Assembly (NCBI RefSeq): GCF_932294415.1
Contig: NC_065535.1
Coordinates: forward strand, 9,481,282-9,545,281
Reading direction: 5' to 3'
Source of the DNA: Quercus robur
Lineage: Eukaryota > Streptophyta > Magnoliopsida > Fagales > Fagaceae
DNA length: 64,000 bases
The notes beneath the pieces were generated by a model. It was not told where the DNA came from and ran no database searches. It saw only the letters and a program-made list of their open reading frames with translations. Below, in pieces: positions 1 to 64,000 of the stretch (the stretch's first letter is position 1; each line of letters opens with the position of its first letter). The position numbers were made by a program, and so were the translations under genes.

Positions 1-466
1 TAATACATTTTTTTTTTTTATTAATATAGAAGCAAATACCTAATACATTAATAGAAGTTGTAGAAAGGTAGAGGTAAATGATAATTTGGCCTATTAGCAC
101 TTTTGCTAGTTGTGGGGTGAGATCCGAGAGTTGAACGCCCTTAATAGCAAATAAATTATCCAACAAACACTATTGTTTCTCGATTCCATTTAAATATATA
201 CTTTCGTTAATTACCTACCTCCCCTTTTTCAATCTCTCTCCCAAAGCCGACCCAACTCTTCTCTTTTTTGCCTTCACGGCGGCAATTTTGTCGTAAATGC
301 TGCAGCGGCAATGGATGGGATCATGTGGTTGTATTGTTTGGCTGCAAGATTTAGCAATGGGTTCCTTTCCATTCAACTCCCCAACAAGATTACATTCCAT
401 TCTAGTCATTTTCTTTCAAATATAAGAGAAATATTTAATTCCTTGACATTCTTTTATATTCCATTC

Positions 467-550
467 CATTTCCTTTATAAACTCTCAAACATAATGCTAG
501 GATATATTCATTTCCTTTATAAACTCTCAAACATAATGCTAGGATATATT
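467..550. repeat. 42-bp tandem duplication
   Basis: Two near-identical 42-bp units starting with CATTTCCTTTATAAACTC lie at 467-508 and 509-550. The unit resembles the end of the GGAATGGAATG-type MITE seen at 37.85-38.40 kb, whose right end also contains TTATAAACTCTCAAAC. The repeat is therefore probably a duplicated MITE terminus. Confidence 0.75.
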
Positions 551-1548
551 TGTTAGGGAGGGAGACTGGGAGAGGAGGAAAGGGGGGAGGGGAGGAGAGG
601 AATGGAGAATACAATACGATAGAGAGAAAGGTGCCCAAATATAGTATACTCCGACCAACTTTCCCACTACTTTCACCATCTCCCTCCATCCAAAACTAGG
701 CTTAGGCCCTCACATTCTCGGTTGCAAATTTCCCTCAATAAATCCCATGGACCGACCACGCTTTCTCTCATGCAAATCCAGAGAATTTCTTCTATTTTAG
801 GGTAAAGCAAATAATAATACTTATAATAATAATTGAAAATACCCAGCTAGAAAAGAACAACAAAATGAGAAAACAGCTGTCCTATTCCTCAATAATGCTC
901 CTGAGATCATGTCAGTCCAACAGCGGTTACCACTCGCCGCATCTTCTAGCTCAGTTAAAAGTGAATGAAATTTGGCTAGGTTCGTTTATTAATTTTCCAG
1001 TTTTCACTGGTCCCCACCGCAGATGAAAGATCCCATGTCAGGGCAGAATGTTTTTCACTCCCTTGTTTACAATGTGACATGATTTTTCTTAACTAAATTA
1101 ATAAGATATGAACCATATAAACATTTGACTCTTAACCATTTTGTGAGAATTAACCATCTGATTACAACTGAAGGCATGACAATTCGTCCACAATTGAATA
1201 AATGTTCTTTTTCAAAAGAAATAATACAATGATAGCTCACAAACGAGAAAAATGGTTGGGAACTGGATAATGCATATACCTCAAATCACATAATAATATC
1301 CCATTAATTCCTGAGAAAGAAAGTTGGAAAATGGATTGGATGGGATGAATATGGCGCGAATTGAATTTTCTTCACCCAACTTCCATGGCAATAGGTTTAG
1401 TACAAGAAGCCACTTAAAATTCAAATATTAGGCCGTTTCTAAATATAGGACCTTTCGCAGGTCAAGAAGTAGACAGGGATATGCAGTGGCTTAAAGTATC
1501 ATTATGCTGCATAGAACACTATTATCATCATGACACTCAGAAAATTAA

Positions 1549-1908
1549 CAGAAATGCTGACTAGTCAGACAACTGGAGTTCAAGAAAGGTAATGCATACT
1601 TGGTCCATGATGAGCCCGTATCCTAAAAGTTGGATAATGAAATGGATGAGCCTTAAGGTTTCAAATCTGTCTTGACTTAACAAAATCAGGAGTGAACTTA
1701 TCCAAATGCTTATGTACACTGCAACTAACAGAGTTGCTGACTAATCTGGACAACTAGAGTTCAAGAAAGGCAAAGTATACTAGGTCTGTGATGAACCCAT
1801 TTCCTCAAAGTTGGATGGTGAGCCTTAAGGTTTCAAATCTTTCTTGATTTTTTCAAAATAGTGAACAAATTACCCAAATGCTTATGCACAAAAGTTAAGT
1901 GAGGTAAA
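1549..1908. repeat. Diverged 180-bp tandem duplication
   Basis: Two copies with a period near 180 bp (about 1549-1728 and 1729-1908) share blocks such as GAGTTCAAGAAAGG, GAGCCTTAAGGTTTCAAATC and CCAAATGCTTATG. Substitutions and small indels separate the copies, so the duplication is not recent. No coding sense was seen in it. Confidence 0.7.
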
Positions 1909-2211
1909 ACACTACTCATTTCTACTGCACTATAACAGAGTTGCAAGACTCAGATAATAGCAGTTAATATCTGGTTCTGCGTTCTATTCTCAAAGAAGCG
2001 GACAGCTGGAATTTGTCATCGGATGATAAACAGTAAAGCTACCCCAAGATATAGAAAGCTGGTTAAAAGGGTGATGCGCAAGCAAAAGGGGCCTAAGTTC
2101 TTGATTTTGGTCATACTCAGCCTATACCGTAAAAATTATGCAATTTGTCAACTACTGTCAACAATTTCTGCATGAAAATAATTGATGGAACAAATATACA
2201 TCAGACGTAAT

Positions 2212-2377
2212 GTCCATTTGGAAAAGATTATTTTTGCCAACTTATTTTACTATTCAGCTTATTTTTGGTACAATTCATGAGTCTCACTGTACTATTTCAA
2301 CTAATTTTTACCTTTATTTACAGTATTTTTAACAAAAAGTTTCAGTTTCAGTAAAATAAGTGGATCCCAAACGGACT
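2212..2377. mobile_element. Small MITE-like element, GTCC(A/G)TTTGG ends
   Basis: The ends GTCCATTTGG and CCAAACGGAC form an imperfect terminal inverted repeat around an AT-rich 166-bp body with no coding capacity. The short word CGTAAT flanks it on both sides. The termini resemble hAT-type plant MITEs. The exact boundary and family are uncertain. Confidence 0.5.
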
Positions 2378-2781
2378 CGTAATTTACTCACAAATAAGCA
2401 GTTTTCTTAGACCAAAACTAGCAAGCCAAAATCTTTGACACTCGTATAATCACTTGTTACATCAGATAAAACCACTAATAATGTTTTCATTGAATTTCTA
2501 TGAATTGAATTTTGATACAAGTGGAGCAATGATTAACCTCTCTAACCAAACAATTACAAAGTATAACCTTGACAAAACACTAGGTACTACAAAGTAACAT
2601 TTTAAAAACATATTATTAAAAAATAAACAAAAATGTAAAAGACAAGGGCAACATGCTATCACATCAACCTGGACTTTTGGGCTCTCATCAATTGCCAGTT
2701 AGCCAGAGTGCAGTAAAATATAACCTATAATTAATATAAAATTTTTCCTGTCAACTCAACTAATTCAAGTGTCTAACCTGG

Positions 2782-5700
2782 TCAGTCAGTGCTGGATTTG
2801 TGACGTCGCTCCTTCTTATACCGAGACTGACCCGGATCAAATCCACCTTCTTCTGCTCCATAGACAGCCCATGATGGTGTGGCAGCCATGTAATCCACGC
2901 TGCTAAACGGTTTTCTAGAAGCCACCTGCATTTCCAATGATAGTAAAATCAGTAACTAAAAAACCTATCAATCTAAATTAAACCAGAAACAAAAATGGTG
3001 CTGTTTCTAACCAAGTTGTGGAACTTTTCATAATCTATCCATGTGAACCACTTGCCATTGACCTTAAACTTATCAGTTTTTGCCAGTAGTACACAACAGG
3101 AGTGCACATGTTCACATGCAACCTCGTACTCTCCTTGGCTTCTTAGAGCTAAGGCCTCAGAAAAAGCTTTCACATCAGAATGCCAGGGTACATTTTCCAT
3201 TGTCAATTTTGATGTAGCAGACCTGAAAAGTTATCAAAATTATCATGCAGTTCAAGAGACCAACAGGGACAGGGGGAAGAGTATTGGGGCAACTCACGTT
3301 CCACAATATGTAACACCTTTGATTTCAACAAAATCAGGTTTTCCAACGCTAAAGAGCTTAGAATAAGCATCAATGTCTTCTGTATTCCAGCCTTTCACCA
3401 GAGTCAAGCGGTAGACAGTTCGCTGTTGTTTCTCCCTGAGAGCTTTTAAGGAGTCCTGCCAAATATTTCCACAGGCATTAAAATGATAGTTCCAGTCAGT
3501 TAAGTTATACCAAGTTAAAAGATCAAGAAAAGGAAAACAGAGTGGCAGTGAGACATATTGTGTTACTTCATAACATGCATAGAAATTTGGGACCAATTAT
3601 CAGATGGTTCACGGGTCCCAGAGATTGACATCTTTAAATAACAGCCATATGATAGCCAGTCATTTGAAAAAAAAAAAAACTTAATTATGATATGCAGTAT
3701 TTTGAACCAACTGCTGTGCTGCTATCTAATTTATAACTGACATCTACATCAGCACAGACAAAAGCAGTGAAGAAGTAAAGACAGAAACTGTGCCGCCCAC
3801 CCCCCCTTTTCAACCTTCCAATTAGCCACAATTTGATTGTTGCTGTTCATTTGATACAGAGAAGGCATCTAGACCTCTTTGGCTTTATACCAAGGATGGT
3901 GTACCATCATGTTTACATAGGATCTTTTGTCACTAATGGTTCATCAGTAGGATTTGTAAGTGGATTTCCATCAACTTTATTATTTTTCAACCAAACCATG
4001 AAAAAAAAAAAAGCAAAGGACCAATTGGAGCCAACCTCTCAAATAATTGAAGAAAAGAAACAAAGTTTTTTCTTCTGTATGATAAGAAGTAGAGCAAATA
4101 ATGAATTCAGTAGGAGATTTTTATTTATTTGGATTTATACTCTCTTAAGAGTTGATCTCTACAGTGCATAGAGGTTAATCAATAATCTAAACAGTTTGCA
4201 AACAGTCAGACTACGATGACAGTAGAGGTTTGAGTGCCGAATAGTTTTAGCTCCTAAATACTGAAAGAAGTTTACATACAATGAAGCGCTCCCAAAAATC
4301 CCCAAAGAGTGGCCTATCAATTGCCTTCAAGCTATCCTTTGTCGCAGCATCTACACTTACATATAACTGCAAAAGTAAAAAAAATATATATATCAATTGG
4401 GTTTGCGATTTATTAGACCTGCAAGGATCTTCTGATGCAAGATTCTTTTTGACAAAGAATTTACTGGGACATGCAAACCTGGGTGACAGGCCTCAGCATT
4501 TCAATTTTTTCAGGAAACTGTGCATTTGTTACTAGGAAAGTAGAAATTTGCCGCCGGTGCAGCTCATCCACAAGTGTATTGATCTCTGGGTACATAATTG
4601 GTTCACCAACAAGTGATAAGGCACAATGCCTAGGTGAGAGACCTTCCATTAACCGCTCCAATGTAACGCCTGCATGAAAAGATTCTTGGGTCAAGGGTAG
4701 ACAAGAATTTTTTTTCTTTTTTTAAATATCAATAAATATACCAACACAGACATGCATAAAAGCTGAAAAGGGGTTTGCACAAAATGAAAAAGAAGCATAA
4801 GCCATGTGTGATGCAGGACAGTAGAAGGGAAAAAGAGATAAAAGGGGCAAAGAAGATAAACAGAATGAATCCTAAGCTTCACCACCTAGAATTTGTCTGT
4901 AAACCTTACGCATCACAACCTAAGGGGGCATTTGGTTTGCCGTGATGTTACATTATGCCGTAATATTACGTTATTGCAATCTTACATTAATGTAGTCTCA
5001 ACACAATAATACAACATTACATTGTTTAGGAAGGTGGTGGGGGATTAAGATGATGTGATATATTTTGTAATTTTAAATTATGGTAATTAGAAAAAAAATA
5101 AAATAAACCAAAATTCTTAATGTCACATCATTGTAATGTGTATCACATCAAAGGCACATCACAACGAACCAAACGACCCCAAAGGGTGTTTGACATCACC
5201 ATCAAACAAAGAGAAGCACATTCTCCAATAATAAAATTCTTATTCCAATTGTAATGTCCTTCATGATCACAAGAGCATTAGTTTAATAAGGTTTCAAGGA
5301 TTACATCCATATGGAAATATCTAATTGAATCCCATAAAACCCTCAACATTAAAAACCAAATTCAAAAACAAAAATAATTTCACATTCAAAAATAAAATCT
5401 GAAATAATGTTGGCGCTCCTTGTATCAATGTGTTAAATGAATTGAAGTCACCATTTTTCAGCCAAAGCAATCACCATAAATCTTTGACAATACCAGGGCC
5501 AGATCAGGCAATTTCATATTAAGGTCTACCATACTTTTCAATACCAGGGCTCAACCTGCAAAGAAAAAAGGACTGCTACCCAGAACTTCTTTCATTTGCT
5601 TAAACTATTGCATGCAGGTTTATTATTTTAAAGGATTATCCAACCAGTACAGAAATAAATAAGTTACCAGGAACTCCTTTCATTTGCTTAATCATGTTTG

Positions 5701-7897
5701 TATGCAGGTCTATGGCAGAATTCACAATCTCTAAGGGATCATCCATCTTCCACTGCCAACTCTTTCCAACAGGATTTGTATGATGTCTCCAACAGAAAAC
5801 ACATTTATTGGCACATGCCAAACTAGGGGTTGCCTCCATGCACCTGTGTCATACCATAGTTTGACAAATTTAAACTGCTAGCTGAGGCAACATGATATTT
5901 ATAGTTTTATTAAACGTGAATAAATTCAACAAAAAAGCATGTAGACTCAGCAACCACCAAAAAAAAAAAGAGACAGAGAGAAGAAAGAATGGGCTGTGTA
6001 GAAACAGAGAACTCATCTTTACAAGCATAGAAAACTACAGAATCTCAGTTATGAGATAGAAGTTCTCATTAGTTTTCATTCAAATTTAATTATCTGACAA
6101 ATGTTTCCTTAAAATTGGCCATATTGTTGGACAATCAAATAAAAATGGAGTCATGATCATGAAAACTTAATATGATGGCAAAAAATTCATAACAAGTTAA
6201 TAAAGAACCAATTACCTATGACTCTCAATTCCATAAAATGAGTGCTTGTAGCAACCTCCTCGGCCTCTAAGCTGAGACTTAGTCCATCTACAAATTTTCA
6301 CACCACTATGTGAACCAATGATTTTATATCCCTGCAAATGTTATGTCATTTTAACAGAGCCAATAAAATAAAAAATAAATAAAAAATATGTAGAAAATAA
6401 TTAAAAGAGTGCAGCTCATAAAGTGCTAGACTGGAAGATGTGAGGGTAGAAAATTTATTCTAATGATCAAAAGGGGGAGATTGGAAATATATTATTTTCC
6501 AATTTATTAAGACCTACATTGCACCACTATCTTCAGAGCCATACAGAGTAAAAAAGAAAAGAAATTCTGAACTATCAATGTATAAGAGAAAGACAAAATT
6601 TAACACGTACTACCTGTGTAACTTCTAATTGCAGCCTTTGCAGGTACTTCAATACAAGTAACAGATAATGTTTATTGATATAAGAAGAAACTCAAGCATA
6701 CAGGGTGCACATGGGAGACCCCTCTAAAGAATTGCAACTTATGGTCAATGTAATCTAAAAAATCAACAGTGGAAGGAAGAGAAACCCATTCAGTGGTGAG
6801 AGACCATTCATACATTGACCGAAGTACAAATAAGTTATAACCTCCTTATGCTTCGATTCATAAGCTAACCCACTGAGCTAGTTTTAATATGTGTTTGATA
6901 TGTTTAAGAATTCTATAATAAGTACTAATTTAAAAATCTCTAGTAGCTCTAACTCTAAGTCTTGAATTAACCCCATTCAATGAGGACCGCAATTCAAAAC
7001 TCAACGGTAATTCAAATCGACACATTTTTAAAAATAGCTACAATAAGATAGGCATACCTGCTTCTCTAAGCTTGCTCTAATCGCCGGAGTCACCATATCT
7101 TTTTTCCCATTCAACTTTCCATTAGTTTCAGCCACTGTCACCGTTTTCTTCCTCAACGGCGCTTTCCCTGCAATATCCTCAACATCAACAATATCCGAAC
7201 CCTCGTCACCGCCTTCTTCTTCACTATCCTCATCTTCACCATCGCTCTCAGAAACCAAAACTTCTCCACCACCATTTTCGACCACGCCACCACGTTTCAA
7301 AAACACAACCACCTTAACACTCCAAGCATCAAACACTTCATCTACATCACCGCTATCCACATCTCCTTCCCAAACAGGCAAAACCTCCCTAGCACCCATC
7401 GCTCTCATCTGCTTCGAAAAGTCCCTCGCAACCGAGTTGAATGTGGCTCCGTAAGCTCCACTCCCGACGCCGAAAACCGCGAAATTACAATTCGAGAGCA
7501 ACAGAGACCCAACCCTAAAGTCATCGGCGCTCTCCGCAAGCCAGTTCGCGAAGAACTTCGCACTCGCTGGAGCTTTACCATCTTCCCAAGTCGAAGCTAC
7601 GATCAAAACTAGGGTTTCTTTCGGAAGATCTTCGGGCTCGTAATCTTTGGGATCGACGAGGTCGAATGCGAGATCGTTTATCGCTAAGAGATCGAATAAA
7701 CGTTGAGCTAGGGCTTTGGAGGTACCTGTTTGAGAAACGAAGAAGAGCTTCGGTTTCGAAACGGAACGATTAGGGTTAGGGTTTTGTAGAGAGAGTTTGA
7801 GTTTTCTTAAGCGGCGAGATTCGTAGAAGCAATAGAATGTTGAGGCGGAGAGGAGAGCTAAGAGAGTGAGTCGAGCTGAGACAGAGGAAAGGGACAT
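2782..7897 (-). CDS. TYW1: tRNA 4-demethylwyosine synthase (TYW1)
   Basis: TYW1 turns N1-methylguanosine-37 of tRNA-Phe into 4-demethylwyosine, using pyruvate and radical SAM chemistry; this is an early step of wybutosine synthesis. Exons read as 7897-7058, 6331-6216, 5843-5668, 4669-4479, 4366-4280, 3455-3298, 3222-3012 and 2925-2782, totalling 1923 bases (640 residues), close to the plant family length. All junctions fit GT/AG and keep frame. Residues about 8-28 are a hydrophobic N-terminal anchor. A flavodoxin (FMN) domain follows, with loops FVSQTGTSKALAQ, VASTWEDG and FGVGSGAYGATFN, then a very acidic linker. The radical SAM cluster is C329, C333, C336 (CANKCVFC), with SLVGEPIMYP near residue 400. 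A (GAA)n tract lies upstream of the start. A MITE at 4.9-5.2 kb occupies one intron. The gene looks intact. Confidence 0.95.
4924..5182. mobile_element. hAT-like MITE in a TYW1 intron
   Basis: The ends GGGGGCATTTGGTTTG and CGAACCAAACGACCCC pair as imperfect inverted repeats. The body is AT-rich and partly self-complementary (ATGTTACATTA near the left, ATCACATCA-type words near the right), with no open frame. It sits between TYW1 exons 3 and 4, well away from the splice sites. Confidence 0.65.
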
Positions 7898-8007
7898 AGT
7901 TGGGTATGGTTTTATTGATTTGGTTTTTTGTGTGTTTTTAGAGAGATTTGAAAAGTTTTAGGGACATGGCGGGGTTTATGCTGTAAACGAATGAGAGTTT
8001 TGAGAGT

Positions 8008-8039
8008 GAAGAAGAAGAAGAAGAAGAAGAAGAAGAAGA
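8008..8039. repeat. (GAA)n microsatellite upstream of TYW1
   Basis: About ten GAA units lie 110-140 bases upstream of the TYW1 start codon, reading as CTT on the coding strand. CT/CTT-rich tracts are common in plant 5' UTRs, so this may be transcribed. That placement is an inference. Confidence 0.85.
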
Positions 8040-8415
8040 TGGGGCTTTGGTACGCGAAGATGGTGGGCCGTATCTCAATTCAACTGGGAGTATGGGCTTT
8101 ATGGGCTTTAAGTTAAGGCCCTTGGTTTTAAGGTCAAGGGATATTTTACATTTTTAGTAGCACACAATGTGAAAACATAACCTTTTTCTTTATTAATTTT
8201 TTATTTTATTTATAGATATGTGATAAAATCTCAACCTATGTTGTTAGTTCTATAATAGCTATGACTAATTTTAAATATGTGTCGTGTTGATGATGTAGAT
8301 ATAACTCATATAAGACTGATTTTAAATATGTGTCGTATCAGTGTCACATTCAATGCATTGGAGCACTGGATACAAGTTAAATACTAGAATATAAAAATGA
8401 GCGTTAGATCAATTT

Positions 8416-8697
8416 GTAAACATGTGTATGATGTGGACACATGACCAATTTTCAACATGTCTTGTCAACAAGGAAACCCAATAATGGAGAGAGATGAATA
8501 TACTGAATGCAAACATAAGATTAATAACTTTGCCTTGCATAGACAGCAGGTGTTGGATTATTTTGTAAGGCCTGCCCATTTTCAGATTGCATTGGATCAC
8601 CATGATTTTTGAGTGGAGTTTGTGATGTAAATTTATGTTAAAACCTCTTTCCCTCTCCCTTGTGTCTGTGTATTTGTTTCTAAAAAAAAAAAACACC
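8416..8697 (+). mobile_element. Candidate retroposed segment with A-tail and flanking repeat
   Basis: A non-coding stretch ending in a run of about 12 A (8682-8693) is flanked by the direct repeat AGATCAATTT at 8406-8415 and 8698-8707. A 3' A-run with a 10-bp duplication is the mark of L1-driven insertion. The body is not recognised and could be a SINE, a LINE tail or the 3' end of a host transcript. The 10-bp AT-rich repeat could be chance. Confidence 0.4.
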
Positions 8698-9846
8698 AGA
8701 TCAATTTACATATCCTCTTAAAAGGAACAAAATTTGCATGTGAAGCTATAGAGGGAATATACTTCTATAATACTGGTAGAGAACTGTTAAGATCATTTAA
8801 AAACAAAAGGTTCATTGCCTACATAGTGACATCTAGTTTTTAGTTGCTTTGCCTAGGAATTTTTTCTCATTTGCTTTGCTTCTGTCTTTTTATGAAGTAT
8901 GAACAGATCTGCCAGAAACAATAGGAACCCATGGATTTTTAGTAGACTTCCAAACTTCCTAGCCTTCGGCCATTTAATCTATCAGTAGACTTATTTCAGA
9001 GTCGGCTATATTTAGGCCTTATAGGCAAAACATATTGTCTCAAAATTTTTCTTTCTGTGTTGTTTACAATAATGCTCAAGTAAGTTCTAAAGTTCATTTC
9101 AAAACACCACATCTCAGGAGGAATGTGATACAAAGATGAACTCGTTTGTGCTAGCTTGCTTTTGAGAGTATATCAGGAGTCAGGACAAGTGGACAACTTT
9201 CACATGAGAATAATCTTATAAATTGCCAAATTGGAATCTTGATTCTTCTCGAAGAAACAAAAATTATGTGTAGTTATATACAAGGTACTGAAATCATTGC
9301 TAAATATGATTGTCAAATATAAATGATGTCACTTTTCGAGATGGACTCATCTAGTTGCTGAATAATATATATATATCTCTCTCTCTCTTTCTCTCCTGAT
9401 AATTCGATAATTACAACAATGAAGAAGGGGATATCTTGATTCACTTTTCGATATATGTTTTGACTACCATGAATTCAGTCCCCAAAAAAAAAAAAATGCA
9501 TCGATTCCCCCCCCCCCCCCCTTCTCCTCTCTCTCTCCCCCCTTCTCCTCTCTCTCTCTCTCTCTCTCTCCCCCCCCTCTCTCACTTTCTTTCCTCTTCA
9601 CATTGCAGAGTCCAAAATAGAAACACCCAGGAAAACCTAATATGGTGATGTCCAATTAGTATCCGTGTTAACACAATCAAGAATCAGTATACTTCGCACC
9701 AAAAATGAAGAATCAGTATATGTTTTTTTTGGGGGGATTACAAAAGGGAGCCGAAAAGCTTTCACCTTGTTTTCTTGTAAAAGAGGACCGAGCATTTTCT
9801 AGTAGAATTTGTGGCCATACTGTCACAAGTCGCACAAATAGAGATT

Positions 9847-12800
9847 TTAAGGTCGCCACAAGGTTTTTTGCGCGCATATGATACCCTCCTTGTCCTGAGC
9901 ATAAGTCATTCGGATCTCCCAGTGCAAACTTCTTAATATTCCCTCCAATGGGTCCAATATCTCGACCTTATCACGTATAATAGTCCAACCTCCAGGCCGC
10001 AGAATACGATCCATCTCAACAACAATGGATACAGGCTTATTACACCTGAAAAATAGCAGGTAAGTGGGAAGACAAACATCACCAGTAAAGAAAGTACGTC
10101 TGAAAGTTCAAACACTAGCTTGGATAATTACAGAATGGACTACTAGGCGGTGGTTTAAAGAACAACTATAATAACAGCAAAAGCAGCCAAAAGTAAAGGG
10201 GCATAGTGGCATCATGACATCCAAAGACCTACAAGACTATCAAGCAATAGGAAAACATACTTGAAAGTGAAATAAAAGCTATTATTTGCAAGATGATGAC
10301 TATGGGTCAGTTTGGATGCAGCTTATTTTGCTAAAAACTGAAAATACTGTAGCAAAATAATTTTTAAATGTGTGAATAATGCCGTGGAACTTATTTTTAA
10401 TGAAAGTTTTGTTGAAAAAAAAAAGCTTATGGGTCCCATGAACAGTGCACGGACCCACTGAACAGCGCATAATCATGTGAAAACTGGCTTCTCAAAAAAA
10501 AAAAAAAGCCAAAACGCCAAACGCTGGGAACCGAAATGCAATCCAAACGGGTACTATAACTCTATAAGAGATCTGAATCCATTAGACCAACAATGATATT
10601 ACACTAAAGTTTTTAACAATACAAAATATTTCTTGAAATTCAAATGTTAAATTTATATATTTTATTACACAGCATTGGAAATCATTAATGACAATTTTAT
10701 CAGAGAACAGATTTTTTTTTTTTTTTTTTTTATAGGTAATAGATATTTTCATTAAAAAAAGCGAGAACAGATACAATACCACCACAGTAAATTGCTATTC
10801 AAATACTGTCCCCACTAAGCAGAGCAACGCCAAAGTATCTGCCTGTCTATATAATGTTGCTAGGGTGCACGTATTTATTAAACTCTTTATGAGTCGTTTT
10901 TAACGTGCATAAAATTGATGTGTTCCCAATGTCTTCCCCCCAACCCATCATTATATGCACCAAATCCAAGAGTGGTTTTTGAGACCGAGGTATCTCCACA
11001 TTGAAGTAACATAGACTCCCTACTATAACAATTTTCAGGGAAGAAAAGAATATCCCATATAAAAACATCGAAAGTTTGCATATATATGTAAACATCTTAA
11101 TCTGGAATCATAAAACTGGCCAACTAAGTAATGCTTGCTGACAAGATGAGTGATTCAGGCACTAATAATCTAGGACATTAAAATAAATAGATAATTGAAC
11201 CTACAAAATGAATATTGCCTGTACATCCAAGCAATGACCTAAGGGAAGGTTCATTTGTAGGGTGGTTTGGACAGATGGATTTAAGCAGTCAACTAAGACT
11301 GCACTAAACTTGATGGGTAAAGCAAAATTAGATTGCAAACTTGGCTTCATGATACCCCACTAACATATATCCTTACCAAGAAAATTAATATAAATTAAAA
11401 TAAGTTGCAATCTACAGATAAATTCACATAAAGTCTGTAACTAACCTGTTCTTGAGCCGCGAGAAGAGATGATCAGCATGCAAAAGATCATACGATCTTG
11501 GGTAAGTACCAAAAGACTCACACCAATCATGGTAGACGCCAACAAGCCCACGCTCATAAATGAAAGGAAGCGTATCAGGTGCATGGACTGGGACTACATT
11601 CATCACCCAAACCTTCTGTTGAGAGAGAGCTGCAGCAAATCTGTACATCACATGCACATTATTAATCTACTTTTTGATATATTTTATGGAGTTCAATATT
11701 AAAAATAATAACAATAAAAAAAAGCCCATAAAACCAGAAGGAGACAGGACTGTGTCTAAGCAAAAAGAAAATGCATACATTTTGTACATCTTCTGACCCT
11801 TTAACACTAGAAACTTATACAAACAAGCAGTACAAAAAATCAAAAGGGAAATTAATTATTCAATTCTTCTGGTTGCATACCCTCCATAGATGGCTTTCAT
11901 GTCCATCACATTCCGTATATTTGACCAGTCAATACCAACTCCAGTGAGATAAGACTTGTCAACAATAGCTTTCCAGTGTTTTGTGTCTTCAATCACTCTT
12001 TCTTTGTCATTCAACCAGTCAGGATAAGTGTCAAGCCTCTTAGGCCATTCCTCAGGCCACTCTGTCCCATGTTGTTCAATTGCAGATGGAATGGTGTGCA
12101 AGCAAGTCTTTATAGGAACATGCCTGTTCAAAAAAAATATTGCAGTTGCCAAGTAAATGGGTATAAAACTGATATAGAAAACATGTAAAGAAAAAAAAAA
12201 TTAAAGAGGGAAAAAAAAAAGAAAAAAAAGGACAGTTTCTCAAAGCTAGTAAACATATAATGATAAGGTGTATCCATCATTTTTCAGTCAGAATGTTGAT
12301 TCTACTTTTTTTTCCTAAAATGGAATTGTAGGTATCCCACACTGATAATGGCTATCACTTGTTTCAAATCTATATTTCAAAATAACAGTACTAAACAGGA
12401 CAATAAATTTAGTAAAGCAAGCTCATCTTGGCATACCAGGCTGCATCTGGATTTTCATTTTCCTTGCATAGCGGTGGATTTTTCTTCCTTCTCAATTCAT
12501 ATATACCATTTGATTCAGGCTTCTGATATATTTTGACACCAACTTCACTGACTTCTTCAGTTTTATGAGCCAGAATATTCCAACAGATAGATGCTGTTAA
12601 TCTGGACATGGCTGGAATGAGAAGACTGTTTAGTACATATAATACTTTTTTTTATAGGTATAAATATAATACTTCAATAGATTATGCAGAAACCAAATAA
12701 ATATAACCAGTTCTTGCACATGTGGCAAGAAGAAACAAAATAGCAGATTGGTAGGCATTGATTTAGCATAGGAATATAGGATCCATAAACTGACCCCAGA

Positions 12801-13578
12801 ACAGCAGGATAGGACTTCCAAGTTCCAAGAAGTTCACCACCCTTTATCCCACTTAACAAGTTAAAACCTAGTAGTGATCTACCATTATGTAATAACAAGT
12901 ATGTGCATCTGGCCACTTTTATTTAAGTACAATGCCTGTGAAGCATACCCCCTTGACTAGCAAAATATGACTAGCATATAAAACCTATTGCAAAATAGTG
13001 GGTAAGGTGGTGGACCATATGCACCATTCTAGAAGGCATACTTAATTGCCACTGACAAGGGAGAAATGATAAAAAAGTGGAAAACTAGAGGTACGTGCAA
13101 CCTTCGGTGGCTGCATCATTTAGAATGAGAGTAGTCCTAGGTTCAACTCAATATATGTGGGATACTACGAATGGCTGGGTACTCAAACCCATTGCACACA
13201 TGCATCAGTATGTCAGTTGCTTATAAATTCTAGTCATCCATCTAATCCTCTCAAATGGATGATAGCCTAAAGAAGCAAATTTATTATAAAGGTGATATAA
13301 ATGACACTAACATTTTTAGGAGAGATACATGTGTTAATAAGAAACAAACAACATCATAGTGTCCAAGGAAACCACTCTTATATGCCAACCTTCTTCTTCT
13401 TCAATGCTTTCATGTTTAGTTGACAAAATAAAGTATCCACCTGGCCTTAAAATCCGATTCATCTCTAGAAGGAGCTTACCCCCTGAAAGCAAAAAAAATA
13501 ATAAGAAAGCTCAGCTAGTAATGTGATTAAAAAAGCTTAATAAATAAAAAATGAAGAAAATTTAATAAATAAATAAAG

Positions 13579-13612
<34 letters not shown>

Positions 13613-15686
13613 ACAAAAATTGGAATGAAAGAGAAAAAAGGTAATGAAAGACAAACCATTAGAATGCCAAGACAAGCCGCACCCGCCACAATGAATAGCA
13701 TCGAATGCAGTACTAGGAAAAGGAAGCCTTCTAGTTCCTAAAGGGCTAACTACAGCAGGAAAACCACGCTCAAGGGCAACCTGGGCTACATCCACTAGGT
13801 CATCCTTCAAGCCTAGTGACAATGCTAGTACCTCCTTATCAAGAAGAGAAGCTGAAAAGCTTGAATCCGTACATCCGATGTCCAGTACCAGACGGATATT
13901 CTTTCCCCATTCAATGTCTGGCACCATCTATCATACGCCAATCAAATTTCAAAGGCTAAATACACTAAGGATGAAACTAGGGTTCTAACATTTACTCATA
14001 AAGTGCAGAGAATAAGGGATATAAGAAATAATAATGACTTGCAGATTCCACGCAGCTGAGCAGACAGAAACTTAATGCCATACATAAGTGGATAAGTGTT
14101 TCAAAGTATCATAGTTTGTCCATTGCAATTAGTGAGTACTGGAGTTTTTATCAAGGAAACATCATTAGCACAATGCTATATATTTGTGTGGCCTCGTCAT
14201 AATCATATATTGTGTTAAACATGAATCTTAGTTTGGAAATTATAATATTCTTTACATTCTAAATAACTAGGCGCATACAATTTGTTTGTGCAATGCATTG
14301 TCGTTGTCATATAAAATAAGATGGTGGGCAGCAGTGGTTGGGGTGCTGGAGGTGGGCGTGGGCATGGTCCATAGACATCACAGAGAGGTGAGAGCTGCAA
14401 TGGTAAAAGCTAAAATCGTTGGGTATCCTGTATTGCAATAGTGGTAGCAGTAGTGGGTGGTTGGGGTTATATCTATTTCATATCTTTTATATATCAGCAA
14501 ATTCACTAATATTCTCAAGAATTAATTCAAACAAATCAAGACCTTTGGAACGGGAAAAACTCACCTCTTCAATGGACTCAAGGTAGTGAAGAACTCCACC
14601 CTTGAACTCAGATTGGTTTTGAGGAAAAGTAAGATACTCTCCAGACTCCACCACCCAACTGTGTTTCTTAACAAATGCTGCAAGTTTTGGATGTGCCACA
14701 TTTTTGTGCAGTATCTGCACTAAGAGAAGAACGTTACCATGAGGAAGCATCAGGCAAACTTAGCTCTCTATATAACTAAATACACAAACTATATCATACT
14801 AAACGCCTGCATATACCTTCAATTTGCTCTCAGGCCAACGCACTGGCGTCCCATAACCATCATGAGGAAGTGGAACAAGACACGTCAGAGATGTTCTTGG
14901 GCAACTCCTCTCTGTATGCCGATAGCTCTGCAGCTTTGTCGTGCCACTTTCAATATCAATACAAGGCATATAATTATGCTTGCTCCTTGTACTACACAAT
15001 TTCCAAATATAATGTGCTTTTGGATCAAACAATGGACCTTTTATCTTTCTCTTCCTTCCCCTATTCCTTGATTCACCACCCCCATCTTCCAACCTCTCCT
15101 CAGATTCCTGATCCACTGACTCAGCCAAATCACCTTCTTTGTCCCCATTATCTTCACCATCAATGTCTATCCCATCCTCACCATCCAAGACCTCCTCTTC
15201 TTCTTGTTCTTCTTTTTCTTTCTGTGAATCTTCAGCCTCAGATTGCTTTGGCTCATCATTCTTTTTAGCAACTCCCTGAGGTAACTTTTTACCTTTCTCT
15301 CTCTTCTCCTTTGCTACTTCTTTCTCATCCTTCTTCCCAGACTTATGCTCCTCCTCAACAACCAAAGCCACAGACCCATTAACCCTTTTATCATCTTTCC
15401 TATCCAAATCAGATTCAACCTTCACCCTCTTATCTTCTTTACTAGATTCATGATTTTCCACTTGTTTCTTCTTAGATTGAGTCCCTGAATTACTTGGCTT
15501 AGTGTTGGCCGATACAGGTTCAGCTATGTCATCAAAACTTTCCCTTTGAGAGACCACAGATGAGGAAGTAGAAGAAAACATAGACCACACAAAGATGAAG
15601 CACAGACCCAATACAGCCACTGCTGTCATCTTCAAACAGAACCCATGTGGGCGTTTTGCTTGGCGACCAAACCGAGCTATTGCCAT
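9847..15686 (-). CDS. PMT28: Probable Golgi methyltransferase, PMT28-like
   Basis: This is a plant PMT/QUA2-family (DUF248) type II membrane protein of the Golgi, thought to methylate cell-wall polysaccharides; the substrate of this subclass is not established. Exons read as 15686-14817, 14714-14565, 13927-13657, 13482-13390, 12611-12437, 12123-11881, 11640-11446 and 10045-9847, totalling 2196 bases (731 residues). All junctions are GT/AG and in phase. The start [13 protein letters not shown] is chosen because it matches the PMT28 N-terminus; an in-frame ATG 12 codons upstream is possible. Residues about 20-38 are the membrane anchor. A Lys/Glu-rich stem runs to about residue 225. The methyltransferase part has LVLDIGC (near 356), [32 protein letters not shown] and [10 protein letters not shown]. 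The stem length and sequence favour PMT28 over PMT24-26. Confidence 0.93.
10309..10552. mobile_element. hAT-like MITE in a PMT28 intron
   Basis: The left end GGGTCAGTTTGGATGC pairs with the right end CAATCCAAACGGGT, and ACTAT flanks the element on both sides. The body contains GAAAATACTGTAGCAAAATAA, almost the same as in the 16.7-17.0 kb repeats, so the two belong to one family. It is non-coding and lies in the last intron of the gene. Confidence 0.65.
10713..10762 (-). mobile_element. Mini LINE/SINE tail with target duplication
   Basis: A run of 18 T followed by ATAGGTAATAGATATTTTC and a short A-rich end is bounded by the direct repeat GAGAACAGAT (10703-10712 and 10763-10772). On the minus strand it reads as a short sequence ending ACCTATA plus poly(A), typical of the 3' end of plant L1 elements. 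Only about 50 bases are present, so this would be an extreme 5' truncation. It lies in a PMT28 intron. Confidence 0.7.
12648..12663 (-). mobile_element. Very short poly(T)-ATAGGT insertion with 11-bp duplication
   Basis: TTTTTTATAGGTATAA is bounded by ATATAATACTT at 12637-12647 and 12664-12674. The ATAGGT word after the T-run matches the 10.7 kb mini insertion. The insert is only 16 bases. It lies in a PMT28 intron. Confidence 0.55.
13093..13230. other. Possible SINE-like stretch in a PMT28 intron
   Basis: GGTGGCTGCAT followed about 35 bases later by AGGTTCAACTC loosely recalls the A and B boxes of tRNA-derived SINEs. No 3' tail or flanking duplication was found, so this is weak. Confidence 0.2.
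13580..13609. repeat. Poly(A) run in a PMT28 intron
   Basis: A run of about 30 A follows the word GGC. No flanking duplication was found, so it is reported as a simple repeat only. Confidence 0.8.
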
Positions 15687-16620
15687 CTCTCTCTCTATCC
15701 CCTTAGTATGTAAATCAAACAAGGAAATCTATACCATACCCCAAGTATTCAAATCCTACCCAAAATGAAAATAAGATTCATATGATCTAGATTCTCAAAG
15801 TAAAATAAAAGGCAAAGAATTTAAGAATCATAAATAGGAAGACAAAGTTCAACTTGGGTTTTCAACTAAAGCAAGAAAAAAAAACTGAGTGCTCATTCAA
15901 ATGGGAAAGTCATGAATCAAAGAAGAGACTTTAAAATGTAAAATATCTTAGAAAAAAATAGTAGAACAGAATTTAGAAGTACCGCAGATAAGAAAAATTG
16001 CTATAGATAATGAGGTTTCAGCTAAAATTTTCTTTTGAAGTAATGTCACCTACCGAGTACCACCTTGAAAGTATGGAGAAATTTCTTTTTCAGAACAGGA
16101 AAGTGACAAAAAGTATAGCAATATGTGAGCATAGAGTGAGTGAGTGAGTGGGTTTTGTATTTACAATACAATAATAAAAATCTAATAAATACTATTTTTA
16201 GTATATTGCAAAAGCTGAGGAACTGTTGGGATCACATTGTCCCTTGGGAGAACCTTTTTTGTCACCTCGGAGAATCGGGACATGCGGATAGACAGCGCTA
16301 TTAGCGGAAAGGGCCAACGGCAAATGACCCGCGTTTGAAGTTTAAGAGGTACTATGAGTCAATGATGTGTGACTCTGATGTGTTTTATGTTGAATTTGTT
16401 TGTAAAAATGAGAACTATATTTTATATCTGGGTGATATGCCTAATCACAATTAGTCTATTAATTTTCCTCTATAGGTGGACTAAAATTAAACTGCTAGGA
16501 TTCCGTCTAAAATAAACTCTAATGATTTCATTTTAATTCAAACTTTAAGAAGACAAAATTCAACTACTAAAGTTGTTTGTGTGACTAACTTGAGAGTAGG
16601 TCAAACCTTAATGGAGTAAT

Positions 16621-16910
16621 TTGTTTGTCCAAAAAATTGAAACTCTATCAATTTCAACAAAAGTTTCAGCCTTTGCATCAAGGTGTGCAACATAAGATCT
16701 GTTTGGATACAGTTTATTTTGCTTAAAATTGAAAATTTATTGTTGAAAACATTGTAATAGAGTTATTGTTTATCCAAAAAATTGAAACTCTATCAATTTC
16801 AACAAAAGTTTCAGCCTTTGCATCAAGGTGTGCAACATAGGGTCTGTTTGGATACCGCTTATTTTGTTGAAAACTGAAAATTTATTACTGAAAATACTGT
16901 AACAAAATAA
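16621..16910. repeat. 145-bp tandem duplication including a MITE end
   Basis: Two copies with a period of 145 bp share CCAAAAAATTGAAACTCTAT, TTTCAGCCTTTGCATCAAGG and the junction into TCTGTTTGGATAC. Each copy enters the left end of the same hAT-like MITE. The unit that was duplicated was therefore flank plus MITE end, which points to unequal exchange or slippage after insertion. Confidence 0.8.
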
Positions 16911-17030
16911 TTTTTAAAAGACAAAACACTGTTCACGCGTTTTTCACAAGTTGGCTAGTCCATAAACAGTGTTGTGAGGCCAGCCAAAAAAACGCAAAAC
17001 AGGCAAAACTCCTCAAGCAAACTTACGCAT
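16843..17030. mobile_element. hAT-like MITE, second member of the GTTTGGAT family
   Basis: Starting GGTCTGTTTGGATACCGC and containing AAAATACTGTAACAAAATAA, it shares its body with the element at 10.3-10.55 kb. The right end near 17.02-17.03 kb (CAAGCAAACTTACGC) is not clearly defined. Confidence 0.5.
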
Positions 17031-17994
17031 AATCTTCGAGACCTAAAGTGAAGCAAGTGTGTTGTTTGTGAAGGGGTTCATATAGAAGAAGTCCAAAGGT
17101 TTTGGAGTTGCTATGGTGATATCAATGAGTTGTCTACTAAGTCAATAGAATCTAAACCCAAAGGTTCTATTATTAGTTTGTAAACTCTTTCGTTTGTGAA
17201 TTGTTTTGTTAGGGTACATTATGCTCAGAGTGGTTTTTTTTTTTTTTTTTTTTTTTTCATTGTAAAGAAAATTTCCATTCTTTTTTCACTTCATTACCAA
17301 ATTGCTTTGTTACTTACATTATCAATATCGTGCTTGATTTGGTAATTGGGAGTAAACTGCTAAATGTGATTAAATTTACATAAGTTTCTAAAAAAAAAGA
17401 ATAAATTTACATAAAACTTGTTGAATTCTTGTAAGTTAAGTAGCATTGGGCTCAAAATAGAAATTCCGGTATATTTTTCCCAAATATAAATAAAAGGCAA
17501 AAACTATAAGGAAAGAGTAGAAAACTTTATTGAGGGTGTATATGAATTTGGGTTCATTAGAATAGAAAAGTGACTTTTTAAGTACTCCTTCCATCTTTGT
17601 TGATCCTCTACTCTTTATATAGTCATTCAAACAAAGCTCCATTTGTCTTTGAACTTTTGTTTGTTATAACTGATACCTTATTCTTGACAGTTAAAATGAT
17701 ATTTTGTTTCCTCTCTTTTCTCGCGTGAAAGGCTGCATTAAATGGAACTGATTTACAGTTTGATAAATTTAGCTTATATCTTCAGTAATTCAGTTTGATT
17801 TTAAATACAAAAAGCCACCATCAACTTAAACAGAACATCTAACTGACGAGCATCTCTTTCTACATAATTCCAGACAGTCTAACTAAAAAATTCAAGTTGG
17901 GTAAGCCACTGTTCCTGCCAAGTGACAAATTCCCAACTTCTGTTTTCTAAGTAAATCTACGTTCCTATTACGAACCAATCCTCAGTGAGTCCAC

Positions 17995-20900
17995 TTAAGA
18001 AACTTGGTTCGTTGTGGTTGGCGGGGAGTCTGGGATTGGAGTGCTGGTGGGGGAGGGCTGTGGCGAATTCAACTCAGGAGCTTTTTCCTGAGATGCATGC
18101 ATGTTGACCTTTATCCTACATTCACAAGCAATAATGCCATTTATGAGGTTCATAAACAATTTCTTATTTGGTTCAAGCACTAAATACATCATGGCAAATC
18201 AAGGAACAAATGTGTTCTTCAATTTGCTGAGAAGCAACGGACTAGGCAGTCCACTGTCCTGCCAGCTTAGCAAAAGAACACTTGTCAAGACGCTTGTGAT
18301 TATTGAAAAGTGAAACAAACTGAATGATACCGATGTTCACCCTTTCATCATTTTTGGTGGACAGATAAGTTGCAGGCTTCACATATATATGCAGGCAATA
18401 GAACCAAATAATGCAACAAAATGGTTATATTTTACCTGTTATGGATGTTGACATATTCATCGGTTTCATCCAATATTTCCTCCTGACACAGGCAAACATT
18501 TAAATTGAGATCACCATATAAAACAAAATTCAAATAGAAAACCCACACTTTAAGAGGGGTTGTTCTACAGAAGCAGATCAGTTTCTTATACCCAATATTT
18601 CTTTAATTAACTAAAAGCATCCTTGAGAATTGGGCTCAACCATGTATCCCTTTTAACCTTTTTAGAAAAGTAAATTGAAGAGACTTGGTCCATCAACAAT
18701 CCCTATAAAATATGGGCATGCATTTCATTTACAATAACCATCATAGTCATCATCATCCTTGTCATGGGAAAGCTGTCTAAGACAACACGTAAGCAGGACC
18801 AGAGGATGGTTGGTCCCAAGCCCATTGATCTGTTCCTTAAGTTTATATGGTCATGATTTTGTACTGAAGAAAACTTTTTTTTTTAATAAGAAAACATTAC
18901 CTGAAGAAGTTCTTCAATGACATCCTCCATGGTAATTACACCAACGACCTCTTCATTGGACGGGAACTCTGGAATTGGAAGATTTTCAATGTCCAGAATG
19001 CAATATGAACAACCTCTATGTCGCTTTTTATAGGCAGTAGCTTTTGATTCTGCCCCCAAATCTTGGGTAGCAGAAGTGGGACTAACATCAAGATTTTCTG
19101 GTTTTACATAAAGTAGATTAATCATAAATTGTTCAAAGAAACAGATGGAGAAAATTAAGGCACGAGGTGTGACAAATATATAAGGCCATATCAATCACAA
19201 TATATTTTTTACAAATGATAAAAGCACCATGAGTTGTGGCATAATCAGTCATAATCAAATCATCAACTGGGGCATATTAATTAACCACATGGAGAAAATG
19301 ACACATACATGAGTTGTGGAATGGAAATATTAGTATTTAAAATAAATAAATAAATAAAGCAGAGACACCTGCTGCAATTCCAGGATTCATATATTTCAGG
19401 AACCAATAAGGTATTGGAATTGTAAATAAGGTGGAGACATCACTAATCAGGAAAAAAAGGGGTACAAAATTGGGACATGAGAAATCAGGAACAATTTAAG
19501 GGAAGAAAAAGTTCATTAATCATGAAATCACATGGAAAGATGGGACACCTACACCAATTAAGAAATACAGTTGTTACACCACTATCAGTAGGATAATATG
19601 GTAAATTAAATGATCAAACATTTGATTTATGGTTCAAAAAGACCTGAAACGCAAGAAAGTTGCTGTTACAAAAATAGGATAAAATATGTACGGCATCCTT
19701 CTATTCCTGCTTCCTAAATCCTCACCTTGATCTGGTGACGCCTTAGAACTGCCTCTGTGCTTTCTACAGCTATCCTTAAACTCAAGTTGTTCCCTCTCTT
19801 TACCTTTCTTTGATGTATCTTTTTTCTCATTTAGATCCTTATATACAACAGCAATGTGGCTGTGACCCTTCTGAAATTCATTTAGAATGTCATACAGAGG
19901 CATGTCTTCTGATACCCTGAAGGATGGGTCAGAAAGTACAACAAGAATATCAGGAATGTATATATAAAGCCAATTCAACAATTGCAAGGAAGCCACTTAT
20001 GCAAGTTACACTTTAGGGGTATCATTATCACAGGCAAACATGTCCTCTCCCATCTATACATAAATTTAAAATTGATGTGTTATCCTACCGAGGAATTTTC
20101 CGGATTATCATTTTTCTCAAGGAAACTGTAACTTTTGGATCAACTGTCAAGAGATTTTTAACCTGCACATGTTAGAAGTGGAATTAAGTTCAAGTGGATA
20201 CAATTAAGAATTAAAGGCATCAGACAAGAATTACTACAATTCACTACTATCCTAGTGTACTGAGATCCAGGATTATCGCTCCAAGAAGTGGAAAATTTTA
20301 GTTGCTTATCAAAACAAAAACAAAAAAAAGATGCAAAACAGTAAGATTGTTGATCCAAAAATTTTCATCTTGCTTGAAAGGCACTATGTTTGCATCAATG
20401 ATATGTATGACAGAGCACTAGTGTGAGAACAAATGGAGGAATTACAAGTGAGTTTCCTATCACTATAGGTTTGCATCAAGGATCCACATTAAGCTCATAT
20501 ATCTTTGCACTAGTAATGGATGAGCTCACTAAATCAATTCAACAGGAAGTCCCTTGGTGTATACTTTTTTGCAGATAATACAGTTTTATTGGATGAATCT
20601 AGAAGTGGAATTAATGCCAAGTTAGAAATTTGGCATGACACTCCAAAATTTAAAGGCTCTCAATTGAGTAGGACTAAAACAAAATACATGGAGTGTAAGT
20701 TTAGCAAAAGTAGAAACAGAGAATAAGGGGCAATAAGAGTAGATGGTTAGGAGATACTAAAGAGCAAGAGCAAGAGCATTTGATATCTTGGATTAATAAT
20801 TCATAAAAAGATGGAGAGAGTAAAGAGGATGTGAAACATAGGATAGTAGCAAGGTGGACGAAGTGGAGAAGTGCATTTGGACTATTGTGTGATCATAAAA

Positions 20901-23900
20901 TGCCTTTTTTATATCTTGGATTAATAATTCATAAAGATGGAGAGAATGAAGAGGATGTGAATCATAGTATAATATCAAGGTGGATGAAGTGAAGAAGTGC
21001 ATCAGGAGTATTGCAGGAGTATTGTGTGATCATAAAATACCTTTTAAGTTTAAGCAAAAATTTACAAAACTGCCATATGACTAGCTATGCTCTATGGTCT
21101 ATGGTACTGAATGTTGGGCTGTTAAGAAGCAAAATATCCATAACATGAGTGTAGCTAAAATGAGAATTTTAAGATGGATAAATGAAATACACAAAAATAT
21201 AGGATTCAAAATGAGAAAATCTACTTAAAGATAGGGGTTACCCTATTGATGAAAAGATGAGAGAAATTCGCTTGAGATGGTTTGGTCATGTTCAAAGGAG
21301 GGCAATTAATGCAGCGCTAAAAAAGAATGAGTTTATCCAAGTTGAGAGAACGGAAAAAGGTAGAGGTGGGCCAAAAAGAACATTAGCATAAATAATAAAA
21401 AAAGGACATGTCAATTAGGGAAGTAACAAAGAGTATGACTTCAAATAGAATAGAATAGAGGAAAATAATACATGTGGCAGACCCAAACTAATTTGTTGAG
21501 GATCCATAGCTGACCCCAAAAATTTGGGAATAAGGCTATGTTGAGAATTCTGAACATAGAGACCAAATAACCTTCTATTATTCTAACTTCAAACTAAGCC
21601 ATCTAGGTAAGATGTAAATGAGTGCCCCCATCACACCACATTTCAAGGTAAGTGGAATACTCCTGTGCCACAATGCCTGCATTCTAGGTAAAATGGCGTC
21701 AAAGACTAAAATTCATTTGATTAACATCTGAGCAACATTAAGTGAGGCATGCACATTATTTGTCAAGTAACTAATTACTTTAGGAAACAATAATTTCAAA
21801 TAAGTAAAGTTGTGTTAGTATTACAGATATTTCATATAACATACATAAAGTTGAGAGATATAATAGTTAATATAAGATACCATCATACAACAACTCAATT
21901 GAACTTAACATTACTTAATCCCAGTCTGGATTCTGGTATACAGATACCACCACATCCCCCCCCCCCACCTACCATGCACATTTTACTCAGATACAGAAAG
22001 AACCATTAAGGCTGCCGAAATTGGCAGCAACTTTCTCTTTGCTTTTCAAAAATTTTCATTACTCAACAGTTTTAACTATGTATGTCCAACAAAACATGAC
22101 ACAAAATCAATGGTGGATTATCAGGCTACCATCTCATTGAATTTACCCATTAACTAGCTCTCATTAAAATATAAACATACATCAAGCATATTAGAATAAA
22201 AATATAAATAGAACAAAAAAGCTTCTATGAATAGTTTTCACCATCTGCTGGGAGATACGATCATCTGAGCATGGAACAAACTGATAAAATATATGTGTGT
22301 GTGTGTGTAGAATCATTGATATCAATAATCCAGAAAAAGTATAACAGAAAGAAATGAATTACCAGGACAAGTCCAATTATGTTTGTTGGTTTTCCAGCAT
22401 AAACTGGAACTCTACTATGACCCCTTGTCATTATGTCATTCAAAGTCTCCCTGCATAATGGAGATAGACGTTGGGGGTAAAGCATACAAAGTGCACAAAA
22501 CATGATGGAGAGAACAAAACAAGAATCCAGAAACCCACAAATTAAGATTTGCATCCAGATCAAGGGAAAATGCATTTGTTATGGGAGTCATGGCATCTCT
22601 TGCAGTCTTTTCAGTCAATTCAAGTGCCCCAGTGATAATTGTAGTCTCATCATGCGTTAAATCCCCGCCTTTCCCAGCCTAAACAACAAAACATATGTAT
22701 ACCATTTTACATCAGAGAACCAGGGAGAATGGGAGCTAGTCCAGAGCATCAAAACATATGCCATTAGGATGACATTTCTCTGGCCATAAACATCTTTCAT
22801 AAAATTCCAATGAGACGGTTTCTGCATGCCTAATGCAGAATATCTTTAAAGCTTAAATTGCAGAAACTCTAAAGTTCAAAATAATACCTCATTGCCATGA
22901 AAATTCACAAAAGTTTTCAGCTCTGCTCTCCGTAGCAGAACAGCATGTCCCTTACCCAACATCCAATCCAACATCTGGACTTAATATAATAGTGTTAATT
23001 GAAAAGAAAAAAAATAATATAAACTCTTTGATTATAAGGAAATAACAGAAGTTTTTATTTTCTTCACAACTAAATCAAATATCCAACCCAACTTGCACAA
23101 AACACAGTTTATAAACATATAACTTTCATATGATCATCTATATTCATTCTACCTTACTAATTGGATAAGAAATAGGCAAGAACAGCCAAAGAAGAACACG
23201 GACGAGTGGGGCCATTGTTGCTCCAACTGTCAAGCCATAGCGAGTACAGACTGCTTGTGGAATTATCTGTAATGAAACATACATGCAAATAAATCCAGAA
23301 TCATTTGTGCAAGTAGACTACATTACAGAACCAAAGTGATGCAATTCCTATTTCAAATTTTACTAATCAGTCTTAAAAACTGACATGTTAGCACTTAAAA
23401 AACACACAAAAAAAAAATGTAATTAAGAAATTTATTTATTTATTAGATTGTTGATAATGCCCCAATTACATACATTGTCACATCAGTTTGTGAGCCTTTT
23501 GTAGTAAAATTGGTAGTAGCTTTAGAATTTTCTTATAGAACAACTTACTCCCATACTGGTGATAAACTACCTCACCAAACGCAAGGATGAGAGTCACTGA
23601 TATCAGAATTGCTGCCCATGGAGGCACAAGCTTGTCCAAGAATATGGGAAGAGCCTGCAGAGGAGAGAAAAGATAATATGAAAAGAACATTTTTTTTTTT
23701 TTTTTACCATATATCTATCAGCTACCTCCAGAACCACAAAGTTACCTCCATTGCTAATGCGTTTCCAATCAATAGTGTACATAGTAAAAGATGCTGATTC
23801 TTTACCACTGGAAATATCTTAGCTGAAAGCAAAAAATTAAAACACATCACTTACAACTTATAGCTTCCTTCAGCACAATCCATGTGAAACTTGAACTCGG

Positions 23901-24767
23901 TGAGTCAGCTCAGCCACCAAATGAAAAAATAAAGAAAAAGATATGCAAGCTGAAATCTTATTCGGGGAAGGTAGTTCCTGATAAATTACTGATTGTTTTA
24001 AAAGTTTAAACCATTAAAAAATAGTGAATTTAAAGACTTCACAAATATTCTATCATTCCCCTCATGTGGGGGTGCAAACTCCCCTTAATAAGTAAGACCT
24101 AACAAGTGGGAATTTTAATTTTTACCAATATAAGTTCCCAATTGTCTCAAAAACTTGAGCTTTTAGGAAATGGGGAATATAATCACTTAACCAAATATTC
24201 TAACAGAAAATCTAGTTGTCCAAAACATGAATTACATAATTCATAACATAAACAACAAGTTCTCCCATTGATCCCATAACGATACTACTAAAACATCCAG
24301 AAATAACCATCTCAATTCTTAAAAAGAGTTAAAATTTCCAAAGCCTTAGGAAGCAAATAGCGTAAAATTATCCGCACCAACAATCCATTATATCATCAAT
24401 TAACACAGGAACCAACTGGGTCTTCGGATTAATACAAATTAAGGGCAAAAGTACATTTCTTTATCACTAACTATATGCCCCTATTGGGTTTTTCATTTTC
24501 AGCTCAAAAAAGTGACCCACCTACAAAAAAATTTAAAAATAAAAAAAAAAAAAAAAAAAAAAGAAGAAGAGTGAGAGACAGAAAAACAGTACCGGCGTGT
24601 AAACGATCCTGAGGACGACCAGACTTGATGAGAACCTCAAGGTCGACGAGGCCCAAAGACATGAGACCCAGGGTGAGACCAGCCATGAGCCCAGCAAAGG
24701 CCACCAGTCCTACTATCACCAACACATACAACCAGAACTCACTCCCACAACACGCCAAGTTTCCCAT
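17995..24767 (-). CDS. CNNM/DUF21-CBS membrane protein (At1g47330-like)
   Basis: A plant member of the CNNM/CorC group (DUF21 plus two CBS domains), a family linked to magnesium or other divalent-cation transport; the plant substrate is not settled. Exons read as 24767-24593, 23822-23746, 23654-23571, 23266-23153, 22974-22888, 22678-22539, 22450-22363, 20162-20089, 19916-19726, 19097-18901, 18482-18436 and 18115-17995, totalling 1395 bases (464 residues), all in phase. The DUF21 membrane part spans about residues 11-160, with [19 protein letters not shown] and [13 protein letters not shown]. The CBS pair runs from [13 protein letters not shown] (near 205) to [16 protein letters not shown] (394-409). 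A Ser/Lys-rich insert (KHRGSSKAS) splits the second CBS, as is usual in this subfamily. The tail is Pro/Ser/Thr-rich. The largest intron (20163-22362) holds an RTE LINE in the opposite orientation. The gene looks intact. Confidence 0.93.
20400..21545 (+). mobile_element. 5'-truncated RTE-clade LINE fragment in a CNNM intron
   Basis: Frames on the plus strand resemble the end of a plant RTE reverse transcriptase: [45 protein letters not shown] (active-site FADD here reads FADN), then [13 protein letters not shown]. Further on come [11 protein letters not shown]-like, RWFGHVQRR and a final PKNLGI. Stops and frameshifts break it, the 5' portion is absent and an internal 128-bp duplication is present. 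It is antisense to the host gene and not close to the splice sites. Confidence 0.85.
20784..21035. repeat. 128-bp duplication inside the RTE fragment
   Basis: The word TATCTTGGATTAATAATTCA begins both copies, at 20784 and 20912. Downstream words AGGATGTGAA.CATAG and CAAGGTGGA.GAAGTG recur in the same order. The duplication lies within the reverse transcriptase 3' region and would destroy its frame, so it arose in a dead copy or killed this one. Confidence 0.8.
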
Positions 24768-26029
24768 CTCTCTCTCTCTCTCTCTTTCTCACTGTCTGTT
24801 TTGTCTCTCAGTTTGAAGAAGATCTGCAACCGTGCAGGTTCGTAAGTCACTTTTTTTGTGTTTTGTGTTTCACTTTTTCACACTTTCCAATTTATTTGGT
24901 TTGATCATCCTAAAATTGGACAGATTGATCGTGTGTCCAATTGTTTGTCAGTATACTTTTCTTGCGTGTAATACGCTGACACTGAGTTTAACATTTACAC
25001 TCTCTATTTTTGTGTCTCCACTTAAAATCATCGAGATTGCTTTGGTTTGAACATCAATATCAGCCGTCGGATGGGAACATCTTTAGAATCTTGAATTTTA
25101 TGCCTCGTGTACGGTGGGCCCCAAAATGGACTCAATATTACAGCTAATAATAGCGTATTATTAGCATGGTTCAATGCATTTAATACACTGAACCTAAGCT
25201 AGCTGGATACCTATGTTTAAACGATAATAATAGCATATTCATCAGTTTTGGCGGCGGTGGATTAATCAAGTGTTTAAGAAACAAAAACGGATATATGGGA
25301 GATATAAATGCAATCAAATCTTTTTTTCTTTTTTCTTTTTTGGAGAGAGAATGCAATCAAATCTAAATAGTAGTAAATATATGCTGAATTAAGAACTTAA
25401 ATTCTTAGCATAATGTTAGTTAACATGGTTCTTAGATATAAAACTTAATATAATTTTAGTTAATATTGGTTTAAATACTGATCACATTTGCAAAAGTTAA
25501 ACTATTTATTAACCATAAATTATTAAGATTTTAAGAATTATCCTTAAAACCCTGGAAAATCTCAATCAATGCCAATGATGTTTGCCATTGTCCAATTAGT
25601 GGAGTAATTATTTAGCTAAGTTTGAGTAGTTTATTTACTTTTACTTGATTAAAAAAAAAAAGTTGGAGTAAAAGTATAAATTTTAAAGAGTTAAACATAA
25701 GCTAACTAATAATCTTTCCTTGTGAAAACAAAAACCAGCATCAATTAAACCAGTATCCTATAAATAAATATAAATAATATAAAAAATCAAACCAGTGTCA
25801 ATTATCTATGAAGCCAATTACTGCCATGAATAAGCTTTTGTAAATGCATATTCACACTTCCGTAAGTTGGATTTTTTTTTTTTAAAGTTTTGGTAGTACG
25901 TGGCAATAGCCCAAACTACTTACTCTTTTTTATTGGCAAAAACATATTATTGCCATATTACTTTACTCTTCTTGGATAGCTAAAAAAGAGAGATAATTAA
26001 TTAATAGGTGTAACTTGAAGATGAGTAAG
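24768..26029. other. Intergenic region, CNNM promoter side
   Basis: A CT-rich repeat at about 24767-24786 is likely in the CNNM 5' UTR (GA-rich on its coding strand). Beyond it the sequence is AT-rich with no recognised gene. A possible flank of the following LINE (AGCTTTTGTAAAT near 25833) resembles AGTTTTTGTAAAT just after the LINE poly(A) at 30.86 kb. This could be an old target duplication with one mismatch, which would put the LINE insertion start near 25.85 kb. Confidence 0.45.
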
Positions 26030-26398
26030 GTTGCTCTCTTTTCCATGATAGCTTGGGCTATTTGAAAGAATACTTGAATGGAGAAATTCTTCATTTTTTG
26101 ATGATACAAACTGTTTCTCTGTTCTAATGGTTTCCTAGGTCTCCAAACCTATTAATCTTAGACTGTAGAATTTCGGAGTGAGTTTTGTTTGAATCCTTGG
26201 ATTAACAAGTTTACTTCCAAGGCTTGTAGGGCTTTGTTTCTTGGGGTTCTGGGAAACAGTGAGCACTTTGAGTGTGCAGATCTTGGTAGCTGTCTAATGG
26301 ATGACATTACGAAGAGTTGGAACAAGCTTTCTCTCTCTAATAGAGAAGGGGGCGAGTTCAAATTTTAGGCACAGCACAAGTCTCAAGAGTTCAAGATT

Positions 26399-27193
26399 GT
26401 GGCAAAGTTCTTCACGCCTAGAGCTCTAAATGTGGACGCAGTAGCACGCACTTTTAACCCGATTTGGCGAGCTAAGAATGGTTTCCAGATTCAAAACCTT
26501 GGTGATCACAAGCTACTGTTCATCTTTGATAATAAAGGAGATGTCGATAGGGTTTTACGCAATGAACCATGGAGCTTTGATAAACACGCTATTGTACTCC
26601 AATTCTACAATCAATCCCTCATGTTGCGAGACTTGATCTTCAAAGACATAGTTTTTTGGGTTCAAGTACATGACATCCCGATTTCTTACATGAACCAGAG
26701 GACGGCAGAGGAATTGTGTGCTAAGGTAGGCGAGGTGAAACACATGCCTGAGGATTCTTACACGAGCGGACAAGGGTTCATGAGGGTTAGGGTTCGAGTG
26801 GCAATTACTCAACCTCTTTGCCGTGGTAGGGTGGTGACACTGGAAAATGGAGAGCAATCATGGGTAATCTTCAAATACGAAAGGCTGCCTAATCTATGCT
26901 ACTGGTGCGGATGCTTAGATCATGCAGATAAGGATTATGAAGTATGGATCCAAAGCAATGGCACTCTCAAAACGAAGGATAAAAGGTATGATTCTAGTAT
27001 TAGAGCCCTACCTTTCTTTTCTTTGAAAAAAAATACTGTCTGTGTGCCTGGGCATTTTGAATCTCAGAAACAAAAGATCAAAGCGAGGGCTGGTTTTCCG
27101 GCAAAGCTTAATCAGAAAGGGCAGCCAAAAGGATTCATGCCGATTTCAGGAAAATACAGACAAGAAAGGAGCGTCTGTTACAACCGAAATTAA
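26399..27193 (+). pseudogene. LINE ORF1 (DUF4283 + zinc knuckle)
   Basis: An ORF1 nucleic-acid-binding protein of a plant L1 LINE. The DUF4283 core shows LLFIFDNKGDVDRVL, EPWSFDKHAIVLQ and VFWVQVHDIPISYMNQRTAE. The zinc knuckle region reads YERLPNLCYWCGCLDHADKD, where the final Cys of the usual CX2CX4HX4C pattern is absent. The reading frame opens from upstream without a clear Met. The ORF1 C-terminal portion resumes after the Pack-MULE (LGKRHTEASFSEHPSAKH near 28.66-28.72 kb). Confidence 0.8.
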
Positions 27194-27549
27194 TGCAGAT
27201 TTGAATTTTGACAGATCCGATATTCCAGATTCTACGCCTATTATTCAGCATCGCAATGATGGAGTTAATAGAGTCCAAATTTTCTGTCTCATCAATTGTG
27301 CTCCACTTCATGCTCCACCAATAAAACTTGGACAGCTAGCCTCTCTTATTAAATGAGATAACTCTGACTATAACACTCACGTTACTGACGTTAACGTTAA
27401 AATCCCTTTCCTTTTCTCTCTTTTTTTTTTTTTCTTCTGCAGCTTTTGTTCTTCTCTCTGTTTTTGGCTTTTGGTTTCTTTTTTTTCCTCTTCTCCATGT
27501 GGTTGACGTTAACAAGGAGTCCAATGAGTTTTGTCTCTTGCTGCAATTT

Positions 27550-27719
27550 TTGTTTTTGATTTGGACTCTTCACAACCTTCAAGGCTTTCAAGGGTTCTTT
27601 TTCTTCTCTTCTCTATGTGGTTGGCGTCTCATACTTGTTTTTGATTTGGACTCTTTGCAACCTTCAAGGCTTTCAAGGGTTCTTTTTCTTCTCTTCTCTA
27701 CGTGGTTGGCGCCTCATAC
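27550..27719. repeat. 85-bp tandem duplication inside the Pack-MULE
   Basis: Two copies at 27550-27634 and 27635-27719 start TTGTTTTTGATTTGGACTC and contain AAGGCTTTCAAGGGTTC. They lie between the left TIR and the captured leader, so they may be part of the captured DNA or of the element. Confidence 0.8.
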
Positions 27720-27947
27720 GTTCATCTTCATCCTCTTCGCCCCAATTACAGACACATCCTCACGTCATCTTCATCTTCATCTTCAAGTGTTTATCTGCTT
27801 CTATTGGTTTCTATATTCTTAGCTGGTTTCTCAAATGGGTTTTGCTCATTTCTCAATTTTGAGATCTGGATTCTGAAAATTTTTTCTTCAAAGGTTCTTA
27901 ATTTTTGTGTTACTTTTTCAGTTTGAGGTTCCAAGTTCCAAACTTTA

Positions 27948-28133
27948 ATGGCTCCAAGATTGGACTTTTCTAACTGGTGGGCAAAAGATACCTGCAAAGG
28001 AAACCCAGTGGTAGTCACAATGGAGAACCCAAATTTCTCAGTTGTGGAGATTGATGGTCCAGTCTCTGCCTTCAGGCCTGTAAAGAAAAGTAGAGGCAAG
28101 AATGCAAAGCAAGTGACATGGGTTTTGCTTCTC
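27948..28133 (+). pseudogene. Captured 5' fragment of a CSLC xyloglucan glucan synthase gene
   Basis: The first 62 codons, starting [15 protein letters not shown] and including [29 protein letters not shown] and VTWVLLL, match the start of plant CSLC4/CSLC12-type beta-1,4-glucan synthases, which make the xyloglucan backbone in the Golgi. The frame then runs into the right TIR (about 28134 on) and ends at 28403 as a chimeric 151-codon frame. The roughly 200 bases upstream read like the CSLC leader. None of the catalytic domain is present, so no enzyme function is expected. The parent gene lies elsewhere in the genome. Confidence 0.85.
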
Positions 28134-28798
28134 AATAGACAAAACTCATTGGACTCCTTGTTAACATCAACCACATGGAGAAGAGGAAAGAAAAGAAACC
28201 AAAAGCCGGAAACAGAGAGAAAAACAAAAGCTGCGGAAGAAAACAGAAGAGAAAAAGAAAGGGATTTTAACGTTAATGTCAGTAACGTGAGTGTTAAAGT
28301 CAAAGTTATCTCATTTAATGAGAGAGGCCAGTTGTCCAAGTTTTATTGGTGGAGCATGAAGTGGAGCACAATTGATGAGACAGAAGATTTGGACTCAAGT
28401 TAATAAGGATGAAGTCAATCCCATAAAAACGACACACACATCCAGGGATTTCGGATTGCATGGGGATGTCTTACATGAAGAACCTTCTCTGGAGGCCACG
28501 TCAGATTCATTGGGCTACCAGAATAATAATCCATCTGGGCTTTTTTCAAAAAGCCCAAACAATAACATCCCTACAGTGAAGCCAGGCCTAGTATGTGACA
28601 CTACAGCTAAATGGGTAAGAATTACTCAGCCCATTAGCTCTTATGAGGATGGTTCATGCAACGCACAGCTTGGTAAACGCCATACTGAAGCTTCCTTCTC
28701 TGAACATCCTTCAGCGAAGCATCGCACACAGAAAGATGAGGTCCCTCAGTCAACTTCTTTTCCAACGGTGGAGGCTGCCCAACAGCCCCGCAGAACAT

Positions 28799-30816
28799 AA
28801 TGAGTTGGTTATGTTGGAACGTGCGGGGGCTTGGGAACCAACGCACCGTTCATTAGCTTACATCGATATTGCGGGCGCAAGATCCTACTGTCGTGTTCTT
28901 GGCCGAGACATGGGCAGACGAAGATAGGCTGATGAAGTTACGTGATGATTTGCAGTTTGATGATTTATGGGTGGTTCCTAGAAAAATATTTAGGCTTACC
29001 ATCCTTTATGGGTAGGCGTAAGAGAGCAAGTTTGGCATACATCAAGGATCGTATTTGGTCTAAGCTCCAAGGGTGGAAAGAGAAGCTCCTCTCATAGGCT
29101 GGTAGGGAAGTTCTTCTAAAAGCAGTGGTACAAGCAATTCTGGCCTATTCTATGAGTTGCTTTAAGTTACCCGCTACACTTTGCCATGAGATAGAGATTA
29201 TGATCAGAAAATTTTGGCGGGGACAACGTGGTACTAGAAGGCGCATTCATTGGGTTAAATTGCGTACTTTATGTAAGCCAAAAGCCATTGAAGGCATGGG
29301 TTTTAGGGAGCTCCAAAAGTTTAACAACGCCATGCTGGCCAAGCAAGTTTGGCACCTACTTCAAAATCAAGACTCTCTATTTTTTTGTTTCTTTAAATCA
29401 AAATTTTTCCCTCGTGGATCAATTTTTGATGCTAAGGAAAATAAATGGTCTTTTGCTTGGAGGAGTATTTTGAAGGGAAGAGACCTCATTAGGAGTGGAC
29501 TGAAATGGAGGATTGGGAATGGCTCTAAAGTGAGAATTTTCCTAGACGCCTGGCTGCCTAGGTCTAGACAAGGTAGAGTCCTCTCCCCTGTCTTAGACAG
29601 CCATGAAAATTCCTTAGTTTCTAGTCTAATTAATCAGGTGGATAGGAGTTGGAAAGTGGCAGAGATTGATAGAATGTTTATCCTCGAAGAGGCAGCAATT
29701 ATCAAGGCTATCCCGCTTAGCTTATTTGATCGGGATGACCTTCATTTTTGGCCTTACACCCAAGATGGAGTATATACAGTGAAATCGGGTTATCGGGTTT
29801 TGATGGAACAGGAAGACACAGAGTCACAAGTTACAGCTAATCGTGGTGTTGTCTCTAATGTTTGGAAGGCTATATGGAGTATGCGGGTTCCTAATAGAGT
29901 TCAGACTCTTGTTTGGCGAGCGGGGACCAACTTGTTGCCAACAAAAGTTAATCTGGTTCAGAGGAAAGTACTTAATGAAGATGTTTGCTCAGAGTGTAAG
30001 GCACAGCCAGAGGACACGATGCATGCACTCTGGACTTGCACGATTCTAGAAGATATGTGGAAGGTTAGTTTCAGCAGGCTCATGGCAGACACGAGCACAT
30101 GCTCTAACTTCATCGAGATCCTTGAGTAGGCTTCGACAGATAAATTTACACTTGAGCTTTTTGCTATGACGGTATCCGAAGTGTGGCAGCATAGAAACAG
30201 AGCCCGTGTGGGTGAGTCCGTGGTTTCTCTTAATATGCTTCCTCCTAAGGCATCAGATGCTCTACGCGAATTCCAGCAGTTACGTCCCAACCATATTGCT
30301 ATTCCACGAACAGCCCGTGCGGTAAAATGGAAGCCTCCCAGTGCATCGTGTGTGAAGGTGAATTTCAACGGCGCGTTGTTCTCTCAAGACAGACTAGCCG
30401 GCATCGATGTAATAATCCGTAATGACCAAGGACTTGTTATGGCTGCTCTCTCACAACAGATTCCATCACCTGCTTCGATGGAGATGGTGGAAGTGGTAGC
30501 GGCTCGTCGTACTCTAATGTTTGCTGTGGAACTCGGTTTCAACAAGGTGGAAGTGGAAGGAGACTCTGAATCAGTTGTCAATGCTATTCTTGGTGACTAC
30601 ATGGACAATTCGTATATGGGTCATGTCTTGCAGGACATTAAGTTTATGTTTTCTAGCTTTTCTTTTATTTCTATTAAGCATACTCACAGAGAAGGAAATT
30701 GTGTTGCCCATAAACTTGCTAGAAGGGCCGCCAATAATCCTTTTTTTGTTTGGATGGAGTCTATTTCTTCAAATATTCTTGATGTCTATCAGCTTGATAT
30801 TTTAAGGATGCAATAA
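28799..30816 (+). pseudogene. LINE ORF2 remnant (endonuclease start, zf-RVT, RNase H)
   Basis: It starts MSWLCWNVRGLGNQ, the usual beginning of a plant L1 ORF2 endonuclease, and reaches VFLAETWADEDR. After about 60 codons the sequence jumps to the post-RT segment (LPSFMGRRKRASLAYIKDRI, then LLKAVVQAILAYSMSCFKLP), so the RT palm is deleted. The zf-RVT domain shows VWKAIWSMRVPNRVQTLVW and CSECKAQPEDTMHALWTC. The RNase H domain begins VKVNFNGALF and ends with HTHREGNCVAHKLARRA. Several stops interrupt the frame. Confidence 0.82.
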
Positions 30817-30958
30817 TACAATCGTTACCCCGGTGGGGTTTCTTCTCAAAAAAAAAAAAAAGTTTTTGTAAATCTTGATTATTGTTTTGATTTAGTAATC
30901 AATTGCAATTCAAATTGGGGGGGAGGGGCATAGAAGTTTCAAAGCTTTGAGTAATTGA

Positions 30959-30964
<6 letters not shown>

Positions 30965-31002
<38 letters not shown>

Positions 31003-31008
31003 AGGAAT
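30965..31008 (-). mobile_element. Mini poly(T) insertion with 16-bp duplication
   Basis: A run of about 37 T followed by GAGGAAT is bounded by GAGTAATTGAATGATT (30949-30964) and GAGTAATTGAAGGATT (31009-31024), a 16-bp direct repeat with one mismatch. This is the longest T-run of the set. On the minus strand it is a poly(A) tail with almost no body. Confidence 0.65.
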
Positions 31009-31233
31009 GAGTAATTGAAGGATTAAGAAGAGAAAACGGTCCCAAGCAGTACATGACCAAAGTTTAGAAAATCCATAAAACAACACAAAGGCCGAAATTA
31101 TTTGAGTGCTATATGAAGTGGAGACCATTGCCTCAACGCGTCATTGGACAAAAAAAGAAAACATCCATATGGCATGTGAGGAATAAGGGTTTACCATTTC
31201 CACAAAGCGGGACCAACAATTGATGTGCGTATA

Positions 31234-31371
31234 ACGCACAAGTAGAACAGCTAAATTCCATGTAACTTGTAACATTCCAAATATCACTTCCATTCCATTT
31301 CCACGCACAAGTTGAGAGCAAAATTCCATGTAACTTGTAACATTCCAAATATCCCCTCCATTCCATTTTCA
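31234..31371. repeat. 69-bp tandem duplication
   Basis: Two copies share ACGCACAAGT, AATTCCATGTAACTTGTAAC and CATTCCATTT at a spacing of 69 bases. No coding sense was seen. Confidence 0.8.
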
Positions 31372-31885
31372 ATTTACTTCACATTTTGGTTTTAAGATAG
31401 CATTAAAGTAAAGAAATAATTATTTTTATTTCATATTAGAATACTATTTTTAATAACTCTTGTTCAAAGATAATATACAATTTTCAAGGAATAAAAAATT
31501 CCACTTTAAAAAAAAAAAAGGAATATACTTTATCTATCTCTCAAAAAAAAAAGATATTTGAATTAGAACTAGAAATAATAAACTAAGAAAATTATTATTT
31601 CACACTCCTAATGTTCACACTTAATACACGCTACCCACATTGTGCGGACATCAAGTGTTCACAGCTTCCACCTAATGCCCACACTTTTGTAGTGGTGTGT
31701 ACCGAATGAGGAAATTGGGATGTGAGGTATTCGTCGTGGGGACGGGTGGAGGGGAAGAAAATTGTGAGCAATCAAAAACCCCTACTACTCGACAAAAAAA
31801 CCTATCCCCAGTCCCCACTTGTGGCCGTGAATAATAAGTGTTTCTCCATTAGTGAGATATATAGATAAGCGGATTAAGACTCTAG

Positions 31886-31917
<32 letters not shown>

Positions 31918-32107
31918 AATTGTATTATGAAAAATCTTAAAAGCCTAATCCTTCAAAATTAAATGAATGGTTCACATTTTAGTATATCATTAATATTTAA
32001 GCAAGTATTGACAATCATTATTTTGATTTCCATTTATTTGTTGACAAAGTAACCCTTCCTTTAACCATGAATGGTTACAATTTAAATAAATAATTTTTAA
32101 AAAATGG

Positions 32108-32342
32108 TAAACTCCATTAACATACCTTGAGATTTGAGCTAATGCCAATTAGGTCCAAAACTTTTCAAAACTAACCAATTTGGTTCCTAAAGCCAACTTA
32201 GTCCTTAAGATAATTGAGAAAAATGACTAAGTAGCCTAACAGTGTTTATGGACTAAGTTAATTTTAGCATTTTAGGGACCAAATTGATCAGTTTTGAAAA
32301 AATTGACATTAGTCTAAATCTCAAGTATGTTGATGAAATTTA
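32108..32342. mobile_element. Fold-back MITE
   Basis: The arm TAAACTCCATTAACATACC..GAGATTT (32108 on) is mirrored by AAATCTCAAGTATGTTGATG (ending 32342). The pairing continues inward (AATGCCAATTAGGTCC against GGACCAAATTGATCAG-like words). It is about 235 bp, non-coding, with an A-run at the right edge. Confidence 0.7.
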
Positions 32343-32506
32343 CAAAAAAAAAAAAAAAAAAAAATGGGACAAAATTACCTAAAAATCTCAATTCACAAAT
32401 GCACATGGCATATTTCTCAAAAAAAAAAAAAAAAGGCTACGGAGTGCGCACCTGTCACGTGCAACCAAAAAGCTACAGAGTGCTAGGTACTAGACAATAT
32501 GAGTTG

Positions 32507-32679
32507 TGCTAAGACCACCAAATATTGCACAACTTTGTGCCACAACTCGCCTGTCGCCACATGGCGAGTTGTGACTGATGAAGTGTCTGTGGACCATGTG
32601 GGGACACACCTTCACCAATCACAACTTGTCAGGTGGCGAGTTATGGTACAAGATTGTGCCATTTTTTGTGGTTCTAGCA
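32507..32679. mobile_element. Fold-back MITE, GTGGTTCTAGCA ends
   Basis: TGCTAAGACCACCAAATATT at the left pairs with TTTTTTGTGGTTCTAGCA at the right. Inner words TTGTGCCACAACTCGCC and GGCGAGTTATGGTACAAG also pair, so most of the 173 bp can fold back. It has no coding capacity. Confidence 0.7.
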
Positions 32680-33045
32680 TTTTCCAGACAGCATACATAC
32701 GAGAGTGGAGGGGTAGTTATTTAAGTTGAGAGCCACTCACATTTGATAACATGTCATGTTTGGTGGAGCCATTATAGGTACTTTTCAATGCTAGAGACGG
32801 AAAGGGAGGCATAATTAATTGTGGTAGTCGTGGACTTCATTGTTACCTTCCTTTTCAATAAGGGCAAAGAAGCAGGATACGATAGACCTGTTTTTCTCAA
32901 GCGTTAATTTTGTGTGTGGCTCTGTTTTCTTATCTCTACTACCATTGTTCTCATTTAAGTCTATGACTTATAAAGCATGCATTATCTCCTTCACTACCTT
33001 TCTATCAATCCTATCAATCTCCAGGTAGTGGTGTAATTTGAAGGC

Positions 33046-34823
33046 ATGTCAGATCAAGAAAATGCCTTACCTGAAGACCCAATGTGGTCCGAGCTAAAGC
33101 TTCCAGACTTGTTATCGACTGAAACTGTTCGTGAAGTCCATGCCACAATTGAACACAAATGGGATCCCCTCCAACGGTCAGCATGCCAAACAGCAGCAGG
33201 AAGAGCCCTGTGGAAGCATTTGATCCATGATCCACTAGCAGGCTTGCTTGCAGGCGAGTCATATCTTAAAAGCCTATATGAGAAGATAAAGAAAGACCGC
33301 ATCAATAATGCACGAGAAGTATCTGGGGTGATTCTTGCAGTTCGAACTCTTTGGTTTGATTCAAAACTTGAAGCTGCACTTAAATCCTTCAATAGCAAAG
33401 AAGCCCAAGTTGTTATCCTTGGTGCAGGTTAGTAATTGATCTACCACAGTTCTTGCATTTGATTGACCGGCATGTAATTTTTTTTTTTTTTTTTGATAAG
33501 TTGACCGGCATGTAATTGTTACAAGGTAATATATAGACTAATACAGTTGAAACTAAAGAGAGCCTAAAATTGTCATATTTCTAAGTAAAATGTGAGTTTT
33601 TTTTTTTTAATGAATAATGGTTCAAATCATTTTAACAATTCATTATCCATACCCCCAGAAGAGTGATTATTTACACTGCCTTGTCCTATGTGTTGTACGC
33701 TCACCCTGCTAAGTCTAAAGCAAACCAGGTGATTGAAACCACACTCTTCCTGAAGATTTGTATTTCAAAATAATAATAAAAATAAAAAATAAAAGAAAAT
33801 AAGAAAAAGAGGGGCTGGAGGAGCCACTCTAGCAAACAGTTTGCATACCAAATCCAACTGCAGAACCACGATTTACAAATCTTTAATGATAATAAACACA
33901 TGCATATGCACACCACAGTAAGCCTAAATATTCCAATTGATGCAACGTATGGACCATGGCTAATCTAGAAAGAAGATACTGTAAAGATTTACACTACCAA
34001 CTAGCAAATGTCTTAGGTTACCACCTTGATAACTTGTATCCTAGGCAGTGTGGTATTTTAACAAAATAAAGGCTGGCATTCCGAATCCAAAAATTATAAG
34101 GGATTGACTTTAACTCTTAACTTCAATGTTGGGCTGCATTCATTATTATGAAACAATGAAAATGATCTTTTTTTGGGGGGTCCTTTTTCTTCAGGAATGG
34201 ATGCAAGGGCATACCGTTTAAGCTGCTTGAAGGATAGTGATGTTTTTGAAGTTGATTTTGCCGAAGTCTTGCAAGTGAAAACAACTCTTCTACAGGCAGC
34301 AATGGATTCCACATATGAACGCCAGCATCTAACGATGAAAGCAAAATCCCTGCGCAGAGTGGCAGCTGACGTCAGGGATGATGACTGGCTTGAAAAGCTT
34401 CAAATATCAGGGTTTGTACCAGAGAAGAACACAATATGGATTCTTGAAGGTATCCTATACTACCTGTCCCACCCCCATGCCATGCAGGTACTAAAGATCA
34501 TAGCTGAGAAGTGTGTCCTTACCCCCACAGTCCTATTGGCAGATTTCATGAACCAACCATCAACCACGCTTTCAAGTTCAATCTTCCACTTCTACAGTGA
34601 TTGGCCAGATCATCTCCTGCCATCTATTGGGTTTTCTCACGTTGAGCTTTCACAAATTGGTGATCCAGATGCTCATTTTGGGCTAATGCACGATCCACTA
34701 AATCTGTTCAACAAGCTTCGCAGCTTACCTAGATCCGTACAACTCAACCCAGATGATGGAACACCATGCTGTCGCTTATATTTAGTGCAGGCTTCTGGTT
34801 CACCCAATCAAACCATTCTCTAG
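33046..34823 (+). CDS. Leucine carboxyl methyltransferase-family protein
   Basis: An S-adenosylmethionine-dependent methyltransferase of the LCM/Ppm1 superfamily. In eukaryotes LCMT1 methylates the C-terminal Leu of PP2A, but this short plant form is closer to bacterial-type family members of unknown substrate. Two exons, 33046-33427 and 34195-34823, sum to 1011 bases (336 residues). The donor GCAG/GTTAGT and acceptor TTCAG/GA keep frame. The SAM-binding motif is split by the intron: VVILGAGMDARAYRL (G126-G128). DVFEVDFAEVLQVK follows as the acidic ribose-binding strand. WILEGILYYLSHP is the family EG(V/I)xxYL motif. No transit peptide is obvious. A 21-base poly(T) mini insertion lies in the intron. 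Confidence 0.88.
33480..33500 (-). mobile_element. Mini poly(T)-GATAAG insertion with 17-bp duplication
   Basis: Fifteen T plus GATAAG is bounded by perfect copies of TTGACCGGCATGTAATT at 33463-33479 and 33501-33517. The 17-bp repeat is too long to be chance, so this is a genuine insertion of only 21 bases. It lies in the intron of the methyltransferase gene. The GATAAG word recurs in the 46.2 kb insertion. Confidence 0.85.
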
Positions 34824-37137
34824 AGAGCCAAAAGATCAGTAATAATACAGACAGCTAGCATAGATGTAGGCATCATTGTTTGTAGTATTGCTTAAACAGT
34901 ACATATTGCATTTGAAAAATAATCGGATGAAAAAACATGATTGCCGTTTGATGTTGTTCTAGAAAATCACTAACTACAATTTCAAACATCAAGAGAAAAA
35001 TGTTCAAGCATAAAGATTCGTTTTTTCTAGAGAAAATCTCTAATAGTTCTGTTCATTTGCATATCAAATTCAAATTAATATGAAATTCAACTAGAACTAC
35101 TTTGGCCGCCGGGGGGGGGGGGGGGGTGTGGAAGTGGGGGGCACTGGCGGACAAGGAAATGCCCACATTGAAGCAGCTGATGAAGGTTTCTTCTTCACTA
35201 ATTGCATTAAAAGGGGAACCAAAGCAGAATTTTTAGACAAGGTCCACCCAGAAAACAGTTTTCACTGCCCCATTGCCATTACAACCATTTGTAACCTTTC
35301 ATACGCACCCAAAGCAGAGGTTATGGGGCGCTCAAACTGTGTCCAAACACTATGGCCTATATAATTGACATAAGGACGCCGACATGCTTAGCACCATCCA
35401 TCAATCACTCCAAAAAATAAGTCATTAGCTGAGATATTATTGTCAACGATCTATCAATGCACCCATAGGGCTTGGATTCTTGTCTTCCTGTCAAGGACTC
35501 AAAGGAATGACTGACCTGAAATGGAACTCCTTTAAAAGCTTATAGTTGCGTGTCCTTGATCAAAATAGACAGGAAACCTAGCGTGAGCTTCTTTTGTTGA
35601 CAAGAGGAGATGCAGTGCACGACTCTCAACCAGGCAGAAAAATACCTTAATTTTATAGTTTGCAAATCATGAGACAAGCTATACTCAAGCATTAAAAGTG
35701 CATATTTAACTCATCAACCATGACATCCATTTTTCATAAAAATGTCTGCCAGTATAATGTATAATCCTTCTGGAAAAAATAACAATTTTTTTCACAATGA
35801 AGTTAGTACCAAAAGGCAAAAGCAATATCATCCAAAAGATTAAGTGTACATCAGGTATAAACAGTTGTAGCTTTACTCGGCCATGCTTGACATGTAGTCA
35901 AATCTCAAATGAAGTATAAATATAATAATTCAAGAAAGCAAAATAACACATCGCGAGCACATTATTCCATATTGAAGATTGGAAATTTGCAGTAGCATAT
36001 GATGGCTGGCATTTAATGGTGAGATTTCAAAGCATCCCTTTGGAAAGAGTTACAGGCAATAATGCTAAATCACGTCATTGATATCATGTGCCACAATTTA
36101 CAGACAACAAGCATACTTTTATTGATGATTGTTTCCTTGTTTCCTTACCATATTATAGGCCCTGCCTCATTAACTTACCAAGAAAGTGGTTATATTTTCA
36201 CCAAAGCTTTGCATATAGAAAAGCCTTTGTTTCACACAACACTCCCAAAACAAAAAATTGTTGACTTCATTATAAATGCAAAGAATTCTAGTAGCATGTG
36301 AAATTGAATCCATGGTCAACCACATGCAATTCAAAATTAAAATAAATAAATAAAAAAAATCATGACAAATCCTGATACTACGTAAAGGTCTAATTTGTAG
36401 AAACAGGGTAGGATTTGACACTCATGTAGAGATATGATATAAAATTAAAATTTTCACACTGGTTTTGATTTGAGGAAAGTGAGCTATGTGTGCTTTTGTC
36501 ATGAATTCCACAGACAAACCAAGGAAGAGTCACTAAAAATGATCAACACTGAATTCCTTCAAATAATAGTACTTGATTGCAAATATATTGCCACTACCAA
36601 AGACTTGGAAAAAAAATAATTAAAAAAATAATAATAATAATAACAAAAGGTGACATAACAGAAAGATAAACAATTAATATACAGCTAAGAACATGTCAAA
36701 ATGGACAAAGTTCCACAATTCCAGTACCTTCCAATTTCCAGTTACTTGTAACAAAAAGCTTCAAGTACAATAAACAGAAGATATTTTTTTTTCTTTTGGA
36801 AGGCAAGGGGTGGGGATAAGAGAATGCATCCACAATAACCATTCCAGAGAACTTTAGTTCAACAGGTGAACCAAGCTAAGGAAACAAACATCAACCTCCT
36901 TCCAATAATAAAACTTCATTACTAAAATCTTGCCTGCATAGAGAAATAGTCATGAACAATGAATATTGAGATCAAGGGAAAGGACACATTGGAAAGGAAA
37001 AAAACTACAGGAAAACAAAGATTGAGTCAAAATATGGACATACTTTCACCATTTTCCAAGTTCCAAGTCCAACAGATAAAAGCTGCAAAGCCTTTAAGCA
37101 CAATATAAACTAGAATAATTTAATCAGAGAATGATTG
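34824..37137. other. Intergenic region between two convergent genes
   Basis: This is the shared 3' flank of the methyltransferase (plus) and the lumen-protein gene (minus). No gene, TIR pair or retroelement was recognised. A G-run of about 16 lies at 35111-35126. Short open frames such as 35128-35364 resemble nothing known. Confidence 0.55.
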
Positions 37138-39600
37138 TCAAACTTCAAGGCATTCTTTGACTCCCTGCTCAAACTTGTCAAGGACGGATATGGTATCCAT
37201 GAGAGCAACTACTACCTTTTCTCTGCAGTTGAAAAAGAAAATAGATAAATTAGGAGATAGCCAGATGTCTTATGGCAACTTTCAGACTTAAAAACGTGTT
37301 TCTAGGAGACTTAAATTTCTAAAGAAAGTTAAAAAGTGATTAGAATCCTTTCATCGTATGTGTCTCTGAGATTAATGCTTTGTAAGACACTTGAATTGAG
37401 ACACTTTGACAGCTTAGAAACTTAGCACCTTCTGGTGATAACAATCATTTGGCTTGGAAACTAGAGAAACAGTTCAACGAGATACCAAATAATTTATGCA
37501 AACAATTCTCTAAACTCCGTGTTTCTCGTACACTTGATATGCAGGGCATACCTATTGGAAGAAAGTTGAATGTCAGTTTCACTTGCTAGGCCATTAAGAG
37601 AAGTGAAAGATCTGCAATAAAAAATAATAATAATTAAGAAACAAAGGAAATAGACCATAATTCTTTTAGCCAAAAAAAAACAATGTCAAGCCACTAATTT
37701 GTTTGGTAATTTAAACATCGAGGAAAAGGAGAAACATATTCTACAATGCTTAAATCTGGCTTCTTTTTCCTTATGCAATATGGTCATTATCAGTCCCTTT
37801 TAACCTCCTTTCCAATACACAGATGGAGGCTACTTAGCCCTCGTTTGGGAGGAGGGAATGGAATGGAATGGAATTAAAAGAAATGAAAAGAATAATTTTA
37901 AAATATTCTTCCCTTCCCTTGTTTGAGAATTTTAATGGAGGGAATGGAGAGTCTATTCTCTTGTTTGGGAGTTTAAGTTGGAGGGAATGGAATGGGTAGG
38001 AAGAAACACTCATCCCTCTCTATTCCCTTAAAATCTCAATTTTTCATTCCTCCCAAAATTGGGAGGAATAGGAGGGAATGGAATTAGATTAAATGAATTT
38101 TTTATTAAAACTCCCAAAATACCCCTATATATTCAGTTCTTTATTTTAAAATAGGAGTCTAATAGTAATATTGTCATAAAATGATTTTATTCCATTTCCT
38201 CTATGTCACTCCCAAACAAGATTACTTACATTCCATTCCTTTCTATTCCATTCCCTCTATGTTACTCCTAAACATCCAATCAAAGTTACTTAATTTCATT
38301 CTATTCTTTTCCCTTGCTTAAATACATTTCATTTCATTCCATTCATTTCCATTCCTATATGATCATTCCATTCCATTCCCTTATAAACTCTCAAACGAAG
38401 CCTAAAGTGAACAATTACCAAATATAGTTGTAGCAGCCAACTTGAGAACTTAAACAATACATAGAGATGTTTTACACAATAATAGGTTTACAAGCCAGGA
38501 GCATATGCACAAAACAATAGAGTAATAGCTACCTTATAAGATCATTTAGCATAGCTTCGGCTTCCAACTTCACAGGATCCTTCTTATCAAGCAAGGAAGC
38601 CGCATTTTTCACAATCAGTCGAAATGTGCAAACCTGCTCATGATACAAATCTTAACTATAACTATAACTAGTTTAAGGTCACAAATTCTTATCCCTCATT
38701 TCAATCTTCGTAGTTACCTTCATTAAGTTTACTTGAACAAATAAGAATAACAGGTATTCGTTATAAACAGTTTAAAGTCTCACATTCTTATCACTTCTCT
38801 AATCATTGTTCAAATTTTTTTTTCACATTAGACATCAAAATTCATCAACATCTAGAAAATTTCACAATTTCAAAGCATTACTTGAATTCATACCAATAAA
38901 AAAAACCGTATCGTCGAAACCACAGTAATCTAAACCCTAAATTTAGGAACCGAAAAAGAAATCTAACCTCGACTCCGGTGCTGGCTTGAAAGCTAACAAG
39001 CGAATTCCTCTCTTGTGGAACGCAATCCCTAGCGGCCGATCTCAACAGCTCTTGAATTTCCTCTAAATCCTTGTTAGTATATTCAGAATCCCTAGCCGCT
39101 TTTCAAAAAACCAAACAAATCACACCAAAATAATAATAATAACACCAAAGAATCAGAGAGAAATAGAGAATCATACTGAGTGAGAGATAGACAGAGCGAA
39201 GAATTTCTCGCGAAGCGTCAATCGGTGCCAAGATGAACCTCGAGGACTTCCTCTTTTGCTCTTTTAACCAGTCTTTCGGTCCTGCTGTGTACCAAACTAG
39301 AAATTAGGGTTTCGATAACAATAACCAGAAAAAAAAGAAATAGGAATCGATGAATGCAAAAGAGTTGCGCGTACAAATGCCAAAGGAGAATGCAGATGCA
39401 GGAGCGATTGGAGAGAGGAAAGGAGAAAGAGCGATGAATGAGAATGAGAATGAGAGAGAAGCAATGTCTCTGCGTGAGATCTTGTTCTCAAGAAAGATGT
39501 TTTGTTTTGAATTTTGGGGTTTTGGAGGGAACGGTATGAGGCCGTTGAGAGTGGAGGATGAGTTGGTTTGTGCTAAGGCGGAGAGCACAGCTGGCGTCAT
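37138..39600 (-). CDS. Predicted thylakoid-lumen protein with twin-arginine signal
   Basis: Function not recognised. Exons read as 39600-39375, 39296-39177, 39098-38968, 38633-38533, 37611-37552 and 37222-37138, totalling 723 bases (240 residues), every junction GT/AG and in phase. Residues 1-45 look like a chloroplast transit peptide (Ser/Asn/Pro-rich, few acids). Then SRRDIASL plus a hydrophobic stretch and APASAF give a twin-arginine lumen signal, with cleavage after ASA. The mature part of about 165 residues is predicted to be all helical and has no Cys-rich or catalytic motif: AGPKDWLKEQKRKSSRFIL, ASREILRSVYLSL, DLEEIQELLRSAARDCV, KNAASLLDKKDP, AEAMLNDLIRSF, ISVLDKFEQGVKECLEV. This recalls helical-bundle lumen proteins of the PsbQ/Psb27 kind, but no clear match was recalled. 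A MITE occupies intron 4. Confidence 0.8.
37853..38403. mobile_element. GGAATGGAATG-type MITE in an intron
   Basis: The left end CCCTCGTTTGGGAGGAGGG and the right end CTCTCAAACGAAGCCTAAAG are inverted and imperfect. Many GGAATGGAATGG / CCATTCCATTCC words fill the two halves. Related fragments occur at about 360-550 and 53.86-53.92 kb. It is non-coding and sits between exons 4 and 5 of the lumen-protein gene. Confidence 0.65.
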
Positions 39601-40035
39601 GGTTGATGCTTTCGTGTTTTACGCATTGAATGCAAGGCCTCTGTTTATATATACACTGCACAGTGTACTCTGAATATTACCAAATTAGCCACTATCACAA
39701 TTCCAATCCGAGCAGATGTACAAAAGTAAAAGTTCACTCTACATTGATTTGGATTTATGCAGCGATAGTAAAAATCATATAAATATGTACTTTTTAACAA
39801 GTAATGTGATTTGTATAAATAATACATGTTGATGATTTAATATGTAAAAGGTTTTTTGTGGCTGGTACACATGCCATGCTTTAATATATTATACTCGAAA
39901 AACTCTAAGTTGTTGACGAGTCAAGTTTGAAACTCTTGCCAATGGATCACCCATAAACCACTACCGTTATGTATGGTTAAAAACTTTTACAAGTTGGAAG
40001 ATGTTTTTAATTTCATTGTATAACAAGTAAGCAAT

Positions 40036-40618
40036 TGAAGATGGTAAGATATAGGACTTGACGGGCCTGACGGGCCCACCTGACGGGCTTGACGGGCCCA
40101 CCTGACGGGCCTGACGGCCCTTCCTGGAGCGCTTGACGGATGGATGAAGAGCCTGACGGGCCTACCTGAATCGACGGATTGGGACTGTTGGGCCTACGCA
40201 AGGATTATCCCACGCGCTTCGAAGGCCCATCGCTGACAGGCACAGTAAGGGCCCATGATCCAAAATCTCTATCGCCTAGGAAAGCCCTATGATCCGAAAA
40301 CGGAAATCCTGGCTCACTACGTTCAAGGGAATTTGTATGAGAGTCCCACATGGAAAAGATTTGGAAACCAAGGAGAAAAGTCAACCCTTTATCACTATAA
40401 AAGACCTAATACCCTGTGGGGATCGAGGTACGCTTTAATTGACCCTCTCTAATGCCCTAAGTAAAACAGAAGAATTCTAACTTGACCGTCGGAGAGTGTT
40501 AGGCTGGCACCACACCGGTGCTCTCTGAAGGACTTCTTTCAATTGCTTCTGTTGTGCAGGATCACTTCGAGTCGCGAGTACGGTGTGACCCATTGGTGAC
40601 AATTTTTCGACGTCATCA
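40036..40618. mobile_element. Solo LTR, probably Ty3/Gypsy
   Basis: A 583-bp unit starts TGAAGATGG and ends GACGTCATCA, flanked by the perfect 5-bp duplication GCAAT (40031-40035 and 40619-40623). Inside are a TATA-like TATCACTATAAAAGACC and a GACCGTCGGAGAG block of the kind seen in plant Gypsy LTRs. The left part has CCTGACGGGC-type short repeats. No internal coding region is present, so it is a solo LTR left by recombination. The Gypsy call is an inference. Confidence 0.8.
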
Positions 40619-40649
40619 GCAATAATTAATGATGTTCATAATATATATA

Positions 40650-40654
<5 letters not shown>

Positions 40655-40686
<32 letters not shown>
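40655..40686. repeat. (AT)n and poly(A) tract
   Basis: A short AT repeat followed by about 32 A. No duplication flanks were found. Confidence 0.8.
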
Positions 40687-40689
<3 letters not shown>

Positions 40690-41075
40690 TAGCAATATAG
40701 AGTTCAGTAGAGGTGGGGAGCATTTGGTAGCAACAATTAGAACATACCAAGTTATTATGTCGCGATGGATGGCATTTAATAGTGACAGACATAATGAAGA
40801 AGTTAGGGGTGTTGTAAGATTCATTAAGCGACTCACTATAAGATATTTTGCATCGTATGAGTTCTTGATCTCTTATTATGCAAGTTGGTGCTTAAATTGT
40901 TAAAATCATAGCAACGTTTAGCCCACAGGTGCACGTTCAAGCTAGCAAAACCAAAATCTTAATAAGTAAAAGCTTCTATCAGAAACATGTTGAAACCAGT
41001 AAGTGTACTTGCCTCACAAGTCCACATTTAACTTCATAAGATGAAATATGCAATAAAACATTCAACTTGTCTTAC

Positions 41076-41205
41076 CATAAACAGAGTCTGACCGGCCTTG
41101 CTTTGTTAGCTGCACTTTCTTGTGGGTTAGAAGACTATGTAATATCCCAGCACATACTGCTGCTAAGTTAGCTCTATCTTCTGATGTTTCTAATGCCGGC
41201 TGAAC
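41076..41205 (-). other. Candidate exon of an unidentified gene
   Basis: On the minus strand an acceptor (CTTATAG) opens a 130-base frame reading VQPALETSEDRANLAAVC, then GILHSLLTHKKVQLTKQG, closing at the donor TATG/GTAAGAC. The sequence looks protein-like but is not recognised. A second candidate exon at 44210-44272 (VPVHPEMQNTESLLVQTLQ) ends in phase 0 and could splice to it across the fold-back and TIR elements between. Together they could be part of a host gene broken up by transposons. A link to the MED27 exons upstream is possible but not supported by the known MED27 sequence. Confidence 0.35.
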
Positions 41206-41813
41206 CTATAAGCCATTTAGACCACCGCCCCCAATTGTAAAAAAAAAAGAAAAAAAAAAAGAAAAAAGTAAGGCCTGCCCAAATTATTTAAGCCCCTAAT
41301 TGAAAATTGAGAACAACAAATTATTTCTAACCGTTTCTCACAAAGCAAAAAGGCTAAAATGACATTAAGTCCAATTACATCATCAAATCTTTAGCTTTCT
41401 CAGGGAAAAAAAAAATCACCACATTCAAGTATCCTTTGGATCAAATCTTTGCACCACATTTCATTAAGAAAACCCATGTTCATTACTTGAAATGTAGAGA
41501 GGGAGAGAAAGAGAGACATTGATTTTTCAATATACAAGTAACAAAATGCAGAATAAAACATAACAAAATGTAGAAAAAAAGAAAGAATAAACAAGTAAGA
41601 AAAGGCAGGAAAAAAAAAACACTCACTCTCTCCATCTTGATTCTTAAAAAAAAACACTCTTTTTAGTTGGCATACTCATCAATTGGTATTGGCAATAGAC
41701 TTGGTGTGTTCACATATCTTCATTTCAAGTTCATTTTTTGTTTTCTCTTCCTTTGCCTTTTTCGTCTTCTTCATAGTTTGGTTTGCTGTTGGGTTTTTAT
41801 TCTCATTTTTGGC

Positions 41814-42266
41814 GGACAAAATGGGCTTTTGCCATTTTCCACAAAACTAATTAGCCTTTTGCCCTTCTTCCCAAACTAAATAGGGAAATGCCCCTCTTTT
41901 AAAACTCGACTTTCTCAAAATCGAGTTAAAAAAAAAAAAAAAAAATTCTAAAGCCCTATAGTGACGTTTTTAAGGACCTATAGTGACGTTTGAAGAACCT
42001 ATAGTGACGTTTTATAACTTGATATCCACAAAATCGAGTTATAGCCAATAAAATTGCCTATAACTCGATTTTATGGATATCAAGTTATGAAACGCCACTA
42101 TAGGTCCTTAAAAACGTCACTATAGGTCCTTAAAAACGTCACTATAGGGTTTAACTCGATTTTGAAAAAGTCGAGTTTCAAAAGAGGGGCATTTCCCTAT
42201 TTAGTTTGGGAAGAAGGGCAAAAGGCTAATTAGTTTTGTGAAAAAGGGCAGAAGCCCATTTTGTCC
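41814..42266. mobile_element. MULE-type fold-back MITE with CTCGA palindromes
   Basis: Nearly the whole 453 bp is two inverted arms, starting GGACAAAATGGGC and ending GCCCATTTTGTCC. A perfect 10-bp duplication CATTTTTGGC flanks it (41804-41813 and 42267-42276). Each arm carries repeats of CCTATAGTGACGTTT and palindromes AACTCGA..AAATCGAGTT near the arm centre and tip. A long TIR with a 9-10 bp duplication indicates a MULE derivative. It is non-coding. Confidence 0.85.
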
Positions 42267-42381
42267 CATTTTTGGCTTAACTTTAGTTTAGTTGTACTCT
42301 ACTACTCTTTACTCTCTTAACTTTAGTCTCTTTTGTTTGTACTGATTTCTTTAGTATTTTCTAGAAGGCTATGGAATGGAC

Positions 42382-42455
42382 AACGTGTAGGACTAGGATG
42401 GATCAATACTTTAAGTAGGTCACCCACTTAAATTATTGATCCGTCCTACACGTTT
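42382..42455. repeat. Short hairpin (inverted repeat)
   Basis: AACGTGTAGGACTAGGATGG and its arm continuation pair with CCGTCCTACACGTTT with almost no loop. It sits just before the hAT fragment and may be a subterminal hairpin of that or another element. Confidence 0.7.
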
Positions 42456-42479
42456 GTTTGTTTGTTTTTTTTTTTTTTT

Positions 42480-42865
42480 AAGTCAAATTTAGTGGTATGG
42501 ATGGATAGTGGGCTGGTCTTAGTGGATCCAATCAAGTTCAGTCCAAGTGCATGTATTGCTTTCAAAATATTACTAACTATACTTGTTACAATTGCTTCCA
42601 CAAAAAGAAGTTTTTCAAAATTAAAATTAATAAAATCCTATTTAAAATTAACTATGTTACAAGAAAAATTAAGTGGATTAGCCATATTATCAATTGAAAA
42701 TGAAATGTTAGCGAAACTTGAATGCAAAAATTTAATTAGTAATTTTGCCTCTCAAAAAGCAAGAAAAATAAATTTTAATTGAAAAAAATATATGAATTTA
42801 TAATTAAATATAATAAAAGGCCCCATTTAAAGCTTTTGCCTAAAGCCCCCAAAGTCGTTGAGCCG
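42480..42865 (+). mobile_element. hAT transposase C-terminal fragment
   Basis: A plus-strand frame ending at 42782 reads LLTILVTIASTKRSFSKLKL, then SGLAILSIENEMLAKLE and LISNFASQKARKINF. This is the hAT-family dimerisation region of zf-MYM/TTF-type plant transposases. Only the last ~90 codons remain. The following non-coding end (CCCAAAGTCGTTGAGCCGG) looks like the 3' end of such elements. No 5' end or matching TIR was found. Confidence 0.8.
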
Positions 42866-43181
42866 GCCTGTCATATTTCCTTCTGTTTTAGCTCAAACAT
42901 TCTGCCTCTGCCTTTAAGGCTTGCTTGTATGGCAAATTGTCCACCTGTTTCTTAGTTTTTTCTATATGAATAAAATGGCAGATTATAAAAAAAAAAAAAA
43001 AAAACTTAGTCCGCAAGGGGAAACCAATATCATACATAATAAGGTAATAAAACAAAAGAAAAGTTTGTTTGGAAGGGAGAAACTGAAATCCTAATGGCGC
43101 AGATTTTCGTTGCTAAATAACTGTAATATGCTAAGTATTTCGTTAGTTGTCCTGTTACGAAACAATTTGTAATAATAGCAT

Positions 43182-43305
43182 CTCGAGTTTCTTAAACTCG
43201 AGATTCAATTTAAAAATCGAGCTTTTAAGACTCGTTTTTGTTGTTTTTCAGTTGCTGACATGGCGAAAGTTTCCACTTGGATAGCGAGTTTATAAAACTC
43301 GCTTT
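43182..43305. repeat. Left palindrome array of the MULE
   Basis: Three short palindromes of 21-26 bases occur in order: ATCTCGAG..CTCGAGAT at 43182, AAATCGAG..GACTCG at about 43215 and AGCGAGTTTATAAAACTCGC at about 43283. They resemble the seven units at the right end and probably include transposase-binding sites. That role is an inference. Confidence 0.7.
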
Positions 43306-44777
43306 CGCTTTAACGCTTTTTTCCCTTCCCACTTAAAACAATCTACAGAGACCCGTTCAAAATCTCTCAATCTCAGACACCGCTCTCTCAAACTCTCTCA
43401 AACTCTTCCCCTCACTGTGAAAATTTCAAAATCAACTCACTCTCAGACACTCCGCTCTGTCAAACTCGCCGTGCCGAAGGTGGTTCTCCCATTGAGACTC
43501 AGCCACCGAAACTGAGTTCTGCTCCCATTGATAGTGAGGCACTCAAAGTCAGTACTGCTCCCATTGAACCACCGTGCGCCTAAGGTACTCTCTCTTTCTC
43601 GAACTCCAATCTTAGGTTTTGGAATTTCATGATGTTTCCTATTTCGTTTTTCAATTTCGGATCTTTCTGGGTTTTGGTGGTTCATGTCATTTCAGTGAAT
43701 GCATGTATATTATTCTGTTTGGTTGTTTGGGAAATTAAATTTAGCAAAACTGATTGAGCATTTGATTGGGTTTCATTAGTGTAAAAAGTGTTAATATCTG
43801 GATTACATTGATATTTAATCTAGTTTGTTGGGGTTTCATTTGATTTGTTTGTGGGTTTTGTTTGATTTGTTTGTGGGTTTTGTTTGATTTGTTTGTGTAT
43901 CTTGTTTCATGGTATTTTCACTGATTTGTTTTGGGTTTGTTTTAATTTTCTGATTGTATTTTCGTTTGTGGGTTTGTAAAGCAAATTATGGGTTTGATGA
44001 AATGGTTCTATGAACGGTGTATGAGTTGTGAAGTAATAAGTGAGAATATTCATTTGAAAAAAATGAGAACTTACACCTGAAAAACAATGGAAGGAAATGG
44101 AGTCAACAAAACAATACATCTAAGAATTTTTTTTTATTGGGTTAAAAATACTCAAATCAAGCCAAGGAACGAAAGATAAAAAAATATTAGTTCAAGAAGA
44201 GGATTATACCTGTGTTTGGAGTGTTTGGACCAAGAGCGATTCTGTGTTTTGCATCTCAGGATGAACCGGAACCTATGGATCTTATATAACATTGATCCAC
44301 AAATCTGTTTTCTGCAATTACATTTTTATTTTTAATTTATATTTACTTATCTGGGGGAAGGGAGGGAAAAAAAGAAGAAGAGGAGGAGGATTATAAAAAA
44401 GTCTTTTTCAATTCTTAACCACCCAAAGGTTAGGAACCTCATGTGTAACTAAACATTAAGAAGTTGATGCATTGGGGTGATTGTGCAGAGGTAACACTAA
44501 GCTGAAATTAGAAGTTAGAAGTTAGAAGTTAGCCGTCCACACTTACTGCACCACCAACAACATAAAATTTAGAAGTCAAACACCATCAAAGAAATCTTAA
44601 AAAGTGGGAAACAGAGTCACACCTGCAGACTTTTGAAAATAAAGTTTGATAACTACAGATCCAATGCTACAAAAACAAAAGCAGAAAGTTATAAATCTTA
44701 AATATGTATGATAAGATTGCACAAAAAAAAAAATAGTAGACAATATAATTAGCCCAATAAACTCAAAGAGATGGTAC

Positions 44778-45974
44778 CAGAAGAGAATGTAGAGCTGTTT
44801 CAGCTTGATTTCCAAGGAAATACTGCAGAGCCATAGCAGCATGCTCCTGCAATAGGAAAATGCTAAAATAAGTAGGAAGTTTTAACCACCTGAACTAGGA
44901 GAAAGATAAAATGACCAGCAAAGGCTATTACCGTGATGCGTCTAAATACATGATAAACTGAAAAACCTCTAGAATGTATGTAGTTGCCTCCCTGTTAAAT
45001 ACAGTAGAAATCAAATACATTGCAGCTAAGCACCCTCAATAATAAAGGAAAAAGATAATAGTAAAACAATAAGGCTCAATAATTATAAAAAATAAAAATA
45101 AAAAAAGTACAAAGACAACATAAACATAAGCATTTACAATATGAAAGCCAGGGAAAAACTAAAAGCTTCAAAATAGAAGACAAAATAGATCACAATATGT
45201 AAAAAGATAAAGATTTTGCAAAATAAAGGGGAGGACAAAAGATATCCACACTTCCACTGCCATGAAGACTAGTAGTCAGTTTACCGTTTAGCCCACAAAT
45301 CTAACAATCTTCAAGTAAAATCTCATATGGCACTTAAAGGAGAAATCAGAATACTCACATAAAATGTAATCAATCTTAACTTGTGATCCGGATATTATCT
45401 CAGAGATGAGGAATGGAACAATGAATCATACGGGTCTCCAAGTAAACAGAGAATAGCATGATATGATATTTAGTTAAAAAATTAAGATATCTGGATATAC
45501 AAGATTACCTCATCTGGAGAGAAGAAAGCAACTGAGTCAGGGTCAATAGAACCAGCTGGATGCAGAGATACAACTGCTCTGAAGACAGATGGAAACAGCA
45601 ACTCAATTACAGCAATCTTCTCTACAGCAACCGCACTCAACGATCCTGCTCTTAGTTTATTTGAATTGTGATAATTATGTTCTTTAGATGTTTCAATGGA
45701 AGCCTCATTAGTTGAAGAGGGCAGCAAAGAAGCTCTTTTCAACCAGTCCAATCGCTCATAAGTGAAAATTTTCAAATTTGGCACTTCTTTTTCCAAATGC
45801 ATTAGAACATCTGATAGTGTCTTAAAACCGCTAAGCTCTTCTTGATGATTTTCCATCGGTACTTGGGGACCACAAAGTTTCTTTGAAGCTGATTTGGCAT
45901 CCTGATCATGTAATCCATCATCAAGGTGAGGAAAAAATTGTCTTTTCTGATCAGTGAAGGCCTTGAGAGCTAAC
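44778..45974 (-). pseudogene. MED27: MED27 gene fragment (three exons) inside the MULE
   Basis: MED27 is a tail-region subunit of the Mediator complex in the nucleus. Three exons, 45974-45509, 44991-44932 and 44846-44778, are in phase with good GT/AG sites. They encode LALKAFTDQKRQFFPHLDDG, LEKEVPNLKIFTYERLDWLK, VVSLHPAGSIDPDSVAFFSP, YIHSRGFSVYHVFRRIT and EHAAMALQYFLGNQAETAL, clearly the middle of plant MED27. The usual N-terminal part (before RLALKAF) and the C-terminal zinc-binding part (CSKCGRLL type) were not found within 7 kb either side. The exons lie between MURA and the left TIR, so they look captured or trapped by the MULE. No stop lies within the exons, so the fragment is recent or was protected. 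Confidence 0.8.
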
Positions 45975-46210
45975 CTGCAAATATTCAGAAGCATAACTAA
46001 TCAGTAACCAGTTGGTGCATGGCCATTGAAGAACATGCAGTGGCAATTTATTAAGACTAGAAGGGGTATGTGCTAAGTAATATATTAATAATAACAATAT
46101 ATTGATCAGTTTAACACTTAAAACAATTGCTCCTTTAGTATGAGCATGGCATGACTAAAAATATAAATTCCTACATCCTCAAGAAAATATGTAAGAGCAG
46201 ATCAATGTAG

Positions 46211-46241
46211 TTTTTTTTTTTTTTTTTTTTGATAAGTAGCA
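46211..46241 (-). mobile_element. Mini poly(T)-GATAAG insertion with 12-bp duplication
   Basis: About 20 T then GATAAGTAGCA is bounded by AGATCAATGTAG at 46199-46210 and 46242-46253. The GATAAGT body matches the 33.5 kb insertion. It lies between MURA and the MED27 fragment within the MULE. Confidence 0.8.
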
Positions 46242-46286
46242 AGATCAATGTAGTTGTATCTTGTATGTAAACCTAATGCAATAGCA

Positions 46287-48557
46287 TTATGAACCAAGAA
46301 GTCTCCAGGCAGAAGCCCCATTCCCCAATTGATTAACTGATTCAGACCAAACGCAGCATTGGTAGAATGCGGCCTTGTCGTATGGTCTTTCTTTCACGGT
46401 TTTTTTTTTCTTTTTTTTTTGGCCAGCAGGAGTAGAGCATGCACTACAGCCAAGTTTGTTCCAAGTGAACTCAACCAACGCGGCAATAGGAAGGCCCCGT
46501 GCACCTTTCAATACACCATTGAAGCACTCTGATATATTGGTTGTCATTGCCCCAAAACGTCTCCCACCATCATGTGACTGGGTCCACATATCCACTGACT
46601 CGCCCATTAGGTATGTGTATGGAAGATAATCTTGATTCTTTTCCTTGCCATCCTTCCCCGTCAACTTCTTCTTATTTCTAATGGCCTCAATTTCCGCCTG
46701 CTTAATGGTCTCCATTATGGAGGTAAATTTCACTGCCTGACTAGCATATCCAGCTTTCAACGCCGCTAACTTCAGAGTCGAGTTCTGAAAATGTGTGTTA
46801 AAGTTGCTAGCAACATGTCGAAGGCAATATCTATGAAATACCAGTGCTCTTCCATCATCCCTTCTAGGCCAGTTTGCAATGGCGTTTTTGATACCGAGAT
46901 GTCGGTCAGAAATTATGCAAATGCCTTCGTTAGGTATCACGCGGCCAATCGCATCTCTGAGACATTGTAAAAACCACCTCCAACTAGACCCTGACTCAGA
47001 ATCCACAATAGCAAAGGCAAGAGGGAATACCTTGTTGTTAGCGTCAGTTGCCATTGCAACCAAAAACTTTCCCTGATATTTACCATACAGATGAGTCCCA
47101 TCAATACTGATAACCGGCTTGCAATATTTGAATCCATCAATGCTTGGACCGAAAGACCAAAACACATAATTCAAAAATACTGTGTCATCTTCACCGGTGG
47201 ATGTGGTATGATAGAACACCTGGGTAGTCGGATCCTGATCAATATATGCCATTAGCAACTTTTGCAACCTTTGATAAGACTCTTCCCAATTCCCAAACAT
47301 CTTCCCAATCGCCTTTTGTTTCGCATCCCACACCTTGTAGTAAGAAGGCTTTTGTCCCTCATATTTCAACTCTATCATAGATCTGAGATGCTTAATTGGG
47401 GTAGTGTGATCCTCACATAACTTCTTAAGGATGTCATCTGCAATAAATTTACAACTCATCATTCTACCATCATTTCGCACCCCAGTCCGTATACACGTGT
47501 GAGGACCCTTGTACACGGTGACTATCCATAGATTGTGGAACTTGGGCTTCTTGACTACGCAGACATACCATGTGCATGACTCATCAACGCATTTCGCACA
47601 AAGTTTTGTCGTGGTTGACCTACTGATAAAAAAATGTTTGTTTTCCTTGAGGGCACACTTTGTTAATACGCGTTGCACCTCCATTTTATTGGCAAAAGTC
47701 AAGCCTTTGCACAAATTCATCCCCTCTCTCCAACTAGACACAAATGGTGTCTCAATATGTGAAGGATCAACAAAATTTTCCCAAGTATTTTCAGAAAATG
47801 ACAAGGCAGGTGGTGAGTATACAGGGATTGTGTCCGTAATGTTTTGGACACTAAGAACATTGTATGCATCAGGTTGACTACCGTCCAATGTCTCATCGTC
47901 ATCAATGTCCCTCTCAAAGTCCCTAAAGTCCCCTTGTTCAATCTTGTCTTCAATCTCATCTCTATCGCCAAAATCTTCACCATTAATGACAATATTTTCA
48001 TCAACATAGTCATCATCATCATCCTCATCCTCGTCCTCATCATCATAATCATCATCATTCTCATCCTCATCCTCATCCTCATCATCATCATCATCGGCAT
48101 GAACATCAGCATGCTCTACATGTGTAAAATACTGGTATTGAGCATCTGGAACTGTAACTTGTAAACTTGTTTGTGTTTGTTGGATTTCCTCAATACCAAC
48201 TTCTGCACGTGGCTCCAACTGTATGTACAACTCAATGTTAGTTACTTCAGGTATTCTCTCCAACTTGTCAAACATGATCTTCACATGTTTGTCTGCTTCT
48301 ATCGCCATGTACTTGTAATTAATCCGGTGCTTCAGGATTTCATTTGGCATGCGATAAGTAATGTGTATGTTGTGCACAGCAGGGTTCTCACACAACTCTT
48401 CCATAACCATCATCTTCAATTCATCAAGGGTCTTCAACCTACGATCAATTTGGGTATAATAGGTCTTTATACCCGGCCCTTCAAATGGCAATCCCTTGTT
48501 CGCATTGGCATTCTTCAACGAACCACCGTGGTATATGATTATATCAATTTCAGGCAT
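46287..48557 (-). CDS. MURA transposase of a MULE, C-terminally damaged
   Basis: A MuDR-family transposase that cuts and pastes its element by DDE chemistry in the nucleus. The 756-codon frame starts MPEIDIIIYHGGSLKN. A PB1-like region covers residues 1-125, then a highly acidic Asp/Glu tract covers about 150-230. The MuDR DNA-binding region has KGLTFANKMEVQRVL and CAKCVDESCTWYVCV. The catalytic core has ISIDGTHLYGKY (D), ICIISDRHLGIKNA (D) and NISECFNGVLKGARGLP (E). At about residue 705, after ALVEFTWNKL, the expected VAYF..HDR continuation and the SWIM zinc finger are missing. The frame instead runs through a Lys-coded A-rich stretch into unrelated sequence. The N-terminal 700 codons are open, so decay is recent. 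Confidence 0.88.
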   Translation of the reverse strand: MPEIDIIIYHGGSLKNANANKGLPFEGPGIKTYYTQIDRRLKTLDELKMMVMEELCENPAVHNIHITYRMPNEILKHRINYKYMAIEADKHVKIMFDKLERIPEVTNIELYIQLEPRAEVGIEEIQQTQTSLQVTVPDAQYQYFTHVEHADVHADDDDDEDEDEDENDDDYDDEDEDEDDDDDYVDENIVINGEDFGDRDEIEDKIEQGDFRDFERDIDDDETLDGSQPDAYNVLSVQNITDTIPVYSPPALSFSENTWENFVDPSHIETPFVSSWREGMNLCKGLTFANKMEVQRVLTKCALKENKHFFISRSTTTKLCAKCVDESCTWYVCVVKKPKFHNLWIVTVYKGPHTCIRTGVRNDGRMMSCKFIADDILKKLCEDHTTPIKHLRSMIELKYEGQKPSYYKVWDAKQKAIGKMFGNWEESYQRLQKLLMAYIDQDPTTQVFYHTTSTGEDDTVFLNYVFWSFGPSIDGFKYCKPVISIDGTHLYGKYQGKFLVAMATDANNKVFPLAFAIVDSESGSSWRWFLQCLRDAIGRVIPNEGICIISDRHLGIKNAIANWPRRDDGRALVFHRYCLRHVASNFNTHFQNSTLKLAALKAGYASQAVKFTSIMETIKQAEIEAIRNKKKLTGKDGKEKNQDYLPYTYLMGESVDMWTQSHDGGRRFGAMTTNISECFNGVLKGARGLPIAALVEFTWNKLGCSACSTPAGQKKKKKKTVKERPYDKAAFYQCCVWSESVNQLGNGASAWRLLGS

Positions 48558-49544
48558 TGTGAACCTGTTACAGTCAAGTTACCATGTTAGTTAACAAACA
48601 TTTTCAAGTTCCCTGATCTAAAAGAAACTTTTTAGTAGGTCTTTAACTTTCTAATAAAAAGATGCGGCCGAGAAACTTTTGTAAGTTGCTTTTCATCATA
48701 CATACAAACTGAACATTTTTTCGTGCCATTTGTTAGTGTAGTACGACTATATTTAACAATTGAACATATACAAATCCATCTATCCTTCCTATATACAAGA
48801 GGCTAATTACAGCAACATGGTATGAGAGGTAAACACATGTAAAGCAAAAGATAATTGCAAACGCAATTTTTTTTAACACATACAAAATTGCAAAAGATAA
48901 TGGGGGACTAAATAATTGCAAAAGATATATCATATAATTTTGTAACACAAACACAGCCACATTTGTTGGTAACACATACAAACCCCCCCCCCCCCCCCAA
49001 ACAAAAAAGAATCGAGACCTTTTCAGTATTTGCAACACATTTCATGCTTAAGACATTAGTATCAACTGAAATCCCAATGAACTATTTTATTAGATTCCAA
49101 GACTACCTTTAATAACCAGATCAGAGTGGACCTTTTAGCCTAATGAACACACGATACACACTCATTACAAATTAAATCTGCTTCAACATTGTGACTGTTC
49201 TCAACAAAAGCCCCTTCAAAAATGAATAAGAGAACCTCTGCTCCATAATATTTTGTTCACACATACACATCTATATTAACCTGTACTAATCTATACTAAC
49301 CTATACACATCTATACACATCTAACTTATATTAACCTGTACTAACCTATACACATCTACTGCTTGGCTCAAAAGGTAAATCAAGCTACTTGACATTGGCT
49401 TGGAAAAAGGAACCATTCAAATAACCTGTTGCTTTGGCTCAAAAGCTAAACAATCCAATCCTGAAAAAATTTCTACTTGCCTAGATGTTTTATGTCTTGA
49501 AAGTTCAAGCTAGTTGAGCTCTCAATAAGAAATTGTTCAATAAC

Positions 49545-49687
49545 TCATTTTTCTTGTTCTTCTTTTCCTATTTTTCTTGATCGTTGTACTTTTGTTTCCT
49601 GATTTGTGCCCCCATAGTACATCCCTAATGTACTCGGTTTGGCACTTTTTCTATTATTAATAATATTCTTACGTTCCTTATAAAAAA
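49545..49687 (+). mobile_element. LINE/SINE 3' tail with perfect 17-bp duplication
   Basis: About 143 bases ending ACGTTCCTTATAAAAAAAG lie between perfect copies of AGAAATTGTTCAATAAC (49528-49544 and 49688-49704). The interior ATGTACTCGGTTTGGCAC and TTATTAATAATATTC are typical of a LINE 3' UTR. This is the plus-strand and longest member of the truncated-tail set. It inserted into the MULE. Confidence 0.85.
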
Positions 49688-50039
49688 AGAAATTGTTCAA
49701 TAACGTTCTTCAAACAAAACCAATTTAACCCACCTACTAGGCTCGTTTCCAATACTATCTTTGTAGGTATAGCAGTCAACTACAAATAATAATACATGCC
49801 CTCTCAATGATGAATAATCAAATGTATAGTAAATATGCTTTTGATTGGTAGCATTATGTATGCGTATACAAGTTATTTTTTTTATTAATTGAAGTTTTAT
49901 TACTTAATGAAGCACATAATTGAAACAAAAAGTGCACGAACCTTTTCTCTTGCTTGGGGTTGAGTCTGGCTGGTTTATTATTTTTTTGGTTTGTCGGGAT
50001 GCCTTCTTCTTTAGTTGTATTTGATATGGTTTAAAAGGA

Positions 50040-50560
50040 GTCTATTGATGTTTGATGACAGAAAATCCTTGCTTAATGATGATGACATGCCTACATCAAT
50101 TACCTTAAATAAATTAAATGGTTTAAATTATTTAGTTTGGACACACGCTATGATTTGAAGCAACATAAGCGATATTGAGAGGAATATATGATTACTACAT
50201 TACTGTCTGCCTTAGATTCTGATCTACATGGTTTTAAAGAGCAGATTCTTTCTAGTGAAACCCTCACTTCAGCTGCCAATGTTAATTCTCATTATTGTGC
50301 TCATGCTTAGGCCAAGGTTCTATTGAGACAGCCATAGTCTTTTGCTTTAGTTTCTAGCATTGGAGGTTGTAATAGCTTCTAGTGGTAATGGTTGTAATGG
50401 TGGATGTGGTGACAACAAGTGATCATTTGGTGGTATGAATTGTACTAAACGTTATTGTTGGGTGAAATACAACAAGACAGAGTACGTGCATCAGGTTATA
50501 GATGGTATTAAACAATCACAGTTTACTTCTGTTCTAGTTGGTAGATTTGATCAAGAAGAA
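50040..50560 (+). mobile_element. Degraded Ty1/Copia-like gag fragment
   Basis: Scattered plus-strand frames recall a UBN2-type Copia gag region (KLNGLNYLVWTHAM) and a Gly/Asn-rich stretch before a CCHC-like area (WVKYNKTEYVHQVID). It is broken in many places and has no LTR or pol nearby. It is a fossil inside the MULE and looks old. Confidence 0.45.
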
Positions 50561-51160
50561 TTAATGCAGGGAAACACCTCAAAAAGAATAAAGTCAATGA
50601 GAACAGAATTTTTTTTATTTCACCAAAATGGCTAATGCAAAAACATATTTTTATCAAGATGGTTAAGATTAATCACATGAATTAGTAATAAATCAAAGAA
50701 AATATAACAAATAATATATAGCTCAAATGACATGCAAGCCAATAAAAACATGGAATTGAAATCAACAACAAAAAGATACTACAAGAAGAACATCTTATAT
50801 TAGGAAAAAACATGGAGTCATTGGAAAACCCATAAAGTCATTGGGAAGTTCTCTTAGTGGCAAAACCCATACACAACTAATACCCAACTACAATAACAAT
50901 CAAATCAAAAAACCCATACCTGAAATATGAAATTCTTGAGAGGGAAGAGCAGTGAGAGAGGCAATGTGGTGAGTGAGAGTGAGAGGTGTGAGAGTTAGTG
51001 AGGCTGAGTGTATGGGTGAGAGTTGAGCCTCTATTTTTGGGTGAGAGTTTGAAGATACTGAGTGTGGACTGAATAATCTATTCCCAAGAACACGTTCTGA
51101 AAACTACTGCTATCTGTTTTTGAGTGTGGACGGAACGGAGTAGTAAAATAGTTCCACCAG

Positions 51161-51476
51161 AACTCGAGTCTTATAGACTCGAGTTCTGTTCAAAGTTAAG
51201 TACATTGTTTGGATAAGTAAATCTCAAGTCTTATAGACTCGGTTTGCTCCAGGAAAAACTCGAGTCTATAAGACTCGAGATCCGTTGAAATTATTATATT
51301 CCTATAATTAAATCTCGAGTCTTATAGACTCGGTTTGTGCCAAGAAAAACTCGAGTCTTAAAGACTCGAGATCCGCGTGGCAATTTTTGCCACCTCAGCA
51401 GTGCAGAACTAATGGAAAGCGATTTTATAAGACTCGGTTTTTAAGTTGAATCTCGAGTTTCAAAAACTCGAGATGT
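51161..51476. repeat. Right palindrome array of the MULE (seven units)
   Basis: Seven units of 22-26 bases occur near 51161, 51224, 51258, 51311, 51348, 51420 and 51451. Full units read AACTCGAGTCTATAAGACTC plus GAG or close variants. Some have one arm changed from CTCGAG to CTCGGT. Spacing alternates near 35 and 55-65 bases. The cluster lies in the TIR and subterminal region upstream of the transposase leader, where transposase-binding sites and the promoter are expected. Confidence 0.8.
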
Positions 51477-52319
51477 TAGTTTTCTAAATTGTTTGAAAAC
51501 GTGCCTAACTAACTAATTTGAATGGTTGAAGAAATCTGATATGCACAATACCTCTAATGGCGCATGCTTGATGGGATGTTTTTTGGAAGCTATGTGAGCT
51601 ATATAAAGAGGGGGAAAATGTGAAGGAAGCAATATACATTGGTGTTTTTTTATTCTCTTATGTTCTATTGTCCCCTTTGGTCCCCATTATTCCATTCTTA
51701 TAATGGGTATGATTTGGTTTTTGCTATAGAGACACCTTTGGTTTGTTGGACAAATTATGGCTTTCTACCATAGGATTTGAATGGGTTCATACTGTTTCTT
51801 ACATTGGCCCAGAGGGTTGCTTTGAGTTATAGACTTATAGTATACTTAGCTCTATTACTTAGTTGGGAAATTATTTTGAAGAAAGCAACGCTTGGTTTTA
51901 GCTTCAAAGAGAAATATACTTTATCAAAAAGTCAGAGAATAGGTGAATGCATTTAATGTAATTAGTCAATGTCCTATGCGATGCATGGATTCTTTATACT
52001 TTTATTTTGAAATAATTTCTAACTATTCTTTTTGGCCCTATAACAATCATCTTATGTTCAATTGTATTATACATATCATTAAGAGGAAGAAAATAAAAAG
52101 AACCAAAATTATTATGAATATACATAATTAAGAATATGAGTATATCTATGTAGCCTAAATGAATTCACAATTATTTAATTATTTTTACTAATTAAAGTGT
52201 ACAATATCACAATAGGAAGAGGAAAGAGCGAATTGACGTGGCACTTAATAATAAAAGTCTTATCAGGAAGATTGTAGAGAGAGTCTTTCAAAATGTGTGT
52301 CCTATTTTATGATGCTAGC

Positions 52320-53162
52320 TGTGGGGTCAGAGAACTTATGACCCGGCCCACTTTCCACTAGGGCCTAGGGCCCGTGCCGAGGAGAGTAGTTGCAGAGAAC
52401 AAGTGGTGAAAGACCAAATAGCCTAGAGACGCAATCGAGGATGACCCTGTTCTCGGCATCCCAAGACTTCAAAGGGAAGAGCGACATCTCGTCGAAGGCT
52501 ACCTCCAACATGCTCCCAGAAGAAGAGGTGAGTAGAATGAGATCAACATGGGGGTACGGAGTGGGGGTGGTTCAAGGTAAATACGTTACCTCCGCATTGA
52601 ATGCGCCCGCAAACATCCCAGTCATATTAATAAGAAAAGACGCCTGAACAGTGTGGTTTCGGTTAGTGCAACTAACAAAAAGCAGGGGGAGGCGGCTGAT
52701 GGGACATGTATTTGAATAGGAACCTGCCTGATAAACAGGTGGAGGGTCAGGATCAACCGAGAAGGGCTATATAATGTAAAGACTTGTGCGCCAAAAGGGA
52801 GGGGGCTTCCAGACCATGGAGTCCTAAAAAAGGGAGAAGAATAAGGACATGAAGCTCCTTGGACGAGGTCGAAGGATCGGTGTCACTCATGACGTACCAG
52901 AATAGATTATTATTGAACACGTCAGGTTCATCCTTGTGCAAATCGCTATGGAAAAGGCCAAGAACCAGAGCCTCCCAGACCGTATCGAGGAGAAAGACTC
53001 CTCGAGCGAACATGGTTTAATTTTGTATGAACACCATAACCAACCACCGTTCGGTGACCAAGGCCTAGCCTTTCAAACTCACGCTCTACAAATTATATTG
53101 TTTGGGCCCTTAACGTGCGAACCTAATATCATTTTGGGGTCGTTACAAATTGAGTCCTTACA
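52320..53162. mobile_element. Solo LTR with perfect 5-bp duplication
   Basis: An 843-bp unit starts TGTGGGGTCAGAG and ends TTGAGTCCTTACA, flanked by CTAGC at 52315-52319 and 53163-53167. It has no internal coding region and no partner LTR, so it is a solo LTR. The open frames inside are LTR sequence and not genes. The family is not assigned. Confidence 0.85.
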
Positions 53163-53457
53163 CTAGCCAATATTTTGGAGAATGTGGGAAAAAATTAATG
53201 TGGATGGGTCATGCTTGGGTCATAATATGTAAAATAATAAGTGGGATTGGGCTTTTCATAAAGTTTGGACTGATTTTAATTTAATTTTAAACTACAGTCG
53301 ATTTTAAATAATAGTAAAAAAAAAAAAGAAGTTAATTTGATTTTTTGGATAATAGTAAAAAAAAAATTAATGAAATGAGGTTAAAAATGCTAAATGAAAT
53401 ATTAGAGTGTCATATGGTAGGAGCTTATGCACTTTTGGTTTTACATAAGGTCTTTGC

Positions 53458-53493
<36 letters not shown>

Positions 53494-56400
53494 TGATGAT
53501 AGCTTGTATTAATGGACAACTGAGAGGAACTAAAAGGGAAAAGTCATGCACGCCCGATAGACTTTAGTTAATCTCTTGGTTGATGTTTTCCAAGCCAACA
53601 TGAGATTGCTAGTAAGTTTGCCACCCATGAAAAATCACTCCCTTACTTGTCATATTGTCTCTCCCTTTGTTGCAAACTAAATTTTGTCCATGGCCTTGGG
53701 CCATGGGTTAGAAAGATTAAATGTTAACTTGGTGGGCTAGATACCATTTTTCATTGATGGACTTGTGATATGGGATGTGTTGTTTGTGGCTAGCTATAAG
53801 TATTGGGCTTAAAGCCTTAATGTATAATTTGCCAAAAAAAATAGGTCACAATACAATATCTTCATTGCATTTTATTCCATTCATTCCCTTTATCAACTCT
53901 CAAGCATAATGTAATTTATACCAAAACAATAAATTTTTTTATTGGTTAAAGCTTATAAAAAGCAAATTTATATCTAAAACAAATAAACAAATTATTTAAC
54001 TTAAAAGAAAGGGGTGAAATACAAAAATTACACATGAAATTTGGGCTAATACCAAATACTAGTAAGAGTTTTCAAAAACATCCAATTTGCCTCCTAAGAA
54101 CAAATAATGGGAAAAATGGGCATTTGCAAAGAATTTACAAATTATGCAGTAAAATGCCCATATTTTGAAATTATTTAGCAAAATGCCCCTGTTTTTGAAA
54201 CTCGATTTTAACAAAATTGAGTTATAAGTGAAACTCGACATTAGCAATGTCGAGTTCTATGCATATTTTGCCACTTAAATTTGTTTGAAAATTTAAGTCG
54301 AACTCGACATTGCTATTGTCGAGTTCCACTTAAAAATACATACAGAACTCGATTTTGTTAAAATTAAGTTTAAAAAACAAGAGTATTTTGCTAAATAGTT
54401 TTAAAACAGATGCATTTTACTCCATAATTAAAAAAAAAAAAATTTCCCCACAAACAACACTTAACATTGTTTAAAAGTTTTATATTTCTCGCTCATTCCT
54501 TCCAATCGCTTATATTTATTATTATTCTTCCTCCTCTCTTTTATTTTTTGGTGAGGAACCCTAAGAAGTAAGGAAAATTATACGGTGTTAAGTGATGATT
54601 ACGCTTAGGGTATAAATTAGATATTTTTAAAATTGTTTATAGGAAAATTCAAAAAATTGTAGTAGTAGCTGGCATTGGTCTAAACAATTTTGTATCTTAA
54701 AGTTAAACCCAACCAAAAAAAAAAAAAAAATCCATCACACACGAGAGTCGCAGTGGCCATTTTATTGACCGTTGCAACAAATTATGTTTGGGCGCGTATT
54801 TGTCGCGCTATAATTCCCACCCTCCCCCCCCCAAAAAAAGGCCCTAGCAGCTCAACGTGTCAAAAAAAAAAAATCCTCTCCTCCTTCGTCCAAGGCAAAC
54901 CCTTCTTCCCTCTCCCTCTCCCACCACCACGGCACCACCGCAGCTCATCCACCGGAAACGACAAGTGGTTCGAATCGCCGATGCGGACTTCAAAGGACGA
55001 GCTTCTCTGCACTGTAATCGCTTCCATTGCTACTACTTGAGAGTGAGTAGTCGTGGCTCACTCTTTTGGAATTTCATTTGTAAAATTGGATGCTTTTTTT
55101 AGATTCTACTAGGTTTTTAAAGTTTTTTTCGACTGTGTAGGTTTTATTTATTTTTGGTTATCTTTTACCTTTCTGAACCACTTCGGATACATTAGCTTGA
55201 ACTATGTGACAATGGATTGGTTTGCTAATAAATATTTTACAATATTAAACTGAGGCCTTTCAAATTGTAAACCTGACTGATAAATCGATTATTTAACCAA
55301 TACCTTGAAACCCTATTCACAATTATGCTTGGGAGACTAGAATAAGAAGAACCGAATGAATGTGCTGAAGTGAAGTAGAAAGATTCAACATGAGATCAAG
55401 AGTGATGTCACTAGAACATATTCCTATTTGGTGAGAGGGTATTAAATCTAGGAAGCATGGACATGGGAATGTGTAGTGGTATGACATGTAGATATGAGCA
55501 ATTTCTGAAAGATTATACCATGACCCGGCGGGTATGACACGGAATACGACATGAGTATAGCACCCTAAATGAAGTGTTCGTGCTGAGAGTTACAAAATCT
55601 CGTGTTAACCTATTGAGGCAGAGGATATTAAGTTAGAAGAAGTAGACAAGGAAGATGGTGAGGATTACAAAATCTTACGTTGACAATAATGATCCTTACA
55701 TACTCTAGGATTGCATTTCTTTGTTTACGTTAAGCATAGACGTTATTATTTGTCATTCTAGTGCTTTTTGGTATTTGCCGCCTTTGGATTTATTTTGACT
55801 AAACCATGTATTGCATTTTGATCATGGCTATCAAATATCACATTTGTAATATTTTACAAAGAAAGAGGATTATATAATATGTTGTGTTTAATGTTTATCA
55901 GATTAATTGGTTGCTTGATTATCATATTTTTTGTCAATAATTATTTTCATATCTACTAAATTATTTTTGAAAAACATGCCATTTGCTTCAATTAGACTCA
56001 TGCTTGCACTCTATGCCTAGGCTCTAGTAGGCCTTTGTCCATATGTGCGCCTGGTGCTCTCTCCAACATATAGTTTAATTATAATTCATGTGTTTCTTTC
56101 TAATTGAGCATGCCAATGTTGGGGTGTGAGGTTATGGGTCAGAGCACTTGAAATTTTAGAGCCTCTATGGCACATGATGTGAGGCTGACTTTCTTAAATC
56201 ATAAGACCAATTTGACCTATGCACTGCACTAACTTTTGGGAATGTAAGGCTAACCAAACCCCACAGCCTCCTTATCAACTCATATCTCACAAATATCCAA
56301 AACTACGAGAGGATCTCACTCTTAACACCTTCACTCCCCCCCCCGCCACCCTATTTTTGTTTCTTCTTACCATGATGAAGGTGAGATGAATTTTATCACA

Positions 56401-56813
56401 TTGTGTGCTTCAGCTCATGGAAAGCTTTTCTTTTGGCGCAATCCAAAAACACACTAAAGAAACTCTATACAATATATTTAATTTGTTGCATGTTGCCTCA
56501 GAGTGCTCTAATTAGTTATTAGGTCATCAGACGGATTGATAGATACAGGCCAATTGACTTTAAGTTGCACTTAGTCTTGTATAAATTTTGGAAATAGGTA
56601 ATTGCCATTTAGAATTACACCTCATCTACAGATAATTGATTTTAACTTTAATCTGTTTGGCCAACTGCCAATTGATTTTTTAAACTTTAATCTGTTGGGC
56701 TAATTGATGGATCCATTTCAATCTCCTGTATCCTTGGTGTGTTTTAGTAATTTCGATCTGGAGTTGTTTGATTCATGTATTTTCTGATTGCAGTTTGTAG
56801 GCTTGGGAGGGAC
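53163..56813. other. Repeat-rich region upstream of the thymidylate kinase gene
   Basis: Contents: a (TA)n microsatellite at about 53462-53489, a fragment of the GGAATG MITE family near 53.86-53.92 kb, a fold-back MULE MITE (54.1-54.4 kb), then a GC-richer CT/CCACC-rich stretch at 54.87-55.04 kb that looks like a plant 5' UTR. That stretch may be the transcription start region of the kinase gene. The rest to 56.8 kb shows no recognised coding sequence. Confidence 0.5.
54113..54445. mobile_element. MULE-like fold-back MITE with CTCGA palindromes
   Basis: Two inverted arms share ATTATG.AGTAAAATGC, ATTTAGCAAAATGC/ACTC and AACTCGATTTTAACAAAAT. Four palindromes occur, including AACTCGACATTAGCAATGTC (plus GAGTT) and its partner with GACATTGCTATTGTC. 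Element size about 330 bp, no coding capacity. No clear target duplication was found because the right edge is an A-run. Confidence 0.75.
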
Positions 56814-57959
56814 ATGATCCATGCCTACTATCTCACACTCTCCAGGTTTGTAAGTAAGGATCCTTTACTCCTTTACTCTTTCTATTTTTGGTTTTAATTA
56901 AATGCTTTAGTGAAGTTGGTTGGCTATAGTAGAAAATAAGGACTATTAATTTGGTTGCTAGAAAGTAGAGGACAACAGAGAAATGCTGCATTGCAACTTT
57001 GATTCATGGGCTTTATGGTTGTTTTAACTGCTTTGCACGATGAAAAACCCCACTTAGCCTCTTGGTGTATTAGGCTCAGTTGAGAATAGGTTTTTGTTTT
57101 CTTTAATACCCCACAGTGAAAAACTTATAATTTGATTTTCTTAAGTTTTGTACTAATATTTTTATATTATTTAGGGCCTCTATGATAGAGAGAATAATTC
57201 CATTTGTTTCTCTAGGAATTTTGGAGTGCAAGCCTTAGCAAAGTCATTGAAGTCTCAATTAAAATTTCCTCGCAAGTATCCTATTGGGCAGATTCAAATG
57301 GCAAATACCCATGATTCTATCCTTAGTGGTGGCAACAGTGAGTCAAGAGGTGCCTCGGTTGTTCTAGAAGGCTTGGATTGTAGTGGGAAGACTTCACAGT
57401 CTAGTAGATTACTCTCATACTTGGAGGGACTGGGGCATTCAGCTGAATTATGGAGGTTTCCTGACAGAAGTACAGATGTTGGGCAAATGATATCTTCTTA
57501 CCTTTCCAACAAATCACAATTGGACGATCACATGATCCATCTTCTCTTTAGTGCAAATCGTTGGGAGAAGAGGTTTGTTATGTTACTTTTATGCTGTTTG
57601 ATGTGTTCTGGTTTGTGGAATTTTGGCTATAGGCTGAAATGCCTTGTTTGTTCTGATATTAGTTTCTTGCTTGTTCTATTTCTTATGCCTACCTAAAAGG
57701 GAAATGAGAAACAAATCTTGGAATTTGATAATAAAACATACAATGCAAACCTTCAATGCTTAACAATGTTATGAACCTTAAGGTTCTTGAATATGGAGAA
57801 TGGAACAATTATAAAGGCATTACCTATGACAAGGCTAAAAGTCTAATTTGAAAGCACTTTGAGAGTGGACTTTGGCTTCTATCTCATTCTCGACATCAAA
57901 TTTCATCACTTTTATTGATTCTATGAATTTTAGATAGCTTTTATTTTTCTTTTAGACTA

Positions 57960-58110
57960 AAGTACACTTTTGGCTCTTAAAAGTTTGGGGCTTTTTTCAT
58001 TTTGTCCCTTCATGTTTCAAAATTTTCATTTTGGTCCTTCATGTTTGATTCAATTTTTTGTTTGACCCTTCACGTGTCAAAATTTTTATTTTCTTAAAGG
58101 GCTAAAAGAA
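57960..58110. repeat. Interspersed repeat fragment in the kinase intron
   Basis: Repeated words such as CATTTTGTCCCTTCATG, CATTTTGGTCCTTCATG and TTTGACCCTTCACG give a short internally repetitive block like one arm of a fold-back element. No opposite arm was found. Confidence 0.45.
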
Positions 58111-58249
58111 AGGGTCATTATGTTTCATATTATTTATTTGTAGGAAGTCACATAAAAGTGATGGATAACACGCTTGAAATTGCATTTATAAACCCAAGTA
58201 TATTTTGGACAAATAAATAATTCCTATAGCATTCCTTGGAATAAACCAA

Positions 58250-59340
58250 ACACGGTGTTAGGAGCTTTACAAGTTGCTGATGATGGCATGAGGAAGTGGA
58301 ATGCTTGGACAACATCAGGCCAGTCACATGGCTCAATGTTTTCTCAAGACACCAATGGCTCCTCATGCCTATCTAGTGAAGCTCCTAAGTGCTCTTTGAG
58401 GGAGACAAGCCCGGTCTCCTTGCTGGAATCAGATTGATGAGCATGATGAGGGACAGCATGTGGAGGCACCTTGCTCCACATGATGCCCCAAGGCCATGGT
58501 AGAGGAGGGCCATGGTGGGTAGAGATGGATTGTTGATGATGGGCAGCAGCAGGTGGTACTGACCCTACGTGGTAGTGCATGGCATGATGGCTTAGTTAGT
58601 GGTTGCTTTGTATGTGGGCTTGGTGGCTTGGGTGCAAGGAAGTGCTGGGTTGCTGTGATGATGATATGTTCTGCAAGACATTGGGCTGGTTGGTGCTGGC
58701 TAAATGCATGGACTTGTATGAGTGGGCTGATGGCAGTTACTTGGTATGTTGCTGATGGACATGTTATGTGGGTTGTGATGCTGATGAGAAGGGCTTGGGC
58801 AGAGGGCCAAGGCTTCTAAAACGTGGTGAAACTATCATGTGTGTGGGCTGCTGGAACATGGGCAGAAGCCCTATGAGGATGTGTTGAGTAATGGGCTAGC
58901 ATGTGCAGAGTGTGCAGCAACAGTTATTGGCAGTTACCAAACGTTTCCAGGCTTTGTGGATGTTCAGACATGCTGAGTAAGGCCTGGAAACGTGTAAAGC
59001 AGGCCAAGACAGCATCAATGAAGGTGTCCTAAGTCAGATCACATGTGGCAGCAAGTCCTGGACAAGGGGCAGTTACTTGGTAGTAACTGCTGTGACAATT
59101 TATTCTGTATATTATCCTAGGCTGTTGGGGTTGTCAACAGCAGAGTGTGTATTATTTGCTTAGAGAATTTCGTGTGTATTCTCCAGGCTTCCTTTGTACT
59201 TGGTATTGAGTAATAAAGGTTGGGGTTGGTGCCCTATAAACACTGTGTGTGCTGTGTGTGTGCATTCCCTTGATAAAACTGTTCTAAGTGTTCCTGCAGT
59301 GTGTGTGTGGAGTGTTGGCTGAGACTAAGTCAATGGGCTT
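58250..59340. mobile_element. Possible LTR-like or other dispersed element in the kinase intron
   Basis: This block differs from its surroundings: richer in G and in TGG/CATG words, with an AATAAA-like TTGAGTAATAAAGG near 59210 followed by a TGTGTG-rich end, as in the R/U5 part of an LTR. No TG..CA ends with a matching target duplication were found. It is a broken or misjudged element. Confidence 0.3.
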
Positions 59341-60727
59341 AGTGCCATCACAGGCAGAAAATTTAAGAGAAAAATTGACCTTGTGACACACAGGTATCTC
59401 TCATTACTCGGAATCTTATTAATGTTTCAATCAAATCAAGGGTGGATATAGTTATATTTCCGAGAATCCAGGTTTCCAGTGTGGTTTCTTGAGTTATGGT
59501 CAGACTGGATGTGGTTTCATAAGAGTTTTAGAATGTGATATCACAAATATTTGTGAATTGGTATCTTGGCTGCACTTGATGCAGAATGTGTATAGTAGAT
59601 AAGTGCCATATGGGAAACACTGACACAACAAAATGTCCCACATGTCTATGCTAGATGTGTGTTGGACACAGATATGCCAGGGACACGGTTGCTCGTGTGT
59701 CTGTGGTGTGTCCCAAAATAAAATAATATTAATTTTATTCTAATAAGGTCAAGACAACATGGAGACACAACTGTAAAAAGAATAGGAAAAAAATATCAAT
59801 GCTTCAGATCTTCATATGCAATCTGCTCTCTTTGATTCAATCTGCACTCCAGCCACTAAACAGCCAGATTGACGCCATTCTAAGCTCATCGGCACTTCTA
59901 CAAGTCAACGATCTCTTTCGTCCTCATCTGATACATGGTTGTCCTAGTCCAAAGCTTGAAATGGATGGATCTGTTGCTTCCTCTATTGCTAATTGGTACT
60001 TCTACAAGCTCATCAATGATCTCTTTTTGTTGTGGCTTGAAATGAAATTAAGCTCTTCTGGGTGTTTATGACGACATCATCTTGCTCTCTCTTATTGCCT
60101 AGTTTTATTTTTCTCTCTTGAGACTTTTGGTGATAGTAAGCAAAAAATAACAAAGGGTAGTAACAAAATAAAGAATAAGAAATGAAAACTATAATTAGTA
60201 CATAATAGGTGGTCCCTATTCCTTTGACCAATACAATCCATTATATTTCTTTTCCTTTTATTTTTTTGTTTCAACTTTGCACATTGACCCCAAAGAAAGA
60301 AAATCTAAACAAGAAATAAAAATATTATTTATTTCTAAAGCCTGAATGGCAGAGGGCTTGGTTTTTATGTTTCTGCTGATCATTTTATTTCTTGGGACAA
60401 AAGCTCGAGTGACTATATGCACAAGAACACTTTTGACTGTGGTTGGACTTTTACTCAGTTAGCCATAGTGCATGTGCAGATCATTGATGGAAACTAAATT
60501 GAAGACTGGAACCACCCTTATTGTCGACCGCTATTCCTATTCTGAGGTAGCTTTCTCATCTGCCAAAGGACTTGGTGTTGAATAGTGTAAGGTGAAAATA
60601 TTGTTCAGACTGTTCATAAATTAACTTTTATGTATTTTATCATGTTTTGAGAAGAAGTCTTTTGCAGGCACCAAAGGTTGGGTTGCTAGCTCCAGATCTG
60701 GTATTGTACCTTGACATATAGCCAGAG

Positions 60728-61259
60728 GTAAGTTGTAGCTACTACTCTGTTGACTTTTGTAATTATCAAAGACTTCAGCCATATTATCAACATGTGTTTC
60801 TTTGAGTTCTGCAGGATTTTTGTTTCATTTGATAAGTTCTTTGAGTTCTATAGGTTTAAGGCATGAACTGTCCTGCCTGAGAGCTGGTGTGCCATGTGTT
60901 GAAAGATTTCATCATGTTCATTTTTATCTAAATTGTATTTGAGACACACATACCGCTTTATGTGGTGTTGGCTCCACATCTGGTATTGTTTCTTACGTGC
61001 ATAAAGATTCTGGGCTGTCAAGACCACCTCATCCAGCTGAATCTAAAAATAAATAACAGAAGAAAAGGGGAGGGGGAAAAAAGTGAGATGGTAAGTATAG
61101 CCTTTTATGCTGGGAATTCATGAACCAAAATCAACCAACTCTAATGGTTTTGTTAAATCGGATGACTATCCATTGAGCCATTGTGATAATTTGTTTTGAG
61201 ACTTCTTTTGCATTTGGAAGATGTTATCAGTGAGAAGGAGAGAATTTAATAAATGATGC
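60728..61259. other. Region between the kinase remnant and the terminal LINE
   Basis: No kinase C-terminal exon, LINE sequence or other gene was recognised here. It may be kinase intron sequence or the LINE's 5' flank. Confidence 0.4.
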
Positions 61260-64000
61260 CTCAATCAAGGGCAAGAAAGTAATTGCCCGTTCTAGGGCTT
61301 ACACTGATATGAATGTAAGTGCCAATATAAAAGATAGGAAGACCTCAGTGAGCTATTCCAAGAGTGAGGAGTCTTTAACCACAAAGAACCTAACTGATAT
61401 CCTAAATGGAAAGTTCCAGTTCAAGAGTCAACCCGAGGGCCAAGTGGGCAATTCTATTAGAAGGAAAAGTGGTGGAAATTCTGTTGATTGTGATAGAGGA
61501 AATCCGAGCAAATTCGACACAAGTCCTGGGGTGGTTCAATCACAGGCTATGGAAAGCTTGGAAATGGATATTCCCCTTAACCCCACTAAGCATGAAGACG
61601 GGCTGCCTGCCACACACAGACTCGACTAGGGGTTTGATGGAAAACCCATGGTGGAGCCATCTGTTCGACATCTCGGAACCAGAGGAAGCGAGAAGGATTG
61701 TTTGGGAAACCATTCCACAAATCCACCCAGCCTCGATGTTGTGTGAAGTGGAGCCAGAGCTGAGTCTCACGATGAGAAGAATGTTGGAGAATCAGCCCAT
61801 TGCAACTGCCTTCATGGGCAACAGACATGCGTTAAAGATCCTTCAAGTGTTTCAACCAATTTTGGTGTTCAATCTCCACGTCATCGCCAGAGAGGAGGTA
61901 GGGGTGCTGGAGCACTGGCTAACGATGATGCCGGGGTTGGAGTAGACAATAGAGTTGATGAGGAAGACCGGATGGAATTTAATGGAGGAAGCGAGACTGC
62001 TTTCACCCTTCAATGAGTGCCCCACCCCTGATCATTGTTTAGTCATGAATATCATAGCATGGAATTGCAGGGGCACTCTAAAGCCCAACTTCCAAAATTT
62101 TGAGAATTGGTCCAGAATCACGACCTAGCCATTCTTATTATCATGGAGACCCAAGTAGGTGGAGAGAGAGCTAAAGAAATCTTGGATAGGCTGCCTTTTG
62201 ATAGGGCTATCCATACTGACACCATTGGCTACACGGGTGGCTTATAGGTTTTGTGGAACTCCGGTAGAGTCGTGGTTTCTCCTCTGGCTACAACAAAGCA
62301 AGAAATTCACATCACAGTCAAGGTGAGACCCTTAAACTTTTATTTTCTAGTTTCTGCTGTGTATGCCAGCCCTAGATTCAATGAAAGATGGGTTTTATGG
62401 AATAACCTTAAAAATGTAGCTAAACTTCATAATAAACTTTGGATTATTGTTGGTGATTTTAACGAAGTTCTTGCAGATGGGGAAAAATTTGGGGGTAGGT
62501 CTGTTAATATAAACCCCTCACTTTTGTTTAAGGAGTGCCTTGATGCTTGTAATATGGTGGACCTGGGCTTCTCGGAGCCTAGTACACATGGTCAAATTTA
62601 AGGGAAGTTAGCAGACTGATATTGGAAAGATTGGATAGGTTCTTCGTCAATCCGGGCTAGTGCACCATGTATCTAAATGCTAGAGTTGTCCACCTGACCA
62701 GAGTTCACTCGGATCATTGCTCTGTACTACTTGATTTTGACCACTGAGATTTCACGAGACTCGAGAGGCCTTTCAAATTCCAAAGTTTCTGGCTCTCTGA
62801 TCTATCTTTTCCAAAAACCATCTCTGATGCCTAGGCTCAATCTACTCACCTTGCTGAGGCAGTGGAGAAGTTTACCAAGAATGCTACCGATTGGAACCTT
62901 AACCATTTCGGGAATATCTTTGTTAAGAAAAGGAGGCTAATGGCCAGATTAAATGGCTGTCAAAAAGCTCTAGCAGCGAGACCTTCCCCTATCCTTGTTG
63001 ATTTGGAAAAGAGCCTCCAATGCGATCTCAATGAGGTCTTGAACCAGGAGCAGGAGCAGGAGCTTTGGGCTCTCAAGTCTAGAGTTAATTGGATGCTGTT
63101 AGGAGATCGCAATATTCTTCTCTCCTTGTCTTGACGCTAGTTAGGAGAAGAAGGAACAGAATTACTTGCATGAAGAATAATGTGGGCGATTGGATCCAAG
63201 AAGAGACTTAGATCATGGATTTTGTCCGAAAAGGGTTTGAAGACTTGTATACAAGTGGTCACCTTATGGCAAATTGGCATCTCTTGCCCAAATCCCCTTG
63301 GCAAGCATCCTTATCTGATACCGAGAGGGATTGCCTGTATGATTCGGTGTCCACAGAGGAGGTTAAAAAAGCCTTGTGGTCCATCAAAGCTTTCAAAGCT
63401 CTAGGACCGGACGGCCTCCATGCCGGGTTTTTTCAACGTTTTTGGTTGACTGTTGGTGACTCAGTGACGAAGGAAATAAAAACTATTTTCCACGAGAAGA
63501 GAATTCTGGAGTACCTAAATGAAACAAATATTACTCTCGGGAAATATCGCCCGATTGGGCTTTGTAATACAGTATATAAAATGGTCACAAAGATCATTGT
63601 AGTAAGGCTCAGATCGCTCCTCGACAAGCTTGTCTCTCCAGTGCAAACAACATTCGTCCCGGGTAGAAAGGGAGTTGACAACGCGATTATTGTCCAGGAA
63701 ATCATCCTCACAATTGGTAGGAAAAAAGGGAATGTGGGCAACATGGCGATAAAGGTGGATTTGGAATAAGCCTATGACAAGCTTGAATGGAGCTTCATTC
63801 GTGAAACGCTTCTAAAGGCTAATATTCATTGAGATCCTGTGCATCTCATCATGAGCTGCGTTTCAACCACGTCTACTTCTGTACTGTTTAATGGAGGGAA
63901 ACTGGAGGCCTTTTACCCCTCTCGTGGGATCCGCCAAGGGGACCTGTTGTCTCCCTACATCTTCATCTTGTGCATGGAAGTCCTGGGTCAACTTATTGAA
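61260..64000 (+). mobile_element. L1-type LINE, broken, running off the window end
   Basis: An ORF1 C-terminal part (about 61309-62016; KNLTDILNGKFQFKSQ, later FGVQSPRHRQRGGRGAG) is followed by ORF2 starting MNIIAWNCRGTLKP at 62045. The endonuclease shows METQVGGERAKEILDRL, WIIVGDFNEVLADGEKFGG and VHSDHCSVLLDFDH. The reverse transcriptase shows ALGPDGLHAGFFQRFW, YRPIGLCNTVYKMVTKII, FVPGRKGVDNAIIVQEI and GIRQGDLLSPYIFILCMEVL. Multiple stops and frame changes occur, so it is dead. It is a different copy from the 26-31 kb LINE, because this copy keeps the RT that the other lacks. The YADD box would lie beyond base 64000. Confidence 0.88.

Follow-up and report, generated by a model that had tools for sequence, protein, structure and literature searches.

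A 21-bp palindrome of one fixed spacing, CTCGA-N11-TCGAG, occurs near the ends of transposable elements from two TIR lineages within a 64-kb stretch of Quercus robur DNA, hereafter the window, and its arms have changed less than the sequence around them. In the preferred reading, to which a probability of roughly 0.55 is attached, the palindrome is a subterminal, two-fold symmetric predicted binding site for a dimeric protein encoded by a Mutator-like element (MULE), and is common to the MULE and to MULE-type MITEs.

Distribution of the palindrome in the window

The elements concerned are one MULE and two fold-back MITEs (Table 1). All nine occurrences of CTCGA-N11-TCGAG lay within these three elements, as did all 13 sites with the looser core CGA-N11-TCG, of which there were none outside. 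A preliminary description of this DNA had reported CTCGA/TCGAG palindromes with an AT-rich centre in all three elements, which the window pattern scan confirmed, the centre being mostly AT-rich, but had given them a variable spacing of 6-12, whereas the spacing proved constant at 11. When spacers of 4-16 were scanned, ten CTCGA..TCGAG pairs were matched against 0.08 expected, all in elements, nine of them with a spacer of 11, and the tenth (43197-43221, spacer 15) joined a palindrome's right arm to an adjoining half-site. At every other spacer from 3 to 30, CGA/TCG pairs numbered 0-3 in the elements and 0-5 outside. With decayed copies included there were 18 sites, four per MITE and, as previously tallied, three at the left and seven at the right of the MULE; this set comprises the 13 intact-core sites, four from a mismatch scan and one (51221) chosen by eye. 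Allowing up to three mismatches returned extra sites, some beyond the three elements and some in the interior of the MULE (e.g. 43603 and 48230), and sites such as these were excluded from the set for their few paired positions.

Table 1. Elements, open frames, repeat and palindromes located in the window
Feature	Position	Strand	Basis
MITE 1, fold-back, MULE-type, 453 bp	41814..42266		TIR alignment and perfect TSD
M1_a, AACTCGACTTT CTC AAAATCGAGTT	41903..41927		Pattern scan, alignment
Tandem repeat of ~22 bp (CCTATAGTGACGTTTT...), 2.7 copies, in MITE 1	41955..42013	+	Inverted counterpart at 42090-42148
M1_b, decayed, left arm CTTGA	42016..42040		Mismatch scan, alignment
M1_b', decayed, partner to M1_b	42062..42086		Mismatch scan, alignment
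M1_a', partner to M1_a	42153..42177		Pattern scan, alignment
Mutator-like element, ~8.4 kb	43139..51516		Ends by TIR alignment; transposase domains
MU_L1, ATCTCGAGTTT CTT AAACTCGAGAT	43180..43204		Pattern scan, alignment
MU_L2, CGA-N11-TCG core, imperfect	43214..43238		Core scan, alignment
MU_L3, AGCGAGTTT ATA AAACTCGCT	43281..43305		Core scan, alignment
172-aa open frame inside MULE	45482..46000	-	No Pfam or NCBIfam match
763-aa open frame in MULE	46287..48578	-	PF03108 and PF10551
MU_R7	51161..51185		Pattern scan, folding, alignment
MU_R6, decayed	51221..51245		Chosen by eye, not from scan; alignment
MU_R5	51257..51281		Pattern scan, alignment
MU_R4, core intact, three pairs broken	51312..51336		Core scan, alignment
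MU_R3	51348..51372		Pattern scan, alignment
MU_R2, imperfect	51416..51440		Core scan, alignment
MU_R1	51450..51474		Pattern scan, alignment
MITE 2, fold-back, diverged MITE 1 relative	54109..54447		TIR related to MITE 1
M2_a, decayed, right arm TTGAG	54199..54223		Mismatch scan, alignment
M2_b, AACTCGACATT AGC AATGTCGAGTT	54232..54256		Pattern scan, alignment
M2_b', partner to M2_b	54301..54325		Pattern scan, alignment
M2_a', decayed	54346..54370		Mismatch scan, alignment

Within the window, chance was ruled out as the source of the palindromes by the expected counts, by shuffles and by a survey of alternative arms and spacers. Over 300 dinucleotide shuffles of the window, CTCGA-N11-TCGAG had a mean of 0.003 (maximum 1) and CGA-N11-TCG a mean of 1.25 (maximum 6). 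In the survey of 5-mer arms at spacers of 0-30, among rows with at least three occurrences, CTCGA/11 had the top score in the window, the score being unsigned, such that scarcity ranks as well as excess. The corresponding survey of 3-mer arms was headed by TTT at spacer 0, which was rarer than expected, and TCG/13, i.e. the same palindromes taken one base outward, ranked above CGA/11. At the local scale, one shuffle in 2000 attained the observed number of short cores for MITE 1, and likewise one in 2000 for the left end of the MULE. Searched with 19 letters fixed, the MULE palindrome had two matches in genome contigs (Myroides and Planctomycetota), against ~1.9 expected by chance if 257 Gb, both strands and even base use are assumed, and matched no stretch of the viral contigs. 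A known RNA family and a tRNA were also considered as the identity of the palindrome and rejected, neither being reported in searches.

Kinship of the elements and copying of sites

MITE 1 is flanked by a perfect 10-bp TSD, as in MULEs (CATTTTTGGC, at 41804-41813 and 42267-42276), and its TIRs match at 96% over 117 bp; its short length, inverted repeats and TSD within 9-11 bp are the features by which a MULE-type MITE is recognized. The best TSD candidate for MITE 2 agreed at 7 of 9 letters (ACAAATAAT/ACAAACAAC). TIRs of the two MITEs aligned at 75-77% identity over 70-73 columns (E 5e-9 to 9e-8) and 16 of their first 20 bases were the same, so on sequence comparison the fold-back MITEs are diverged relatives of each other, and there are consequently two TIR lineages rather than three. 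At E 0.01, nothing but A-runs aligned between the MULE ends and either MITE, each of these comparisons, like all those between elements, involving one copy each of MITE 1, the MULE and MITE 2. The elements had earlier been described as three distinct transposons with differing outer ends, a description that holds for the MULE against the MITEs but not for MITE 1 against MITE 2; the sharing of a motif by three unrelated families is ruled out by the TIR alignment of the MITEs.

The MULE TIRs aligned over 145 columns at 76% identity. Of candidates for the 8-11-bp TSD expected of a MULE, the best 10-bp one, drawn from many offsets tried, agreed at 7 of 10 letters and is not convincing, leaving the outer ends (43139/51516) uncertain by several bases. 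The 763-aa frame matched the MULE catalytic domain PF10551 (62 bits, cut-off 27.6) and the MuDR DNA-binding domain PF03108 (30.1 bits, cut-off 25), and its transposase-like sequence is taken, on inspection by eye, to stop near 46430-46470. No SWIM finger was matched by Pfam in this frame or in the other MULE frames scanned, and no VANC domain (DUF1985/DUF287) in the 763-aa frame or the ten shorter ones scanned, a scan from which introns could hide exons. The transposase had no relatives in the viral contigs and a single, chance-level match to solved structures (E 0.13). This MULE copy is probably not autonomous, and the 172-aa frame is possibly a captured gene fragment.

The nine intact-core MULE sites lie 45-146 bp from the left end or 46-335 bp from the right, and three sites occupy matched left/right TIR distances (45/46, 79/80 and 146/148). 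Duplicated modules are present at the right end (81% over 124 columns), with the site pairs R6/R5 and R4/R3 lying 91 bp apart. As a result, many MULE palindromes are copies of others and the 18 sites do not represent 18 independent events; conservatively counted, the independent occurrences are two lineages. Such copying, together with a MITE 1-MITE 2 alignment that spans the outer-palindrome stretch, would be expected if one MULE-type ancestor, or an exchange of TIR pieces, had seeded both lineages, the copies then multiplying in tandem and the palindrome now serving no function. However, alignment of MULE and MITE ends in A-runs only does not favour such a history, nor does the pattern of sequence change given below, and it is considered a doubtful explanation.

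Sequence change and pairing within the palindrome

Across five homologous-copy comparisons, with the stem defined as 22 columns per site, differences were found at 14/217 positions in stems, 77/410 in surroundings and 11/29 in the central three bases, and at 12/151, 55/341 and 6/20, respectively, when two tandem-copy comparisons were left out. Stems were less changed than surroundings in all five, which argues against inherited or exchanged sequence lacking a function. The central bases of MITE 2 were unchanged (0/6), unlike those in the other four comparisons. The CG letters of the core differed at 6 of 72 positions over the 18 sites, all as C-to-T or G-to-A (counted by eye). A proposed bar on pairing of the central three bases was dropped, as 2 of 13 sites pair there.

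The palindromes had also been proposed to form small hairpins that might help to silence or regulate the elements. Folding as DNA was computed for ten of the 18 sites, and 0 or 1 of 200 shuffles equalled the result at nine of them, against 4 of 200 at the tenth (41897-41933); a 3-nt loop was formed in eight, and the lowest folding energy among the ten was that of MU_R7, with a 14-bp stem and a 3-nt loop. Over all 18 sites, 88.9% of 198 pair cells pair, falling to 44-47% when the partner is shifted by one base, and 19 cells are changed on both sides compared with 7.2 in shuffles (reached by 0/500). Folding as single-stranded DNA and paired changes lend the proposal some support, and are consistent with stem-loops in transcripts or single-stranded DNA that are kept for pairing, e.g. 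as silencing input or for expression control. However, pairs with changes on both sides number 6 against 4.0 in shuffles (24/500 reach this), a weaker result than the cell count, and paired changes are also predicted by exchange of whole palindromes. Two or three pairs are broken in 6 of the 18 sites (by eye; 22 of 198 cells overall), and stems of 9-14 bp, as found here, are too short for Dicer processing. Further, pairing does not require identical arm letters and spacing in unrelated ends, which the proposal leaves unexplained, and a hairpin function appears unlikely.

The inner pairs beside the arms differ between families yet are mostly complementary (45/52 in 13 sites, compared with 49/201 for control pairs at other spacers), a pairing that a dimer site of fixed sequence does not need. 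Loops likewise read TAT in some copies and ATA, its reverse complement, in others. Both observations would be accounted for by template switching at short inverted repeats, in which arm is recopied from arm to give near-perfect palindromes in the absence of selection. This mutational origin does not account for the sharing of arm sequence and spacing by two lineages, or for the restriction of sites to element ends, and is regarded as very improbable.

Predicted protein recognition and comparison with known systems

That a common protein-recognition motif underlies the shared palindrome, as suggested in the preliminary description, is indicated indirectly by the fixed arms and spacing, the confinement of intact-core sites to the vicinity of element ends and the lesser change in the arms. 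Mobilization of all three elements by a single transposase, also suggested there, is a possibility to be weighed with the absence of a SWIM finger match in this MULE copy and with the failure of MULE and MITE ends to align outside the palindrome. Under the preferred binding-site reading, two half-sites of roughly AACTCGA would be held 11 bp apart, the 21 bp corresponding to about two helical turns, and would be bound by a MULE-encoded protein as a dimer. The binder may be the transposase, of MuDR type, or else a second protein with an anti-silencing role like that of VANC, with possible effects on mobility or silencing. Local duplication would have multiplied the site in the MULE subterminal regions, mostly on the side 5' of the transposase frame, and the MULE-type MITE lineage would share the site through its dependence on that protein or a close relative of it. 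A broader version, tentative and rather unlikely, is that a single trans-acting protein from one MULE family has control over unrelated TIR families by way of CTCGA-N11-TCGAG, the outer arms being read by a dimer and the inner stem being complementary but free in sequence, as part of an anti-silencing/transposase network with extra sites 5' of the transposase gene.

Docking sites for transposon-encoded proteins are already known, and the palindrome is probably one of them, matching no described motif in the literature searched, most subscription journals being outside its scope. To our knowledge, the MURA motif of maize Mu does not take the form of arrayed 21-bp palindromes, and there are few worked cases of one MULE protein serving many non-autonomous elements with different ends, or of escape from silencing via short motifs. 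Maize Mu is similar in having a MuDR-type transposase and a motif within the TIRs, but the motif bound by MURA is described as a conserved one of ~32 bp (PMC3310237). Plant MULEs with multiple long TIRs likewise have tandem duplicated TIR modules at one end, although whole TIRs are duplicated in those elements and a shorter palindrome-bearing module in the MULE described here (PMC3310237). The Aedes MULEs Muta1 and Muta5 also combine a long TIR, many short subterminal repeats and non-autonomous relatives, Muta1 being classed as a type 2 fold-back element whose TIR contains a 12-bp subterminal repeat nine times; they differ in that the repeats are 12- or 15-bp tandem direct repeats, in the 10-bp terminal palindrome of Muta1, and in a transposase with a predicted FLYWCH finger (PMC5225508).

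The VANC targets of Arabidopsis VANDAL elements are likewise short motifs repeated in non-coding parts of MULEs, with local expansion and presence in an unrelated family (PMC5735166, PMC10398659); VANC6 motifs are reported also in AT9TSD1, a family unrelated to VANDAL (Hosaka et al. 2017, PMC5735166). However, these targets are described as tandem 8-9-bp motifs (YAGTATTAY; AGTTGTCC/AGTTGTAC) (PMC5735166, PMC10398659), the main text of PMC5735166 does not contain the word palindrome, and the scanned MULE frames differ in matching no VANC domain. As a fixed-spacing palindrome in two TIR lineages, the motif is easily scored, which opens it to genome counts, comparison with methylation and small RNAs, and gel shift, and if general across the genome it would represent a symmetric equivalent of the tandem VANC motifs.

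Arm sequence and spacing of the palindrome

The base composition of the window, and its larger open frames as judged by eye, are consistent with plant nuclear DNA. Across the window, CTCGA was followed 4-16 bases on by TCGAG ten times, against 0.08 expected, and the same arms recurred in all three transposons, as the preliminary description had proposed. Nine of these pairs had a start-to-start distance of exactly 16 bases, i.e. CTCGA-N11-TCGAG, and the odd one (spacer 15) comprised the right arm of one palindrome and an adjacent half-site. Allowing up to two mismatches, ACTCGA/TCGAGT at spacer 11 occurred 13 times in the elements and 0 times elsewhere in the window, against at most five inside and three outside at other spacers from 0 to 24. 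The shorter CGA/TCG arms also gave 13 and 0 at spacer 11, compared with 0-3 matches inside the elements and 0-5 outside at any of the remaining spacers between 3 and 30. Enrichment over shuffled controls, originally suggested as a whole-genome check, was seen within the window: in 300 dinucleotide shuffles of its whole length, the CTCGA form occurred 0.003 times on average (at most 1) and the short form, CGA-N11-TCG, 1.25 times (at most 6), and the highest count over all spacers 0-30 never exceeded 9. When four element ends or elements were shuffled separately, 2000 times apiece, the observed CTCGA count was never reached in any of them, and the short-core count was reached by 1/2000 for MITE1, 1/2000 for the MULE left end and 0/2000 for the other two. 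As a look-everywhere control, a survey of 5-mers at spacers 0-30 in the window ranked CTCGA at spacer 11 first, above TA repeats; with the three elements removed, the six top rows had three occurrences each and none resembled it.

Placement of the sites and relationships of the elements

Within 41.5-55.0 kb, the region read closely for palindrome measurement, there were 18 sites including decayed copies: four per MITE, three at the MULE left end and seven at its right, so that the earlier count of about ten in the MULE stands when decayed copies are included. All nine intact-core MULE sites lay within 335 bp of an element end, and three pairs of sites lay at corresponding distances from the left and right ends (45/46, 79/80 and 146/148). 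The surplus at the right end is on the 5' side of the transposase frame, though about 2.6 kb off; this end has duplicated modules, and its sites are therefore partly copies of one another.

Features of the window (TSD, target-site duplication)
Feature	Coordinates	Strand	Remarks
MITE1	41814-42266		117-bp inverted repeat at 96%; perfect 10-bp TSD
Inverted tandem repeats between MITE1 palindromes	41955-42013, 42090-42148		about 22 bp (CCTATAGTGACGTTTT...); candidate second subterminal motif
Tandem units in outer inverted repeats of both MITEs	41819-41883, 54139-54200		29-30 bp; may be another hint of MITE1/MITE2 kinship
MULE	43139-51516		
MULE left site MU_L3	43281..43305		
MULE right site MU_R5	51257..51281		
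MULE right site MU_R3	51348..51372		
MULE part between left end and transposase	44200-46400		holds frames lacking a Pfam match, e.g. 45482-46000 (minus); possibly an intron-containing host gene captured by the element
Transposase frame	46287-48578	minus	
Separate repeat, by eye	52300-53140		perhaps a small LTR-type element; CTCGAG near 53001 is outside any CTCGA-N11-TCGAG palindrome
MITE2	54109-54447		diverged relative of MITE1; candidate TSD, at best 7/9
Open frames, by eye	26369-30816, 63212-63769		resemble LINE segments for reverse transcriptase and RNase H

The three transposons had been credited with different outer ends. This is correct for the MULE, whose ends gave no alignment with either MITE at E 0.01 besides A-runs, but not for the two MITEs, which agree at 75-77% over 70-73 columns and share 16 of their 20 first bases. 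The repeat and TSD of MITE1 are features of MULE-type MITEs. The MULE inverted repeats have about 76% identity over 145 columns, and its 763-aa frame contains a MuDR DNA-binding domain and a MULE catalytic domain, with a weak IS256-type match far under that family's cut-off; judged by eye against known transposases, the similarity presumably stops near 46430-46470. This frame had no SWIM finger match, and a Pfam scan of ten other frames yielded just three hits, all at chance level (E 0.08 to 2.3) and none to a transposase or VANC domain; this copy is therefore likely non-autonomous.

Sequence change and pairing within the sites

The consensus of the 18 sites was AACTCGAGTTTnTnAAACTCGAGTT, with A1, A7, A15, T19, G21 and T25 invariant. 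By eye, six of 72 CG letters (columns 5, 6, 20 and 21) differed, a count in which the MITE1 sites M1_b and M1_b' possibly represent one shared event; every change was C-to-T or G-to-A, as expected from decay of methylated CpG. Across five comparisons of homologous copies, which share sequence and include two tandem-copy comparisons extending beyond clear homology, differing columns amounted to 14/217 in stems (22 of the 25 columns per site), 77/410 in surroundings and 11/29 in the central three bases; without the tandem-copy comparisons these were 12/151, 55/341 and 6/20. Stems changed less than surroundings in all five, and central bases more than stems in four, the exception being MITE2 (central 0/6); the MITE1 values (stems 0/44, surroundings 9/163) are too few to stand by themselves. 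Drawn from related site copies in a single example of each element, these rates are supportive but not decisive.

Under a model of an 11-bp stem and 3-base loop, 88.9% of 198 cells were paired against 78.0 in shuffles; sliding the partner by one base lowered pairing to 44-47%. Cells changed on both sides (19 against 7.2 in shuffles) and the covariation score (0.305 against 0.135) were each reached by 0/500 shuffles, pairs changed on both sides (6 against 4.0) by 24/500 and additional types of pair (10 against 7.7) by 27/500. All of these counts are inflated by relatedness of the sequences and come from sites partly picked for palindromy. The covariation figures, also from related copies, lend support short of being decisive, and whole palindromes may have been exchanged between sites. 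Between MU_L3 and MU_R3, at matched places, one loop base and three pairs have changed, the pairs in an apparently compensated way; whole-unit replacement also explains this, since the arms of MU_R3 are those of MU_R5. The suggestion that each palindrome forms a small hairpin gained some support from ten of the 18 sites, folded as single-stranded DNA (-6.3 to -15.1 kcal/mol): for nine of them at most one of 200 shuffles folded as well, and for the tenth four did.

A candidate symmetric binding site and known systems

Fixed arms and spacing, location at element ends, occurrence in two TIR lineages, slowly changing arms and a mostly fast-changing centre are what a symmetric protein-binding site would predict, making the palindrome, on sequence grounds, a candidate for one. 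Nearest in logic are the motifs of VANC, the anti-silencing protein of VANDAL MULEs, which are short and multiplied within MULE non-coding parts, the VANC6 motif occurring also in the unrelated AT9TSD1 (PMC5735166). The TIR motif of the Mu transposase MURA (PMC3310237) and the Muta1 subterminal repeats (PMC5225508) offer transposase-side parallels. Transposase and anti-silencing roles of a putative binder need not be mutually exclusive, since MURA reportedly causes hypomethylation in TIRs of non-autonomous copies (PMC10398659).
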